A DNA stretch of 60,080 nucleotides from a virus. This document shows, piece after piece, positions 1 through 60,080 of this stretch (the stretch's first letter is position 1; every line of letters begins with the position of its first letter). A program made the position numbers and the translations under genes. The notes under the pieces are model-generated. The model made no database searches and was not told the DNA's origin. It saw only the letters and a program-made list of their open reading frames with translations. The stretch lies in IMG/VR virus record IMGVR_UViG_3300047481_000152, positions 1 through 60,080 of that record. The stretch is one strand, 5' to 3'.

Positions 1-1
1 T

Positions 2-1312
2 ATAAAGTCATTTGTAACCACAGGTTCCGTAAAACAATTAGAAGTTGATATTCAATCAATCACTTCCAAAGTTTCTTCACTATTAACAAAATTTGAACTT
101 TTACTGATACCACCACCAACTGGAGTTGTTGATGGATATGTAGAAAATCTGTACTGGACAGATCCTATTTTACAAAGAAGTGGTTCTTTTGTTACTCTTG
201 ATAATTCAATTTATGGTAGACATGTAGTTCAAAGAAATAATTTGATTGTTCAAGTCAGAAATCTTTCTACTACTGATGCAGAATATATTGGAACATACGA
301 AGTTACCAATGCTGGTCATACAATAAATCATTTCAATATTCTAGCTGATGATGGTGTATCAAATGTTTCTGGAATTACATTAGAAGAATTGGAAAGATAT
401 TATCCAACTTTATCAATAGAAGATTTTGAATTAAAAGGAAAATCTAGTTATACAACAGATGGATTTTATTTTGTATTAATGCCACCTTCAATTCAAAATC
501 CTGTAGTAGTTCCATTCTCAACTGGATCTATAGCATCAACTATTGAAGTCCCAACAACTACATTCTTCCCAACAAGTGGTTATCTATTTACTGGATCAGG
601 TGGTCTTATTCAATATACTGGTAAGACTTCTACATCATTTACTGGTTGCACATCGGTAAGGGGATCAACTACTTTAATTGGAAATTCTGTAAGTTTTGAT
701 GGAACTGGTTACTTAAATATTGCTTCAAATAATGCTTTCAATTATGGAACTGGAGATTTTACCATAGAGTTTTATTGGAAACCAAATGCTCTTAGCGGAA
801 CGCAAGTTTTGATAGATCAAAGAACTGCATCAACAGATGTTTCAATTTATGTTGAAATGAATTCTTCTGGAAATATCAGGGTATTTGTTAATGGAGCTTA
901 TAGGATTACATCTTCAAATACGTGTAGCACATCTCAAGACAACCATGTTGCCATATATAGATCTTCTGGAATTACAAGAGTTGCTATCAACGGAACTGTA
1001 ACTACCACATCAACATACACCGATACTAACAACTATGCTTCTAAACCATTTAGAATTGGAGCTTCTTGGACTGCCAGTTCCTTTATTTCTGGTAGAATTA
1101 ACAGTTTGCGTGTTGTAAAAGGAACTTCATTGTATTCTAACACAAACTTTACTCTTCCATCTCAAATAACAAACATTTCTGGAACATCTTTACTAACATG
1201 TCAAGGAAACTCAATAAAAGATAGAAGTTCTAATAATCTATCTATTACAGTAAATGGAGGTGCTGTCGTTTCCAATACTGGAAAGGAAATCATTCCTTTT
1301 GAAATCACCTAA
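2..1312 (+). CDS. Virion structural protein with LamG-like domain, 5' truncated
   Basis: The reading frame is open from base 2, so the gene starts left of the window; TTG at 242 is only an internal codon. The visible N-terminal part has a short heptad-like helix (bases 30-110, VKQLEVDIQSITSKVSSLL). Bases about 690-1170 encode a concanavalin/laminin-G-like jellyroll, recognisable from FDGTGYLNI, GDFTIEFYWKP, VAIYRSSG, RVAINGT and GRINSLRVVKGTSLY. Such domains in tailed-phage baseplate and fibre proteins usually bind glycans or pack in trimers. It lies just upstream of gene 8, so a baseplate-associated or fibre role is likely. The exact identity cannot be fixed without the missing N-terminus. 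Confidence 0.8.
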   Translation: MKSFVTTGSVKQLEVDIQSITSKVSSLLTKFELLLIPPPTGVVDGYVENLYWTDPILQRSGSFVTLDNSIYGRHVVQRNNLIVQVRNLSTTDAEYIGTYEVTNAGHTINHFNILADDGVSNVSGITLEELERYYPTLSIEDFELKGKSSYTTDGFYFVLMPPSIQNPVVVPFSTGSIASTIEVPTTTFFPTSGYLFTGSGGLIQYTGKTSTSFTGCTSVRGSTTLIGNSVSFDGTGYLNIASNNAFNYGTGDFTIEFYWKPNALSGTQVLIDQRTASTDVSIYVEMNSSGNIRVFVNGAYRITSSNTCSTSQDNHVAIYRSSGITRVAINGTVTTTSTYTDTNNYASKPFRIGASWTASSFISGRINSLRVVKGTSLYSNTNFTLPSQITNISGTSLLTCQGNSIKDRSSNNLSITVNGGAVVSNTGKEIIPFEIT

Positions 1313-1325
1313 ATAAACACATAAA

Positions 1326-1333
1326 TATAAATA
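1326..1333 (+). promoter_or_regulatory. Late promoter TATAAATA upstream of gene 8
   Basis: This is an exact T4 late -10 element (TATAAATA), with a second ATAAATA directly before it at 1321-1327. It lies in the intergenic gap 35 bases before the ATG of gp8. Late promoters of this type need the phage sigma gp55, which is encoded in this window. Confidence 0.75.
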
Positions 1334-1367
1334 ACTTTGGCACAAATCTAGTCGGAACGAAAAAACC

Positions 1368-3215
1368 ATGCCTGCTATTATTTCTGATAAGTTTAGAATT
1401 TTTAATGCGAAGCAATTTCTGGAATCGCTAACTGAAGGTAGTACGGATACTGGTACGGAACGTACTAGAATGTACTTCTTTGTCGGAAGACCACAACCAT
1501 GGAGAGCATACCTAGAGATTTATTCAAAAGGAACAGTCAACTTCACTGTTGGTAACAAAATTTTTGTTGGAACAACTGCTGGTCAATATGCAGCATCAGC
1601 ATTTAAGGCAACGATTGCTGCAGTATATGATACTGCACTTCTACTTACAGATGTCTTTGGAACAAATGGAGTAAATTCAGTTCCATCATTTGGAAGTACA
1701 ATTTCTTCTACTGCTGATAACGGAACAACTATCGTTACCAACGCTACAGCAAAAACTGGTGTCTATCGTTATGCAACAGAGGATGTGCCACCTCTTCCCC
1801 TTGATAATCAAGATGAAAAGAATGCAGTTTACGACGAAATAATTGCTGCTAAGCGCATTACCGATACATTTGCTAGAGCAGTTATTCGTCGTTACAATTG
1901 GGATTTAGTTGCTAATCCTAAGTTTGATATGTGGAAACCAGATTATTCTGCCACACCAGCTGGTGGTGGTGGTATTGGTAAGTCTACAGCAACTGGTGCA
2001 ACTTCAATTGCAGATGCTAAGTTCTATGTAATGAACTCTGCATATGAAGTATTCAAGTGTCTTTATAACGGTCAGAACCCAACAAACGCCACTGGTCAAA
2101 ACGCAACAGAAGAACCAATTACAACTGGTGCTAATTATGCAGCAGGAACTGGTCTTTATACAGAAACAACTGGCGCTGGTTATATCTGGAAATATATGTA
2201 CACCATCCCAACAGATGATGTACTAAGATTCCTATCATCAGATTTTCTACCTATTGTTCTTCCTGCAAACCCTTCTCGTACTGCAGTAAAGGCTTTAGCA
2301 GTTGATGGAGCTATCGATGCTGTTCTAATTAAAGATGCTGGTGCTGGTCTTCCTGCATCTTCAACACTATATTCTTCCATCAAAGGAGATGGAACTGGTG
2401 GTATTGTAAGAATTACTACTAATGGTTCTGGTAATATTACTGGTGCTTTTGTTCAAGCAAGAGGATCTGGATATACATACGCTAATGTAATCTTAGCAAC
2501 TGGTACTGGTACTGGAGGAACTTCGTATGGTCTCTTCACTAATAGTGCTCTGACAACAGCAGCTACTGTTACTGCTGGGGCAACTGGATCTATAGAAGTA
2601 ATTCTTCCTCCTCTTGGCGGTCATGGTTTTGACCATGAGCAAGAATTGAACGCTAAGAGAGTTATGACAAATATTCGTCTAACTTATTCCGAAGGATCTG
2701 GAGATTTCCCAGTTGATAATGACTTCCGCAGAATTGGTATTCTTGCTGATCCATATAACTATGGAACAACTACTTTCTCAACTGCCGATACCCTTAGTGG
2801 TCTAAAAGCTGTTAAGATTAATAGTGCAACTGCTGACTTCATTCCAGACGAAAGAATTCAACAAACCGTTTCTGGTGGAACAGCAATTGGTACTGTCGTT
2901 TCTTGGACACTTGATAGTGGATCAACTGTTAATGGAGTTCTTAAGTATATCCAAACTAATGACGCTCATAGAGATACGACTGGAACAGTAAGAAGCTTCA
3001 GCAGCAGTGGCGCTATCACTGGATCACAATCAGCGGCGTCTGGAACACCTAATACTGCATATAGTTCATCAAGTGGTGGTGTAACATTTACATCTGGTTA
3101 TGCAAATCCAGAAATTCAAAATAATTCTGGTGAGGTCATTTACGTAGAAAATCGTAAACTGATCACTCGTGCCCCTGATCAGATCGAAGATATCAAACTA
3201 GTTATTGAGTTCTGA
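1368..3215 (+). CDS. gp8: Baseplate wedge protein gp8
   Basis: The N-terminus MPAIISDKFRIFNAKQF and the central FARAVIRRYNWD, GYIWKYMYTIP and RVMTNIRLTYSEG motifs match gp8 of T4-like cyanophages. gp8 is a wedge component that joins the baseplate periphery during tail assembly. At 615 residues it is much longer than T4 gp8 (334), as usual for marine relatives. Part of the extra length is a glycine-rich GGxGY-type module at bases about 2330-2530. It ends with IEDIKLVIEF, a normal C-terminus. It is expressed from the late promoter just upstream. Confidence 0.85.
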   Translation: MPAIISDKFRIFNAKQFLESLTEGSTDTGTERTRMYFFVGRPQPWRAYLEIYSKGTVNFTVGNKIFVGTTAGQYAASAFKATIAAVYDTALLLTDVFGTNGVNSVPSFGSTISSTADNGTTIVTNATAKTGVYRYATEDVPPLPLDNQDEKNAVYDEIIAAKRITDTFARAVIRRYNWDLVANPKFDMWKPDYSATPAGGGGIGKSTATGATSIADAKFYVMNSAYEVFKCLYNGQNPTNATGQNATEEPITTGANYAAGTGLYTETTGAGYIWKYMYTIPTDDVLRFLSSDFLPIVLPANPSRTAVKALAVDGAIDAVLIKDAGAGLPASSTLYSSIKGDGTGGIVRITTNGSGNITGAFVQARGSGYTYANVILATGTGTGGTSYGLFTNSALTTAATVTAGATGSIEVILPPLGGHGFDHEQELNAKRVMTNIRLTYSEGSGDFPVDNDFRRIGILADPYNYGTTTFSTADTLSGLKAVKINSATADFIPDERIQQTVSGGTAIGTVVSWTLDSGSTVNGVLKYIQTNDAHRDTTGTVRSFSSSGAITGSQSAASGTPNTAYSSSSGGVTFTSGYANPEIQNNSGEVIYVENRKLITRAPDQIEDIKLVIEF

Positions 3216-3224
3216 TTTATATTT

Positions 3225-3270
3225 TACTCCGCTAAATATTAACGACTAGATGTTTGTATTTGGCGGAGTA
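3225..3270 (+). promoter_or_regulatory. 14-bp hairpin overlapping late promoter and ribosome-binding site
   Basis: Bases 3225-3238 (TACTCCGCTAAATA) pair with 3257-3270 (TATTTGGCGGAGTA) as a 14-pair stem with a single G-T wobble and an 18-base loop. The 3' arm contains the Shine-Dalgarno GGAG (3265-3268), four bases before the ATG at 3273. The 5' arm contains the late promoter CTAAATA. RNA read through from upstream could hide the ribosome site, whereas RNA begun at this promoter (start about 3244) lacks the 5' arm. This follows the logic known for the T4 lysozyme gene. Confidence 0.7.
3232..3238 (+). promoter_or_regulatory. Late promoter CTAAATA
   Basis: CTAAATA is the common marine variant of the T4 late -10 box. 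It sits 35 bases before the ATG of the 2,698-residue protein and inside the 5' arm of the hairpin at 3225-3270. Confidence 0.65.
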
Positions 3271-3272
3271 CG

Positions 3273-6200
3273 ATGCCACAGAAGACCAATCTTAACGTAA
3301 ATCCTTACTACGAGGACTTTGATGCGACAAAGAATTTTTATAAGATTCTTTTTCGCCCTGGTTACTCTATTCAAGGCAGAGAATTAACACAACTACAATC
3401 AATCTTACAAAATCAGATTGAAAGTTTTGGTAGATATGCCTTCAAGCAAGGGCAGATGGTTATTCCTGGAGAGATAGGTCTTAATACAAAACTAGATTAT
3501 GTAAAATTATCATCGGTAACAGAAGTAGCTGTTAGTGAAGGAGATGATATTGTTTATAAAAAATATGATATTACACAGTTAATTGGTCAGCAAGTTATCG
3601 GTTTAACTTCTGGTGTTGTTGGAACTATAGTATCTGTAAAATTAGCAACAGAAGAAACTGCAGATACTCTTTATGTCAATTATATAACTAGTGGTAATTC
3701 AAATGAAGAACCAACTTTCAGACAAGGAGAAACTCTGGAAGTTGTTGATGGTGTCAATACTCCACTGTTAGTTGTTGGAACGGATGGGAGCGTACTTCCA
3801 ACAAGTATTAGTATAACAAATCCAGATACTGGAGAAGTGACTTCTTTAGAAAGTCCAGCAATGGGATATGCTTCTGCTGTGAAGGTATCGGAAGGAATTT
3901 ATTTTGTAAACGGTTACTTTGTTCGTAATCAAGAAGATCTTTTGATCATTGAAGAATATTATGATAAACCATCAGCAAAAGTTGGATTTGTTATTTCTGA
4001 AAATATTGTAACACCAGAGGAAGATGCATCTCTATATGATAATGCTATAGGATCTTCTAACTATACCGCTCCTGGTGCTCATAGATTAAGTATTTCTTTA
4101 TCTCTAAAAGAATTTGCATTAGATGCAATTACCGATAAAAACTTTATTCAATTATTGACAGTTTCTAGAGGAGTAATTCAGAAAAAAGTATCTCCAGCAG
4201 ATTATACATTGCTAGAAGAAACTTTAGCAAGAAGAACTTTTGATGAAAGTGGAGATTATGTAGTAGATAATTTTTCTATTGATATCAGAGAATACGCCCA
4301 AAAAGAAACAAATAATGGAATATATTCTGAGGATGAATTCGGATTATATAATGGATTAACTTCTAGCGAAGCAGCAAGAAAAATGGTTGCTAGTGTTGGT
4401 CCTGGCAAAGCATACATTAAAGGATATGAAATTGTTAACAAGGAAATTAAATATCTTGATATCAATAAATCAAGAGAAAGTCTAAGTAGTGACAATGTTA
4501 AATTAAAAACAAAAGGTCTGCCATCATTTACAATAACAAATGTATTTGGTAGTGTTCCTTTGAATAAAGAAGGAGCAGATCTAACAGCATATCCAGATGT
4601 ATTTTTATACTCAACATTTAATGATGGTTCAATTGGTCTCAATAATACAGAATTACCTACAGATCATAGGCAAACTTTAAACAGAAGAGGTCTGATTTTT
4701 AATTCAAATGATGCTATTAAAACTGTAACTATCCAAGTAAGCAGCGTTACAACTTTAATCGGTAGCATTACTGATGGAACATTCCAAAATTTAATAGGAA
4801 CACTATATTTTATCAAATCAAGAAGTGATGTTGGATCTCCAACTTCTGTTGGCAGTGTAAAATCATTATCATATGCAGTTGTAAATAAACCACTCATAAA
4901 TCCATCTGTCTCTGTAAAATTCTTAGAGTTAACTGTAACTGGTCCAAAAAATGAACTAGAGTTTTTACTTCTTGAATATGATAATGGCGATTCCGAATAT
5001 AAGAGAAGATTTTACCTTACTGAATCTGATGCTCAAAATCAAACTAATGAGTTTGGTTTTATCGTAGATTATAGACAAACTCTAACTCCAGTTATTGGTA
5101 AAGTTAAGCCAAGTAATTTTTATCTACAGCAAAGAGGATCTGGATTTAACTCAGATTCAGATATTATCCTATCCAAAGGTCGTCTTTCTGGTGGATCGTC
5201 TGCATATAATTCATTCTTTGGTTTTTCTTATTTTGATCCTCAGTTCTTTACAAAGATTACCTTAGAAGCGTCTCCAGTAGGTGCTGATGCATTTTCTATA
5301 GGTAGATATGTTTTTGGTCTTGAAAGCAACGCATATGGCGTTGTAGAGGGCGCTGCTAATGGAGTATATTCTACTAACAATCTTTTATTCATCAAAACTT
5401 TGTCTGGTAGATTTTTATCGGGTGAAACAATCCGAGATGAAGTTGGCAACACTGTAAAAATTGCCAAAGAAAATACAATCTCTCACTTTGTTGTTCAAAA
5501 TAGAGGTCTTGGTTATGCTACTGGATCAACAATCTTAATTAATGGATTAGAATATGATTCTTCAAAAATTCAATTATATTTGACTGGAGATGGAAAAGTT
5601 TATAAAGCTATTGTAAATAATAGATCTGCAGTTAATGTTGAATATTCACAACCTCCAGCAGTTAGTGTTAAAGTTCCAACTGGAGCTCCAACACCAAATT
5701 CTGGTGCAGCAATTGTTCCAGTTTTATTCAGAGATACTGTAATAACTTACACGCCACAAAATGTAAAATCAATTGGTTGTAATTATGGATCTGGAAATGC
5801 AAATACTTTTAGTGCTGATGTTTTAGTAGATAGTAAAGAATATTCAGAGGTAAGATCTGTCACAGATTTTACATTTTTTGGATCACAGGGTTCGGACTTT
5901 ATTGAATCAACAAGTTTTAGTGCTGATGCAAGTTCTTTATTGGTGCAAGGAGACATAGTACAATTTTCTGATGCTAACAATAATTTAATTCGTGCAATTG
6001 TCCAATATGCAACAAAACCATCTGGAGTAGAAAAAACTAGAATTTATCTAGATTCTGTTTTGTCTGGAAATGTAACTAATACTAGTATTGTTAGATTGAG
6101 ACCAGTATTAAAAAATCCAAATGGTGGAACTCTCTTATATCCAACTGGTAGCAAACAGATTAGTCAAATTTCTAATGGAGGAGATGATACAAATATCAAA

Positions 6201-9200
6201 TATTATTTCCGTAGAGATTTTGTAACTACTGCATCTTCAAGCGGTGGAACAATTACATTTGCAGCTCAATTGCCTTATGGAACTCAAAGATTTGCTGCAT
6301 TCACAGAGAATAATTTTATTATTACCGTTTTAGATAAGGGAGATGCCTCTGATATTTCAAACGGAGATATAATCTATGTTAATGAAGATTCCGTAGAGAT
6401 TTCTTCAGCAACTGATACATCAAGTGGTCTAACATCTGGTAGTATCAGTCTACAATTACCATCAACATATTTTGGAAGTATTCCCACAAATGGAACATTC
6501 CCAAAATTAAAATTAACTGCTACTTTGGAAGTAAGCAACGCAAAACCAAGATTAAAGACAGCAATCAAAAATAAAAGAATTATTGTAAATTCTTCTGGAG
6601 ATAGAGTTCTTCCTTTTAGAGGAACAGATTATGATAATGAAGCTGTAAATATTTTATCTTATTCGGATGCTTTTAAATTAAGATACGTTTATGAGGGAAC
6701 TAGCACCCAACCACCAGAGGCAGATAGTGCTGGAAATCTTATTTCTGGAACTGATGTAACATCAAAGTTTACATTTGATAATGGACAAAGAGATACCATT
6801 TACGATGTTTCTAGGATTGTATTAAAACCAGGATTTGAACCAACTACTGGTCAACTATTAATTGCGTTTGATTATTTTGAACATTCGCAAGGAGATTTCT
6901 GTACGATTGATAGTTACTTACATGAGGCTGGTGTCGAAGAAGATGAAATTCCAACATTTAATTCTTCAGTTCATGGAAATCTTGAACTAAAAAATGTTCT
7001 AGATTTTAGACCAAAAGTTGATGTAGATGCTATTATTGCAGGATTTCAGGATACATCTTCTCTTGCAATTACTACTGGTCAATTTTCTGGTCCTGGATCT
7101 GTAATTGCTGCTACACCAGCAGCAGATCAAGGAATAGAATATACATTCTCATTTAGTCAAGTTCAATATCTCGATAGAATTGATGGCATTTTCTTGAACA
7201 AAAAAGGAGAATTTTTTGTGAAGGAAGGAAATTCATCATTAAATCCTTCTAAACCAGATACAATAGATGATGCTGTTCCTCTGTTCTATGTTTATATTCC
7301 TGCATATACAAAAACAAGTAAAGATGTAAGGATTACTCCAGTAGATAATCGTAGATATACGATGCGTGATATTGGTAAGCTAGAAAAGCGTATTGAAAGA
7401 CTTGAATATTATACTACTTTAAGTATTTTAGAGCAGCAAGCATTGAATATGCAAGTCAAGGATGAGGTTGGTTTAGATAGATTTAAGAGTGGATTTTTTG
7501 TTGATAATTTTGAATCTCATAAAGTTGGAAACCTAACATCCTTAGATTATAGATGCGCTATTGATACTCAGCAATCAGTTTTGCGTCCTCAATCTAAAGA
7601 AGATTGTGTTCTCTTAAAAGAAGTGAATACTAGAGAAGATCAAAGATCGGTATCTGGTTATAAAAAATCTGGTGATATTATCACATTACCATATACTGAC
7701 TTAAAACTTTTTGGAAATGAGTTTGCATCAAAAACAATAAATCCAAATCCTTTCGTTGTTATTCAATATGTTGGGGATGTTGATGTTTCTCCAAATATTG
7801 ATCATTGGTATGACCAGAATATCGATCCAGTTGTTGTCGATACAAATACAAGTTTGTTTAATATTTTCTTAGCAAAAGATGATTCTAAGGAAAGTTTTTC
7901 TGGATTATATAATTCATTTATTGTCAATTGGGTTGGCACTTCTCCAGCATTTACAACTATTAATTCGCTTGGAGAAATCAATACTCAACAAGCAACATCT
8001 ACAGTAACATCGGCATCAATTTCTAGTTCTTCAAATATCAGTCCAAGAAATAATGATATTGGAAAAGGTGTTCAAACAAAATCTGTAAATGGAAATCTTG
8101 TCTCAACAGCACTATCATTTTTTGCAAGAAGTGTTCCTGTGAAATTTGTTGTTAGAAGAATGAAGCCAAATACTACTATTAATGTATTTTTAGAAGGAAG
8201 AAATATTAATCGTTGGGTTAATCCTGATCTTAGATTTACTGGTGTTGCTGGGAATTCTCTTTCATCATTTAATGGAACTGTTACAACAGATGAAAATGGA
8301 AATGCTAGTGGATTGATTTTAGTTCCTGCTGGAGTTCCACCAAGAGAAAATGCTACTTGGACTGGCGATGTAGCTACCGTTGATTATGATACATCGGGAG
8401 CAGCGATACGCTTGACAACTGGTGTTCTTACTTTCAGATTTACTTCTAGTCCAGTAGATGCATCTAAGGACAGTGTAGATACTTATGCGGAAGTAAAATA
8501 TTATGCTACTGGAATTTTACCAGAAAATCCATCAAGTATTGTTTCAACAAAACCATCTTACTTTAAATCAAATGAAGGGGTTCAAATTATTGATAACAAT
8601 ACAGATAACCCACTAAGACCAAATCCACTTGCTCAAACATTTAAAATTGAAAATTATGACGGTGGTTTATTTGCCACTGGAGTTGATCTATTTTTCTCCA
8701 AGAAGAGTAGTAATATTCCATTCAAAGTATACATTACAGATGTTGTCTCTGGGAAACCAGCAAAAAATATTGTTCCTGGATCAGAAAAAACTTTAAATCC
8801 AAATACGTATTTGAAGTGCTACTCCAATGGAAATATAAGTGTTACTATCGGTGAATATGTAACTGGAACCAGTTCTTCAGCAAGTGGTCCTATTTTAAAA
8901 ATATATGATAAAAATGGAGTTGAATTAGTAGCATCAACTGCTGGAAAATATTCATTAACAAATGAGCAAGTTTATACTGTTGTTTTAGGCAACCATAATG
9001 GTAAGTCTTTCAAACAAAATGAAGATCTTTTAATTCCATCCGTAACTCTCGCAAATGCTACAGATGGCACTCAATTAAAACTAACTATTGCAAAAGATAG
9101 CGGAAAAGTTTCAGATATTAAAATTAAAAATACAGGTCAAAATTATGACAGTGCAATCTTAACAATCGAAAGTCCACAACTTCCTGGTGGATCCTCTGCC

Positions 9201-11369
9201 ACTGCCCGCATTGAAGTTTCTGAAGGAAAAATTTATAATGCAGAAATTTCTCTTTCTGGATTTGGTTATACTGAACCACCATCAGTTGTTGTGAAAGGAG
9301 TTGGAAATGGTGCTAGTGGATGTGAGATAGAAACATTTATTGAAATTGATACTCCAGCTGTACAAATGGGTATTGCGGTAGATGTATCTGGTACAACCAA
9401 ATCCACAGTTCCAACTAAATTTGCATTTGATTATCCAGTATATCTACAAAATAATACTGAATATGCTTTAGTTTTAGAAACAGATTCTGTAGAATATGAA
9501 GTATGGGCATCTAGACTTGGGGAAATTGATATTTCAACAAGTACTGTCATTACAACCCAACCTTCATTGGGATCTGTATATAGATCACAGAATGTTGATA
9601 ATTGGACAGAAGATATTTTTGAAGATCTCAAATTTAATTTCTATCGTGCAGAATTTGATATCTCTCGCCCAGCAGAATTTTTAGCAACAAATAGAAAGCT
9701 TGGTTATGAATTATTGAATTCAAATCCCTTTGAAACTAATGCTAGTTCAAATACTAATGCTACTTCTAAACTATTTAAAAATAATAATAGCATTATCAAA
9801 GTAAAACATAGAGATAATGGATTTGAAGATTCTGGCAAATCATATGTTTTCTATAGAAGTGCCGAGGAAACCGCTGGTATTACAGCAAATATTTTAAATA
9901 ACACACTATTTAAAGTTACAAATTCTGGTATTGATATTTACAATATTACTTCTTCTTCAAAAGCTGCTGGAAATAATCTTGGTGGAGGAGATACAGTTTA
10001 TGCAAGTTTCAATAGAAAATTTGAAATTTTGTATCCACAAATTCATTACTTAACTATGACAGGTACAAAACTTGAAACTTTTGTTAAAACAACAAATATT
10101 ATCCCTACAGATTCTAAAACAACAAATTATACTTCATATTCACAAACCGATTACGAAAAGACATTTTTAAATGAACCTCACTATTTCACAAATCAAAAAG
10201 TAATTGCTTCAGAAATTAATGAAACACTGAACAGTGTTACTAGATCTCTTACATACAAAATGATTTTATCATCAGAAAAATCATATTTATCTCCAGTAAT
10301 TGATTTGTCGAGTGCTTCAGTAAAAACAGTTTCAAATAGAGTTGAATTTGCCTCTGGTCAAGAAAATAGATTTGGAAGAAGAGATCAAATTATTGAATTC
10401 TATCCAGTTTATCAATTCCAACTTGCTGGTAATGGATCTACTGCAATACAAGATAATCAAACAATTACTGGAAAAACAACAAAAGCAACTGGAACGATAT
10501 GTAAAGTGAGTGGAAATAATGTGTGGGTTCGTGTGAAGACTAGTCAATTCTTCCAAAAAGGAGAAGGAGTTACGTTAGGTAATCAACTTACATTAACAAG
10601 TGTTACTATCAATTCAAATCCAGCACAAGTCTTTGTTTCCATTGCAGATGCTGCGACGATTATAGCTCGCAATCCATCCGCTCTCTTACAAACCTATGAT
10701 AATATTATTACTGGTAAAACAGTGTTGTGGAATAATAAAACACAGGAATTGATTGTTTCTGTAGATATACAACCAATCAATAATGATTTTACTTCAAGAA
10801 TAATTGACAATGCCGCATTTAATAGAAATGCTGTTGTTACTGCACAAATAGCAGATATTTTTAGAGTTGGAGATTTTGTAAAATACCCAAATCAACCAGA
10901 CGATGAAAAAGCATTTTGGGAAGTTGGTAGAGTAACTTATAGAAACGGTATTGATTATGTATCAGAAAATACATCCAAAAATAGTTCTGCCGTTGCTAAG
11001 TATGTAACAAAAGAAGTTTCAATTAATAATCCAGCAACTTCGATTGATGTTCGTTTAACAGCAAATGTTAAAGATGTAGAAAATATTCAAGTTCTGTATA
11101 GATATAAAAAGTCTTCAAGTCAAGAAAACTTTGAAGACATTGATTGGGTATATTTCAATGAAACTGGATTGCCTGATACACTAGAAATTGCAAACAGTGA
11201 AAATACTATTTCGGGAACTGTGGAGAAGCAATCTTCATATCAAGAGTTTAAATACAGTGTAACAAATCTTCCAGAATTTTCTTCTTTTGCTGTAAAAATT
11301 GTTATGAAGTCTGTTGATCCTGCTTACGTGCCTAAGATCCAAGACATTCGTGCTGTTGCTTCATTCTGA
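3273..11369 (+). CDS. Giant DUF4815-type virion protein, probable baseplate wedge
   Basis: This 2,698-residue protein begins with the DUF4815-type signature NPYYEDFDATKNFYKILFRP followed by GYSIQGRELTQLQSILQ, seen in large virion proteins of marine T4-like phages. A coiled coil with IGKLEKRIERLEYYTTLS lies near residues 1366-1390. GGxGY-type beta modules occur at bases about 5500-5725 and 9115-9330. No enzyme motif is visible. It follows gp8, where T4 has genes 9 and 10, and so probably forms the peripheral baseplate or a fibre attachment. The exact T4 counterpart is uncertain. Its ribosome site lies in a hairpin with an embedded late promoter. Confidence 0.8.
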   Translation: MPQKTNLNVNPYYEDFDATKNFYKILFRPGYSIQGRELTQLQSILQNQIESFGRYAFKQGQMVIPGEIGLNTKLDYVKLSSVTEVAVSEGDDIVYKKYDITQLIGQQVIGLTSGVVGTIVSVKLATEETADTLYVNYITSGNSNEEPTFRQGETLEVVDGVNTPLLVVGTDGSVLPTSISITNPDTGEVTSLESPAMGYASAVKVSEGIYFVNGYFVRNQEDLLIIEEYYDKPSAKVGFVISENIVTPEEDASLYDNAIGSSNYTAPGAHRLSISLSLKEFALDAITDKNFIQLLTVSRGVIQKKVSPADYTLLEETLARRTFDESGDYVVDNFSIDIREYAQKETNNGIYSEDEFGLYNGLTSSEAARKMVASVGPGKAYIKGYEIVNKEIKYLDINKSRESLSSDNVKLKTKGLPSFTITNVFGSVPLNKEGADLTAYPDVFLYSTFNDGSIGLNNTELPTDHRQTLNRRGLIFNSNDAIKTVTIQVSSVTTLIGSITDGTFQNLIGTLYFIKSRSDVGSPTSVGSVKSLSYAVVNKPLINPSVSVKFLELTVTGPKNELEFLLLEYDNGDSEYKRRFYLTESDAQNQTNEFGFIVDYRQTLTPVIGKVKPSNFYLQQRGSGFNSDSDIILSKGRLSGGSSAYNSFFGFSYFDPQFFTKITLEASPVGADAFSIGRYVFGLESNAYGVVEGAANGVYSTNNLLFIKTLSGRFLSGETIRDEVGNTVKIAKENTISHFVVQNRGLGYATGSTILINGLEYDSSKIQLYLTGDGKVYKAIVNNRSAVNVEYSQPPAVSVKVPTGAPTPNSGAAIVPVLFRDTVITYTPQNVKSIGCNYGSGNANTFSADVLVDSKEYSEVRSVTDFTFFGSQGSDFIESTSFSADASSLLVQGDIVQFSDANNNLIRAIVQYATKPSGVEKTRIYLDSVLSGNVTNTSIVRLRPVLKNPNGGTLLYPTGSKQISQISNGGDDTNIKYYFRRDFVTTASSSGGTITFAAQLPYGTQRFAAFTENNFIITVLDKGDASDISNGDIIYVNEDSVEISSATDTSSGLTSGSISLQLPSTYFGSIPTNGTFPKLKLTATLEVSNAKPRLKTAIKNKRIIVNSSGDRVLPFRGTDYDNEAVNILSYSDAFKLRYVYEGTSTQPPEADSAGNLISGTDVTSKFTFDNGQRDTIYDVSRIVLKPGFEPTTGQLLIAFDYFEHSQGDFCTIDSYLHEAGVEEDEIPTFNSSVHGNLELKNVLDFRPKVDVDAIIAGFQDTSSLAITTGQFSGPGSVIAATPAADQGIEYTFSFSQVQYLDRIDGIFLNKKGEFFVKEGNSSLNPSKPDTIDDAVPLFYVYIPAYTKTSKDVRITPVDNRRYTMRDIGKLEKRIERLEYYTTLSILEQQALNMQVKDEVGLDRFKSGFFVDNFESHKVGNLTSLDYRCAIDTQQSVLRPQSKEDCVLLKEVNTREDQRSVSGYKKSGDIITLPYTDLKLFGNEFASKTINPNPFVVIQYVGDVDVSPNIDHWYDQNIDPVVVDTNTSLFNIFLAKDDSKESFSGLYNSFIVNWVGTSPAFTTINSLGEINTQQATSTVTSASISSSSNISPRNNDIGKGVQTKSVNGNLVSTALSFFARSVPVKFVVRRMKPNTTINVFLEGRNINRWVNPDLRFTGVAGNSLSSFNGTVTTDENGNASGLILVPAGVPPRENATWTGDVATVDYDTSGAAIRLTTGVLTFRFTSSPVDASKDSVDTYAEVKYYATGILPENPSSIVSTKPSYFKSNEGVQIIDNNTDNPLRPNPLAQTFKIENYDGGLFATGVDLFFSKKSSNIPFKVYITDVVSGKPAKNIVPGSEKTLNPNTYLKCYSNGNISVTIGEYVTGTSSSASGPILKIYDKNGVELVASTAGKYSLTNEQVYTVVLGNHNGKSFKQNEDLLIPSVTLANATDGTQLKLTIAKDSGKVSDIKIKNTGQNYDSAILTIESPQLPGGSSATARIEVSEGKIYNAEISLSGFGYTEPPSVVVKGVGNGASGCEIETFIEIDTPAVQMGIAVDVSGTTKSTVPTKFAFDYPVYLQNNTEYALVLETDSVEYEVWASRLGEIDISTSTVITTQPSLGSVYRSQNVDNWTEDIFEDLKFNFYRAEFDISRPAEFLATNRKLGYELLNSNPFETNASSNTNATSKLFKNNNSIIKVKHRDNGFEDSGKSYVFYRSAEETAGITANILNNTLFKVTNSGIDIYNITSSSKAAGNNLGGGDTVYASFNRKFEILYPQIHYLTMTGTKLETFVKTTNIIPTDSKTTNYTSYSQTDYEKTFLNEPHYFTNQKVIASEINETLNSVTRSLTYKMILSSEKSYLSPVIDLSSASVKTVSNRVEFASGQENRFGRRDQIIEFYPVYQFQLAGNGSTAIQDNQTITGKTTKATGTICKVSGNNVWVRVKTSQFFQKGEGVTLGNQLTLTSVTINSNPAQVFVSIADAATIIARNPSALLQTYDNIITGKTVLWNNKTQELIVSVDIQPINNDFTSRIIDNAAFNRNAVVTAQIADIFRVGDFVKYPNQPDDEKAFWEVGRVTYRNGIDYVSENTSKNSSAVAKYVTKEVSINNPATSIDVRLTANVKDVENIQVLYRYKKSSSQENFEDIDWVYFNETGLPDTLEIANSENTISGTVEKQSSYQEFKYSVTNLPEFSSFAVKIVMKSVDPAYVPKIQDIRAVASF

Positions 11370-11385
11370 TTTTTAATTTCCGCGT

Positions 11386-11592
11386 ATGGATTATATAAAA
11401 GTTGCTGGTCATGATGGTCTAGTGAGAGATGAAAATACAGGTGCCATCTTGAATTTGGATGATTCTGCTATAGAAGCAAGAAGAAAATCAAAACACTTAA
11501 GTTCCGCATTGGAAGACATAAATATGTTGAAGAATGAAATCTCTGAGATCAAATCACTATTACGAGAGTTATTAAGAAATGGCAATTCTTAG
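11386..11592 (+). CDS. Small coiled-coil protein, unrecognised
   Basis: A 68-residue protein starting at ATG 11386, 17 bases after the giant gene and overlapping the next gene by 14 bases. The N-terminal half ([14 protein letters not shown]) is compact and polar. The C-terminal half ([20 protein letters not shown]) has a clear leucine heptad pattern, suggesting a parallel coiled coil. Its coupling to two virion genes suggests a small structural part or assembly helper of the baseplate or fibre. I do not recognise a named family. Confidence 0.7.
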
Positions 11593-14500
11593 ATCCGTTG
11601 CTAAAACAGATACCTTTGAATCTCAGAGGCAAAAAATTAATTTAATAGCGGCAGACTTATACGACGTACAAACTTCTGTTGGAGAAGGCGCGTTTAGTAT
11701 GAGTGATGGAACTCTCCAATCTCCAGCACTATATTTTACAAATGCTAACGATGTTGGTTTATATAGAAGATCATCAAAAGAACTATCAATAGTTTCTGAC
11801 GGAAATGCTGTAGCTTCTTTTACTTCTACATATCTAACTTCATTGCAACCATTTAGAACTTTATTATCATCAGTACAAACTGGAAGTGGTGGCACTACTG
11901 TATCAGCAGTTGGTTCTGGATATAATCTAGGAACAAATATAAAAATTCCATTAACTGGTGGCAGTGGTTCTGGTGCAGTAGCAACGATTACCACTAGCAA
12001 TAGTGGAAATATTACGAATGCTGGAAGTTCATACGCTGGTGGTGTATATACTAACGTTCCATTAACTGGCGGCACTGGAACAGGTGCGTTGGCATCTATT
12101 ACAGTACTGGCATGGGCAGGTAGTGTAAGTGCTCCTGGAACTGGTGGAACCGCTGGTACTTATAATAATGTTACTTTAACAAACGTCAGTGGTTCTGGTT
12201 CTGGTGCTACTGCCAACATATTAGTTGGTGGTGCTGGAGGAGTAGCTACAGTAACTGTTGTTAACAAAGGATCTGGATATAAACAAGGAGACGTTTTAAC
12301 AGCGTCTTCTGGAAGTATTGGCGGAACAACAGGATTTCAATTTACTTTATCTGGTGGCGGAGAAGTTTCTAATGTTTTAATAACAACTGGTGGAACTGGT
12401 TATGCTGTTGGAAATGTACTATCCGCTTCAAATGCTAATTTGGGAAATGGCAGTCCAGCTGGATCTGGTTTTCAATATACACTAACTTCTATTGGTGCTG
12501 TCACTGCAGTTAGTGTCACAAATGGTGGTGACAATTATGTTATTGGAGATATATTGAGTTTTGATAGTAATTTAATTGCTCCAGTAACAACATATCATGT
12601 GAAGATGGAGTTGTGCCAATTAGTAGAATTTTCATCTCCAAATCCAACTACAGGTTTTAATGTTGGTGACACTTTAACATACAATGGACAAACTTTTAAT
12701 ATTGTAAAAAGATTTACATCTGGATCAAATATTACTGCTGTTACTGTTCAAGTAACAGCATTTGATCAATTGAGTTTTTCTAATGGTCTTACTGCAACTT
12801 CTTCTGGAGGTGGAGGATCTCCTACAGTATCCGCCATTACAACAGCATTAAATTACTTTTTTTCATCAACTGGACCCGCTGGAACTTATACAAATATTCC
12901 AGATTTCACGTTTCAAAAAAATGTTCGTTATGTTTTTGAGCAATCAGATCCATCAAATATTGGACACCCATTAAGATTTAGTACAACAAGAGATGGATTT
13001 CATACAGTACTTAATTTATTTCCAACTACGTATGGAGTAAAATACGAAGGAGATGAGGTAGATTATAATTATACATCAACATCTTTATCTATAGTTCCAA
13101 ATGATAGCACCCCAACAACTCTTTATTACTACTGCGATGCAGGAACTCCTGGTGGAGCATCTCACTTAGATGAAGGTGGTTTTAATAATCGTGAAGGAGT
13201 AATTACAGTAAGTGGAACTGGAGCAATTTCTGGTAGCGGAGCACAGATTACTGTTTCCGATATTGATGTTAGTTCAAATATAATTTTAGAAAAAGACGGC
13301 ACTGCTACTCTTGGCAATACTACGGCATCAAATATTACAGCATCTGGCAATTTAAATATTAGTGGTATATCAACATTAAATAATGATCTGATTATTGGTT
13401 CAAACACTTTCACCGTAGATGCTCAAACGGGAGATACTGTTGTAGATGGAGATCTTACCATAAATGGAGAATTTTCAATAACAACAAGTGCCAATTTGGC
13501 AAATACATTATACATAGATGCCATCAATAATAGAGTTGGTATTAATAAAGATCCGTCAATTACGCCACTAACAGAAGCATTTGAAATTACAGGAGGTATT
13601 GTAAATAGTGGAGATACTTATCTTTCATCAGATTTAAATAAAATAGTACGAATTGGAGATACGACTAATCTTTCTGGAACATCAAGATTACAAGTTGACG
13701 GATCAGTTCTCTCTACTGGTGGTTATCAAGCAACTTCATCCGATGATATTAAAACTCCAGTATACGCAATAAGAGGCAATACAAGATATGGACTTGCATT
13801 TAATACTGGATCGTTAGCACTATCTGTTGCAGTAGGAAGTGGAGAAGCATTAAAATTTACAAATCTACTGACGACATCATATAGAAGTTTAAACTTTGAT
13901 TATAAAACTATCACATCAACATCAATAACTGGTGGATCTGGATATACAGATGGTTCATACTCTGGAATACAACCATCAGGAGGATCTGGAACTGGTTTGA
14001 CGTTAAACGCAACTGTTTCTGGAAACGCATTAACTTCAGTTACTGTAACCGATAATGGTATTGGTTATGAAGTTGGCGATGTATTGGTAATTCCTCTCCC
14101 TGGAACTTTAGGAGCAACTGGAGCAACACTAACAATAAACAACATAACAACGGCAACAACAATTTCTACTGATGTTGCAACTGGTGTTATCACAGCAAGT
14201 GCTCTCAACACAACAGGATCTGGAATTACTGTTGATAATAAACTCAATATTGATGGTACTACTATTACATCAACTCAAGATGAAGATATCACAATTGCTC
14301 CAGGAGCATCTTCTAGACTTCTTTCAGTTACTGGAACTGGTGGTGTAAAACTTCCAGTTGGAAATTCCACAAACAGACCATCTGCTACAACAGCTGGCAT
14401 CATTAGATATAATACACAAACCTCACAGTATGAAGGATCAAATGGTGTTAATTTTATTTCCCTAGGTGGTGTCAGAGATGTTGATGGAAATACTTATATT

Positions 14501-15433
14501 ATTGCTGAAGAAACTGTAGGTGCGAATGATAATATTTTATATTTCTTCAACGATGGATCTAATTCAGCAAGATTGTCTAGAACAGAACTTGTTTTAACAA
14601 CTGCAAATAAAATTACTTCGAGAGACACTGATGGAAAACAGTTGTGGAAACCAACGACTGCTTACACTCTGAATACATTTGTTTATTACTTAGATAACAT
14701 TTATCAAGTAACCACGGCAGGAACTACTGGAACTGTAGCACCTACTCACACTACTGGAGCTGTTGCAAACGGAAGTGCAACTTTAACTTGGGTAAGCGAT
14801 AGTTACGCAAATCTAGAAATACGTGGAGATGAAATTAAGTTAGGAGTAAGAGTTAATATTGACGATAAATTGAGTGTATATGGTTATGCTACAAATAACT
14901 TAATTTTTGAAAGTGGATTGAACAACACCAAGTTCGCATTTGGAAATATCTTGGGAGTTCCAGATACTCTCTTAACTTTAAATGGAACAACTGGTTCTTT
15001 AGTAATTAATAGAAATTTTGATGTTTCTTCAACTGAAGATAATATTAGCATCTTAGATAAGACCCTAAAATTCTTTGAACTGACTGATATTCGCAATGAA
15101 ATGACATCAACAACTCTAGTCAAAGGAACCAGTAATGTCGCAAACGTGACTGTATACAGTCCAACAGTTCATGCATCTGCAAAGATTTTAGTATCTGCCG
15201 ATAATCTAACAACTGGTGATAAACAGATTGTTGAATATAACGTCATACATAAAGGAACAGATATTGTTGCTGTTCAATATGGAAATATAAATACGGCTAA
15301 CAGCGATCTGTTTGTTGGATCATTTGATTTTGATGTGTCTAATAATGTCAGATTTACTGCAACTCTTGCAACTAGTGTTGCATCTGGTGATAATGTGAAA
15401 ATAGTTGTTAATAAAACACAAATCAAGAAGTAA
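11579..15433 (+). CDS. Large fibre-like virion structural protein
   Basis: A 1,284-residue protein starting [20 protein letters not shown], a conserved opening of cyanophage virion proteins. Bases 11880-12560 encode tandem glycine-rich GGxGYxxGDVL modules, and another set lies at 13920-14150. Near 12900-13150 is a beta module with [20 protein letters not shown] and TLYYYC. Near 14650-14810 is a W..Y..YY.DNIYQV..AGTTGT.APTHTTG module. Regions with [18 protein letters not shown] resemble phage fibre shafts. Together these indicate an extended trimeric fibre or baseplate appendage. The T4 counterpart is not clear. Confidence 0.75.
11880..12560 (+). repeat. Tandem GGxGY glycine-rich protein modules (intragenic)
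   Basis: At least five imperfect copies of a module of roughly 45 residues run through this stretch (cores [60 protein letters not shown]). The same module recurs in other virion genes of this window, so it is a shared building block rather than a local duplication. Confidence 0.7.
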
Positions 15434-15439
15434 TCAACC

Positions 15440-15946
15440 ATGCCTACTACTATAAAAACTTTCAATTCCAGTGGTGGTTTTGGAATTAATCAAACTCCAT
15501 TAATTACAGATACTCTAGACGTTAAAAACGTCAATACTCTGGAGTTGCAAAATTCAAACTTTATTGATGCTTCTAGTAAGAGATATATTTTAAGAGGAGT
15601 TAGTACAACTATTCTTAGTCAAGACAATGGATCAACTCCAATACCAATTTCAAGCAGCACAATTAATTTTATAACTGCTCACATCATTGGAGTTAATCCA
15701 ACAGGATCTGGTCATTATTCATTTAAAAATGAAACTGTGATTTCTTGTGGTTCGGCAGGTGCCATTTCAATTTTATCTTCTCTGGATACAATTATAAAAG
15801 ACAGCATTCCAACTGGAGAAACTTGGACTGCTACTCCATATTCTGCGATTGCAAATCAATTCAGTTATTCCAGTACAAGAACTGGAACAGCTGTTGCTAT
15901 TAAATGGTTTGCAAACGTAGAAGTGGTAAAAGTTTTATGGACCTGA
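15440..15946 (+). CDS. Small virion structural protein, fibre-associated
   Basis: A 168-residue protein starting six bases after the previous stop (MPTTIKTFNSSGGFGINQ). It is rich in Ser/Thr/Asn with beta-type hydrophobic alternation, and ends with SSTRTGTAVAIKWFANVEVV. No catalytic motif, signal peptide or membrane segment is visible. Its place between two large fibre-like genes, with no promoter of its own, suggests a structural adaptor. The family is not firmly recognised. Confidence 0.65.
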   Translation: MPTTIKTFNSSGGFGINQTPLITDTLDVKNVNTLELQNSNFIDASSKRYILRGVSTTILSQDNGSTPIPISSSTINFITAHIIGVNPTGSGHYSFKNETVISCGSAGAISILSSLDTIIKDSIPTGETWTATPYSAIANQFSYSSTRTGTAVAIKWFANVEVVKVLWT

Positions 15947-15948
15947 TG

Positions 15949-15955
15949 CTAAATA
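15949..15955 (+). promoter_or_regulatory. Late promoter CTAAATA
   Basis: CTAAATA directly follows the preceding stop codon, 43 bases before the ATG of the 2,947-residue fibre gene, in an otherwise non-coding gap of 51 bases. Confidence 0.6.
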
Positions 15956-15997
15956 ATACAAGAATAGATACCAGAACTCTCGGAGCACCAAGGGCAA

Positions 15998-18900
15998 ATG
16001 AGTTTAGAATTTAATGCTGACAAACAGTATCTTAAGGGAACCAAACCTTACGTTCTAGGAACAAGCGAATTTACGATACGTGCTGGAACAGGAGCAAGTG
16101 AAAAAGAGGTTATGCGTTGGCAGCTAGATGCAACGCAGCAACTTACCCGTGTAGGTATTAACAGAAATGGTCAGCAAGTTGAAAAAATTACATTAACAAA
16201 TACTGGTGGTGGTTATTCTTCTACTCCAACAGTTACGATCAGTGCTCCAAATTTAGCAACTGGAAGGCAAGCGACAGCAAGTGCCTTGATTAACTTAGGA
16301 ACAGTTGCTGCAATTATTGTAGATGATCCTGGCAATGGATATACATCTACCCCAACTGTTACTATTTCTGGCGGTGCTGGTAATGGAGCGACTGCTACAG
16401 CAACTCTTAATAGTATTGAATATGAATTAGATGTTAATGGTGCTATAAGAACTTCCACGTCCATTATTTCTGATACAGCAAGAGTTATTAACCTAGATTT
16501 CGTTAATCTAACAACTGCTGATGGAACATTTCGTGCTCCATATTTAAAACTATATGCTAATAATACTGGAACATCCTGGTTAGCATCTACGGTTGTTAGC
16601 AAAAATACTTTTAGATATTTTGGAGATAATATCTATCGTGTAAATCAAGATGGAACAACTGGAACAAATGCTCCAATTCATACAAGTGGTGAAGTCGCAA
16701 ATGGAACTACAATACTGGAACATGTAGGATATAGAGTAAATAGTCCTTCTTTGCCTCATTATGGAATAACGGGTGATGGAATATTCCCAAGATCTATTAC
16801 TCCTCTTCAAGGTGATAGATCAAATAAAATTGCTACAACTGAATATGTTTTAAGTCTTGCTACAAATGACGTTGGTGGTCGTATCTATGTTTCTGAACAA
16901 ATTGGAGATGACGCAAACGATGGTCGTTCGGCAGTAAATCCAGTTAGAACAATTAAAAGAGCCTGTCAAATTGCTACTGGAACTGTTGGAGTAAGAGAAA
17001 CTGTTATTATTTCTGGTGGCGATTATGTAGAAGATAATCCAATTTCAATTCCACCTGATTGTTCTATTGTAGGAGATTCACTTCGCATTGTTAATGTCAG
17101 ACCCCTGAACGGTGGTAAGCACATGTTCAAGTTTGCCGACAAAAATTATATTACTGGTATTACATTTAGAGATCGCCTAGATTCAGCTGGAAATCCCATA
17201 CAGACATGGGACTATGCTTGTGCATTTGACGATAAGCAAAGAATTTACTATGATTCAAATAGTGGCGGTGACTATGGTAGGGATTTTCCTATTGGTTATC
17301 AAATATTTGGAAGACAAGAATACAGAATTACATTTTCAGAAAATACTGGTAATGCTCAAATAGCAGTTGGAGAAACTATTTGGGGAGAAACAAATAACGC
17401 AAATGCCACTGTAACTAATGTATTCTATAATGCAACAACTGGAGCATCTGCATATGATACAGGATATATCGATGTTGTTTTAAATCAAAATAGTAACCAG
17501 TTAAGCACTGGAGATAGATTTAGATATGGTGGTCCTGCTCCAAGTCTAGGAACTTTTACACAACCTTGGTTAGCTAATACATCGTTTCCTGCTAATGTTT
17601 ATCTATGGACTACTGGAACTAGTGGAAATCCTGGTCGCGTATATTTAACGACTGCGGCAGTTACGACTGGAGCTGCTACTCCATCACATACATCTGGTAC
17701 AGTTTCAAATCTTTTATATATCAGAGATCGTCTCCAATTTACTTCTTCAACAATTACTTCTATTAGACCAGAAGGAGAAATTGTATCAAAGGGAGAAGAT
17801 TTAATATCTCAACTTCCAATTACAAGAATTGATGCTTCGGTTGCAACATATAACACATATGGTGGTGTAGTAATTTACACCAATCCACTTGTAGGTGCAT
17901 CTAACGTTCATAACTTCAAAGAAAATGAAGAGATTGAAATTTTTGGTTTGCCAACATCGTCACCAGATCTTTCTTGGTTGAATGGAAAACAACGAGTTTA
18001 TAAAATTATTGAAGATGCTGATGCTAGATCAAGAAGAATTGTTATTGCAAAGGAAGGAAATAGAGTAGGATTTACACAGAGCAACTATGCACCACTATCT
18101 GCTTATGTAAGATCATATTCATATTACTTTACTCTTTCCCTTCTCAATTCACCATATAAGTTTCCAATAACAGATTATGTAAGTAGAAGATATCAAGATG
18201 CTTGTAATTTAATTCGCAATAATCTTGAATTTATTAAAGATGAAACTTATCAAATTATCGAAGATGAATTTAGTCCCAATTTTACTATAAGTTCTATTGT
18301 ACCAACAACTGGAACTGGTTTGGATCTAGGAAAAGTAATTGTAAGAATAACAACATCTGTTCCTCATGGGTTCTATGTTTCTGATAATGTCACCATTAAA
18401 AAGACAACATTTGCATCTGGTCTTTTAAATGGAAATTATATTGTTACAAATAGAGTAAGCTCTACAGTATTAGAAGTTCAATATACTGGCACAGTTGCAA
18501 CATTAGGATTAACTTCTGGAACTACTTATAATAATGCAGCAATTGGAACATCTTCTTTTATACAAAGAGGATTTGTAATTCCAAGCGAGACAAAGTGCCG
18601 TAGAGACATCGGGCATTTTGTCAATGCCATCATCATGGATCTTGAGTATGGCGGAAACTACCATGTGGTAGAAGCTGCAAAGAGATACAGAAACAATGGT
18701 GTTCTTGGATATGTTGGTAACGAACTTGCATACACTGTAAGATCTCTTGAGGTTGCTAGGAGATTGTGCATTTATGCAATGCGTAACTGGAGATTGGAAG
18801 ATGGTAAATATTCTCAACCAACTTATACTCCAAAATTCTCATCATTAAGTCGTTACTTTGATTTAACTGTAACAGAAGATACTTCTGGTGCAACCACAAA

Positions 18901-21900
18901 TGGATTTACTTGTTCTGATGTAGCAAGTGCTATTACTACATTAGCATATCTTTATACTGATGTTTTATGCAATAAGACAGTAACCAATAGTCCTACCGTA
19001 GGAACTATGGAGGATGCTGGTTACCTCATCATGGCAAACGCGGACTTCATTGCTTCAGAAGCATCTGAGTTTGCCTATGCACAGTTCCCAGTCGTTGCAG
19101 CGTCGCTTACAGATGACCAGAAGAGAAAGTGTAAGAGAGATATTCGTTATATCCTTTCTGGACTGACAAGAGACCTTATTGGTGGTGGTAACAGTGGAAT
19201 TGTTACGGCAGCAGAATCATATTTTACAGGAAATACTTTATCTGGCATTCCATCGAATGAACTTGCTGCTACTCGTTCTGCATTTTCAAGAGCAAGAGAT
19301 CTTTCAATTCAGGCAATTCGTAACTGGAGTAATGGAACTGTTACTACAAGGACCGCAACAACTGCAACATATAACTCAACCAGTGGCGTTCTTACCGTAA
19401 CATTCCCAACTCCAACCACTCCAGTCACAACTGCACATAAATTAGCATTCAAAGAACGTGCATTAACATTTAGTTGTGCATCTGATGGTGGTGGAAACTT
19501 AGCAAGTCCTCAACCAACAGATAGAAACTATGGTAAGAGTTTATCAATTTCCAATGTAACAACTGGTGGTGGAAATCAAACGGTTACTGTTAATGTTGGT
19601 GCTGCTGGAACGGCAGCTGGCGTTGCTCATACATTTGTAAGTGCATTGGCAAATGGAGTTATCATTATCTACGATCCAGTAACTCCAACATACGAAACAA
19701 ACATCACAAGAGTAGAAGATTGGAACATTGCTCTATATGGTTCAAATCCACTTTGCGCTAACGTAGCATCTGCAATTACTACAGAATTTACAACTCTTGA
19801 TAACATTCTAGGTGGCACTGTTCTTCCTGGAGCAACAACAAAAACATATGGAACTTTATATGATCCAACGGTAACATATCCAACAGGTGTCATGATTGAC
19901 AATGATGGATATTATATTACACCAAGAGGAAGATGGGATGATCTTCCAATCATTGAAGCTTCTCCATACATTCAAAATGCTTCAGTAATCTCATTTAAAG
20001 GTGGAGGTGGATGTGAGGTTGATGGATCTAAAGTCAAACAACCAAACTGTCCTTTCCCTGGATTAGAAGCAGATGGTTCTGCAACTTATCCAAATCAAGG
20101 TAAATCAATGGTTGCGGCACAATTTACGATTGTGTCATTTGGTGGAACTGGTTACAAAATTGTAAAAGATGGATATACTCAGTTAGTTTCGGTATTCGTT
20201 CTCTTCTGTAAAGATGGAGTATTAGCAGAATCTGGTGGATATGTATCAATTACAAACGCCGCTACAAACTTTGGTATCTATGCTCTACGTGCTGTGGGTT
20301 ATAGAGAAAATGCTTATTCTTTTGATACTGGAATAATTACAAACGTAAGTGAAACAGTAACTGGAAGAACTATTCTAACAGTAGGAAGTCTTGGTAGAAA
20401 ACCATTAGAGCACTATGTTCTTAAAATCGATGGTTATACAAATCAAGGCGAATCAATCGAATACTTTATTGAAAAAGTAACATCCGCTTCTGTTGGACCT
20501 ATTTTCACTGCAACGTTTGAAGTCAATGCTGCTATGTTATTAACGAGAACTTCCGATGGAGCTCTCTTTAATTCTCCACTATCTGGTGCAGAATTTACAG
20601 GAAAAACTATAAAACTACATAGACCATCTATTGTTAATTCCTCTGGTCATACTTGGGAATTTGCTGGAGCAGGAACAAATTATAAAGCTCTACCAGAAAA
20701 TGGCGGTAAGAAGATCGAAGCATATGAGCAGGTATCGGAAAACTATGGTCGTGTTTATACATCTGGTACTGATGAACTTGGTGACTTCAAAGTAGGTTAT
20801 TTTGCTAAGATTGAGAACAGAACTGGTAACATTACATTTACTGGAACGGTTTCTATCTCAGAAGTTGAATTCCTCAAGCTAAAAGGTGGAGATGTTGTTG
20901 TTACTGGATTTACTTCTGATAACACCCTAGGCGGTGCTGCATCATCAAATAGTTTGCTTCCAACCCAAAAAGCAGTTAAAGATTATATCACAACTAACCT
21001 AGGAACATATATTAATAAACCATATTCAACCAATGCTGTTCCAAGAGCACTTGTTGAACTAACCGATAGCGGAAAGATTTCAATTGATCAAATCCCTGCC
21101 TTAAGACCATTCAGTGTGTATACTGTTGCCGACCAAGCAGAGAGATTAAAACTAGAAGGAGCACTTGCTGGTGACATTGCAATCGAGCAAGACACATCAA
21201 CATCGTATATTTTAAATAATGATTTAACAAGTCTATTCTTAGGATTTGCTGTCAATCAGGCACTTCAATTTACAATAAACAATCTCTTTGTTGGAACGCC
21301 AGGTGGAGGTCAAATTCAAGCAAAAGAGTATAGGCAAGGTGTAGTTTATCAAATCAATATTACAAATGGTGGAAGTGGTTATTCTAGTGCTCCTAGCGTA
21401 ACGTTTAGTGCTCCACAGCAAGGTGGTGGTGTTACCGCTACTGCAGTAGCGACAGTTGCTAATGGTCAGGTTACTACCATTACTATCACTGAGACTGGAG
21501 GATTGAAAGGTGGTAGAGGATATACTTCTGCCCCAACGATTACCATTGCTTCTCCTGGTGGAGCTGGAACAACTGCTACTGCAACATGTTTGATTGAGAG
21601 CAGATTGTATGGTAATATAACAAACAATATAAAGATAGTAGATATAGATACAATACAATCTTCCAATGGAACTCCAATAACTGTTGATATCAATCGTGTT
21701 GTAAATACTTCAGCATTTACAGCATCAAACTGGGTATCACTCTCCTCAAATCAAGTTGCGGCAGATCAAATTACTTCTGGTGTAATTGCCACAACAAGAC
21801 TAGCAAGTAATTCTGGTGCTGCTAACTCAACAACCTTCTTAAGAGGTGATCAAACATATGCGCCAGTTATCCAGTCTATCAAAGGTGTTGAAACAAGATA

Positions 21901-24841
21901 TTTTGTAAAGACTTCAAATCAGACAAATTCTGGTGGTCAGCAACTGTTCTTTACAGAAGCACAGGCAGCTACAATCCTAAAAGGTCATTCAATTACTGCG
22001 GCGCCAGTTAATGCTGGAATTGCTCCAGGAACAACGGTTACTTCTGTAACATTAAATGCTGGTTTATACACTGTCAATATCAATAATCCAACAACTGCAA
22101 ATATTCCTGTTGGAACAGTTATTGAATTTGGGAGAGCAGCATCTCCATTAGTTATTGATACTCCTGTCGCTCTTACAAATTACATTGCGAGCGTTATCAT
22201 TGTTAATAGTGGAACAGGATATACAAATGGAACTTATACCAATGTAACTCTCCAAGGAGGAGATGGTACTGGATGTAAAGCTGATATTGTTGTTTCTGGA
22301 AATGAAATCATTTCAGTTACAGTTACCGATGGTGGAACTGGTTATATTTCTGACTTCCTTGTTACTGGATTTTCGACAAGTCTTGGTGCTGGAAACTCGT
22401 TAGTTCTTTCCGCAAAAATTAATACAGTTCTTAAGTATTACGGTAATACTACTTTTGATGTCTCAAAGGTTTCAGATTCTGCAACTGATAGTTATTCCAC
22501 AGTCGGTGCAGCAAGATTTTTAAGATATCAAAACACAACTGATTTGCAGGCAGGATTTAACATCAATGCTGACGGTAATGGTTCTATTAGTCTTAAAACT
22601 GGGGCTTTAAGTGGATTGAATGCCGATAAATTGGATGGAGAACATGGTATTTTCTATCTAACTGGTTCAAACTTCGTTGATGGTAGTATCACCCCATCCA
22701 AGTTACTTGGTGGTCAAGAATATAGTATTAATATCAGCGGTATTGCAAGATCTGCAAATAGATTGAATTCCACTGATGAAGGATCGAATGATCCACTACC
22801 AATTAATTCTTCTGAAGGTGTAGTTGCACAATTAAGAAACAATTCTGCAAACGGATTGAATGATGGTGGTACAAGAAACCTAGTTCTAAATCTCAGAAAT
22901 GGTATTGATGCTACTTATGGTGGCGCAAGGCAATTAGCACTTACGGATAACAATAATCTTTGGATCCGTGGTTCTGGAACGGCACTAACACAATGGAGCA
23001 CTTGGTATAAAGTATGGACATCTGGAAATGATGCTTCTGCTGGTCAAGGTTCTGGTCCAGATGCTTTTAGATTGAACAATAAGGTACAAGAATATTATAA
23101 CACTGCTTATAATATCAATTATGGAACTCTATCAGATAATAGAATTCCATATTATCAAACTGCAAAAGCATTTGACGATAATTTAACTATTCGTTGGCAG
23201 AAAACACAAGTTGTATATGAATTTTATATTCCTGGTGTTCTATTAACTGGTGGAAGTGGAACATATCAAATTGGAAATACTCTGAAGTTATTCCAATCAA
23301 ACGGTGTTGAAAATGGTCAAGTTGTTGTTCTTGCAGTAACAAATAATTCAGCAACTGCAACAGATACAAGTCTTCGTTGGTCAATAATCAGAGGAAGATT
23401 AACGAGTGGTAGCATTAATGTTGGTGGAAATCCTTCCATCAAGATTGGATTGGATATTTCAAATAGCTCTGTATTTACTGATTATACTGGTAATACTGAG
23501 AATACAATTGAAGTTGCTAAATTGCAATCTACATCTGGAACTGCTCTCCTAAAATTAGGCAGAACAGACGGTGTTGCTTCAAACCCAGCTATTCATTTTA
23601 ACAGTAGTGCAACTACAGCAACAAACTACCACGTTGCAATGATTGCTTCTGGTGGAACTGCAACTGATGGTAGTGGAAGTCTTAATATTATTGCTGGAAC
23701 AAATAATGCTGTAACTATTAACAACAATGCTATTTGGAACGCTGGCAATATATCATTTAATACTGGTTTTACTGGAGCTAATTATAACACTGGAGCAAAT
23801 AGCACTGGTGTTATTAGAGATGCTAGCGGCAATGCTGCTTTCAACGGAATTACATTAGGAGCATCTGGAACTGGTGTTCTAACTGGATCTGCTTCTCTCA
23901 ACGTATTGAAGGCAGGCGATACGATGACAGGTCAGTTAAAGATTGCCTTCAATAGTGGTCTAGGTATTAGTGAAACTGGTGGAACTGGAGCAAGACTGAC
24001 GATTACTTCATCTGCTTCTGGTTCTATTCTAAATGTTGTTGATAACTCAGCACTAATCTTCCAAACCGACAGTGGCGTAGAGCAAGGTAGATTTAGGAAT
24101 AATGCTGCTGGTGGTGGATTGCTACTAACTACAAATCAAGCTGGTGGTGTTCCACTAACTCTCAATAGACAATGGGATGGTGGTAGATTACAATTCATTT
24201 ACAATAGTGATGCCACCACCAGAGGTGAAATTGGCATGACCTATGCTGGTGCCAATGGCAACATGTATTTGTGGATGGGAAGCAACCTAAACTCGACTGG
24301 AAGCGGTCACACAAATGCTACGCAAGGCAATTCGGCGTATTCTTCTTGGGTAACATATCACCATTCAAACTCTGATTACTATCAAGTTGGCAGAATTGCT
24401 AGTGGAACTTATACATCTGCTTTACATATCAATGGTAGCAGACAAGTTGGTATTAACACCACAACCAATACAACTTATAACCTACAAGTTAATGGTTCCT
24501 TCGCTGCTACTACCAAGTCATTCCGCATTTCTCACCCAACCAAAGAGAACCATGACCTTGTTTATGGTTCGTTGGAAGGACCAGAGCATGGCGTATATGT
24601 TCGTGGCAAGTCATCTGACGTTATTGAGTTACCTGATTACTGGGTTGCTCTTGTCGATGAAAACACCATCACCGTTCAACTCACTCCAATCGGCAATCAT
24701 ATGTCATGGGTAGAGAAGATTGAAGATAATAAGATCCTTATTGGTGGTGGCGAGGCATTCTACTTCGTTCAGGCAATGCGTAAGGATATCGAGAAGTTAG
24801 AGGTTGAAGTTGAGTTGCCTGTTGAGGAGGAGCAAGAGTGA
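15998..24841 (+). CDS. Giant tail fibre-like protein with beta-helix and SLEGPE C-terminus
   Basis: At 2,947 residues this is the largest protein in the window. In order it shows: GGxGY modules (bases 16155-16420); a short W/Y..NIYRV..TGTNAPIHTSG module; a parallel beta-helix/pectin-lyase-like stretch (bases 16870-17180, YVSEQIGDDANDGRS, NPISIPPDCSIVGDS); two copies of a helical module (18180-18780 and 19010-19240, with CRRDIGHFV / CKRDIRYIL); more GGxGY modules (21320-21600, 22190-22420); a fibre shaft; and a C-terminal head (SFRISHPTKENHDLVYGSLE, then ELPDYW) shared by many marine phage fibres. The C-terminal head probably contacts the host. Late promoter upstream. Confidence 0.8.
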   Translation: MSLEFNADKQYLKGTKPYVLGTSEFTIRAGTGASEKEVMRWQLDATQQLTRVGINRNGQQVEKITLTNTGGGYSSTPTVTISAPNLATGRQATASALINLGTVAAIIVDDPGNGYTSTPTVTISGGAGNGATATATLNSIEYELDVNGAIRTSTSIISDTARVINLDFVNLTTADGTFRAPYLKLYANNTGTSWLASTVVSKNTFRYFGDNIYRVNQDGTTGTNAPIHTSGEVANGTTILEHVGYRVNSPSLPHYGITGDGIFPRSITPLQGDRSNKIATTEYVLSLATNDVGGRIYVSEQIGDDANDGRSAVNPVRTIKRACQIATGTVGVRETVIISGGDYVEDNPISIPPDCSIVGDSLRIVNVRPLNGGKHMFKFADKNYITGITFRDRLDSAGNPIQTWDYACAFDDKQRIYYDSNSGGDYGRDFPIGYQIFGRQEYRITFSENTGNAQIAVGETIWGETNNANATVTNVFYNATTGASAYDTGYIDVVLNQNSNQLSTGDRFRYGGPAPSLGTFTQPWLANTSFPANVYLWTTGTSGNPGRVYLTTAAVTTGAATPSHTSGTVSNLLYIRDRLQFTSSTITSIRPEGEIVSKGEDLISQLPITRIDASVATYNTYGGVVIYTNPLVGASNVHNFKENEEIEIFGLPTSSPDLSWLNGKQRVYKIIEDADARSRRIVIAKEGNRVGFTQSNYAPLSAYVRSYSYYFTLSLLNSPYKFPITDYVSRRYQDACNLIRNNLEFIKDETYQIIEDEFSPNFTISSIVPTTGTGLDLGKVIVRITTSVPHGFYVSDNVTIKKTTFASGLLNGNYIVTNRVSSTVLEVQYTGTVATLGLTSGTTYNNAAIGTSSFIQRGFVIPSETKCRRDIGHFVNAIIMDLEYGGNYHVVEAAKRYRNNGVLGYVGNELAYTVRSLEVARRLCIYAMRNWRLEDGKYSQPTYTPKFSSLSRYFDLTVTEDTSGATTNGFTCSDVASAITTLAYLYTDVLCNKTVTNSPTVGTMEDAGYLIMANADFIASEASEFAYAQFPVVAASLTDDQKRKCKRDIRYILSGLTRDLIGGGNSGIVTAAESYFTGNTLSGIPSNELAATRSAFSRARDLSIQAIRNWSNGTVTTRTATTATYNSTSGVLTVTFPTPTTPVTTAHKLAFKERALTFSCASDGGGNLASPQPTDRNYGKSLSISNVTTGGGNQTVTVNVGAAGTAAGVAHTFVSALANGVIIIYDPVTPTYETNITRVEDWNIALYGSNPLCANVASAITTEFTTLDNILGGTVLPGATTKTYGTLYDPTVTYPTGVMIDNDGYYITPRGRWDDLPIIEASPYIQNASVISFKGGGGCEVDGSKVKQPNCPFPGLEADGSATYPNQGKSMVAAQFTIVSFGGTGYKIVKDGYTQLVSVFVLFCKDGVLAESGGYVSITNAATNFGIYALRAVGYRENAYSFDTGIITNVSETVTGRTILTVGSLGRKPLEHYVLKIDGYTNQGESIEYFIEKVTSASVGPIFTATFEVNAAMLLTRTSDGALFNSPLSGAEFTGKTIKLHRPSIVNSSGHTWEFAGAGTNYKALPENGGKKIEAYEQVSENYGRVYTSGTDELGDFKVGYFAKIENRTGNITFTGTVSISEVEFLKLKGGDVVVTGFTSDNTLGGAASSNSLLPTQKAVKDYITTNLGTYINKPYSTNAVPRALVELTDSGKISIDQIPALRPFSVYTVADQAERLKLEGALAGDIAIEQDTSTSYILNNDLTSLFLGFAVNQALQFTINNLFVGTPGGGQIQAKEYRQGVVYQINITNGGSGYSSAPSVTFSAPQQGGGVTATAVATVANGQVTTITITETGGLKGGRGYTSAPTITIASPGGAGTTATATCLIESRLYGNITNNIKIVDIDTIQSSNGTPITVDINRVVNTSAFTASNWVSLSSNQVAADQITSGVIATTRLASNSGAANSTTFLRGDQTYAPVIQSIKGVETRYFVKTSNQTNSGGQQLFFTEAQAATILKGHSITAAPVNAGIAPGTTVTSVTLNAGLYTVNINNPTTANIPVGTVIEFGRAASPLVIDTPVALTNYIASVIIVNSGTGYTNGTYTNVTLQGGDGTGCKADIVVSGNEIISVTVTDGGTGYISDFLVTGFSTSLGAGNSLVLSAKINTVLKYYGNTTFDVSKVSDSATDSYSTVGAARFLRYQNTTDLQAGFNINADGNGSISLKTGALSGLNADKLDGEHGIFYLTGSNFVDGSITPSKLLGGQEYSINISGIARSANRLNSTDEGSNDPLPINSSEGVVAQLRNNSANGLNDGGTRNLVLNLRNGIDATYGGARQLALTDNNNLWIRGSGTALTQWSTWYKVWTSGNDASAGQGSGPDAFRLNNKVQEYYNTAYNINYGTLSDNRIPYYQTAKAFDDNLTIRWQKTQVVYEFYIPGVLLTGGSGTYQIGNTLKLFQSNGVENGQVVVLAVTNNSATATDTSLRWSIIRGRLTSGSINVGGNPSIKIGLDISNSSVFTDYTGNTENTIEVAKLQSTSGTALLKLGRTDGVASNPAIHFNSSATTATNYHVAMIASGGTATDGSGSLNIIAGTNNAVTINNNAIWNAGNISFNTGFTGANYNTGANSTGVIRDASGNAAFNGITLGASGTGVLTGSASLNVLKAGDTMTGQLKIAFNSGLGISETGGTGARLTITSSASGSILNVVDNSALIFQTDSGVEQGRFRNNAAGGGLLLTTNQAGGVPLTLNRQWDGGRLQFIYNSDATTRGEIGMTYAGANGNMYLWMGSNLNSTGSGHTNATQGNSAYSSWVTYHHSNSDYYQVGRIASGTYTSALHINGSRQVGINTTTNTTYNLQVNGSFAATTKSFRISHPTKENHDLVYGSLEGPEHGVYVRGKSSDVIELPDYWVALVDENTITVQLTPIGNHMSWVEKIEDNKILIGGGEAFYFVQAMRKDIEKLEVEVELPVEEEQE
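21340..21580 (+). repeat. GGxGY module pair inside giant fibre gene
   Basis: Two adjacent copies of the glycine-rich beta module, with cores GGSGYSSAPSVTFSAP and GGRGYTSAPTITIASP. They closely match the copies in gp14 (33799-34010) and at the N-terminus of this same protein (16190-16400). Confidence 0.7.
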
Positions 24842-24852
24842 TGTTACTGACT

Positions 24853-24860
24853 TATAAATA
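24853..24860 (+). promoter_or_regulatory. Late promoter TATAAATA
   Basis: An exact TATAAATA lies in the 41-base gap after the giant fibre gene, 23 bases before the ATG at 24883. Confidence 0.75.
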
Positions 24861-24869
24861 CTCAATAAA

Positions 24870-24918
24870 AGGCGTATAACAAATGGCGAATTCTGATAAG
24901 GACATCCTTATAACGCCT
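24870..24918 (+). promoter_or_regulatory. Start-codon-enclosing hairpin
   Basis: AGGCGTATAA (24870-24879) can pair with TTATAACGCCT (24908-24918), leaving one bulged A. The loop contains the ATG at 24883, and the 5' arm overlaps the AAGG ribosome-binding bases. This could lower translation initiation. It is a visual prediction only. Confidence 0.35.
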
Positions 24919-26823
24919 AATATTGGTCAGGCGGCACTACCAGAAATTAAATTTGTTGGAACTGGAAACAGTCCTCGTTATATACGAGTAAATAATGATA
25001 ATAGCCTTGCGTTCCTGAACAACTCTGGAACGGAAAGATTTTCTATTAATGAAGATTTAGTAAGAACCAGTTTATCTGCCAGTGGTAACTATAGAGTTAG
25101 AAACAGTTCTGGAACAACATTATTTAATGTAACTAATAGTACAAATGCTATTGAAATAGGTGGTGCTGGAACTGGTATCGCAATGGTTGGTGGAACAACT
25201 ACAGCAACCTCTCCAAAACTAGCAATTGTCCAAGCAAGTGCTGGTTCAAGATATTCTCTACAAATTCAAACCACTGGCGGTATTGCTGATGGACAGTATG
25301 ATGGTATTGGATTTGTTCAAGGTGCTGCTGGTGCAACACCTTTGGGTGGTATTCGTTGTGAATTTAGAAACAGTGGTAGTCCAGATTTTGGATGGTATAC
25401 AAGGAGTGGCGGAAGCACTGAGAGTATAAAATTAAAATTATGGAACAGTGGTAACTTATCAATTGGAACTGCAGATCAAACAGAATATACTAGATTAAGT
25501 GTTCTAGGAGGTTCTGGTATTACAATTAGACCAGATACTTCATCTGCAAATAATCGTCATATCTATTTTAGACAAGCAGCTAATAATAATGGATTTGTCA
25601 TAAATCAAGATGATGCTTCTGTTGGTATGCTCTTCTTCAGAGCAATCAATAATGGATCAGAAACAAATCCTCTATTAACATTAGATAGACCAAATCAGAG
25701 AGTTGGTGTTGGAAATTTTAGCACAAGTTCTAGACCAGGATTTACACTAGATGTAAATGGAGATATTAATACTACTGGTCAATTTAGAAGAAATGGAGTA
25801 ATTTTTAATCCACTTCCCGCGCAAAGTGCATCAACAATTGGTGCTGCATTAAGATCAGATGGAACTAATGCATTCTGGGATATTGGCGGTGGTGGAAGCG
25901 GCGGAGGAACATCTGCTCTTCCATACGCCGCAGAAGACAGATATAGAGTTGGTTTCCAAATCACTCGCGGTTATGCAATGGCGGGATATAAAGATAGTAC
26001 ATCATATAAAAATGTTTGTTCTATCAATCATGCCAATAATACTTTAACAAATCATGGAGATCTTTTAACAAATGGTCAAGGTTATTGTGCTGGAGCACAA
26101 AATCTTTCCATGTTTGCATATGTTATGATCGCCGTAAATGGTGTTGGTGGAACTGGATCAACATGTTCTAAAATTAATATGAACACCAATGCAAATGCTG
26201 GTACTACCTCCATTAATAATAATAGATCTGCAACAAGTATAATGAGAAGAGATTTCAGATATGCATATGTATATGGAGGTGGAGATTCTAGACCAGATAG
26301 ATTTAATTTAAGTAATGATACTTCAGCGTTAGCTCCAAATGGCAATCCATCTGGAGATGAAAACAATCCAGCTGGAGGATATGGTGCTACTTATGGATGG
26401 TCTAAGAAGAATGGTGGGTATGCATATTCTTGGGCAAATGAGACATATGCTGCTTGGCCAAATAATCCTGGAACTGATGGATCCAATAAAACTATGAACG
26501 CTAGACATGGTTATAATTATTGGAATACAGGAGGAGGATATAGGACATCAGCAAATTTCTCCAAGAGAAGTTCATTTACTGGATCTGAAGCTACTCAAGT
26601 TGGTAAGTTTGAATGTGGAGAAGAAACATTCCACACTGGTATGAATAGAGGTTATATGTGTGGTATGTATGATGGAGCACAGAAAAACACTGGAGCAGTT
26701 TTAAATTATGCTGCTGAAACATTTACAGCAGATGCAAATATAAACAGAGTAGGACCACCTGGATCGGCATCTGGAGCTGGTGCTGAATTTGGCACGGTTC
26801 TAGCAGGTTACGACGGAGTATAA
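24883..26823 (+). CDS. Fibre-like virion structural protein
   Basis: A 646-residue protein. The N-terminus (MANSDKDILITPNIGQ) and shaft-like segments (YRVRNSSGTTLFNV, SRPGFTLDVNGDINTTGQF) are typical of phage fibre proteins. A glycine hinge (GGGGSGGGTS) follows near residue 340. The C-terminal half has ITRGYAMAGYKDSTSYKNV, YCAGAQNLSMFAYV and RGYMCGMYDGAQKN, a WD/kelch-like beta pattern seen in cyanophage virion proteins. Several cysteines and aromatic residues in this domain suit a receptor-binding head. It is probably one of the host-contact fibres. Expressed from the exact late promoter upstream. Confidence 0.7.
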   Translation: MANSDKDILITPNIGQAALPEIKFVGTGNSPRYIRVNNDNSLAFLNNSGTERFSINEDLVRTSLSASGNYRVRNSSGTTLFNVTNSTNAIEIGGAGTGIAMVGGTTTATSPKLAIVQASAGSRYSLQIQTTGGIADGQYDGIGFVQGAAGATPLGGIRCEFRNSGSPDFGWYTRSGGSTESIKLKLWNSGNLSIGTADQTEYTRLSVLGGSGITIRPDTSSANNRHIYFRQAANNNGFVINQDDASVGMLFFRAINNGSETNPLLTLDRPNQRVGVGNFSTSSRPGFTLDVNGDINTTGQFRRNGVIFNPLPAQSASTIGAALRSDGTNAFWDIGGGGSGGGTSALPYAAEDRYRVGFQITRGYAMAGYKDSTSYKNVCSINHANNTLTNHGDLLTNGQGYCAGAQNLSMFAYVMIAVNGVGGTGSTCSKINMNTNANAGTTSINNNRSATSIMRRDFRYAYVYGGGDSRPDRFNLSNDTSALAPNGNPSGDENNPAGGYGATYGWSKKNGGYAYSWANETYAAWPNNPGTDGSNKTMNARHGYNYWNTGGGYRTSANFSKRSSFTGSEATQVGKFECGEETFHTGMNRGYMCGMYDGAQKNTGAVLNYAAETFTADANINRVGPPGSASGAGAEFGTVLAGYDGV

Positions 26824-26825
26824 AA

Positions 26826-27578
26826 ATGAGAAAGTATTATCTAACAAATTCAAAAGAAGTAGCAAAATTATTTTCGTTTAAACCTCACGGCGAAATTTTA
26901 AATTGGCAGTTTTTCTCGGTAAATCAAATCGATAGTGAAAGAGTGAAAGAATTAGCTCCTCGTCATATTGAAGTAGAGAAAGACATTGCTGTCTGGGGAA
27001 TGAGATCTTGGGGAGAAACCAGAGATGAAGTAACTGTATATAATACAGACATTGAAATTGTAAGTGAATTTGAGGGATTTGAAATCATTGCCACTGATCC
27101 AGAAAATTCACAAGGAAAAGTAAAAATTCCATTCACAGATAAAAGAAAAGATCTAGTAATATCGGCAATGAAATTAGTTGCCAAGGTTATGATTGAAGAA
27201 GAGTATGATAATAAATATAGAAGATATCTTTCAAAAACTTCATTTTTAGAGAGAGAATGCTGGAAGTATCAACTCGAAGATGTATCGTTTAGAGATACCC
27301 TCGCAGAGTTAAAAGGAAAAGAAAAAGAAGAATTTGAAAATGTTGTAATTGCAAATAGTATTAGTTATGAAGACTATGTAAAAGGTTTATACATAGAGTG
27401 TCAGGCATTAAAGCAAGAATTTTACAATTGCGAAAATATTTCGGAATTGAGTATTCTATTTGAAGATAAATTTAATCTTCCAATGCAATCACATCTTGCT
27501 ATCAAACTTGGTAGAGAGATTGTTAATGCCGATGAACCAAATACAAGAACAAATGTTGGAATTGGTTTGAATTTTTAA
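26826..27578 (+). CDS. Unrecognised protein, possible fibre assembly factor
   Basis: A 250-residue soluble protein that starts two bases after the fibre gene and so is probably co-translated with it. The N-terminal half is mixed alpha/beta (KPHGEILNWQFFSVNQID, IAVWGMRSWGETRDEV). The C-terminal half is helical and charged, with ERECWKYQLEDVSFRDTL, which faintly recalls the W..YR..L pattern of tail fibre assembly proteins. There is no signal peptide, membrane segment or catalytic motif. Position directly after a fibre gene suits a chaperone, but this is inference. Confidence 0.6.
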   Translation: MRKYYLTNSKEVAKLFSFKPHGEILNWQFFSVNQIDSERVKELAPRHIEVEKDIAVWGMRSWGETRDEVTVYNTDIEIVSEFEGFEIIATDPENSQGKVKIPFTDKRKDLVISAMKLVAKVMIEEEYDNKYRRYLSKTSFLERECWKYQLEDVSFRDTLAELKGKEKEEFENVVIANSISYEDYVKGLYIECQALKQEFYNCENISELSILFEDKFNLPMQSHLAIKLGREIVNADEPNTRTNVGIGLNF

Positions 27579-27595
27579 GTTTATTTTAAATTGCC

Positions 27596-28393
27596 ATGTC
27601 AGATGAAAAAAAATTGGATGTAGAAACTATAAAAAATATTGCTCGTAGATGGGCGTCAGGAATGTCTGATGAGCAATGTGATATGTATGTTATTCATTCT
27701 CAAGTTACAAAAGATAGACAAGTAAAACAGTGTCTATTGGAAATCGAAAATAGATGCCACAATCTAGCAAAACTAGATATTGAAAAGAGAAGACATGATA
27801 TAAACTATAAAAAACTTCAAGAAAAATTGGGCACAGAAAAAGATCCATATGAAAAAGATCTTCTTCAACTTGAATTGGATAGCATGGATTTAGATTATGA
27901 TGTTTTTAATAGAAGAAAAATTACTCAAGAAAAAGAAATTCAATCATTTTTTAAATGGTTAATTGAACAAGGATTTACAGCAGAAGAATTGGAGAAAAGA
28001 TTGGAATATGATCCAGAAGAAGAAAGAAAATACTGGATTGCCAGAATGGGCAAACAAGCAGCTATGGATGTTGTATTCCAAGGAAGGATTGGAACTGGCA
28101 ATCTAGACTCTATTGCTATGATGAAGGAGCAGGATCAGCAGGCAATTTTAGAAATTGCAATGCAGTATTCTGCATTATATAACGTTAGCGTCAATAAAAT
28201 TCAACAGAAACTTGTTCCATATATTCAAGCATTAGAAGAAAGTTCTACAGGAGCATTACCAACTTTTCATGGAATTGATGAAAACTTAGAAATAGGTTTG
28301 TTGAGTGAATTAAAAACTATTAAAGGTGAATTGAATGGAACCAAATCTTCATCCCCAAGTCTTCAGCTTACCTATAAACCCCAAGCTTCCTGA
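27596..28393 (+). CDS. Unrecognised helical protein
   Basis: A 265-residue, highly charged, mostly helical protein (MSDEKKLDVETIKNIARRWA; long Glu/Lys-rich central helices; FFKWLIEQGFTAEELEKRLE; QQAILEIAMQYSALYNVSV). It has no recognised domain. Its 3' end overlaps the next gene by 59 bases, and the last 20 residues (SSSPSLQLTYKPQAS) look unstructured, as if the tail were shaped by the overlapping reading frame. It may act with the preceding gene near the fibres, but no function can be assigned. Confidence 0.6.
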   Translation: MSDEKKLDVETIKNIARRWASGMSDEQCDMYVIHSQVTKDRQVKQCLLEIENRCHNLAKLDIEKRRHDINYKKLQEKLGTEKDPYEKDLLQLELDSMDLDYDVFNRRKITQEKEIQSFFKWLIEQGFTAEELEKRLEYDPEEERKYWIARMGKQAAMDVVFQGRIGTGNLDSIAMMKEQDQQAILEIAMQYSALYNVSVNKIQQKLVPYIQALEESSTGALPTFHGIDENLEIGLLSELKTIKGELNGTKSSSPSLQLTYKPQAS

Positions 28394-30038
28394 AGATTTT
28401 GTAGATAATATCTTTATTCCATTTTTACAAAAGCATAAAGATTACATTTTTGATTTATATTTTACTTGCAGAATGCCTCCATTTGAGCAGGATGCTATGG
28501 GTGATATTTTCAACAATCCAAAAGATACCACTTTCAGTGCTTTATACATTTCAAATAAAACTGGAATACCACTATCTGCAACATTTAATAATATTTTTGT
28601 GAGACCAGATCAAGAAAATTTAGATCTATTCATAAAGAATTTTAGATATGTTTATGAGAGAGGTGTAAGAATTGCTACAATTCCACACACTTCATGGTTA
28701 CTTACTGGACAAATACAAAAAGAGTTTCCAAATCTCTTCATAAAGAATACAATTCTGAGAGAAGTTACTAGACCCAACGAAATTGTTTCTTTAGCAAAAG
28801 CAGGATTTCATTATATCAATCTTGATAGAGATTTAATGCGCGATAGAGATCAATTACTTGCTATTAAAGAAGCAAAAGATTATTGCTCTTCTATTGGCAA
28901 ACCAGTTAAATTGTCTTTATTAGCAAATGAAAATTGTTGGGGTGGATGTCCCATCATGCCAGAGCATTATCATTATAACAATACAAGAAAATTAAACAAT
29001 CCAGAATATTTTGGAGATGCTATAAGTAGAATTTCATGTTCCTCTTGGGATATATTGGATTCTTCATCCTCGTTAAAAGCAGCGATATTACCACCATGGA
29101 AAGAAGATTGGATTGAATTTTTTAATTTGGGAATTGATGTATTTAAAATGCATGGCAGAGAGACTGCTACCAGATTAAAAGAAAGTATGGACATCATTGA
29201 AAACTGGGCAAATAATAACGAATATTTGTTTCCAAATTTTGATGAATTTATTCATGATATACACATAGATGATAAACCTATTGATATTTGGAGAGAAAAA
29301 ATTAAAACATGTAAATTTGATTGTTGGAAATGCAACTATTGTGAATCTGTAATCAAATCACGAGTTAGAAAATATGAAAAAGATCACCATCCTTATGTTT
29401 ATCATGTTTTAAAATCTTTCGAAAAATCTGGTAGAAATGAATCTAGTTTTAATCCAGAAAAATATGACATTGAAGGATTAACTTCTGATCGAGTAAGACA
29501 TTTTTTAAATAATCTTTGTTCAATGGATGGAGCAAAATATTTGGAAATAGGATCTTATGCTGGAAGTACATTTTTTGCTGCTACCATGAATAACAATGTT
29601 CAAGCTTATGCAGTCGATAATTATGTTTGCAATGTTTCTCCTGCTAGATTGGATGTTAAATGGAATGGATATTCAAAACCCAAAAGAGACTTTTTAAAAA
29701 ATAGATCAAAATATGAAATAGGAAAATTAATTGATAAGCATGTAAATGCCATCAACCTAATGGATTTGGATAATACAAAAGTCAATATCATTTTTTATGA
29801 TGCTAGTCATGAATATAAAGATCAAAAAAAGGCATTATCTACTCTCCTTCCATTAGCAGAAGATACCTTTATTTTGGTTATTGATGACATTAATTTCAAA
29901 GATGTGTTAGAATCTGCAAAAGAATTTATATCCGATAATAATTTGACTTCATTATATGAAAAACAATTATTCACCACGGTCTTTGAAGATTCTAATAGTT
30001 GGTGGAATGGATTATTTGTAGCAGTTTTACGAAAATGA
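28335..30038 (+). CDS. U32-like TIM-barrel / class I methyltransferase fusion
   Basis: A 567-residue protein with AAAGGTGA (28322-28329) before the ATG. Residues about 40-345 resemble the U32 (collagenase-like/RlhA/UbiU) TIM-barrel: IPLSATFNN, HYINLDRDLMRD, LANENCWGGCPIMPEH, GIDVFKMHGR, then a Cys cluster CKFDCWKCNYC. Cysteines 201, 205, 235, 326, 330, 333 and 336 could hold a 4Fe-4S cluster. Residues about 398-567 are a Methyltransf_24-like SAM domain: KYLEIGSYAGSTFF (SAM loop), FYDASHEYKDQKKAL, FILVIDDIN. Known U32 enzymes hydroxylate rRNA, tRNA U34 or ubiquinone precursors. Here a hydroxylation-plus-methylation step is inferred, not shown. Confidence 0.6.
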   Translation: MEPNLHPQVFSLPINPKLPEDFVDNIFIPFLQKHKDYIFDLYFTCRMPPFEQDAMGDIFNNPKDTTFSALYISNKTGIPLSATFNNIFVRPDQENLDLFIKNFRYVYERGVRIATIPHTSWLLTGQIQKEFPNLFIKNTILREVTRPNEIVSLAKAGFHYINLDRDLMRDRDQLLAIKEAKDYCSSIGKPVKLSLLANENCWGGCPIMPEHYHYNNTRKLNNPEYFGDAISRISCSSWDILDSSSSLKAAILPPWKEDWIEFFNLGIDVFKMHGRETATRLKESMDIIENWANNNEYLFPNFDEFIHDIHIDDKPIDIWREKIKTCKFDCWKCNYCESVIKSRVRKYEKDHHPYVYHVLKSFEKSGRNESSFNPEKYDIEGLTSDRVRHFLNNLCSMDGAKYLEIGSYAGSTFFAATMNNNVQAYAVDNYVCNVSPARLDVKWNGYSKPKRDFLKNRSKYEIGKLIDKHVNAINLMDLDNTKVNIIFYDASHEYKDQKKALSTLLPLAEDTFILVIDDINFKDVLESAKEFISDNNLTSLYEKQLFTTVFEDSNSWWNGLFVAVLRK

Positions 30039-30685
30039 AATTATATGATTTATTTCCAAATCCAATATTTGGAATTGATTATCCAGAGCACGATAAATTA
30101 AAAAAAATTATTCTTCAAATTATGGAAGAGTGCAAAGATGATTTTGAATTTAATGGTCAATCATCTAATTTATCACACTTAAAAAATAAATTGAACGAAT
30201 CAATTTTGCATGAAGAGCAATTAAAAGAATTTAAAGACTGGGTTGAAGAAACATGCTCTGATTATGTTACAGATTGCTTGGGTTATAATCTCCAAGAAAA
30301 AATGATGGTTACAGATAGTTGGTTAAATAAATGCGACAAAGGAGGATCACAACATCCTCATTATCATTCAAACTCATATGTTTCTGGAACATATTATGTA
30401 AATTTTCAAGATGGTCATGCTCCTTTAATGTTTAACAAAAGATCTGCATTATTATTTCCAAATCATGCATCGATAGTTTTACCAGAGAATGATAATTTTA
30501 TAACCAAGTACAATACAGATTCTGCTGTATATCCAGAGGAAGGTGAGTTATACCTTTGGCAATCTCAAATGACGCATAGTGTTCCAGAAAATGGACTTGA
30601 TAATCGAATTAGTTTGTCTATGAATTTTATGCCAACTGTTGTAAGCAATACAAGATATGGATTTAGAGTAGAGTATTTATCATGA
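30035..30685 (+). CDS. 2-oxoglutarate/Fe(II)-dependent oxygenase, copy 1
   Basis: A 216-residue protein; ATG 30035 overlaps the upstream stop as ATGA, which fixes the start against an in-frame upstream ATG at 29999. It matches the TIGR02466/2OG-FeII_Oxy_5 type of putative oxygenase: WLNKCDKGGSQHPHYHSNSY (residues 96-115), SGTYYVNF, EGELYLWQSQMTHSVPEN, RISLSMNF. The likely iron ligands are in the H109-x-H111-x-N113 segment plus H181, and R191 would bind the 2-oxoglutarate carboxylate. Substrate unknown. It is translationally coupled to the fusion protein upstream and the Fe-S protein downstream. Confidence 0.8.
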   Translation: MKLYDLFPNPIFGIDYPEHDKLKKIILQIMEECKDDFEFNGQSSNLSHLKNKLNESILHEEQLKEFKDWVEETCSDYVTDCLGYNLQEKMMVTDSWLNKCDKGGSQHPHYHSNSYVSGTYYVNFQDGHAPLMFNKRSALLFPNHASIVLPENDNFITKYNTDSAVYPEEGELYLWQSQMTHSVPENGLDNRISLSMNFMPTVVSNTRYGFRVEYLS

Positions 30686-31467
30686 TAGATTTTAATGATA
30701 TATTGAAACTTTTTCCCCAGGATGTGTGGGATATTGGATTGTTGAAGGGCGTTGAGTATAAAAAAGTATTGAATTCTCCAGTAAAGGCAGCATGTCATTT
30801 TAAAGGTGAAATGCTGACCAACAGATTGCAGGCTCCATATCAGTCAAGTAATACTCTGGTATTTGCTAGAATGTCTGAACATGCTGCTGACTATTCTTTA
30901 TATGAAGAAGCAACAAATTACTTATCCGAATACATAAAAGAAAATAAATGTGTTCAGGTATATTTAAATTTTAAAGAGGCGGCTATACAATCTGGATTGG
31001 GAGTGAGAGCAAAAAATTCATTGATATATAATAAAAAATTTGGATTTCAATGTAAGATATGTGCCTTTACATTTTTAGAAGATCTGATTAATGCCCCAGA
31101 ACCACATATAAACAATGGACAGTTAGATCTTTGTGATGGATGTAATGATTGCATAAAAAATTGTCCAGCTAATGCAATCCATGAAGATTTTATTGATGGC
31201 AATGCATGTGACACTTTTGTTGGTGTTGGTAATAGTTCCGAACAGTTATCAATTAAATGGTTCTGGTATGAATTGGTAAAACCAGATATATCAAGAGAAG
31301 TTGTAGAATCTTGGAATACACTAGAAGATTTTCAAAATATTGTATGGACAAATGGATATGAAATGACACCAAATGGTTTGATGAAAGATGGTGAAGTAAT
31401 TCCAATGCCTCTTTGTAGAGTGTGTCAGCAACAACCAAAATGTAGTAAAGTTCCTATAATGTTATGA
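30682..31467 (+). CDS. QueG-like double iron-sulfur protein
   Basis: A 261-residue protein; ATGA overlaps on both sides. A ferredoxin motif C151-x2-C154-x2-C157-x3-C161-P (CDGCNDCIKNCPANAI) is followed by C176 and a second group C245-x2-C248-x5-C254, enough for two 4Fe-4S clusters. Upstream of it, AAIQSGLGVRAKNSLIYNKK resembles the AGLGxxGKNxLLI segment of epoxyqueuosine reductase QueG and reductive dehalogenases. It is shorter than bacterial QueG (about 370 residues), and the cobalamin-binding part is not convincingly present. A redox partner for the neighbouring oxygenases or U32-like protein, or a true reductase, are both possible. Confidence 0.6.
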   Translation: MIDFNDILKLFPQDVWDIGLLKGVEYKKVLNSPVKAACHFKGEMLTNRLQAPYQSSNTLVFARMSEHAADYSLYEEATNYLSEYIKENKCVQVYLNFKEAAIQSGLGVRAKNSLIYNKKFGFQCKICAFTFLEDLINAPEPHINNGQLDLCDGCNDCIKNCPANAIHEDFIDGNACDTFVGVGNSSEQLSIKWFWYELVKPDISREVVESWNTLEDFQNIVWTNGYEMTPNGLMKDGEVIPMPLCRVCQQQPKCSKVPIML

Positions 31468-32084
31468 TTTTAAATGTCGGACCATGGGAAATTAATCCAT
31501 GTTTTTCCATGCCAGTATCATCTAAAAACATAGATCCAAGCATTAGTTTTCTTCTTAAAACTATGTGCAAACGTGTTGAATGGATTGAAGATAATACATA
31601 TACTGGAGTAAATGGATTTTATTCTAAAGATAGAAATGTTTTAGATTGTGATCAAGAAATTAAAAATGGATTTGTTTCTATATGCAAGGATTATATTGTT
31701 AATGCTCTTTGTTATGATACAGAGATACAGATAACAACTTCTTGGTTTACAAAAACTATAAAGGGAGGACATTGTGTTGATCACACACACTGCAATTCTT
31801 GGTTTAGTGCAGTTGTCTATTTTGGTGAATATGATGAAAATTCTTCGCCACTAGTATTTTCCACAAATCCTCCACAAATAATGGTTGGATCAAAAAATTC
31901 AAATTTCTTAAACTCTTATAATTTGACAATAGAACCAATAAAGAATAAAATAATTATATTTCCTAGTAATCTGCGGCATAAAGTTATGCCGCACAAATCA
32001 GATATTCCAAGATATTCACTGTCTTTTAATATCATGCCACTAGGATTAGTTGGAGAAGGAGATTCTTCTTATCAATATAAATAA
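31464..32084 (+). CDS. 2-oxoglutarate/Fe(II)-dependent oxygenase, copy 2
   Basis: A 206-residue protein; the start overlaps the upstream stop (ATGA). It has the same core as the oxygenase at 30035: SWFTKTIKGGHCVDHTHCNS (residues 93-112), then KIIIFPSNLRHKVMPH and PRYSLSFNIMP. Likely ligands are H107-x-H109-x-N111 and H172, with R183 for 2-oxoglutarate. The overall sequence is divergent from copy 1 outside the motifs, so the pair is either an old duplication or two independent gains. It ends the redox cassette; its stop codon overlaps a late promoter. Confidence 0.75.
   Translation: MILNVGPWEINPCFSMPVSSKNIDPSISFLLKTMCKRVEWIEDNTYTGVNGFYSKDRNVLDCDQEIKNGFVSICKDYIVNALCYDTEIQITTSWFTKTIKGGHCVDHTHCNSWFSAVVYFGEYDENSSPLVFSTNPPQIMVGSKNSNFLNSYNLTIEPIKNKIIIFPSNLRHKVMPHKSDIPRYSLSFNIMPLGLVGEGDSSYQYK
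32076..32083 (+). promoter_or_regulatory. Late promoter TATAAATA
   Basis: An exact TATAAATA that overlaps the stop codon of the second oxygenase and lies 29 bases before the ATG at 32112. Confidence 0.7.
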
Positions 32085-32111
32085 CATTACACACTATCAT
32101 TTGTGATAACC

Positions 32112-32294
32112 ATGGATACCGCAACACTTAAAAAGAATTTTGAAGAGCAGCTTGCTACTGCAGACAAGCAGATTGCTGAACTAGAAACAAATCTTGTTAA
32201 AGCAAGAGAATACAAACTCAAGCTTGAAGGTGGTCTAGAAACACTAGGACTTCTGGAACAAGAAGAAGCACCTGCCGAAGAAGCAGCAGAATAA
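32112..32294 (+). CDS. Small acidic coiled-coil protein
   Basis: A 60-residue protein started at ATG 32112 (GTG 32103 is an unneeded extension). Heptads run from LKKNFEEQLATADKQIAELE to KAREYKLKLEGGLETL, then an acidic tail QEEAPAEEAAE. It is bracketed by a late promoter and a strong terminator, so it can be expressed alone. Its place immediately before the neck genes and its small acidic coiled-coil form suggest a virion or assembly accessory protein; no T4 counterpart is recognised. Confidence 0.7.
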   Translation: MDTATLKKNFEEQLATADKQIAELETNLVKAREYKLKLEGGLETLGLLEQEEAPAEEAAE

Positions 32295-32300
32295 TCCCAG

Positions 32301-32336
32301 ATCCCTTCTTACTAAATATGTAAGAAGGGATTTTTT
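32301..32336 (+). terminator. Strong terminator hairpin with embedded late promoter
   Basis: ATCCCTTCTTA (32301-32311) pairs perfectly with TAAGAAGGGAT (32321-32331) around a nine-base loop, followed by TTTTTT. It is a textbook intrinsic terminator for the small gene upstream. The loop carries a late promoter (32312-32318), and the 3' arm carries the only purine-rich ribosome-binding sequence before gene 13. Confidence 0.85.
32312..32318 (+). promoter_or_regulatory. Late promoter CTAAATA in terminator loop
   Basis: CTAAATA occupies the loop of the terminator and lies 26 bases before the ATG of gene 13, the same distance as at other late genes here. Transcription would begin near 32324, so the new RNA would not contain the 5' arm of the hairpin. 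Confidence 0.55.
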
Positions 32337-32343
32337 GTGTCTA

Positions 32344-33144
32344 ATGGCATCTCCAAATAGTAGAGCCTCTCTTATCACATATTGTAAAAGACAACTGGGC
32401 GAACCAGTTCTTCAAATCAATATTGATGACGAGCAGGTAAGCAACGTTATTGATGATACTATTCAGTTCTTCCAAGAGAACTGCTATAACGGTATGGAGC
32501 GTTGCTATCTACGCCATGAAATGAATGCTGCCGATAAAGCAAGATTAGAAGGAAAAGTTACAACCACGAATGGAACTACAAACTGGGAAGAAGCAACAAA
32601 TTATATTCCAATTCCAGATCATGTCGTGGGTGTTAGCAGAGTGTTTGGAGTGGTTGGAAACAGCATTCGCAGTAATCTATTTGGTATCGAATATCAGATC
32701 TTCCTCAATGATCTCTACGCTTTCGGATCACTTGATATTCTCAACTACTTTATGACAAAGCAGTATCTAGAAACTCTGGATATGGTTTTGAATAATGGAT
32801 CATTCCAGCAGTTCAGATACACGATGCGTCGTGATCGTCTGTATCTAGATATTGACAAGGACTTCCTACAAGAAGGTCAGTGGCTATTGATTGAGGCACA
32901 CCGTCTCGTCAATCCAAATGATGCCACTGAAATGTATAATGATATGTTTGTAAAGCGTTATGCTACTGCTCTCATGAAGAAGCAGTGGGGACAAAACCTT
33001 ATCAAGTATAACAATGTTCAACTGCCTGGCGGTATCTCACTGAATGGCAGACAGTTATATGAAGATGCGCTTGGTGAAATTGAAAAGATAGAAAGTGAAG
33101 TCCTCAGTAAGTATGCAGAACCACCTATGGATATGATCGGATAA
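32344..33144 (+). CDS. gp13: Neck protein gp13
   Basis: A 266-residue protein; ATG 32344 is chosen over an in-frame TTG at 32335 because the conserved product begins MASPNSRASLITYCKRQLGE. IDDEQVSNVIDDTIQFFQEN, LDIDKDFLQEGQWLLIE and FVKRYATALMKKQWGQNL are typical of gp13 of T4-like phages. gp13 with gp14 forms the neck that seals the packaged head and provides the tail joining surface. It is followed one base later by gene 14, the same order as T4. Confidence 0.9.
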   Translation: MASPNSRASLITYCKRQLGEPVLQINIDDEQVSNVIDDTIQFFQENCYNGMERCYLRHEMNAADKARLEGKVTTTNGTTNWEEATNYIPIPDHVVGVSRVFGVVGNSIRSNLFGIEYQIFLNDLYAFGSLDILNYFMTKQYLETLDMVLNNGSFQQFRYTMRRDRLYLDIDKDFLQEGQWLLIEAHRLVNPNDATEMYNDMFVKRYATALMKKQWGQNLIKYNNVQLPGGISLNGRQLYEDALGEIEKIESEVLSKYAEPPMDMIG

Positions 33145-33145
33145 G

Positions 33146-34276
33146 ATGCCTACCAGTCCTTATTTTCCTACCTACTACCAAGGTCATCCTGGGGAGCAAA
33201 ACCTCGCTCAGGATCTTGCTGACGAACAGATCAAACTGTTTGGAACAGATATCTATTATCTACCAAGAACCATTCTAAAAGATAATACATTAGATGATAT
33301 CATCTATTCAAAGTATCAAGAGCAATTCCAAATTGAAATGCTTCTACAGAACGTTGAAGGTTTTGGTGAGCAGTCAGAATTCATCAGTAAGTTTGGTGTC
33401 AAGATTACTGACGAAGTGAAGTTTATTGTTTCGTCTAGAAGATGGGATCAAGCAGAGGCACAGTATAATCCAACGCTTACTGTTCCTGGAAGACCAAACG
33501 ATGGAGATCTATTATACTTTCCTCTCACTACAGATATCTACGAAATCAAATTTGTAGAAAGAGAGACACCATTCTACCAGTTTGGTAAAATTCAATTCTT
33601 TATTCTAACTGCTGAAATCTATGATGTTGGCAACGACAATCTTGAAACTGGAGTTCCAGCAATTGATGAGATTGAACAACTCTTCTCTAGTGCGTTCAAG
33701 CTTGTCATGGATCCTGGTGGTATTGGCAACTTTACAGTTGGAGAAGAGATCGTTGGAGATGAGTTCCTAGCAAAAGCAACATCAGCAATTACTGGTGGTG
33801 CTATAAGTGGAACAACAATCAGCGATGGTGGGGCATTCTACAATCCAGCAATTCCTCCAACTGTTACATTCTCGGCACCTCCAACAGGTGGCACTCAAGC
33901 TACTGGAACTGCTACGGTATCTTCAAACGGTATCGTGACTGGTATTTTCATTACCAATCCTGGAAGTGGTTACACATCTGCCCCTACAGTAACGATTGAC
34001 TACTCACCAAAAGATAACAGAGCAGAAGTCAAGTCTTGGAACCAAGCAACTCGCACTCTAGAAGTTATCAACAGAACTGGCACATTCACAACTGCTGAGA
34101 CAATTACTGGTCTTACATCTGGCGCCAAGTGGAGCCCATTCACTTTTGACACTCTAAATAATACCAACAGCGCCTACGATCAAAATAGAGAGATTGAGGA
34201 TACCGCTGACGATATTGTGGATTGGACTGAAAGAAACCCATTTGGTGAGTTTGGAAATTATACAGGTAGCGTCTGA
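33146..34276 (+). CDS. gp14: Neck protein gp14 with inserted GGxGY module
   Basis: A 376-residue protein; T4 gp14 has 256. The N-terminal 190 residues (FPTYYQGHPGEQNLAQDLAD, DDIIYSKYQEQFQIEMLLQN) and the C-terminus (DDIVDWTERNPFGEFGNY) are gp14-like. It partners gp13 in the head-tail neck. Between residues about 212 and 288 sits a glycine-rich beta module (GGAFYNPAIPPTVTFSAPP, NPGSGYTSAPTVTI) of the kind found in the fibre genes of this phage. The module probably projects outward from the neck. The stop overlaps the start of gene 15. Confidence 0.88.
   Translation: MPTSPYFPTYYQGHPGEQNLAQDLADEQIKLFGTDIYYLPRTILKDNTLDDIIYSKYQEQFQIEMLLQNVEGFGEQSEFISKFGVKITDEVKFIVSSRRWDQAEAQYNPTLTVPGRPNDGDLLYFPLTTDIYEIKFVERETPFYQFGKIQFFILTAEIYDVGNDNLETGVPAIDEIEQLFSSAFKLVMDPGGIGNFTVGEEIVGDEFLAKATSAITGGAISGTTISDGGAFYNPAIPPTVTFSAPPTGGTQATGTATVSSNGIVTGIFITNPGSGYTSAPTVTIDYSPKDNRAEVKSWNQATRTLEVINRTGTFTTAETITGLTSGAKWSPFTFDTLNNTNSAYDQNREIEDTADDIVDWTERNPFGEFGNYTGSV
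33799..34010 (+). repeat. GGxGY module inserted in gp14
   Basis: This segment encodes one full module (GGAISGTTISDGG, PPTVTFSAPP, GSGYTSAPTVTI). It closely resembles segments of the giant fibre protein at 16190-16400 and 21340-21580, while the flanking gp14 sequence is ordinary. Confidence 0.65.
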
Positions 34277-35079
34277 TGTTAGGATCACATTTTTATAACG
34301 AAATTACTCGTAAGAATATTATTGCTTTCGGCACACTCTTCAACAATATCACGTTGAGAAAAAAAGATCCGAATACTGGTGCTGTATTGGAAGAGGAGAA
34401 GGTCCAATTAGCATACGGTCCCAAGCAAAAGTTTCTTGCTCGCCTAGAACAAAACCCAGATGTGGGTAGAAAGGTTGGCATTACTTTGCCACGTATTTAC
34501 TTTGAGATGACTGGAATTGATTACGATGCTACCCGTAAGACATCACCAATTCAAAAATACAAAACGATCATTGCTGATAATGGTAATGAAGTCAGAGTTC
34601 AGTATGTTCCTGTTCCTTATAATATGAGTTTTGAATTGGGGATCATATCAAAATCACAAGACGATGCTCTACAGATTATTGAGCAGATCCTACCATACTT
34701 TCAACCATCATTCTCAATCACTCTGAATATGATCCCAGAGATGGATGAGAAAAAAGACGTTGCGATTGTTCTCAACGATATCAACTACGAAGATGAATGG
34801 GAAGATGACTATATGCAGCGTAGATACGTTGTCTATACTCTAAGATTTACTGCTAAGACATACTTCTACGGTCCTTACAGTCAGTCTGATATCATCAAGA
34901 AAGCAATTGTTTATGAAACAGTTGGTGATGCTGCTGTCAATAGGAGAACGATCAAGAGAACATATACTCCCGTTGCTGTTCAAGATCAAGATGGTGATGG
35001 TGATGTAGATACTCAGGATACAGTCATCCTAACAGCAGATGATAATTTTGGTTTCAACGAAGGTATAGAATTCTATTGA
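34276..35079 (+). CDS. gp15: Tail sheath stabiliser gp15
   Basis: A 267-residue protein of T4 gp15 size (272). MLGSHFYNEITRKNIIAFGT, LARLEQNPDVGRKVGITLPR and FQPSFSITLNMIPEMDEKKD are conserved in gp15. It forms the hexameric ring that ends the sheath and tube and binds the neck. The start overlaps the gp14 stop (TGATG), indicating translational coupling. A short Asp-rich stretch (DQDGDGDVDTQD, about residues 235-246) resembles a calcium-binding loop and is extra to T4. Confidence 0.9.
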   Translation: MLGSHFYNEITRKNIIAFGTLFNNITLRKKDPNTGAVLEEEKVQLAYGPKQKFLARLEQNPDVGRKVGITLPRIYFEMTGIDYDATRKTSPIQKYKTIIADNGNEVRVQYVPVPYNMSFELGIISKSQDDALQIIEQILPYFQPSFSITLNMIPEMDEKKDVAIVLNDINYEDEWEDDYMQRRYVVYTLRFTAKTYFYGPYSQSDIIKKAIVYETVGDAAVNRRTIKRTYTPVAVQDQDGDGDVDTQDTVILTADDNFGFNEGIEFY

Positions 35080-35080
35080 T

Positions 35081-35482
35081 ATGAGCTTAGAGGAAAATAT
35101 GGAAGAACTACTGAATATTGAGGCGGAGGTTGTTGATGAACCAAAGCCCGTGAAAGTTTCTGGTGAGAAGGAAGACAAGATAGAAGACTACGAATATACC
35201 AGGGCAGAGTTATACACCCTCATCAGCAAGGGTCAGGAGGCGGTGCAAGGCGCCTTAGAGGTTGCCCAGGAGAGCGGACACCCTAGAGCATACGAAGTCG
35301 CTGTGAATGCCATGAAGCAGGTAGCAGACATGACTGACAAACTTGTAGATCTTCAGAAGAAGATGAAGGATCTAGATGCCGAGAATAAAAAAGTCACAAA
35401 CGTTACAAACAACGCCATGTTTGTTGGTAGCACAACTGAGCTTCAGAAGATGCTGAAGCAGATGGGAGGAGGCAAACGATAA
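35081..35482 (+). CDS. gp16: Terminase small subunit gp16
   Basis: A 133-residue acidic helical protein in the gp15-gp17 position. EYTRAELYTLISKGQEAVQG, VNAMKQVADMTDKLVDLQKK and VFVGSTTELQKMLK-like sequence (VGSTTELQKMLKQMG) match small terminases of T4-like phages. It would oligomerise and regulate DNA cutting and packaging by gp17. Unlike T4, gene 17 does not follow directly: about 3.7 kb of other genes lie between, as in other marine T4-like phages. Confidence 0.85.
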   Translation: MSLEENMEELLNIEAEVVDEPKPVKVSGEKEDKIEDYEYTRAELYTLISKGQEAVQGALEVAQESGHPRAYEVAVNAMKQVADMTDKLVDLQKKMKDLDAENKKVTNVTNNAMFVGSTTELQKMLKQMGGGKR

Positions 35483-35485
35483 ATA
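35479..35485 (+). promoter_or_regulatory. Late promoter ATAAATA
   Basis: GATAAATA overlaps the stop codon of gp16 and lies 25 bases before ATG 35510. Confidence 0.6.
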
Positions 35486-35509
35486 TTTTATTGTCTCTCA
35501 GTTCAACAA

Positions 35510-35614
35510 ATGGCAAAGTCAGCTAACAAAGGCAAGAAAGGATCTAACGGATCCAAGCAAAACCAAGGTAATGCCACTGCCAAGAAAGCAAAGAATGGGG
35601 GCAAGAAAAAATGA
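35510..35614 (+). CDS. Tiny lysine-rich basic protein
   Basis: A 34-residue protein (MAKSANKGKKGSNGSKQNQG, ending KKAKNGGKKK) with about one third lysine and no hydrophobic core. It follows a late promoter and its stop overlaps the next start as ATGA, so it is very likely translated. Such a disordered basic peptide could bind DNA, RNA or the acidic gp16 and terminase. No enzyme role is possible at this size. The family is not named to my knowledge. Confidence 0.6.
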   Translation: MAKSANKGKKGSNGSKQNQGNATAKKAKNGGKKK

Positions 35615-35793
35615 CTTTGATAGCATTTGCGATCATAGGAATAGTTGAGGTTGGACCCAACGTTTGCCAGATTGATTATATGAGATACGTGGATGTTGCG
35701 AGTGTAAAACTTCCTTGCGACATCGTGAAACTAAATACTATTGATATGAAGTCGGAAAATGCCAGTTCCAGCAACCAACTTAAATTACGTTAG
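35611..35793 (+). CDS. Small protein with hydrophobic N-terminus
   Basis: A 60-residue protein coupled to the basic peptide (ATGA). The first 13 residues (MTLIAFAIIGIVE) are hydrophobic, enough for a signal-like anchor. Two cysteines (GPNVCQIDYM and KLPCDIV) recall a conserved pattern in cyanophage small proteins. Its 3' end contains the late promoter and start of the following gene in another frame. Confidence 0.5.
   Translation: MTLIAFAIIGIVEVGPNVCQIDYMRYVDVASVKLPCDIVKLNTIDMKSENASSSNQLKLR
35731..35737 (+). promoter_or_regulatory. Late promoter CTAAATA inside preceding gene
   Basis: CTAAATA lies within the 3' part of the 60-residue gene and 22 bases before ATG 35759, the usual spacing. Confidence 0.55.
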
Positions 35794-36037
35794 AAATGAC
35801 ATAAATTGTGATCCATTAGTGACACAACCTGCTTCGGTAACGGTTGATGTATTCAACGGAACAGAAGGTTGGACGGCATTTCAATACAAGGACTTCAATG
35901 GTGATTATGTCCCAAGAAATTCTAACAATACTATAAGAACTCCTGGGACATTTCAAGCAAGGAACTACGACAACACAACTAGAACTCCTGCTAATTATCA
36001 ACGTCATGATACTAGCAACAATCCGATATTAGCATAA
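35759..36037 (+). CDS. Small virion-associated protein, unrecognised
   Basis: A 92-residue protein overlapping the previous gene by 35 bases in another frame. It is Asn/Thr/Arg-rich with an internal repeat: RNSNNTIRTPGTFQARNYDN resembles the following NTTRTPANYQRHD, both containing TRTP or IRTP. The stop overlaps the start of the virion protein at 36037 (TAATG), so it probably acts with it. No T4 counterpart is recognised. Confidence 0.6.
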   Translation: MPVPATNLNYVRNDINCDPLVTQPASVTVDVFNGTEGWTAFQYKDFNGDYVPRNSNNTIRTPGTFQARNYDNTTRTPANYQRHDTSNNPILA

Positions 36038-37314
36038 TGGCACAGTATAACAGAAATACCCGAGAGTTCTTAAATCAAGAAAGAACGTTATTCGAAGTCA
36101 TGATGCTTTCGGATAACTGGGGAACTCGTGCCGATTTTCGCCCAGACTTCACGAGTAAGAATAGATTAAAGACATCTCCATACGAAACATCATTCTTCAA
36201 TACATTTCAGTTTGGTAAGGAAACTGATGTATGGGATGAGACCACAGCAAATGGTGGAACAGCAACGCATGATCCAAACCGTTCTGGTGTTGTAATGGCA
36301 GTAACTAGCACTACTGGTTCTGAGGTGATCCGCCAGACGAAACATGTGATGAGGTATATTCCTGGCAGAACATCCACAGTAAGCTTTGCTATTCGCTTAC
36401 AAACACCAGTAGCAGGTGTTCGTAGAAGATTTGGTTTGTTTGATGAGAACAACGGCGTCTTCTTTGAGGATGGTGGAGATGGAAATTACTATTGTGTATT
36501 GAGAAGTAAGACGACTGGTTCCGTAGTTGAAACCAGAGTTGCCAGAGCAGATTGGAATGGAGACAAGTTAGATGGAAATGGCAGAAGTAAAATTACTGCT
36601 GATCCAAATGCCCAGCATATGATCAATATTGAATATGAGTGGTATGGTGCTGGTCAAGTGAAATTCTCTTACATTATTGGCGGCGAAACTCACACTATTC
36701 ATACATTCAATACTGGAAATGTATTGAGCACAGTTTGGTCAGCAACACCATTCTTACCCATTCGTTTGGAACTAAAGAATGTAACTGGTGCTGCTGGAAC
36801 TCATTATCTTTATCAAGGTTCTAACTCAATCATTAGTGAGGGTGTGCCAGAGAAGTTGGGAACAGGTCAGAATATTCTGACGCCATTAGCAGGTAGAACG
36901 ATGACGCTTGCTAATACTTTTTATCCAATAGTTAGCATTCGTTTGAAAAGCACAGCACTTCAAGGTATTGCTCTCCCAACAGCATTCCAAGCAGGAACAA
37001 CAGATAACACCAACATCTTTTATAAATTAATTTTGAACCCAGCTTTAACTGGTGCTTCCTGGGTTGATATGGCAGATCCAAATTCATTCACTCAATATGA
37101 TATGTCTGCTACTGCTCTGACTGGAGGAACTGATTTAGATGCTGGATTTATTGTTTCTGGTGCGAGTTCAACCATCCAAATTAACTCCAAAACAGCAAAC
37201 CAAATAGGTAGAAGTTCCATGGGGACTGTTTCAGATATACTCACTCTTGCTATTGCTTGCGTCAACGCAAACAAAAGTGCTATCGCTTCGATGACCTGGA
37301 TAGAACAACGATGA
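36037..37314 (+). CDS. Virion structural protein, beta-rich
   Basis: A 425-residue protein with N-terminus MAQYNRNTREFLNQERTLFE. It contains jellyroll-like segments (STVSFAIRLQTPVAGVRRRF, GNYYCVLRSKTTGSVVETRV, INIEYEWYGAGQVKFSYIIG) and a C-terminal beta domain (ALQGIALPTAFQAGT). This order of pieces is seen in virion proteins of marine T4-like phages. A decoration or fibre-accessory function is plausible. It is coupled to small genes on both sides. Confidence 0.7.
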   Translation: MAQYNRNTREFLNQERTLFEVMMLSDNWGTRADFRPDFTSKNRLKTSPYETSFFNTFQFGKETDVWDETTANGGTATHDPNRSGVVMAVTSTTGSEVIRQTKHVMRYIPGRTSTVSFAIRLQTPVAGVRRRFGLFDENNGVFFEDGGDGNYYCVLRSKTTGSVVETRVARADWNGDKLDGNGRSKITADPNAQHMINIEYEWYGAGQVKFSYIIGGETHTIHTFNTGNVLSTVWSATPFLPIRLELKNVTGAAGTHYLYQGSNSIISEGVPEKLGTGQNILTPLAGRTMTLANTFYPIVSIRLKSTALQGIALPTAFQAGTTDNTNIFYKLILNPALTGASWVDMADPNSFTQYDMSATALTGGTDLDAGFIVSGASSTIQINSKTANQIGRSSMGTVSDILTLAIACVNANKSAIASMTWIEQR

Positions 37315-37742
37315 AAAACTACAAAGAAATCAAACACCTTGCTGAAGAAGCAAAGAAGAAAGAGAAAGAAGAGAAAAAGTTTTGTAGGCTCTGTCAGAAA
37401 CCAGAGACCAGAGATGAATGTTCCTATGGCGAGAAAGCATGGGATCGTTTCGCTGTTCCCATCAAGTCAGTCAAGAAAGAAGAACTAGAATTAGACGAAG
37501 CTGCTTGGACACGAAAGGAGGGTCAAAACAAGAATGGTGGTCTCAACGAGAAAGGTAGAAAATCCTACGAAAGAGCTAATCCTGGAAGCGACCTTAAGGC
37601 ACCTTCAAAGAAAGTTGGAAATCCCCGCAGGGCGTCATTTTGTGCCAGAATGAAGGGCATGAAATCAAAGCTCACTAGTAAGAAAACTGCCAGAGATCCA
37701 GACAGTAGGATCAACAAATCGCTTCGTGCGTGGAATTGCTGA
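37311..37742 (+). CDS. DUF6321-like basic protein with Cys motif
   Basis: A 143-residue protein; ATG 37311 overlaps the previous stop (ATGA), so an upstream in-frame start at 37257 is rejected. The C-terminal half (AWTRKEGQNKNGG, KGRKSYERANPGSDLKAPSK, RRASFCARMKGMK, DPDSRINKSLRAWNC) is the strongly conserved DUF6321-type region found in many T4-like marine phages. The N-terminus is a Lys/Glu helix followed by FCRLCQKPETRDECSYG, a possible zinc site. Its net positive charge suggests nucleic-acid binding; function unknown. Confidence 0.75.
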   Translation: MKNYKEIKHLAEEAKKKEKEEKKFCRLCQKPETRDECSYGEKAWDRFAVPIKSVKKEELELDEAAWTRKEGQNKNGGLNEKGRKSYERANPGSDLKAPSKKVGNPRRASFCARMKGMKSKLTSKKTARDPDSRINKSLRAWNC

Positions 37743-37771
37743 CATAAAACTGCCAAAAAATTTACTATCGT

Positions 37772-37777
37772 TATAAT
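37772..37777 (+). promoter_or_regulatory. Possible sigma70-type -10 box
   Basis: TATAAT lies in the 54-base gap before ATG 37797. No good -35 hexamer stands 16-18 bases upstream (CTGACA at 37739 is too far), so only the -10 is supported. It could drive the small membrane gene cluster and nuclease before late genes switch on. Confidence 0.4.
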
Positions 37778-37796
37778 TAGTTTTGAGGTTTCCATT

Positions 37797-37955
37797 ATGA
37801 TAATGAGACTGAAAGAAGAAGACATCACACGACTTATTCTTGCCTGCGAACTCTATAAGAATTCTACTGGATCAGAGTATATCTGGGACCAGTATAACGA
37901 ACTTATAAAGACACTCAAAACTTACCTTGAACAATACTCGACAGATGATGACTAA
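37797..37955 (+). CDS. Small acidic protein
   Basis: A 52-residue protein (MIMRLKEEDITRLILACELY; ends YLEQYSTDDD). It is predicted to be a helical hairpin, soluble and acidic. It starts the cluster of tiny overlapping genes that runs to the nuclease. The last 11 bases overlap the next start. No family recognised. Confidence 0.55.
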   Translation: MIMRLKEEDITRLILACELYKNSTGSEYIWDQYNELIKTLKTYLEQYSTDDD

Positions 37956-38037
37956 TACACTTATCAGTGCTATGCTAATTTTTTCTAGCATAGCACTTTT
38001 CATTTATTGGGGGCTCACACATGCTTACCCTAGTTGA
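37945..38037 (+). CDS. Mini membrane protein (30 residues)
   Basis: MMTNTLISAMLIFSSIALFI followed by YWGLTHAYPS: one membrane span with a short tail. It overlaps both neighbours, and a 12-bp perfect hairpin lies inside it, so coding and RNA-structure roles conflict here. It may be real, as similar one-span peptides are common in cyanophages, or the stretch may be only a terminator. Confidence 0.35.
   Translation: MMTNTLISAMLIFSSIALFIYWGLTHAYPS
37966..38001 (+). terminator. 12-bp perfect hairpin, terminator-like
   Basis: AGTGCTATGCTA (37966-37977) pairs with TAGCATAGCACT (37986-37997) around ATTTTTTC, followed by TTTTC. Stem strength suits an intrinsic terminator or an RNA-processing stop, though the U-tract is short. 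Confidence 0.6.
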
Positions 38038-38146
38038 GCATTTAGCAGCAAGTCAAATTTGGTTAGGACTTTGTGGATTTGGTGTAATTGTCCTACCGAT
38101 CATGGGCATACAATACATCCACAGCAAGCACAAAAATGATACATGA
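38021..38146 (+). CDS. Mini membrane protein (41 residues)
   Basis: MLTLVEHLAASQIWLGLCGF then GVIVLPIMGIQYIHSKHKND: one clear membrane span and a basic tail. It overlaps the 30-residue frame before it and the next frame after it. No family recognised; a host-membrane role is likely from the span alone. Confidence 0.45.
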   Translation: MLTLVEHLAASQIWLGLCGFGVIVLPIMGIQYIHSKHKNDT

Positions 38147-38261
38147 CTTTCCCTGGGGAGTATTCATAATTCTCAGTTGTGGTCTTTCTTTTACTTTGTA
38201 TATCATCTACTACATATTACGGATGGCAAACGAGGAAATGAAAGACCATGACAGACACTAA
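38136..38261 (+). CDS. Mini membrane protein (41 residues)
   Basis: MIHDFPWGVFIILSCGLSFT then LYIIYYILRMANEEMKDHDR: one membrane span with a charged C-terminus. It overlaps the preceding frame by 11 bases and the nuclease start by 14 bases, suggesting translational coupling to the nuclease. Confidence 0.5.
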   Translation: MIHDFPWGVFIILSCGLSFTLYIIYYILRMANEEMKDHDRH

Positions 38262-38685
38262 AGATCCATATATTTACCGCATTCGTTCAGTACATAAAGT
38301 AGTAGATGGTGACACCATTGATGCTGATATTGACTTAGGTTTTGATATCAGCCTCACTAAAAGAATTCGCCTTGCTGGTATTGATACCCCCGAAAGTCGC
38401 ACGGCAGATCCATACGAAAAGAAACTCGGACTTCAAGCAAAAGATTGGTTGAAGCACAGACTAGAATTTGCCAAAGATATTATCATCAAGACTGAACTTC
38501 CAGACAGCACAGAGAAGTATGGTCGCATCATCGGACATCTGTATATCAACGGGGAAGAAACATCGCTGAATAACCAGATGATCGCTGAAGGATATGCGTG
38601 GAACTATGATGGTGGAACCAAAGCTAAGGATTTTAACATTCTAAAGGAAATCAGAATTGCTAAAGGAACCTGGACAGAAGCATAA
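38248..38685 (+). CDS. Thermonuclease (SNase-like)
   Basis: A 145-residue staphylococcal nuclease-fold enzyme. KVVDGDTIDADIDLG carries the metal-site Asp residues. RLAGIDTPES gives R41, D46 and E49, and KYGRIIGHLY gives R93, the full catalytic set. No signal peptide is visible, so it would act in the cytoplasm, probably degrading host DNA or RNA for nucleotide supply. It overlaps the small membrane protein gene upstream. Confidence 0.9.
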   Translation: MTDTKDPYIYRIRSVHKVVDGDTIDADIDLGFDISLTKRIRLAGIDTPESRTADPYEKKLGLQAKDWLKHRLEFAKDIIIKTELPDSTEKYGRIIGHLYINGEETSLNNQMIAEGYAWNYDGGTKAKDFNILKEIRIAKGTWTEA

Positions 38686-38737
38686 TTTATAAGCATGTAA
38701 AGACATACTTATCAAATCGTAACATAATGTAACACTT

Positions 38738-38775
38738 TTTTCTGCTACATAGCTTATAATAAATGTAGCAGAGAG
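38738..38775 (+). promoter_or_regulatory. Hairpin with TATAAT in the loop, hiding a ribosome site
   Basis: TCTGCTACAT (38741-38750) pairs with ATGTAGCAGA (38763-38772), and flanking bases extend the stem to 13 pairs with two G-T wobbles. The 12-base loop holds TATAAT (38755-38760). The 3' arm contains GAGAG, six bases before ATG 38782. RNA started here (about 38767) lacks the 5' arm. The -35 region is poor. Confidence 0.6.
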
Positions 38776-38781
38776 TTACAT

Positions 38782-39012
38782 ATGTACGGGACTTATTTTA
38801 TCGTTGTGTTTTTTGCGATCCTAGTAGCATATGCTGGGGTTGAGGAAACTATGAAACTCTTTGCTTATGCTGATCTTCAACTACGCTATGCGTTTGTAAG
38901 AGTTCAGATGAGATGGATGGGTTGGAAACTCAAGAGGCAACTTGTGAGAGATACAACCGATTTCAAAAAGTTCCTCGCAAATTACGAAAATGAACACGAA
39001 GACCTGCCCTAA
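38782..39012 (+). CDS. Small membrane-anchored protein
   Basis: A 76-residue protein: N-terminal span TYFIVVFFAILVAYAGVE, then an amphipathic, basic helix (VRVQ-MRWMGWKLKRQL region) and acidic end ENEHEDLP. It probably sits in the inner or thylakoid membrane with its basic helix on the surface. Overlaps the next gene by 23 bases. Similar small proteins occur in cyanophages; no function is known. Confidence 0.65.
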   Translation: MYGTYFIVVFFAILVAYAGVEETMKLFAYADLQLRYAFVRVQMRWMGWKLKRQLVRDTTDFKKFLANYENEHEDLP

Positions 39013-39202
39013 GTGTGGTGCTAATTGGATCAACGAACAGCACTACTGGACGGGAACAAACAAGCCAGGTAATGAACTTGACCTGGCGGGGTTAGTATGT
39101 AACAAGTTGGGAGATGATACTTGTATCAATCCTTGCCGTGGCAAAGAAGGTGGTGTTACATGGGAGAAGAGATTGAAAGAGTTGGAAGAAGACCACCCCT
39201 AA
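38990..39202 (+). CDS. Small zinc-ribbon-like protein
   Basis: A 70-residue protein with TCPKCGANW (C6, C9) and VCNKLGDDTCINPC (C37, C45, C49), a likely zinc-ribbon. The tail is acidic and helical (WEKRLKELEEDHP). It lies immediately upstream of the large terminase and could contact nucleic acid or the packaging machinery. No named family. Confidence 0.65.
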   Translation: MNTKTCPKCGANWINEQHYWTGTNKPGNELDLAGLVCNKLGDDTCINPCRGKEGGVTWEKRLKELEEDHP

Positions 39203-39205
39203 ATA
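39199..39205 (+). promoter_or_regulatory. Late promoter CTAAATA upstream of gene 17
   Basis: CTAAATA overlaps the preceding stop codon and lies 23 bases before the GTG start of gene 17. Confidence 0.65.
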
Positions 39206-39227
39206 CCAGTAGTGACTAGGTTTTATT

Positions 39228-40880
39228 GTGGCAGCTGGTACTGATGTATATTTGGGTAATCCTAATCTAAAGAAAGCAGGAACCCAAATATCATTTACAA
39301 AAAAGCAAATCAACGAATGGATCAAGTGTAAAAATGATCCAGTCTATTTTGCTGAAAATTATATTAAGATTATCTCACTAGACGAAGGATTGGTGCCTTT
39401 TGAGATGTATGATTTCCAAAAGAAGATTTTACAGGACTTCCATGAAAACCGATTCAACATCGCAAAACTCCCAAGACAAACTGGAAAATCCACTACGGTT
39501 GTTGCTTATCTGCTTTATTACGCAATATTCTTTGATAGCGTTAATATTGGCATTCTGGCTAACAAAGCTTCCACATCCAGGGAACTCCTAAGCAGACTTC
39601 AACTTGCTTATGAGAACCTTCCCAGGTGGATGCAGCATGGTGTAGTTGTTTGGAACAAAGGTAATGTCGAACTTGAAAACGGATCAAAAATTCTGGCATC
39701 TTCTACATCTGCGTCTGCTGTCCGAGGCATGTCGTTTAATATCTTGTTCCTCGACGAATTCGCTTTCGTTCCAAACCATGTTGCGGAGCAATTCTTTGCC
39801 TCTGTTTATCCTACTATTACTTCTGGTAAGAGCACAAAAGTCATAATCATTTCAACGCCGAATGGCATGAACCACTTCTACAAGATGTGGATTGATGCTA
39901 AGAACGGAAAGAATGGTTATGTGATGAATGAGGTTCATTGGTCTCAAGTTCCTGGCAGAGACGCTAAGTGGAAAGAAGAGACACTCAAAAATACATCTGC
40001 CAGACAGTTCGCACAAGAGTTTGAATGCGACTTTCTTGGTTCTGCTGATACATTGATCAGTCCAGCCAAGCTTCAAAACATACCATTTTCTGACCCAATT
40101 ACATCCAATGCAGGACTTGATATACACGAAAGAGTACAAAAAGATCACGAATACATTATTACTGTTGATGTTGCCAGAGGAATTGGTGGCGACTATAGTG
40201 CTTTCATCGTGTTTGATATCACCACACTGCCGTATAAGGTCGTGGCAAAGTACAGAAATAATGAAATTAAACCTGTATTGTTTCCCTCGGTCATCCTACA
40301 AGTAGCCAAGGAATATAATTTACCATACATCCTAGTAGAAGTAAATGATATTGGTGACAGCATTGCTGCTACATTGAACTATGATTTGGAGTATCCTAAT
40401 GTTCTGATGTGTGCCATGAGAGGTAGGGCAGGGCAAATTGTCGGCACTGGTTTCTCTGGCATGAAAACTCAACTTGGTGTAAAGATGAGTGTGACGGTTA
40501 AGAAATTGGGTTGCGCTAATCTCAAAGCAATCATCGAAGAAGATAAATTGATGTTTGGTGATTTTGAGATCCTACAGGAGCTCACTACATTCATCCAGAA
40601 GAAGATGGCATGGGAAGCAGATGAAGGATATCACGATGACCTTGTAATGTGTCTGGTTCTTTTTGCGTGGTTAGTCATGCAGGAATACTTCAAAGAAATG
40701 ACAGATCAAGATGTTCGTCGTCGTATCTATGAAGAACAAAGAAATCAGATTGAGCAAGACATGGCGCCATTCGGATTTGTTGATGATGGTCTTGGTGATG
40801 ATAGTTTTGTAGATGCTGATGGATCTCTGTGGGAGTATGGAAATACTCAAGAAGAAGTAAGTTACATGTGGAACTATTAA
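39228..40880 (+). CDS. gp17: Terminase large subunit gp17
   Basis: A 550-residue packaging motor with a GTG start. ATPase: RQTGKST (Walker A, residues 83-89), NILFLDEFAF (Walker B, about 171-180) and IIISTPNG (coupling motif). RNase H-like nuclease: TVDVARGIGGDYSAF (first Asp about 313), ILVEVNDIGDS and YHDDLVM (about 468-474). gp17 cuts concatemers and pumps DNA through gp20. Its length is near that of cyanophage gp17 and shorter than T4's 610. An acidic C-terminus (GFVDDGLGDDSFVDADG) follows the nuclease. Confidence 0.95.
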   Translation: MAAGTDVYLGNPNLKKAGTQISFTKKQINEWIKCKNDPVYFAENYIKIISLDEGLVPFEMYDFQKKILQDFHENRFNIAKLPRQTGKSTTVVAYLLYYAIFFDSVNIGILANKASTSRELLSRLQLAYENLPRWMQHGVVVWNKGNVELENGSKILASSTSASAVRGMSFNILFLDEFAFVPNHVAEQFFASVYPTITSGKSTKVIIISTPNGMNHFYKMWIDAKNGKNGYVMNEVHWSQVPGRDAKWKEETLKNTSARQFAQEFECDFLGSADTLISPAKLQNIPFSDPITSNAGLDIHERVQKDHEYIITVDVARGIGGDYSAFIVFDITTLPYKVVAKYRNNEIKPVLFPSVILQVAKEYNLPYILVEVNDIGDSIAATLNYDLEYPNVLMCAMRGRAGQIVGTGFSGMKTQLGVKMSVTVKKLGCANLKAIIEEDKLMFGDFEILQELTTFIQKKMAWEADEGYHDDLVMCLVLFAWLVMQEYFKEMTDQDVRRRIYEEQRNQIEQDMAPFGFVDDGLGDDSFVDADGSLWEYGNTQEEVSYMWNY

Positions 40881-41104
40881 TGGACTTAGAAGATCAGTTT
40901 TCTCTAGAGCATCTCATTTTCAAGGAGAGAAAATGTAGAACTTGTAACAAAGAAAAAGATCTCCTTACAGATTTTTATTTGATCAGAAAAAATAAAAGAC
41001 CATTTCCATCAGCATATTCATACGAATGTAAAGCATGTACAGTCAAAAGAATTATTGAAGCAAGGAAGAAAGATCCTGGCACATGGTTATATCCTGACTG
41101 GTAG
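40880..41104 (+). CDS. Small zinc-finger protein after terminase
   Basis: A 74-residue protein started at ATG 40880, overlapping the gp17 stop (TAATG). An upstream in-frame start at 40829 would lie inside gene 17. KCRTCNKEKDLLTDFY and YECKACTVKRI give a CxxC...CxxC zinc site (C19, C22, C50, C53) like those accompanying HNH endonucleases, but no HNH catalytic motif follows. Coupling to gp17 suggests a packaging-related helper. Confidence 0.65.
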   Translation: MDLEDQFSLEHLIFKERKCRTCNKEKDLLTDFYLIRKNKRPFPSAYSYECKACTVKRIIEARKKDPGTWLYPDW

Positions 41105-41137
41105 AGTGTTCATGCGTTGTTTCCCCCTCTGAACATT
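41105..41137 (+). other. Hairpin after the terminase operon
   Basis: AGTGTTCA (41105-41112) pairs with TGAACATT (41130-41137), with one G-T wobble and a 17-base loop. No U-tract follows, so it may be a weak terminator or an RNA-end stabiliser. Confidence 0.35.
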
Positions 41138-41145
41138 ACTAATTT

Positions 41146-41152
41146 CTAAATA
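41146..41152 (+). promoter_or_regulatory. Late promoter CTAAATA upstream of gene 18
   Basis: CTAAATA lies 36 bases before ATG 41188 within a six-pair mini-hairpin (TCTAAA/TTTAGA, 41145-41160). AAGAGG (41175-41180) is the ribosome site. Confidence 0.65.
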
Positions 41153-41187
41153 GATTTAGATAAATTTGATATCTAAGAGGTAAACAA

Positions 41188-43101
41188 ATGGCAAGTCAAG
41201 TCTCGCCTGGTGTTGTTATTAAGGAACGTGATTTATCCAATGCTGTAGTAACTGGAGCACTCGCTATTCGTGCTGCTTTTGCCACTACATTTCGCACTGG
41301 ACCAGTAGGCAAAGTAATCAATGTCAATTCAGAAAGAGAACTAATTGACACCTTCGGAACACCAGCTGAGGCAAATGCTTCCGATTGGTTAGTAGGAGCA
41401 GAATTCCTCCGCTACGGTGGACAACTAGCAGTTCTTCGCGCAGCAACAACTGTAAAGAACGCAACCAAGAGTGGCACTGGAGTTCTAATCTCAACAAAAG
41501 AAGCATTTGATGCTGGTGTTACAACAGAAAAATTTGCTGCTCGTTACGCAGGAACAGAGGGTAACTACTATCGTGTAGTTATTCTTGATCGTGGTGCTGA
41601 TTATAAAGTAACCAAAACTGCTCATGGACTGACAGTTGGTGGAACTTTTACAGCAGCAAACACCACAACTCATGAAGTATACAAGGTAATTGATGCTGAT
41701 AATTTCCTAATCGTTAAAGGTTCTGGAGTTCCAAACAGTGGTGGTGGAGCAACAGTTGCTGCTTACACAAATTCCGATTGGAATGCTGAGGCAATTGGAT
41801 CAACTGGTTTGACCTTTAAGGCAATCGGTCCTCGTCCTGGCACTTCACCTTGGGCAGCAGAGCGTTATCTTTCATATGACGAAGTTCATCTTGCTGTAAT
41901 TGATGAGAGAGACAACACAGTTGTTGAGCGTTTCACATATCTTTCAAAGATCTCTGATGCTAAGTCACCAGAAGGAAATTCAACATACTGGAAGTCAGCA
42001 ATCAATGAATTTTCAAACTACATCTATGCTGGTCAAGATTTAAGTTCTGCTGAGATCACCACTGCTGGTGAAAATCCTGGTGGAACTGCTGCTTCCTATG
42101 GTGCTACATCTGGCGCTCCTCTAGAGTTATCAAGAATTCTCCAGAGTGCTGGTGGAGCTCTATCAGGTGGTGTTGATGATTACGCATACACTGCTGGAGA
42201 AATTCAAGCAGCATACGATGCTTTCCTTGATACAGAAGAGACCCAAATTGACTTTGTTCTAATGGGCGGTTCAATGAGCAACGAAACCGATACCGTTGCC
42301 AAGGCACAAGCAGTTGCTGCTATCGCAAATAGCAGAAAAGATTGTGTTGCTTTCCTCTCACCATACGTTGGTAATCAGGTAGCTACTTCTGGTGGTGCTG
42401 CTATTACGGCATCTACTCAACTAGCAAATACTATCGCATTCTTTGACAACATTGCTTCAAGCTCATATGTTGTTCTTGATAGTGGTGTCAAGTATACCTA
42501 CGATCGTTTCAACGATAAGTATCGTTACATCGGTTGTAACGGTGATGTTGCTGGACTTTGTGTTTCAACCTCGGCAATTCTAGATGACTGGTTCTCACCA
42601 GCAGGTCTAAATCGTGGTGGTGTTCAGAATGTTGTGAAGCTTGCTTTCAATCCAAACAAAGCAGCAAGAGATGATCTCTACAGCAACAGAATTAACCCAA
42701 TCGTTTCACTTCCTGGTTCTGGTCCTGTTCTCTTTGGAGACAAGACTGGTCTTGCTTCACCTTCCGCATTTGATAGAATTAACGTTCGTCGTTTGTTCCT
42801 CAATGTTGAGAAGAGAGCAAAGGCACTTGCTGAAGCAGTGCTCTTTGAGCAAAATGATAGCACCACTCGTTCAAACTTCAGTGCTTCAATTTCGTCATAT
42901 CTTTCTGAAGTTCAAGCACGTAGAGGTGTCACTGACTTCCTAGTTGTTTGCGATGAAACAAATAACACTCCAGAAGTCATTGACAGAAATGAGTTTGTGG
43001 CTGAACTCTACCTCAAGCCAACCCGCTCAATCAACTATGTAACGGTTACCGTAACGGCAACCAGAACGGGCGTTTCCTTCTCGGAAGTCGTTGGTAGATA
43101 A
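41188..43101 (+). CDS. gp18: Tail sheath protein gp18
   Basis: A 637-residue contractile sheath subunit. N-terminus MASQVSPGVVIKERDLSNAV with AFATTFRTGPVGKVINVNSE, central CVAFLSPYVGN and YIGCNGDVAGLCVST, and C-terminal YLKPTRSINYVTVTVTATRT match gp18. The variable middle (residues 100-330) is the surface-exposed part. It polymerises around the gp19 tube and contracts at infection. It has a strong ribosome site and a more biased codon choice than the fibre genes, as expected for an abundant protein. Confidence 0.95.
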   Translation: MASQVSPGVVIKERDLSNAVVTGALAIRAAFATTFRTGPVGKVINVNSERELIDTFGTPAEANASDWLVGAEFLRYGGQLAVLRAATTVKNATKSGTGVLISTKEAFDAGVTTEKFAARYAGTEGNYYRVVILDRGADYKVTKTAHGLTVGGTFTAANTTTHEVYKVIDADNFLIVKGSGVPNSGGGATVAAYTNSDWNAEAIGSTGLTFKAIGPRPGTSPWAAERYLSYDEVHLAVIDERDNTVVERFTYLSKISDAKSPEGNSTYWKSAINEFSNYIYAGQDLSSAEITTAGENPGGTAASYGATSGAPLELSRILQSAGGALSGGVDDYAYTAGEIQAAYDAFLDTEETQIDFVLMGGSMSNETDTVAKAQAVAAIANSRKDCVAFLSPYVGNQVATSGGAAITASTQLANTIAFFDNIASSSYVVLDSGVKYTYDRFNDKYRYIGCNGDVAGLCVSTSAILDDWFSPAGLNRGGVQNVVKLAFNPNKAARDDLYSNRINPIVSLPGSGPVLFGDKTGLASPSAFDRINVRRLFLNVEKRAKALAEAVLFEQNDSTTRSNFSASISSYLSEVQARRGVTDFLVVCDETNNTPEVIDRNEFVAELYLKPTRSINYVTVTVTATRTGVSFSEVVGR

Positions 43102-43138
43102 TTAGTAGTATAAGAAAAAATCACAGAGGTAACCACTA

Positions 43139-43726
43139 ATGGCATCGTCAAACGTAAGTCAGTTCCTACAAACTATCGGTCAGGGCGTGAAGCCCAACAT
43201 GTTCCTGATTGATGTTCAGTTTCCTGCCACGCTATCAAAGCAGTCAGAAGATCAAAATCTTACAAATCTACTTTGTAAGTCAGCAGCACTTCCAGGTTCA
43301 AACCTAGGTGTTATTGAAGTTCCTTTCCGTGGAAGAACAGTTAAGATCGCAGGTGATCGCACCTTTGATACTTGGACTACCACATTCTTCAACGATAAGG
43401 ATTTCAAACTACGCTCATTCTTTGAGCAGTGGGCAAATAGCATCAATACTCATGAGGGCAATACTGCTCCTCTATTTGTTCCTAACAATTCTTCAGGTTA
43501 CATGGCTGACCTTGGAGTTAAGCAACTAGAGAAAGATGCTAGCGAAGAAGGTGCTATCTTAAGAGCATACACTCTTAAGTATTGCTTCCCAACTAATGTT
43601 TCTCAAATTGACGTTGCTTATGATAGCAATGATCAGATTGAAGAGTTCACAGTTGAGTGGCAGTATTCATACTTCACCGCTGAGGCAGGAACCAGACAGG
43701 GCGTATCTTCACTTCCAGTAGTCTGA
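43139..43726 (+). CDS. gp19: Tail tube protein gp19
   Basis: A 195-residue protein directly after gp18, as in T4 (gp19 163 residues). ASSNVSQFLQTIGQGVKPNM, AALPGSNLGVIEVPFRGRTV and FDTWTTTFFNDKDFKLRSFF are tube-protein segments. It polymerises into the inner tube. AGAGG (43125-43129) precedes the ATG. ATTAGT (43101-43106) can pair with ACTAAT (43135-43140) across the start codon, but only six pairs. Confidence 0.95.
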   Translation: MASSNVSQFLQTIGQGVKPNMFLIDVQFPATLSKQSEDQNLTNLLCKSAALPGSNLGVIEVPFRGRTVKIAGDRTFDTWTTTFFNDKDFKLRSFFEQWANSINTHEGNTAPLFVPNNSSGYMADLGVKQLEKDASEEGAILRAYTLKYCFPTNVSQIDVAYDSNDQIEEFTVEWQYSYFTAEAGTRQGVSSLPVV

Positions 43727-43732
43727 TAAATA
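43726..43732 (+). promoter_or_regulatory. Late promoter ATAAATA upstream of gene 20
   Basis: ATAAATA overlaps the end of gp19 and lies 30 bases before ATG 43762. Confidence 0.6.
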
Positions 43733-43785
43733 GTTGGAAGCAGTAATTTGAATAACTAATCATGAGTCAACTATTTGGCTTCCAA
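43728..43785 (+). promoter_or_regulatory. Alternative hairpins across the gp20 start
   Basis: AAATAGTTG (43728-43736) is a perfect complement of CAACTATTT (43768-43776), and overlapping TTGGAAGC (43734-43741) complements GCTTCCAA (43778-43785). Either fold places the start codon in the loop. No clear Shine-Dalgarno stands before the ATG, so structure may govern initiation. Confidence 0.4.
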
Positions 43786-45471
43786 ATTAATCGCAAGGAG
43801 GCACAGAAGGGTCAGTCCCCTGTGCCTCCTTCTGCTGACGAACCAATTGCGGTTGCGGCTGGCGGTTATTATGGAACATATGTAGAAACGGATAATGCTT
43901 CTCAAGCTCGCAATGAGTTTGAGTTGATCCGTCGTTATCGTGACATGGCACTTCATCCAGAGGTTGATAGTGCTGTTGATGAAGTTGTAAATGAATTTGT
44001 AGTTAGCGATGCCAATGACAGTCCAGTAGAAATCAACTTAGATAACTTAGAAGTTGGATCTGGAGTAAAAAATAAAATTAGAAATGAATTTGATTATATT
44101 AAACGTCTTTTAAATTTTGATAATCGCGCACATGAGATTGTGCGTAACTGGTATATTGACGGTAGAGTATTCTACCACAAAGTAATTGATCTAGACAATC
44201 CAAAGAAAGGTATTACGGAACTTCGTTACATTGATCCAATGAAGATCAAGAAGGTCCGCCAAAAGATTGACGATAAACCAAAAGATTCTCTTGCTCGTGC
44301 TGCTATCAAAGGAACAGCACTTGAGTATGAGTATGGAACATTCGTAGATTATTATTTGTTTAATCCAAAAGGTTTTTATCAAGGTGGTGTCCTAGGACCA
44401 ATTGGTGACATGTCACTTTCACAAGGAGTGAAGATGGCAGTTGATAGTGTCACATTTATTCCTTCTGGATTACAAGATCTTAATAAGCGCATGACGCTGA
44501 GCTTTCTCCATAAAGCAATCAAGTCTCTCAATCAATTGAGAATGATTGAAGATAGTTTGGTAATCTACAGATTGTCACGCGCACCAGAACGTAGAATTTT
44601 TTACATTGATGTAGGCAATCTTCCGAAGGTAAAAGCAGAACAATACCTCCGCGATGTAATGTCTCGTTACAGAAACAAACTTGTTTATGATTCATCAACT
44701 GGAGAGATGCGTGATGATAAAAAGCATATGTCAATGCTTGAAGATTTCTGGTTACCTCGTCGTGAAGGTGGTAGAGGAACTGAGATCACTACACTACCAG
44801 GCGGTCAAAACCTTGGTGAGCTCAAGGATGTTGAGTATTTCAAAAAGAAACTTTACAACTCACTCAACCTACCACCTTCCCGCCTTACGGATGACAACAA
44901 GGGGTTTAATCTTGGTAAGACCACAGAGGTTCTCAGGGATGAACTCAAGTTTGCTAAGTTCATCGGTCGTCTCCGCAAGCGTTTCAGCGAACTATTCCAA
45001 GATATTCTCAAGACACAACTAATCCTCAAGGGTATCATCTCACCAGAAGATTGGGATGATATGAAAGAGCATATCCAATACGACTTCTTATTTGATAATC
45101 ATTTCAACGAACTGAAAGAAATTGAAATGATGACCCAGCGTATTGCCATTGTTACACAGATGGATCCTTTTGTTGGCAAATACTACTCAGTAGAATATAT
45201 ACGCAAGCATATTCTCAATCAAACTGAAAAAGAATTCAAGGAGATTGATAAACAGATGAAGGGAGAGATCGCATCTGGTCTTGCGATTGATCCAGTCCAG
45301 ACAAATATGATGGATACAATGTCACAACAAAATACTGCGTTCGGTCCAGAATTACAAGGTATTCAAGCAGATGATAGTGCTGCCAGAGAACAAGAAGCTG
45401 CTGACGCAAACATGGACAGAGAGATGGAAAAGATGAAGGCACAACCTACACCTGCGCCAAAGTCTAAATAA
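43762..45471 (+). CDS. gp20: Portal vertex protein gp20
   Basis: A 569-residue portal of T4-like phages (T4 524). ALHPEVDSAVDEVVNEFVV, RYIDPMKIKKVRQ, EDFWLPRREGGRGTEITTLP and LGELKDVEYFKKKLYNSLNL are the hallmark gp20 segments used as a marker for marine cyanomyoviruses. It forms the dodecameric channel at one head vertex, nucleates prohead assembly and docks gp17. The C-terminus is Gln/Met/Ala-rich and disordered (MEKMKAQPTPAPKSK). Confidence 0.96.
   Translation: MSQLFGFQINRKEAQKGQSPVPPSADEPIAVAAGGYYGTYVETDNASQARNEFELIRRYRDMALHPEVDSAVDEVVNEFVVSDANDSPVEINLDNLEVGSGVKNKIRNEFDYIKRLLNFDNRAHEIVRNWYIDGRVFYHKVIDLDNPKKGITELRYIDPMKIKKVRQKIDDKPKDSLARAAIKGTALEYEYGTFVDYYLFNPKGFYQGGVLGPIGDMSLSQGVKMAVDSVTFIPSGLQDLNKRMTLSFLHKAIKSLNQLRMIEDSLVIYRLSRAPERRIFYIDVGNLPKVKAEQYLRDVMSRYRNKLVYDSSTGEMRDDKKHMSMLEDFWLPRREGGRGTEITTLPGGQNLGELKDVEYFKKKLYNSLNLPPSRLTDDNKGFNLGKTTEVLRDELKFAKFIGRLRKRFSELFQDILKTQLILKGIISPEDWDDMKEHIQYDFLFDNHFNELKEIEMMTQRIAIVTQMDPFVGKYYSVEYIRKHILNQTEKEFKEIDKQMKGEIASGLAIDPVQTNMMDTMSQQNTAFGPELQGIQADDSAAREQEAADANMDREMEKMKAQPTPAPKSK
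45464..45470 (+). promoter_or_regulatory. Late promoter CTAAATA after gene 20
   Basis: CTAAATA overlaps the gp20 stop and lies 23 bases before ATG 45493. Confidence 0.6.
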
Positions 45472-45492
45472 ATTATATATTGTTATCTTATC

Positions 45493-45702
45493 ATGACTGA
45501 AACTAATAACGAAATGGGCGCCGTTGATATTGTTGGCAAGATCAGCGATAACGACAGAGCATCCGCTATTGACGCAATCCATGACATGTTATTTGCTAAA
45601 GCATCTGATGCTATGGCAACTTACAAGCAAGTGGTAGCGAAAACTTTCTTTGACGAACCAACCGAGACCGAAACCGATGAAACTGATAACGGAACAGATT
45701 GA
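45493..45702 (+). CDS. Small prohead core-like protein
   Basis: A 69-residue acidic protein between genes 20 and 21, where T4 carries prohead core genes 67 and 68. It is helical (RASAIDAIHDMLFAKASDAM, ATYKQVVAKTFFDE) with a Glu/Thr/Asp-rich tail, and matches the type of small protein conserved here in cyanophages. It overlaps the start of the protease gene by 26 bases. A scaffold role is inferred from position. Confidence 0.65.
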   Translation: MTETNNEMGAVDIVGKISDNDRASAIDAIHDMLFAKASDAMATYKQVVAKTFFDEPTETETDETDNGTD

Positions 45703-46321
45703 GGACGTAAAAGTTCTCACAGAAGAAAAGAATGGAAAGAAACTTCTTTACATTGAAGGTATCTTTCTTCAATCCGAACTCAAGAACCGCAATGGTCGCA
45801 TGTATCCATTCGATGTTCTCAACCGTGAGGTAGAGAGATACAACGAAGAATATGTAAAGTCAAAGAGAGCTCTTGGAGAACTAGGACACCCAGATGGTCC
45901 TACTATCAATCTTGATAGAGTGTCACATAGAATTGTTGAACTCCGCGCAGAAGGACACAACTTCTATGGAAAGGCACAAATTCTAGATACCCCCATGGGA
46001 CAGATTGCTAAGTCACTTCTTGGTGAAGGAGTACAACTTGGTGTTTCATCTCGTGGTATGGGTAGCATTGACAAGAGAGAAGATATCTCAATTGTCCGCG
46101 ACGATTTCTTCCTCACCACCGCTGCTGATATTGTAGCAGATCCTTCCGCACCAGATGCTTTTGTCAATGGCATCATGGAAGGCAAAGAGTGGATTTGGGA
46201 AAACGGAATTCTCAAGGAAGCGAAAGTAGATAAATACCGCAAGTATATTGATGAGGCAACTCGTCAAAATATGGAAGCGAGAACGCTCAAAGTCTTTGAG
46301 CATTTCCTCTCAAATCTTTGA
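45677..46321 (+). CDS. gp21: Prohead protease gp21
   Basis: A 214-residue serine protease of the T4 gp21 type (T4 212). ATG 45677 is chosen over an in-frame TTG at 45650. LYIEGIFLQSELKNRNGRMY, GELGHPDG (H71) and GVSSRGMG (S124/S125) give the probable catalytic His and Ser. It lies in the scaffold, cleaves gp22, gp23 and core proteins after [L/I]xE, then itself. Encoded between portal and scaffold as usual. Confidence 0.93.
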   Translation: MKLITEQIEDVKVLTEEKNGKKLLYIEGIFLQSELKNRNGRMYPFDVLNREVERYNEEYVKSKRALGELGHPDGPTINLDRVSHRIVELRAEGHNFYGKAQILDTPMGQIAKSLLGEGVQLGVSSRGMGSIDKREDISIVRDDFFLTTAADIVADPSAPDAFVNGIMEGKEWIWENGILKEAKVDKYRKYIDEATRQNMEARTLKVFEHFLSNL

Positions 46322-46325
46322 TTTC

Positions 46326-46332
46326 ATAAATA
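46326..46332 (+). promoter_or_regulatory. Late promoter ATAAATA upstream of gene 22
   Basis: ATAAATA lies 41 bases before ATG 46373, just after the gp21 stop; CGAGGT is the ribosome site. Confidence 0.6.
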
Positions 46333-46372
46333 AACTTAGAATAATTATACGGAAATTACGAGGTAAACTCAA

Positions 46373-47533
46373 ATGTCAGATATGCTAAACGAAAAGTTTG
46401 AAGAGTTTGTTGCTGAGCAAAAAGTTATTCTGGAAGCTGGCGATCCAATGCCGACTGTTCAAGCTTCTGTGATCCCTGGTGCTGGCAGCGACCCTTCACA
46501 GGTTTCTGACGTTCAGACTGCGAAGGCTGGCGGAAAGGATCCACAACCAACCGTCCAACCTTCGGTTGCGATCGGTCAATCAGCTCCTGCTGATCTTGGC
46601 GGTTCAACTTCCGCGCCACTTCATTCCAACGATGAAGATGGTGAAGAGAACCCAGGTGCGAAAGCAGCAGCACCTATCTCGCAAATTTCTGGTGATCCTC
46701 AGTTCGCAGCAAAGAAAGATGCTGGCGATCAAGGAACTCAACCAACAGTAAATGTTGCCGCAGCATACGGCATCACTAAGATGGGCGGAAATGTCACATA
46801 TCCAATCAAAGCTGGATTTGAAATTGACATGACCGACGACGTAAATGCTCTCCTTGAGGGCACTGAACTCTCTGAAGAGTTTGCTGAGAAAGCAAAGACA
46901 ATCTTTGAAGCAGCAGTAACAGCAAAACTCAACGCAGAGTATGACAAGCTTGTAGAGCACTTTGCCAATGAACTAGATAAGCAAGTTGAAGAAATCAAGA
47001 ACGAACTTGCTGAAGAAGTTAATGGCACTGTGACCTACGCCATTGGTCAGTGGATGGAAGAAAATCAAGTTGCCATTGACCGTGGTATCAGAAATGAGAT
47101 TACCGAAGACTTCATCGCAGGTCTCAAGGGTCTCTTTGAAGAGCACTACATTTCGATCCCCGACGATAAAGTTGATGTGGTCGAAGGTATGGCTGAATCA
47201 ATTCGTGAAATGGAAGAGCGCCTCGACGAACAGGTTAAGGCTAATGTGAAACTACAAAATCGTCTGAATGAGACTGCCAAAATCAACATTCTGAACATTG
47301 TTTCGGAAGGACTAGCAGATACTCAGAAAGAAAAACTTGCAGCACTTGCTGAAGGTTTAGATTTCGTTTCGGAAGAAGATTTCTCCAGAAAGGTGAAAAC
47401 CATTAAGGAGTCATACTTCAAAGAATCAATCGCAACTCCAGCAGAAACTGTAGATGAAACACCAGTGGAAGGTCAGGAAGTATCACCAGCAATGGCAGCA
47501 TACCTCCAGGCACTAAACCGCTGGGGTAACTGA
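46373..47533 (+). CDS. gp22: Prohead scaffold protein gp22
   Basis: A 386-residue scaffold (T4 269). The N-terminal third is a low-complexity Pro/Ala/Gly/Gln region with repeated PTVQASV / PTVQPSV / PTVNVAA units (residues about 28, 58 and 125). The remainder is acidic and helical with long coiled coils (VEGMAESIREMEERLDEQV, KLNAEYDKLVEHFANELDKQ). It fills the prohead and is degraded by gp21. The extended repetitive N-terminus is typical of marine relatives. Confidence 0.88.
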   Translation: MSDMLNEKFEEFVAEQKVILEAGDPMPTVQASVIPGAGSDPSQVSDVQTAKAGGKDPQPTVQPSVAIGQSAPADLGGSTSAPLHSNDEDGEENPGAKAAAPISQISGDPQFAAKKDAGDQGTQPTVNVAAAYGITKMGGNVTYPIKAGFEIDMTDDVNALLEGTELSEEFAEKAKTIFEAAVTAKLNAEYDKLVEHFANELDKQVEEIKNELAEEVNGTVTYAIGQWMEENQVAIDRGIRNEITEDFIAGLKGLFEEHYISIPDDKVDVVEGMAESIREMEERLDEQVKANVKLQNRLNETAKINILNIVSEGLADTQKEKLAALAEGLDFVSEEDFSRKVKTIKESYFKESIATPAETVDETPVEGQEVSPAMAAYLQALNRWGN

Positions 47534-47571
47534 TAATTTATTAATCCCTCAATTTTCAACGGAGCAAACCA

Positions 47572-48996
47572 ATGTTTAACGCACAAGCTCTAACCGAAAA
47601 GTGGGCACCTGTTCTAGGTCATGAAGGCGCTGGCGCTATCAAGGACAATTATAGAAAGGCTGTTACCGCTGTTCTGTTAGAAAACACAGAAAAAGCACTA
47701 CGCGAAGAGCGTGGTATGATCAACGAAGCATCCAACACTGTTGGTGCTATCGGTTCTAACGCACTTTCGGGTAGCGCACTAGGAACCCAAACTGGTGGTC
47801 TCGCAGGTTTCGATCCTGTCATGATCTCCCTAATCCGCAGAGCAATGCCTAACCTCGTTGCTTATGATATCTGCGGTGTTCAACCAATGAGCGGTCCTAC
47901 TGGACTAATCTTCGCAATGAAGTATCACTATCAGGAAAATGGTTCAGCTCTTCGTGCTGGTCCAGAAGCTCTCTACAACGAGCCTGATAGCAACTTCTCT
48001 GCTTCTTCAGCAGGTTCTGCTGTTTATAACCAGACCAACGCTGCTGGTGGCGACGACACTCACCCAAGAGGTGATGGTGGTACTACCGATGCTAACCCTG
48101 GTCTTCTAAACGACAGCGGCACCTACGAGCGTGGCGCAACCGCTATTCCTCGTGAAACCGCAGAAGTTCTAGGTTCTGGCGCTACTCTCTTCAACGAGAT
48201 GAGCTTCAGCATCGAGAAGACTTCGGTACAAGCACGTACCAGAGCACTCAAGGCAGAATACACCCTAGAACTAGCACAAGACCTCAAGGCAATCCATGGT
48301 CTTGATGCTGAGCAAGAGCTCGCTAACCTACTCTCCAGCGAAATCCTCGCTGAGATCAACCGTGAAGTTGTAAGAACAGTTTACACCGTTGCTAAGCCTG
48401 GTGCTCAGAACAACGTTGCTAACGCTGGTATCTTCGACCTCGACGTTGACTCAAACGGTCGTTGGTCAGTTGAGAAGTTCAAGGGTCTTATGTTCCAAGT
48501 TGAGCGCGATGCTAACGCTATTGCTCAGCAAACCCGTCGTGGTAAGGGCAACTTCATCATCACTTCTGCTGATGTTGCTTCTGCTCTCGCTATGAGCGGC
48601 ACCCTAGACTATACCTCTGGTCTCTCTGGCGCTGGTGGTCCTTCCATCGGTGAAGTAGATGACACTGGTAACCTCCTTGTCGGAACCATGAACGGCAGAA
48701 TTAAGGTCTATGTTGATCCTTATTCAGCAAACGTTTCCAGCAACCACTACTATGTTGTTGGTTACAAGGGTTCTTCACCATATGACGCAGGTCTATTCTA
48801 CTGCCCATATGTTCCCCTCCAGATGCTCCGTTCGATTGATCCTAACACCTTCCAGCCTAAGATTGGCTTCAAGACCCGTTACGGAATGGTTGCTAACCCA
48901 TTCGTCGTTCAGTCGAATGGCACCCCAGATGCAGAGACCCTCACTGCTAACCGCAACCAGTACTACAGAAGAGTACTCGTTAAGAACCTCATGTGA
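47572..48996 (+). CDS. gp23: Major capsid protein gp23
   Basis: A 474-residue HK97-fold capsid protein. AGFDPVMISLIRRAMPNLVA, YDICGVQPMSGPTGLIFAMK, LKAEYTLELAQDLKAIHGLD and RKVLV-type C-terminus (YYRRVLVKNLM) are diagnostic for T4-like gp23. The motif I50-N51-E52|A53 fits the gp21 cleavage rule and would remove the first 52 residues during maturation. Codon use is the most biased in the window, consistent with very high expression. Ribosome site CGGAG; a strong terminator follows. Confidence 0.97.
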   Translation: MFNAQALTEKWAPVLGHEGAGAIKDNYRKAVTAVLLENTEKALREERGMINEASNTVGAIGSNALSGSALGTQTGGLAGFDPVMISLIRRAMPNLVAYDICGVQPMSGPTGLIFAMKYHYQENGSALRAGPEALYNEPDSNFSASSAGSAVYNQTNAAGGDDTHPRGDGGTTDANPGLLNDSGTYERGATAIPRETAEVLGSGATLFNEMSFSIEKTSVQARTRALKAEYTLELAQDLKAIHGLDAEQELANLLSSEILAEINREVVRTVYTVAKPGAQNNVANAGIFDLDVDSNGRWSVEKFKGLMFQVERDANAIAQQTRRGKGNFIITSADVASALAMSGTLDYTSGLSGAGGPSIGEVDDTGNLLVGTMNGRIKVYVDPYSANVSSNHYYVVGYKGSSPYDAGLFYCPYVPLQMLRSIDPNTFQPKIGFKTRYGMVANPFVVQSNGTPDAETLTANRNQYYRRVLVKNLM

Positions 48997-49018
48997 TCCA
49001 TTCACAATTCAACACACA

Positions 49019-49044
49019 GGGGACCCGAAAGGGTCCCTTTTTTT
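49019..49044 (+). terminator. Terminator after major capsid gene
   Basis: GGGACCC (49020-49026), GAAA tetraloop, GGGTCCC (49031-49037), then TTTTTTT. A textbook intrinsic terminator 23 bases after the gp23 stop. Confidence 0.92.
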
Positions 49045-49075
49045 GTAAATAGTAAATAGCATTTTTTATTAAGTT

Positions 49076-49240
49076 ATGCCAAGAGGAATGATGAGTAAGG
49101 TTGACATGCTAGCAAGAGTATATAAAATGAAAACAGCATTACATGATGGAATTTTTATCAGCAAAGGTAAAGATTGGAATGATGGTGCTAATTATACTCT
49201 GGACAGAATACTAGATATTCTAAACGAATACTACACATGA
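49076..49240 (+). CDS. Small conserved-type protein
   Basis: A 54-residue protein (MPRGMMSKVDMLARVYKMKT; ends TLDRILDILNEYYT) that follows the capsid terminator. It is basic N-terminally and helical, with central WNDGAN. It resembles short proteins that recur in cyanophage genomes. The stop overlaps the next start (ATGA). Function unknown. Confidence 0.6.
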   Translation: MPRGMMSKVDMLARVYKMKTALHDGIFISKGKDWNDGANYTLDRILDILNEYYT

Positions 49241-49422
49241 ACCAATCGTCACTCATTTTATTGTTATGTCTGTCGCCACTAGCGATGGTTTTTATTGTAA
49301 TGAAGATGGCATTGTGGTTAGGTGAGACAGCATCATTTGCTGCCAAGACAAAAGAACTTGAAAGGATGCAGCATGGTCCATATATTGTTTGGGACGAAGA
49401 GGAGGAAGATGAATGGTCTTAG
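49237..49422 (+). CDS. Small membrane protein with acidic tail
   Basis: A 61-residue protein: one span (SLILLLCLSPLAMVFIVMKM) and a C-terminus ending in WDEEEEDEWS. Coupled by ATGA to the gene before and overlapping the next by 10 bases. No family recognised. Confidence 0.55.
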   Translation: MNQSSLILLLCLSPLAMVFIVMKMALWLGETASFAAKTKELERMQHGPYIVWDEEEEDEWS

Positions 49423-49583
49423 ATGATTTGTACAGAAGAGTAGAAAGAGCAAGGATCAATCTTTTGATGGAAGAACCATGCCCAATGTATGAACCAGAAT
49501 GGGAAAACAATTATGGCACATCGTATGAAAGAAATATCACCAGAAAGATTAATAACACACAAAGAATGTCAGGAGATGATTGA
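49413..49583 (+). CDS. Small charged protein, overlapping frame
   Basis: A 56-residue frame (MVLDDLYRRVERARINLLME, EPCPMYEPEWENNYG). It starts inside the preceding gene, and about 95 of its 171 bases are shared with the next frame (49489-49731). The N-terminal part looks like a real amphipathic helix. The overlapped half is less certain. Confidence 0.4.
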   Translation: MVLDDLYRRVERARINLLMEEPCPMYEPEWENNYGTSYERNITRKINNTQRMSGDD

Positions 49584-49731
49584 TGCTGCTATACGACAGC
49601 ACAATCGGAATGCTTCCATTATTTCTATGTGCGTTGGTTGGGTTGTCCTTGCTCTATTTGCTGAAGGATTGCTAAGACTTATTGGAGTTATACCACCAGT
49701 ACTACCATGGCTCAACATTACCCTGAAATAA
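49489..49731 (+). CDS. Small membrane protein
   Basis: An 80-residue protein from ATG 49489, or 72 from ATG 49513. A helical basic head (SPERLITHKECQEMIDAAIR) is followed by one or two spans (MCVGWVVLALFAEGLLRLIG, VIPPVLPWL). It overlaps both neighbours. Probably a phage protein of the host membrane; no family recognised. Confidence 0.5.
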   Translation: MNQNGKTIMAHRMKEISPERLITHKECQEMIDAAIRQHNRNASIISMCVGWVVLALFAEGLLRLIGVIPPVLPWLNITLK

Positions 49732-49886
49732 TCGGAATTGTTTTCCTATTAGTATTTGCTGCCACGATGTTCTATCAAGGAACATGTATTCTCAGAGGAC
49801 AGCGCGGATACTCACTCAGAGATTATCTAAAGCAGGATAGCACTAATATGCGCCGCAGAATGGAGGAACTACTCAAAGATAAATAA
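49707..49886 (+). CDS. Small membrane protein, basic tail
   Basis: A 59-residue protein with an N-terminal span (IIGIVFLLVFAATMFYQGT) and basic tail (MRRRMEELLKDK). It overlaps the preceding frame by 25 bases. Its stop overlaps the late promoter of the next gene. Confidence 0.5.
   Translation: MAQHYPEIIGIVFLLVFAATMFYQGTCILRGQRGYSLRDYLKQDSTNMRRRMEELLKDK
49879..49885 (+). promoter_or_regulatory. Late promoter ATAAATA
   Basis: GATAAATA lies 23 bases before ATG 49908, overlapping the previous stop codon. Confidence 0.6.
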
Positions 49887-49907
49887 CTAGTAGCTTGGGA
49901 AGTTGAC

Positions 49908-50426
49908 ATGGCCGCTGAGTGGTACAAAGAGCAACCAAGGAATAGAAATTTTCTAAATCCAGTTGGTTATCTTTTGAAATTGGATAAATTTGAAGGAACG
50001 GATTTCTTTTGTCAAAGAGCAAACGTTCCTGATATCACTATGCCAACAACAGAGTTTGCGACAAGATTTCGCAACCTACCTATTATCCCTGGAGGTGGTG
50101 TCACTTTCGGGGATTTTACTGTTCAATTTATTGTTGATGAAGATCTAAAGAATTATTATTCAATTCATAAATGGATGCGCGAGAACGGCAGAGCAGATGA
50201 TGACGCCGATACTCCACCAAAAGAAGAATATAGTAATGCTCAACTACACATTGTAACTTCATCATACAATCCCGCATTCATTGTATCGTTTGAGAATATT
50301 TTTCCAGTGTCATTGTCTGGTCTAGAATTCAATGCTACAATGACAGATGTAGAATACATTACTGCTGAAGTTACATTCAAGCATCAGCGATTTTTTATCC
50401 TCAATAAAAACATGAAACCTTTATGA
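49908..50426 (+). CDS. gp3: Tail completion protein, gp3-like
   Basis: A 172-residue protein, close to T4 gp3 (176), lying between gene 23 and uvsY where cyanophages carry gene 3. RNFLNPVGYLLKLDKFEGTD, FFCQRANVPDITMPTTEFAT and FGDFTVQFIVDEDLKNYYSI have the look of tail-tube-fold proteins. gp3 caps the tail tube and fixes its length. A gp54/gp19-type tube-baseplate protein is the alternative. Expressed from a late promoter, whereas the genes that follow are recombination functions. Confidence 0.6.
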   Translation: MAAEWYKEQPRNRNFLNPVGYLLKLDKFEGTDFFCQRANVPDITMPTTEFATRFRNLPIIPGGGVTFGDFTVQFIVDEDLKNYYSIHKWMRENGRADDDADTPPKEEYSNAQLHIVTSSYNPAFIVSFENIFPVSLSGLEFNATMTDVEYITAEVTFKHQRFFILNKNMKPL

Positions 50427-50896
50427 ATTTTGAAACTCTTCGTAATAAATTTGATCAACTACGTGAAGAATGGGCAGAGGATAGCGCAGTAGATTTTCAG
50501 TTCAAGAACAAACAGTATACCACAGATCTTGGACAACTTGCGTTAGACATCCCTTTCCAACACAATAAATACTTAAACCATTACACTGATATCTCACAGA
50601 TCAAAACTTCTCTGGAGTTTGAAATCAGAAAGCTTGTAAAAGAAAAACGCGAATACTACAGTGGTGAAGCTGATGCTCGTGTTTACGCAGAAAAACCTTT
50701 TGGCGGAAGAATTCAAACTTCCGAAAAAATGAAGACTTACCTAGAGAGTGATGATGAGATTATCAATCTTGAGGCGAAGATCAAGTATCTAGACCAGATG
50801 TTATACTGGTTAGATCAGGTTATGAGGCAGATTTCAAACAGAGGGTTTCAGATCAAGAGTGCCATTGAGTGGGAGAAATTTATTAATGGACAATAA
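50423..50896 (+). CDS. uvsY: Recombination mediator UvsY
   Basis: A 157-residue helical protein; ATGA overlap with the gene before. TSLEFEIRKLVKEKREYYSG, GEADARVYAEKPFGGRIQTS and LDQVMRQISNRGFQIKSAIE are UvsY features. It loads UvsX recombinase on gp32-coated single-stranded DNA. The stop overlaps the start of uvsW (TAATGA), so the two are co-translated, and both serve recombination-dependent replication. Confidence 0.9.
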   Translation: MNFETLRNKFDQLREEWAEDSAVDFQFKNKQYTTDLGQLALDIPFQHNKYLNHYTDISQIKTSLEFEIRKLVKEKREYYSGEADARVYAEKPFGGRIQTSEKMKTYLESDDEIINLEAKIKYLDQMLYWLDQVMRQISNRGFQIKSAIEWEKFINGQ

Positions 50897-52365
50897 TGAC
50901 CCTCCTATCTGTAAAGAAGAAGAACGAAGTATACGTTACTATCCAATCCACAGAGCCCCATGTTCATATGGAGCTCTCGGATTATTTTACATTTGAAGTT
51001 CCAGAAGCAAAGTTCCTAAAGAAAAATCCTCGTTACAAATATTGGGATGGAACTATTCGTTTGTATTCTCCTGGAACTGGAGAACTATATGGTGGGTTGA
51101 TGAAGCACCTTGAGGTGTGGGCAGCGGAGCGTCAATACACTATACAGTACGAAAAGAATGATTGGTATGGAGATGTTCAAGAAACTAATGACTTTGTTTC
51201 TCCTGCTGGTATCAAAACCTTTATGGACAAGATCACCAGAGAAGGAATTACTCCAAGAGAGTATCAATACCGTGCTGTCTATGAGGCGATAAAAAACAAC
51301 CGTAAGTTACTTCTTTCTCCTACTGGCAGTGGAAAATCTTTGATGATCTATTCCCTCGTCAGATACTATACTGCTACCAACAAGCAAACGCTCATCATCG
51401 TCCCTACTACGTCCCTCGTAGAACAGATGGTCAATGACTTTAAGGACTATGGGTGGAATGCTGATGATCATGTTCATAAGATTTACTCTGGTAAAGATAA
51501 GAATACTGATAAACCAATTATTATTTCCACTTGGCAATCAATCTATAAGTTTCCTAAGAGATACTTTGATGATTTTGATTGTGTGATTGGTGATGAGGCA
51601 CACCTGTTCAAATCTAAATCACTCACTGGTATTATGACGAAGCTTCATAATGCGAAGTATAGATTTGGTTTCACTGGAACACTTGATGGTAGCAAGACAC
51701 ACAAGTGGGTATTGGAAGGTTTGTTTGGTGATTGTGAGCGTGTGACTAAAACTGATGATCTAATCAGAGAGGGTCACCTTTCTAAATTTAGGATCAAAGT
51801 GTTACTTTGTAAACATGCTCCTCAATATTTTGACACATACCACGATGAAATTGAGTATCTAATACAACATCGTGGAAGAAATAATCTAATCAAAAATCTT
51901 GTCAAAGATATAGAAGGTAATACCCTTGTATTGTTCAACTATGTTGAGAAGCATGGGGAACCACTTTTTGATTTGATAAATAGCACCATAGATCCCACCA
52001 GGAAAATATTTTTTGTTCATGGTGGAACTGATGTTGAGGACAGAGAGGAAGTCCGTCAAATTACTGAAACTGAAAACAATGCTGTGATCATCGCTTCATA
52101 CGGCACGTTCTCAACTGGTATCAACATCAAAAGACTACACAATATTATATTCGCCTCACCAAGTAAATCGCGGATCAGAAATTTACAATCTATTGGACGT
52201 GTATTGCGTAAGGGAGAAGGAAAAGATATCGCAACCTTGTATGACATTGCTGATGATATAGGTGGTCAAAATTATACACTGAAGCATCTAAACGAAAGAG
52301 TTAATATTTACAACGAAGAAAACTTTAAGTATGAGGTCATAAGAGTAAATTTACGAGCAAGTTAA
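50896..52365 (+). CDS. uvsW: Helicase UvsW
   Basis: A 489-residue superfamily 2 helicase (T4 503). The N-terminal domain (RYKYWDGTIRLYSP) is followed by TPREYQYRAVYEAI (Q-like motif), LLSPTGSGKS (Walker A, 142-148), VIGDEAHLF (motif II, about 232), FGFTGTLD (motif III) and QSIGRVLRKGEGKD (motif VI, about 431). It remodels R-loops and branched DNA and switches replication to the recombination-dependent mode. The UvsY-UvsW order matches other marine T4-like phages. Confidence 0.95.
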   Translation: MTLLSVKKKNEVYVTIQSTEPHVHMELSDYFTFEVPEAKFLKKNPRYKYWDGTIRLYSPGTGELYGGLMKHLEVWAAERQYTIQYEKNDWYGDVQETNDFVSPAGIKTFMDKITREGITPREYQYRAVYEAIKNNRKLLLSPTGSGKSLMIYSLVRYYTATNKQTLIIVPTTSLVEQMVNDFKDYGWNADDHVHKIYSGKDKNTDKPIIISTWQSIYKFPKRYFDDFDCVIGDEAHLFKSKSLTGIMTKLHNAKYRFGFTGTLDGSKTHKWVLEGLFGDCERVTKTDDLIREGHLSKFRIKVLLCKHAPQYFDTYHDEIEYLIQHRGRNNLIKNLVKDIEGNTLVLFNYVEKHGEPLFDLINSTIDPTRKIFFVHGGTDVEDREEVRQITETENNAVIIASYGTFSTGINIKRLHNIIFASPSKSRIRNLQSIGRVLRKGEGKDIATLYDIADDIGGQNYTLKHLNERVNIYNEENFKYEVIRVNLRAS

Positions 52366-52366
52366 T

Positions 52367-52765
52367 ATGGAAGAAGAATTTTATGCGACACTCAAATTAG
52401 TTTCTGGGGAAGAAGTAGTAGCAAGAGTTTGCTATCTTCCCGATGAAGACAAAGTTATGTTGGATAAACCACTAGCAGTTGAAACTGCCAAACAAAAGAA
52501 AGGTCACATGGAAGTGACAGGATTTACTTTAAAAGAATGGATCTCAGCTACATTTGATGATATGTTTATTATCAAACGAGATCACATCCTCACCATGACT
52601 GAACTGGATGAAACTATTGAAGAGTTTTATTTAAAGACAGTTCAGAAAATTGAAAGCGCCAAAACGCTAGTTGGTAAAGGATCAAAACTTCCTAGAAGAT
52701 CTGGTTATCTGGGGTCTATCAAAGAAGTTAAAAAATCTCTAGAAGATATATTTAATAAAAGCTAA
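52367..52765 (+). CDS. Conserved unknown protein between uvsW and gene 55
   Basis: A 132-residue protein one base after uvsW. EEEFYATLKLVSGEEVVARV and VMLDKPLAVETAKQKKG suggest an Sm-like small beta barrel (residues 1-75), then a helical acidic stretch and a basic tail (GKGSKLPRRSGYLG). A protein of this type occurs in this place in cyanophages, so it may be tied to replication or late transcription. No function known. Confidence 0.7.
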   Translation: MEEEFYATLKLVSGEEVVARVCYLPDEDKVMLDKPLAVETAKQKKGHMEVTGFTLKEWISATFDDMFIIKRDHILTMTELDETIEEFYLKTVQKIESAKTLVGKGSKLPRRSGYLGSIKEVKKSLEDIFNKS

Positions 52766-52780
52766 TATCAACCTTGAACC

Positions 52781-52822
52781 CTTGACAGAGTTATTGTACT
52801 AAGTTTCTGAGGTTCTGTCAAG
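52781..52822 (+). terminator. Inverted repeat before gene 55
   Basis: CTTGACAGA (52781-52789) pairs exactly with TCTGTCAAG (52814-52822) around a 24-base loop; CCCCCTTT follows rather than a U-tract. Probably a weak terminator or protein-binding site insulating gene 55 from the uvsW transcript. Confidence 0.45.
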
Positions 52823-52827
52823 CCCCC

Positions 52828-52856
52828 TTTACATTTGAGTATTGCTATGCTACACT
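52828..52856 (+). promoter_or_regulatory. Sigma70-type promoter for gene 55
   Basis: TTTACA (52828-52833), 17-base spacer, TACACT (52851-52856) preceded by TG one base upstream (extended -10). This would let the host RNA polymerase make gp55 before late transcription begins, which is what a late sigma gene needs. Confidence 0.55.
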
Positions 52857-52895
52857 TGATACAAATGATGTGAGAACACCGTGACATTCGCAGTA

Positions 52896-53390
52896 ATGAC
52901 AAGAAAAAAACAAACCGAAAATTACGTTAATAACAAAGAGTTTCTTGCTGCGATCAGTGAGTACCGATCTAAGGTCATTGCTGCGAAAGAAGCGGGAAAA
53001 CCACGACCACGAGTAACAAATTATTTGGGTGAATGTTTCTTGAAGATCGCCACACATCTATCATACAAACCAAACTTTGTCAATTACATGTTCCGTGAGG
53101 ACATGATCTGTGATGGCATTGAAAACTGTCTACAGTATATTGATAACTTTGATCCAGAGAAATCAACAAACCCGTTTGCTTACTTCACTCAAATCATTTA
53201 CTACGCTTTCCTTCGTCGTATTCAGAAAGAAAAGAAACAACTTGAGATCAAAGGAAAGATCCTTGAGCGTTCAGGATATGACGAAGTAATGCACACTGAC
53301 ACATTTGATGGTACAATGTCTGGTATGAACGCATCCTATTCCGACATGGGTACGATCAAAGAAAGTATTGAAACACGAATGAACCGATGA
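52896..53390 (+). CDS. gp55: Late promoter sigma factor gp55
   Basis: A 164-residue sigma-like protein (T4 185). ATG 52896 gives the usual MTRKK start; a GTG at 52881 would add five residues, and neither has a clear Shine-Dalgarno. NYMFREDMICDGIENCLQYI and STNPFAYFTQIIYYAFLRRI are the region-2-like core that recognises the TATAAATA box. It redirects host RNA polymerase to the late promoters listed here. ATGA overlap with the next gene. Confidence 0.92.
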   Translation: MTRKKQTENYVNNKEFLAAISEYRSKVIAAKEAGKPRPRVTNYLGECFLKIATHLSYKPNFVNYMFREDMICDGIENCLQYIDNFDPEKSTNPFAYFTQIIYYAFLRRIQKEKKQLEIKGKILERSGYDEVMHTDTFDGTMSGMNASYSDMGTIKESIETRMNR

Positions 53391-53599
53391 GTGATTATGA
53401 ATGGATTGATGAATGTTTCCGTGTCGAACAGAAACGCTTTGGAACTTGGACTAGCTACGATAAAGAAGATAAGGGCATCCTCACCACACTTAGTAAGGAA
53501 CACCTTATTGATGCGACCCGTTGGTATCTACGAGCAAAACAAGAAGGGTTCTCTGAACCAACTACTCAATACGATGGAACAGTTGGAGGTAAATTATGA
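53387..53599 (+). CDS. Small protein between genes 55 and 47
   Basis: A 70-residue protein with ATGA overlaps on both sides. Features: YEWIDECFRVEQKRFGTWTS, EHLIDATRWYLRAKQEGFSE. Helical, mixed charge, no known motif. Its coupling between the late sigma and the gp47 nuclease suggests a shared replication or transcription role, but nothing more can be said. Confidence 0.65.
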   Translation: MSDYEWIDECFRVEQKRFGTWTSYDKEDKGILTTLSKEHLIDATRWYLRAKQEGFSEPTTQYDGTVGGKL

Positions 53600-54636
53600 A
53601 AGTAGCACTAATCACTGATCAACACCTTGATGGACGCAAAGGATCTTTATCATTCTGGAATTATTTTCAGAGGTTTTATGATGAGGTGTTCTTTCCTACC
53701 CTAAAGAAGAAAGGTGTTACTCATGTATTTGATCTTGGCGACACCTTTGACAATCGTAAGTCAATGGACTTCAATACCTTCCATCGTGTCAAGACAAACT
53801 ATTTTGATAAACTCCAAGGTTATAAAGTACATATGCTTCTTGGTAATCATTGTACTTATTACAAGAATACCAACCGTATCAACTCACCTGAACTCTTACT
53901 GGAGCAATATTCAAACATCAGCATTTATGCTTCACCAAAGCATTTTACACTAGGCAGTAAAAAGTTTCTGATGTTGCCTTGGATCAACTCAGAGAACCGT
54001 GATGAGGTCTTGAAGCTACTTGAAACTTCTGATGCTGATATCTGTTGTGGTCACCTAGAACTTGATGGGTTTGAAGTTACACCTGGCATGACAATGGATC
54101 ATGGTATGGATCCAAAGTTGTTCCATCGTTTCAATCGTGTCTGGTCTGGACATTTCCACCACCGTTCTAAGAAAGGAAACATTCAGTATCTTGGCAATCC
54201 TTATCAGATGTATTGGAATGATTACAAGGACATCCGTGGATTTCATATTTACGATACTCAAAGTGATAAGCTTGAGTATATCCCAAACCCGTTTGAGATC
54301 TTTGAAAAGATCACCTATGACGATACAAAGACAGACTACAACAAACAAGATGTGTCTGATTATAAAGACAAGTACATCAAGATCGTCGTTGATGAAAAGA
54401 AAGACTACCAAATGTTTGAAACACTGGTTGATCGTCTTTACAACGTAGGCGTTCATGATGTAAAGATTATTGAAAACCTTGTCGGTGAAGACAACAAAAC
54501 CGACATTGAAATGTCCGCAAAAGATACATTAACACTTCTGAATGAATACATTGATGAAGTAGAAATGACCGTAGACAAATCAAATCTCAAGAGTTTGATG
54601 AGAACTCTATATATTGAGAGTTGTAACGTTGTCTAA
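53596..54636 (+). CDS. gp47: Recombination nuclease subunit gp47
   Basis: A 346-residue Mre11-type metallophosphoesterase (T4 339). LITDQHLDGRKG (D8, H10), FDLGDTFDNRK (D49), LLGNHCTYYKN (N84, H85), CCGHLELDGFE and WSGHFHHRSKKG supply the two-metal site. With gp46 it resects DNA ends and helps degrade host DNA. A GGAGG ribosome site precedes the ATG, overlapping the end of the small gene upstream. Confidence 0.95.
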   Translation: MKVALITDQHLDGRKGSLSFWNYFQRFYDEVFFPTLKKKGVTHVFDLGDTFDNRKSMDFNTFHRVKTNYFDKLQGYKVHMLLGNHCTYYKNTNRINSPELLLEQYSNISIYASPKHFTLGSKKFLMLPWINSENRDEVLKLLETSDADICCGHLELDGFEVTPGMTMDHGMDPKLFHRFNRVWSGHFHHRSKKGNIQYLGNPYQMYWNDYKDIRGFHIYDTQSDKLEYIPNPFEIFEKITYDDTKTDYNKQDVSDYKDKYIKIVVDEKKDYQMFETLVDRLYNVGVHDVKIIENLVGEDNKTDIEMSAKDTLTLLNEYIDEVEMTVDKSNLKSLMRTLYIESCNVV

Positions 54637-54637
54637 C

Positions 54638-54901
54638 ATGTTCATCGTAACCTTGGAAGATCACCCAGATGGCGTCTATTCTGTCTTTGACGAAGACGAA
54701 GACAGAGTTATTCCCATCTTTCAAGAAGAAGATGATGCTGACAGATATCTTATGATGCTAGAAGAAGACCAAGACTATCCTCCAATGCAGATTGTTGAGG
54801 TTGACGACCATGTTATAATAACAGCATGTCAGGAGCGTGGTCATAGATTTACAATCATAACTCCTGATGATTTTTTGATCCCACCCGATGATTTAGAATG
54901 A
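54638..54901 (+). CDS. DUF3110-type protein
   Basis: An 87-residue acidic protein; ATG 54638 follows the gp47 stop by one base (an upstream TTG at 54614 is not needed). MFIVTLEDHPDGVYSVFDED, RVIPIFQEEDDADRYLMMLE and VEVDDHVIITACQERGHRFT fit the DUF3110 family known from cyanobacteria and their phages. It splits genes 47 and 46 and overlaps gene 46 (ATGA), so equal production with the nuclease complex is likely. Function unknown. Confidence 0.75.
   Translation: MFIVTLEDHPDGVYSVFDEDEDRVIPIFQEEDDADRYLMMLEEDQDYPPMQIVEVDDHVIITACQERGHRFTIITPDDFLIPPDDLE
54792..54819 (+). promoter_or_regulatory. Possible promoter inside the DUF3110 gene
   Basis: TTGTTG (54792-54797), 16-base spacer, TATAAT (54814-54819), 79 bases before gene 46. 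Within coding sequence, so chance similarity is possible. Confidence 0.25.
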
Positions 54902-56628
54902 TTATTTTTAAAAAGATCCGATGGAAAAACTTTCTCTCTACGGGAAATGTTTTTAGTGAAGTGGATTTGCAGGAAGCAAAAACAAATTTAATCATCGGTT
55001 CCAACGGAGCTGGCAAGAGCACCATTCTGGATGCTCTTACTTTTTCTTTGTTTGGAAAACCATTTCGTAAGATCAACAAGCCACTGCTGGTTAATAGTAT
55101 CAACGAAAAAGATTGTCTGACTGAAATTGAATTTAGCATCGGCAAGAATGATTACAAGGTGGTTCGTGGGATCAAACCAAACAAATTTGAGATCTACTGT
55201 AACGATCAGTTGTGGAACCAAGAAAGCACGGTTGTTGATCAGCAGAAGAACTTTGAACAAAACGTTCTCAAACTGAACTACAAATCATTCACCCAGATTG
55301 TGGTGCTTGGTTCTTCAACATTCGTTCCATTCATGCGTTTACCTCTGGCACAACGCCGTGAGATCATTGAAGATATCCTTGACATTCAAGTGTTCTCTAC
55401 GATGAACATTCTTCTCAAGGATAAAGTCCGAGAGAACAATGATGAGATCAAGAACCTTGACTACGAACTTCACCTTCTGGAAGAGAAGATTGATCTTCAG
55501 AAAAAGTATATGCTGGAACTGGAGAAGAAAACACAAGAAGAGATTGACCGTAAGCAAAATAAGATTGCTGTATTGTTAGAAGATGAAAACACACAGCATC
55601 ATGAGATTGCGCGTCTGACTTCTGAAGTTGAAAAACATTCTAAAGAAATGGAAGACCTATCAAATTCTTCTTCCAAGCTAAAGAAGTTAAACACTTTTCT
55701 CTTTAAAATTCAATCAAAACTTTCATCTTGTCAGAAAGAACATGCTTTCTTCGCAGAGAACCATGTGTGTCCTACTTGTACTCAAGATCTGAGTGAAGAA
55801 TTTAGACAGAATAAAATTGCTGAGGGTGAGGGTGAATTAAATAATCTTCAGACTGGTATTGAAGATCTGCTGGATGCCATCGCAAAAGAAGAGGAGCGAG
55901 AAAATGAATTCGCAAGACTATCAAAAATTATACTTGGCTTCAACTCTTCTATTACTCAAGCGAATTATCAGATTACTTCCATACGAAAAACAATCAGTGA
56001 TATAGAAACCGAGATCAAAGAACTGGAAGAAACGAACCCAGACAAGAAAGCAGAGTTCGTCAAACTTGAAGGACTTGTTACAAATAAAAAAGATTTGACC
56101 AAGACCTTTGCTGACTACAAGAAAGAACGTGATACACTGTTGGTAGCATCGCAGTTGTTGAAAGATAACGGGATCAAGACCAGGATTATCAAAACCTATC
56201 TCCCAGCGATGAACCAATTGATCAATCAATATCTTCAACGTATGGATTTCTATGTGAATTTCACACTGAATGAAAACTTTGAAGAGATCATCAAATCCAG
56301 ATACCGTGATGTGTTTTCCTATGATAGTTTCAGCGAAGGAGAGAAAGCTAGAATTGATATTGCTCTGTTGCTTACTTGGCGTTCTATTGCTAAACTTAAG
56401 AATAGCGTGGATACTAATCTTCTAATCTTAGATGAGATCTTTGATAGTTCTTTGGATCAACAGGGTGGCAGTGATCTTGGATGGATCCTTCGTAACTTTG
56501 ATGAAAAAACAAATGTTTATGTCATTTCTCACAGAGAACAACTGGAAGGAAAGTTTGACAGAACGCTGACAGCGGTGAAGGAAAAGAACTTCTCCGTGAT
56601 CCAAGAGACAGTTTCTGAACTGGAATAG
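54898..56628 (+). CDS. gp46: Recombination nuclease ATPase gp46
   Basis: A 576-residue Rad50/SbcC-type ATPase (T4 560). LIIGSNGAGKSTILDAL (Walker A, 34-41), long coiled coils, a CPTC zinc hook near residue 291, SFSEGEKARIDIALLL (signature, about 478) and LLILDEIFDSSLD (Walker B, about 507). With gp47 it forms the end-resecting complex. The start overlaps the DUF3110 gene by four bases. Confidence 0.95.
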   Translation: MIIFKKIRWKNFLSTGNVFSEVDLQEAKTNLIIGSNGAGKSTILDALTFSLFGKPFRKINKPLLVNSINEKDCLTEIEFSIGKNDYKVVRGIKPNKFEIYCNDQLWNQESTVVDQQKNFEQNVLKLNYKSFTQIVVLGSSTFVPFMRLPLAQRREIIEDILDIQVFSTMNILLKDKVRENNDEIKNLDYELHLLEEKIDLQKKYMLELEKKTQEEIDRKQNKIAVLLEDENTQHHEIARLTSEVEKHSKEMEDLSNSSSKLKKLNTFLFKIQSKLSSCQKEHAFFAENHVCPTCTQDLSEEFRQNKIAEGEGELNNLQTGIEDLLDAIAKEEERENEFARLSKIILGFNSSITQANYQITSIRKTISDIETEIKELEETNPDKKAEFVKLEGLVTNKKDLTKTFADYKKERDTLLVASQLLKDNGIKTRIIKTYLPAMNQLINQYLQRMDFYVNFTLNENFEEIIKSRYRDVFSYDSFSEGEKARIDIALLLTWRSIAKLKNSVDTNLLILDEIFDSSLDQQGGSDLGWILRNFDEKTNVYVISHREQLEGKFDRTLTAVKEKNFSVIQETVSELE

Positions 56629-56652
56629 GGGTGCCTCCAAGGGGGTGCCCCT
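56627..56652 (+). other. GC-rich hairpin after gene 46
   Basis: AGGGGTGCC (56627-56635) can pair with GGTGCCCCT (56644-56652), with two G-T wobbles and an eight-base loop. It overlaps the gp46 stop. No U-tract; a terminator-like or processing element. Confidence 0.4.
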
Positions 56653-56684
56653 CTTGCTATGCTTATCACATCAGCAAAAAACCG

Positions 56685-58841
56685 ATGACCCGCCAAGAAA
56701 TCAAGGGCAACCTTGCCCGCCTGCTCGCTACTGAAAACCTCGTTGTAGAGCACCGTAACTGCCCTACAGCGTCCTTCAACGTTGAGACCCGTGTGCTGAC
56801 CCTCCCAAACTGGGACCGTGCTTCCAGCATCGTATATGATATGCTGGTGGGTCATGAGGTGGGACACGCTCTCTTCACCCCCAACGAGGATTGGACTGCC
56901 AAGGCAGAATGCCCTAAAGACTTCATCAACGTGATTGAGGATGCTCGTATTGAGAAGCTGATGAAGCGTAAGTATCCTGGTCTGCGTAAATCTTTTGCTG
57001 GTGGTTATCAAGAACTGAATGCCCAGGATTTCTTTGATATTGCTGGTGATGATCTGAATACTTATAGCTTGATTGACCGTATTAATCTTCACTTCAAGAT
57101 TGGTGCTGGTGCCTTCATTCCTTTCTCTGTTGATGAGCAAGTGTTTGTTGCTCGTACCGAAGAAGCAGAGAACTTTGATGAAGTGCTCCAGATTGCTGTA
57201 GATGTTTATAACTTCAGCAAGCAAGAGAAAGAACAAGAGAAAGTAGATGCCAACATTGATGTTGAGCAAACCACTCAAGGTGGGGGTGGTATGACCCAAT
57301 CTGGGGGTGATAATGAAACCGAGGGTGATGCTGATGATGACCAACCCTCCAGCAACTCTGATCAGCAGGGTCAGCAAACTGGTGGTGCTACTCAACCGAA
57401 AGGTGAGGATGCTGATGATGCTGGTGATGAAGGTGACGATGAGAGTTCCCAAACTCAAGATGCCTTTGATCGTGCTGCTGAGCGTCTGACCAATACCTTC
57501 TCTGGTGGCAACACTTACTATGTTGAGATCCCCGACAATGTGGTTCTTGATGAGTATGTTGCTGACTGGACCGAAGTTCATGACTGGATTGATGAGCAGC
57601 GTGAAGGTCTCAATGATATTCTGCTTAAGACTGCTTACGACGGTGTTGATGCTGACTATCAATCTTTCCGCAAGCAATCTCAGAAAGAAGTGAATTACCT
57701 TGTGAAGGAGTTTGAATGCCGTAAGTCTGCCGATGCTTATGCTCGTGCTGGTGTTTCCAAGACTGGTGTTCTAGACACTACCAAGCTTCATACTTATCTT
57801 TACAACGAAGATATTTTCAAAAAGGTTACGATCCTTCCTGATGGCAAGAACCATGGTCTGCTGTTTCTGCTTGACTGGTCTGGTTCCATGCAGCGTGAGA
57901 TCTTTGCTACTGTCAAACAACTTTTGAACCTTACTGCCTTCTGTAAGAAAGTTCAGATCCCGTTTGAGGTGTATGCCTTTACCAACGATTACTTCCCTGT
58001 CCGTCGTATCAAGCAAGGCAAAGATCAATACATCTCCAATGATGAATACTTTGCTGCCAACGGTTGCCACGAAAACAAAATCTATCTCCAGAAAGGTATG
58101 TTCCATCTGGTAAATTTTGTTTCTTCTCGTTCTAACGGTAAGGACTATGAGCGTATGTGTCGTAATCTTTTCCGAGAAGCATACACCTACACTTACCACA
58201 CTTACTACAGTGCTACTACTGGTCTTGGTTTGTCTGGCACTCCTCTGAACGAGGGTATCATCATGCTCAACTACATCATCCCGCAGTTCAAGAAACAGAA
58301 CGATCTTCAGAAAGTGAATGTCTGTATTCTCTCTGATGGTGAAGCTTGCCAGACTTCCTATGGTCGCAAACTGTATGATGAATACCGTGATCATTCTTAT
58401 GTTCGCCCCCGCCGTTTGGACAACGGCACTTGCCTGCGAGATCGTCAGACTGGTCGTGTCTATAAAGCATTTGAAGGATGGGATGGTAATACCAATACCT
58501 TCATTCAGCAACTGCGTGACCGTAACCCTGGCGTGAATGTGTTGGGTTTCCGTATTCTCTCTGGTTCCCAACTTTCTAACTTTGTCTGCTCGTATGCCGA
58601 CGTTGCTTATTACAGCGAAGTCCAGAAGCAGTGGAAGAAAGAAAAGTCTGCCATCATTCCTTGCCCTAAAGCATTCACTGCTTTGTATGCGATCTCTAAC
58701 AATTCTCTTGATGAAACTTCTGCCTTTGATGTAGAGAGTGGAGCGAAAAAAGGCGATATCACTAAAGCCTTCAAGAAGATGCTGAATTCCAAATCCACTA
58801 ATAAGAAACTTCTGAACTCTTTTGTCGCCTATGTTGCTTGA
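56685..58841 (+). CDS. CobT-like VWA protein with HEXXH motif
   Basis: A 718-residue protein; ATG 56685 preferred to an in-frame GTG at 56631 that lies in a hairpin. HEVGH (57-61) is a zinc-protease-like motif. A long acidic Gly/Gln/Asp linker (residues about 190-270) is followed by a von Willebrand A domain with LLDWSGSMQ (MIDAS, D397-x-S399-x-S401) and CILSDGEA. This is the layout of CobT-like/phage 'peptidase' proteins that pair with an AAA+ (CobS/MoxR-like) ATPase, in cobalt chelation or protein remodelling. Its GC-richer, more biased codon use differs from its neighbours. Confidence 0.75.
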   Translation: MTRQEIKGNLARLLATENLVVEHRNCPTASFNVETRVLTLPNWDRASSIVYDMLVGHEVGHALFTPNEDWTAKAECPKDFINVIEDARIEKLMKRKYPGLRKSFAGGYQELNAQDFFDIAGDDLNTYSLIDRINLHFKIGAGAFIPFSVDEQVFVARTEEAENFDEVLQIAVDVYNFSKQEKEQEKVDANIDVEQTTQGGGGMTQSGGDNETEGDADDDQPSSNSDQQGQQTGGATQPKGEDADDAGDEGDDESSQTQDAFDRAAERLTNTFSGGNTYYVEIPDNVVLDEYVADWTEVHDWIDEQREGLNDILLKTAYDGVDADYQSFRKQSQKEVNYLVKEFECRKSADAYARAGVSKTGVLDTTKLHTYLYNEDIFKKVTILPDGKNHGLLFLLDWSGSMQREIFATVKQLLNLTAFCKKVQIPFEVYAFTNDYFPVRRIKQGKDQYISNDEYFAANGCHENKIYLQKGMFHLVNFVSSRSNGKDYERMCRNLFREAYTYTYHTYYSATTGLGLSGTPLNEGIIMLNYIIPQFKKQNDLQKVNVCILSDGEACQTSYGRKLYDEYRDHSYVRPRRLDNGTCLRDRQTGRVYKAFEGWDGNTNTFIQQLRDRNPGVNVLGFRILSGSQLSNFVCSYADVAYYSEVQKQWKKEKSAIIPCPKAFTALYAISNNSLDETSAFDVESGAKKGDITKAFKKMLNSKSTNKKLLNSFVAYVA

Positions 58842-58866
58842 CAACCCTTTTTTCTTCCTATATAAT
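58838..58866 (+). promoter_or_regulatory. Consensus sigma70 promoter
   Basis: TTGACA (58838-58843), exactly 17 bases, TATAAT (58861-58866): a perfect housekeeping promoter, 27 bases before ATG 58893. It overlaps the stop of the CobT-like gene, so the following genes are probably early. Confidence 0.85.
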
Positions 58867-58892
58867 AACGTTAATTCACTGACGCCCTAATC

Positions 58893-59390
58893 ATGAGAAA
58901 AAATGCCATCACAAATCCAATCAACTATGTACTAAAAAATAACTATGGACTTTCTATTCCACAGTTAGCAAAAATTCGTACAGAATGTGTAAAAGCAGTA
59001 TCACAACTGAGAACCAATCGTGGATCTGCTGCTGCTATTCAAGAAATCTTAGAAAAGAATTTTCCCGACATTAAGACATACTTCCCCATCAATAACTGGG
59101 AGCAACGCAAACCATTGGCAAATGGTAAGTACGGTATTATTATCGTGGCAAAAGATTATGAATCTTCCTTGAATGCTTATGTAAAATCTATTAACGTTGA
59201 GGTTGGTACTAGTTTCGGTAAGAAAGCTCGCCGCACAGAATCAAAGTTGTGTGAGCACTTTAATATCAATCAGGTAGAACAACCAGTATCAACTGTAAAT
59301 TTGGATAACGAAACTGTCCAAATCCTCCAGTTTGCTTTGGCAAATGGTGCTAAACTATTCCGTAAAGGAGATCTAGAAATTCAATTTTGA
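58893..59390 (+). CDS. Unrecognised early protein
   Basis: A 165-residue basic protein behind the strong host-type promoter. It contains LKNNYGLSIPQLAKIRTECV and VSQLRTNRGSAAAIQEILEK (helical), then KYGIIIVAKDYESSLNAYVK and a C-terminal helix plus KLFRKGDLEIQF. It could be an early nucleic-acid-binding protein, but there is no signature motif. No membrane segment. Confidence 0.65.
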   Translation: MRKNAITNPINYVLKNNYGLSIPQLAKIRTECVKAVSQLRTNRGSAAAIQEILEKNFPDIKTYFPINNWEQRKPLANGKYGIIIVAKDYESSLNAYVKSINVEVGTSFGKKARRTESKLCEHFNINQVEQPVSTVNLDNETVQILQFALANGAKLFRKGDLEIQF

Positions 59391-59391
59391 T

Positions 59392-59901
59392 ATGAACATT
59401 TTTGTCACTTCGCCATTTCCTGCCGAGAGTGCCATTTGTTTGCCAGATAAACATATCGTAAAGATGCCACTTGAATGCTGCCAGATGTTATCCATCGTAG
59501 CGTCCAAGTGGTATCATTCGTATGGAGCAATTCACAAGGCAGATGGTATCGCATATCGTACAGAGAAAGGTGCCTTTCGTAATCACCCATGTACTAAATG
59601 GGCAGCAGAAACTATTGACAATGCCTACTGGTTGATCAAGTGGGGCATGAACCTATGCGATGAATACTCTGTTCGCTACGGTAAGTTTCATTCTTGCTAC
59701 AATACTTTGCTGGAAGCATACTATCTTTTTCCAAAAGGTAAGATCACTAATGTAACTCCATTTGCTAGAGCTATGCCAGATGAGTATAAATTAGATACTA
59801 GTATTGATACCTTCACAGCATACAAAATGTATATTGCCAGCAAACCATGGGTGGCATCCAACTACCTTCGTATGCCAGTTCGCAAACCGTCCTGGGTCTG
59901 A
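59392..59901 (+). CDS. Conserved phage protein of the DKHxVKMxLE type
   Basis: A 169-residue soluble protein starting one base after the previous stop. PFPAESAICLPDKHIVKMPL-type N-terminus with conserved D-K-H, then CCQMLSIVASKWYH, HPCTKWAAETIDNAYWLIKW and TPFARAMPDEYK. This pattern (DKH, NHPC..W) recurs in T4-like phage proteins of unknown role, sometimes labelled as nucleotide or DNA-repair related. The conserved His/Cys/Asp residues suggest an enzyme, but none is established here. Confidence 0.65.
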   Translation: MNIFVTSPFPAESAICLPDKHIVKMPLECCQMLSIVASKWYHSYGAIHKADGIAYRTEKGAFRNHPCTKWAAETIDNAYWLIKWGMNLCDEYSVRYGKFHSCYNTLLEAYYLFPKGKITNVTPFARAMPDEYKLDTSIDTFTAYKMYIASKPWVASNYLRMPVRKPSWV

Positions 59902-59923
59902 CGCCAAACCACCCCACCTGCCC

Positions 59924-59929
59924 TATAAT
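59924..59929 (+). promoter_or_regulatory. Sigma70-type -10 box
   Basis: TATAAT in the 43-base gap, 16 bases before ATG 59945. The best upstream -35 candidate is weak (CTGACG, spacing 20). Confidence 0.5.
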
Positions 59930-59944
59930 AACTACATCAACGCA

Positions 59945-60080
59945 ATGACCCCAATGCCTGCCAAATCTGACGTGACTACCGAGCAACTGACTTCGTACCT
60001 GTCCAGCAACTTTGGTAACGATATCAATGCTGCCCAGGTTCAAGATGCTTGTGGTGTCTTTGGCATCACCTATGCTACTG
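59945..60080 (+). CDS. Start of an unidentified gene, possibly CobS-like ATPase
   Basis: ATG 59945 opens a frame that runs off the right edge (45 residues seen: MTPMPAKSDVTTEQLTSYLS, then NFGNDINAAQVQDACGVFGI). It is helical and unlike a membrane protein. Cyanophage CobS-type AAA+ proteins often begin with a similar small helical domain, and a CobT-like protein lies nearby, so CobS is a reasonable guess, but the ATPase motifs are beyond the window. Confidence 0.4.
   Translation, partial: MTPMPAKSDVTTEQLTSYLSSNFGNDINAAQVQDACGVFGITYAT

Follow-up and report, generated by a model that had tools for sequence, protein, structure and literature searches.

A candidate oxidative-tailoring cassette beside the distal tail-fibre module of a T4-like cyanomyovirus

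Cyanophages are known for their many 2-oxoglutarate (2OG) oxygenases and for some halogenases. The numerous 2OG oxygenase genes that cyanophages carry have been proposed to modulate 2-oxoglutarate (PMC3037559). In B. subtilis, the peptidase U32 proteins TrhP1 and TrhP2 and the COMT-like methyltransferase TrmR share one operon, and an E-x7-C-x6-C signature (E162, C170 and C177 in TrhP) is essential in both TrhP and RlhA (PMC6599085). SAM-analogue-dependent DNA hypermodification has been described in cyanophage S-B43 (PMC12783734). Here we describe a cassette of four intact, co-directional genes at positions 28335-32084 of IMG/VR record IMGVR_UViG_3300047481_000152, the 60,080-nucleotide stretch of DNA analyzed here (the window), which derives from a T4-like cyanomyovirus, a virus of marine cyanobacteria.

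The cassette had been predicted originally as four genes, each overlapping the next by four bases, located between fibre genes and gene 13. This layout held: three stop/start overlaps of exactly 4 bases couple the genes, tail-fibre genes and gene 13 flank them, and one 63-aa gene, gD, intervenes before gene 13 (Table 1). The length given for ORF2 starts at its ATG (30035), the mechanical ORF opening at an upstream TTG. gC and ORF1 overlap by 59 bases, and this overlap is real because the invariant ORF1 residues FSLPxNPK fall inside it.

Table 1. Coordinates of the cassette and its flanking genes in the window
Feature	Position	Strand	Description
gA	24883..26823	+	646-aa fibre-like protein, phrog_1417, T4-GC 351; in linked tail-fibre-side module
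gB	26826..27578	+	phrog_1604, T4-GC 352
gC	27596..28393	+	phrog_1409, T4-GC 353; constant partner 5' of ORF1
ORF1 (U32MT)	28335..30038	+	567 aa; T4-GC 354, phrog_1458; predicted barrel + methyltransferase-like domain
ORF1-ORF2 overlap, ATGA stop/start	30035..30038	+	
ORF2 (OG1)	30035..30685	+	216 aa; PF13759 / TIGR02466 2OG-Fe(II) oxygenase
ORF2-ORF3 overlap, ATGA stop/start	30682..30685	+	
ORF3 (QueGL)	30682..31467	+	261 aa; compact member of QueG/RdhA/MMACHC superfamily by predicted fold
ORF3-ORF4 overlap, ATGA stop/start	31464..31467	+	
ORF4 (OG2)	31464..32084	+	206 aa; PF13759 2OG-Fe(II) oxygenase
gD	32103..32294	+	63 aa, phrog_580; closes exchangeable slot 5' of gene 13
gene 13	32335..33144	+	head-tail adaptor/neck protein; right flank, linkage control

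The gene order U32MT-OG1-QueGL-OG2 was found again in six non-redundant viral lineages (window/L006, L007/L008, L009/L010, L011/L012, L015 and L019/L020), and the same order without OG2 was kept in L014 and L018. As the order recurs in six lineages and the short overlaps are mostly retained across them, the arrangement is not due to chance. The cassette genes are under purifying selection, with dN/dS values of 0.05-0.19 against L007 and L009.

ORF1 had been described as a U32-like/methyltransferase fusion, and the two halves of this description fared differently. The AF2 model shows a barrel plus a methyltransferase: the N-terminal domain (residues ~10-345) is a predicted (beta/alpha)8 barrel of eight alternating strand/helix units, and the fold matches of ORF1 include O-methyltransferases, among other enzymes (class I fold). 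Residues 403-519 match the SAM-dependent, TylF-like family Methyltransf_24 (3e-7; 31.7 bits versus a Pfam cut-off of 26.3), as does the sequence of 37 of the 39 family members. By contrast, none of the 39 members matched PF01136 (peptidase U32) at E<=10, and neither the P-SSM4 nor the P-HM2 genome had a match. Similarly, Pfam, NCBIfam, phmmer and a PDB-sequence profile search, as well as hhalign and HMM comparisons with shuffled controls, gave no significant support for U32 membership. The profile-profile comparison by hhalign with U32 sequences retrieved from two phyla yielded a probability of 0.6-1.2% (P about 0.04-0.09), with a relaxed alignment collinear across residues 46-311. No U32 entry was present among the 50 fold matches listed for whole ORF1, a list dominated by the methyltransferase domain.

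Like the peptidase U32 hydroxylases (TrhP, RlhA and UbiU/UbiV), ORF1 has eight predicted beta/alpha repeats, a cysteine pair directly after the seventh strand, and TFN and FKMHGR motifs collinear with TFN and LKIEGR of U32. However, the E-x7-C-x6-C signature is absent; the corresponding place holds E199-x-C201-x3-C205 (E199-N-C201), and ORF1 has an additional CxxxCxxCxxC. Invariant cysteines of the family are C201, C205, C235, C326, C330, C333 and C336. The U32 label is therefore only suggested at the level of the modelled fold and two motifs. Also unlike U32, ORF1 was found only in phages, including 123 isolates (P-SSM4, Syn33, S-ShM2 and P-HM2 among them, but not ACG-2014h); no relative was found on the plasmids searched, and the cellular matches in GTDB pattern scans were two short MAG contigs with gB, gC and ORF1 (one also with gA), which we take as misbinned phage DNA. 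The view of the whole cassette as an insertion fits the downstream genes, which look like an exchangeable insert, but not ORF1, a widespread cyanophage gene.

ORF3, predicted as a QueG-like Fe-S protein, is a 4Fe-4S protein with two clusters, and its best NCBIfam families are reductive dehalogenase (1.7e-9) and QueG (1.5e-8). Eight cysteines (C151, C154, C157, C161, C176, C245, C248 and C254) for two predicted [4Fe-4S] clusters align with those of QueG, in the conserved order CxxCxxCxxxCP - C - CxxC...C, and are kept in 22 of 22 relatives; the GxGxxxKN loop of QueG is also present. In the AF2 model (pLDDT 78), the predicted fold matched a single superfamily in the PDB at E<=1e-3, with all 36 matches being QueG or RdhA entries (TMq about 0.45) and MMACHC (CblC) the next match, and hhalign against QueG gave a probability of 96-97%. 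Judged by its modelled fold, ORF3 is a structural member of the cobalamin-dependent QueG/RdhA/MMACHC superfamily, which takes in the respiratory and catabolic reductive dehalogenases (RdhA/PceA/NpRdhA). The kinship is at the superfamily level only, and ORF3 would presumably bind cobalamin.

At the family level the resemblance ended. ORF3 scored 34 bits (relatives, 30-40 bits) against the QueG cut-off of 200 bits (TIGR00276) and 38 bits (E 1.7e-9) against the RDH cut-off of 160 bits (TIGR02486), and its 261 residues compare with roughly 340-370 in QueG. Its last cysteine group is CxxCx5C rather than CxxCxxxC(P). Most of the retrieved cellular QueG sequences carry the segments GxDYH and DxGP (Asp134 in B. 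subtilis QueG). The ORF3 family lacks DxGP and has DYS, NYS, EYS or NYV instead of the catalytic DYH; the catalytic Asp position varies (D/N/E). A true QueG function was rejected on the family cut-offs and missing motifs. No relative of ORF3 was found in 50,697 phage records or by a pattern scan of GTDB genomes (84,980 species genomes), a plasmid search gave weak QueG-like matches only, and no fold match was found in the viral structure library searched. This virus-restricted family is new and would bring viruses into a superfamily of cobalamin-dependent enzymes.

The original prediction was that the cassette perhaps remodels host tRNA wobble bases. For such modification of tRNA or rRNA, ORF1 would make and methylate a hydroxypyrimidine like TrhP plus TrmR, and ORF3 would act like QueG at the wobble base. 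The TrhP1/TrhP2-TrmR operon indeed comprises the activity pair that ORF1, with its barrel fused to an O-methyltransferase-like domain, would combine in one protein, and the resemblance of the methyltransferase model to O-methyltransferases, among other enzymes, is in keeping with this. However, none of the U32 profile tests supports ORF1, which also lacks the E-C-C spacing of TrhP and RlhA, ORF3 has neither the motifs nor the score of QueG, the window contains no tRNA genes, and a link to tail fibres is unexpected. Moreover, the co-occurrence survey showed that the barrel and the QueG-type protein are not a fixed pair: none of the 123 isolate phages with ORF1 has an ORF3 relative, and ORF3 relatives also occur without ORF1. 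We therefore consider RNA modification very improbable, and wobble remodelling is not supported; the general idea of a hydroxylating and methylating redox cassette stands on its gene content and coupling.

ORF2 and ORF4 proved to be 2OG oxygenases as predicted, each scoring 59.9 bits against PF13759 (cut-off 27; about 3e-16). ORF4 is a diverged paralogue of ORF2, and the PDB sequence relatives of both are uncharacterised proteins. Both are ordinary members of the cyanophage 2OG-Fe(II) oxygenases (PF13759, PF13640; phrog_81), but unlike the usual cyanophage 2OG genes they lie on either side of ORF3, within a co-translated operon 3' of ORF1. Cyanophage genomes have many 2OG genes, and we rejected these as a marker specific to the slot since they are scattered genome-wide. 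Flavin halogenases (tryptophan halogenase-like, in syn9/Syn10 and others) can fill this slot between tail fibres and gene 13, next to 2OG genes (L041, syn9 and Sf-CH11), and in isolates syn9 and Sf-CH11 halogenase(s) and 2OG genes lie amid tail-fibre genes. By contrast, the window cassette has no halogenase and has the reductase-type ORF3 instead.

Enzymes typical of small-molecule tailoring include 2OG oxygenases, O-methyltransferase-like domains, flavin halogenases and QueG/RdhA-type reductases. In the manner of natural-product clusters, the operon might thus oxidise, methylate and reduce a host or phage metabolite (a pigment, a lipid, an antimicrobial or a signalling compound), its late-region location serving expression only. 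The cyanophage halogenase of Gkotsi 2019 (cited in PMC10452541), reportedly active on diverse small substrates, would fit such a role. However, no scaffold-making enzyme was seen in the slot, and the linkage to gC and tail-side co-variation described below are not expected of a stand-alone metabolite pathway, which we consider unlikely.

The linkage analysis drew its loci from the 80 top matches, out of more than 530 ORF1 loci, to ORF1 of the window itself, a biased sample, in which ORF1 stayed with gC at 45 of 45 testable loci, within five genes at 42 and six to seven genes away at the remaining three. In P-SSM4 and P-RSM1, ORF1 adjoins gA-gB-gC, gene 13 lying outside the region fetched. The content of the slot beside ORF1 was highly variable, including 2OG+QueGL+2OG, six or seven 2OG genes (L093), 2OG+Trp_halogenase+2OG+DUF6445 (L041) and empty slots. 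In the same biased sample, the gene set correlated with gC at a Mantel r of 0.54 (P 0.001), or 0.55 in a partial test conditioned on gp13, and with gB at 0.40, versus 0.17 for gp13 on the other flank (0.03 in a 23-locus set). The gene sets beside ORF1 are exchangeable, and their co-variation with gC is far stronger than that with gene 13; this modular, tail-linked organisation is new. The tie of ORF1 to gC and the co-variation of the sets with gC favour the alternative that had been named alongside RNA, in which fibre proteins or a metabolite are modified. Co-variation with gC may also reflect block recombination instead of biochemical coupling.

A recombination slot that gathers unrelated auxiliary genes, without a common pathway, would accommodate the variable content and empty slots, with the genes serving, for example, 2OG consumption or host nitrogen signalling, or as an Fe-S electron carrier; the abundance of 2OG genes over cyanophage genomes and the proposed modulation of 2-oxoglutarate (PMC3037559) agree with it. 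Such neutral cargo seems quite improbable given the recurring fixed sets, the 4-base overlaps and the strong purifying selection, and also because ORF3 adjoins 2OG genes in several lineages (rough binomial P about 0.01-0.04, assuming a 10% chance). Lineages other than the window's, in which ORF3 relatives lie directly beside 2OG genes, include L200, L201 and L204.

Other ORF3 relatives sit by nrdB, in replication regions, or beside Mom-like or DruA-like genes. In L017, the relative, a 2OG gene and a DNA-modification gene of the Mom family belong to one operon, and in L199 it follows a DruA-family gene inside the replication region. Together with the S-B43 precedent (PMC12783734), these contexts are consistent with enzymes acting on phage DNA bases, as in other modified-base phages. 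However, Mom was present in 1 of 28 related records searched (several of them fragments) and absent from the window, and a Mom link as a general rule was rejected. The cassette sits in the virion-gene region and tracks gC, and none of the four proteins matched a DNA-binding or nucleotide-modifying family; DNA hypermodification is thus highly improbable. The varied contexts of its relatives indicate that the chemistry of ORF3 is not tied to tail fibres.

We favour, with a probability of about 0.42 and as yet unproven, a late oxidative tailoring module that acts on a product of the tail-fibre module. This reading is supported by the ORF1-gC linkage, the co-variation with gC and gB, the discrete slot sets, translational coupling, purifying selection, the AF2 models and the occurrence of ORF3 relatives beside 2OG genes elsewhere; 2OG genes throughout cyanophage genomes and ORF3 relatives in non-tail contexts count against it. 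We infer U32-type hydroxylase chemistry, substrate, timing and biological role as follows. In this late, co-translated operon, which T4-like cyanomyoviruses carry in linkage with their distal tail-fibre module, ORF1 would be the constant enzyme; the barrel probably hydroxylates a substrate and the O-methyltransferase-like domain probably methylates the newly made hydroxyl. The neighbouring genes are exchangeable oxidative sets; in the window these comprise a pair of 2OG-Fe(II) hydroxylases and ORF3, a compact Fe-S/cobalamin-superfamily reductase, which would reverse or redirect an oxidised group by reduction of an epoxide, halide or sulfur type. The target would most likely be a protein or glycan from the adjacent gA/gB/gC module, altering adhesin chemistry.

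A more specific proposal, which we hold rather doubtful, is that a phage-own family of cobalamin-dependent reductases related to QueG/RdhA works with 2OG oxygenases and the hydroxylase-methyltransferase to build unusual residues in the virion, in the tail fibre. If true, phages would encode an exchangeable post-translational chemistry that is linked to the type of adhesin. We found no literature on hydroxylation of tail fibres by phage oxygenases. A published proposal for cyanophage 2OG oxygenases is modulation of 2-oxoglutarate and nitrogen signalling; a conserved barrel-methyltransferase tied to gC, with exchangeable sets co-varying with gC, offers the testable alternative that oxidative enzymes modify a product of the adhesin module. 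Relatives of gA, in this module, carry the annotation 'sericin 1 precursor-like'.

The window consists of the virion-structure region of a T4-like cyanomyovirus, in which tail fibres, genes 13, 14 and 15, terminase, sheath, tube, portal, prohead protease, major head protein and a late sigma factor were recognisable. The four-gene cassette of the original prediction proved to be real, with open frames across the stretch claimed and three exact 4-base overlaps. The preceding gene on the tail-fibre side, gC, overlaps ORF1 by 59 bases, and the invariant FSLPxNPK segment of ORF1 sits inside this overlap. A 76-kb contig is nearly the same as the window (99.99% identity). The dN/dS values of all four genes were 0.05-0.19 against two related loci (L007 and L009; 73-86% protein identity) and 0.08-0.46 against the more diverged L011, with OG2 the highest.

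Coordinates of the cassette genes and of features in the window and related loci
Feature	Locus	Coordinates	Content
ORF1	window	28335-30038	barrel (predicted) and methyltransferase-like domain
ORF2 (OG1)	window	30035-30685	2OG-Fe(II) oxygenase
ORF3 (QueGL)	window	30682-31467	QueG/RdhA-like protein
ORF4 (OG2)	window	31464-32084	2OG-Fe(II) oxygenase; matches phrog_274 at 1.9e-6
phrog_459 'peptidase'	window	56631-58841	736 aa; conserved in cyanophages
Oxygenase run	L093	8671-12527	seven small genes in a row 3' of ORF1; six have Pfam matches to 2OG-Fe(II) oxygenase families
Fibrinogen_C protein	L004 (S-CAM4)	10445-11347	also weak fibrillar-collagen C-terminal matches; between ORF1 and gene 13
ORF3 relative	L026	2548-6768 (region)	directly after nrdB
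ORF3 relative	L016	1-3994 (region)	directly after nrdB
ORF3 relative	L017 (IMGVR_UViG_3300044958_000179)	4776-6792 (region)	one overlapping operon with 2OG oxygenase and Mom-family (PF25680) genes, between structural genes
ORF3 relative	L199	2340-4653 (region)	DruA-family (PF14236) gene immediately 5'; clamp-loader A subunit next

The C-terminal domain of ORF1 is class I, O-methyltransferase-like. Eight beta/alpha units were predicted in its N-terminal domain, with a conserved Cys pair following strand seven. In a relaxed alignment this domain was collinear with U32 proteins (46-311 on 45-306), placing TFNN on TFNT and FKMHGR on LKIEGR. U32 membership found no support in any statistical test run, and ORF1 lacks the E-x7-C-x6-C signature that U32 proteins carry; we therefore regard U32-type hydroxylase chemistry of the barrel as a working inference rather than a family assignment.

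HMM matches of ORF3 to reductive dehalogenases (E 1.7e-9) and QueG (E 1.5e-8) both fell far short of the cut-offs. At E < 1e-3, its AF2 model (pLDDT 78) matched only QueG and reductive dehalogenases in the PDB, the next match, beyond that threshold, being human B12-processing MMACHC; a viral structure library gave no match at E < 0.4. Comparison with retrieved QueG sequences by hhalign gave 97% (local) and 96% (global, residues 1-261), versus <1% for negative controls. All 22 family members examined keep eight Cys in QueG order and the GxGxRAKNS loop, with small variations (e.g. GLGTVARNS in L029). Where QueG has DYH, the family has DYS, NYS, EYS or NYV, and DxGP is absent from it. Because the predicted fold and the cysteines are of QueG/RdhA type, yet scores lie below cut-offs and QueG motifs are changed or absent, ORF3 is a distinct, compact and apparently virus-restricted member of the cobalamin-dependent superfamily; the model suggests that it may bind cobalamin. 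Modification of RNA, which the original prediction had suggested, perhaps at host tRNA wobble bases, appears improbable.

ORF1 (T4-GC 354/phrog_1458) is present in 123 isolate cyanophage records and at least 530 IMG/VR loci, within five genes of gC in 42 of the 45 loci with enough upstream sequence and six to seven genes away in the other three. The order gA-gB-gC-ORF1 is kept in P-SSM4 and P-RSM1, where gene 13 lay outside the fetched region; about 6 kb separates gC from ORF1 in S-ShM2. The slot between gC/ORF1 and gD/gene 13 is either empty or holds recurring sets: OG1-QueGL-OG2, as in the window; a series of six or seven distinct 2OG-type genes; 2OG genes accompanied by one tryptophan-halogenase-like and one DUF6445 gene; or shorter 2OG sets. 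In the L093 run, diverged oxygenases stand in tandem, which is unusual. Among the 80 loci closest to the window's ORF1 (31 after de-duplication), set dissimilarity correlated with gC distance (Mantel r 0.54, P 0.001), ORF1 (0.46) and gB (0.40), and weakly with gp13 (0.17), despite gp13 physically adjoining the other side; with gp13 controlled, the gC correlation was still 0.55. The same pattern was seen in the 23 loci also having gp14 (gC 0.49, gp13 0.03, gp14 0.23).

We favour, at a probability of roughly 40%, an operon for oxidative tailoring that belongs with the tail-fibre module; the link between ORF1 and gC suggests that its target is a product of that module. The enzyme families, gene order, coupling, gC linkage and co-variation come directly from the sequence analysis, whereas hydroxylation by the barrel, use of cobalamin, substrate and role are inferred. 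The 2OG enzymes would hydroxylate this target, as the ORF1 barrel probably would, the second ORF1 domain would O-methylate it, and ORF3 would supply a reductive step, presumably with cobalamin. The co-variation could also be explained by block recombination ending near gene 13, without biochemical coupling. A cassette of unconnected cargo genes is an unlikely account. The S-CAM4 Fibrinogen_C protein adjoins DUF6445 and 2OG genes and is a candidate substrate.

2OG genes and halogenases are already known in cyanophages (PMC3037559, PMC2984593, PMC10452541). Isolates syn9 and Sf-CH11 carry both in a comparable tail-fibre region. Because nine isolate genomes also have 2OG genes scattered at other sites, the slot concentrates such genes without being exclusive to them. 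A small-molecule target for the window's operon is the foremost alternative, at about half the weight of a fibre-module product. In open-licence papers, and hence on weak evidence, we found no tail-fibre hydroxylation by phage oxygenases, modular slot beside ORF1 or phage QueG/RdhA-type protein.

ORF3 had zero matches among 50,697 phage records and was not found in GTDB genomes by a scan based on short conserved peptide patterns; IMG/VR yielded 24 loci in one profile scan and 31 in another whose query was more divergent. We found the full four-gene order in six non-redundant lineages and a version lacking the last gene in two others. ORF3 relatives also adjoin 2OG genes in L200, L201 and L204; others are solitary. 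By our own estimates of lineage grouping and expectation, a 2OG gene directly adjoins the ORF3-type gene in about four of the nine lineages versus a rough 10% expected (P about 0.01, or 0.04 with stricter counting). The L017 operon is possibly a DNA- or protein-modification set; DNA as the target of the window's cassette is the least probable reading. As L199 illustrates, ORF3-type genes also enter replication regions. In L016, nrdB and the ORF3 relative have a ferredoxin-dependent bilin reductase (PF05996) close downstream.

Cyanophage genes of phrog_274, including NC_006884.2 denV, show weak similarity to 2OG oxygenases, and their annotation as 'DNA endonuclease V' may be wrong. L111 (PBPE01000072.1; gA, gB-gC-ORF1) and L112 (DANB01000001.1; gB-gC-ORF1), filed under Dehalococcoidia and Euryarchaeota MAGs, carry cyanophage genes and are probably misbinned phage DNA in reference genomes.
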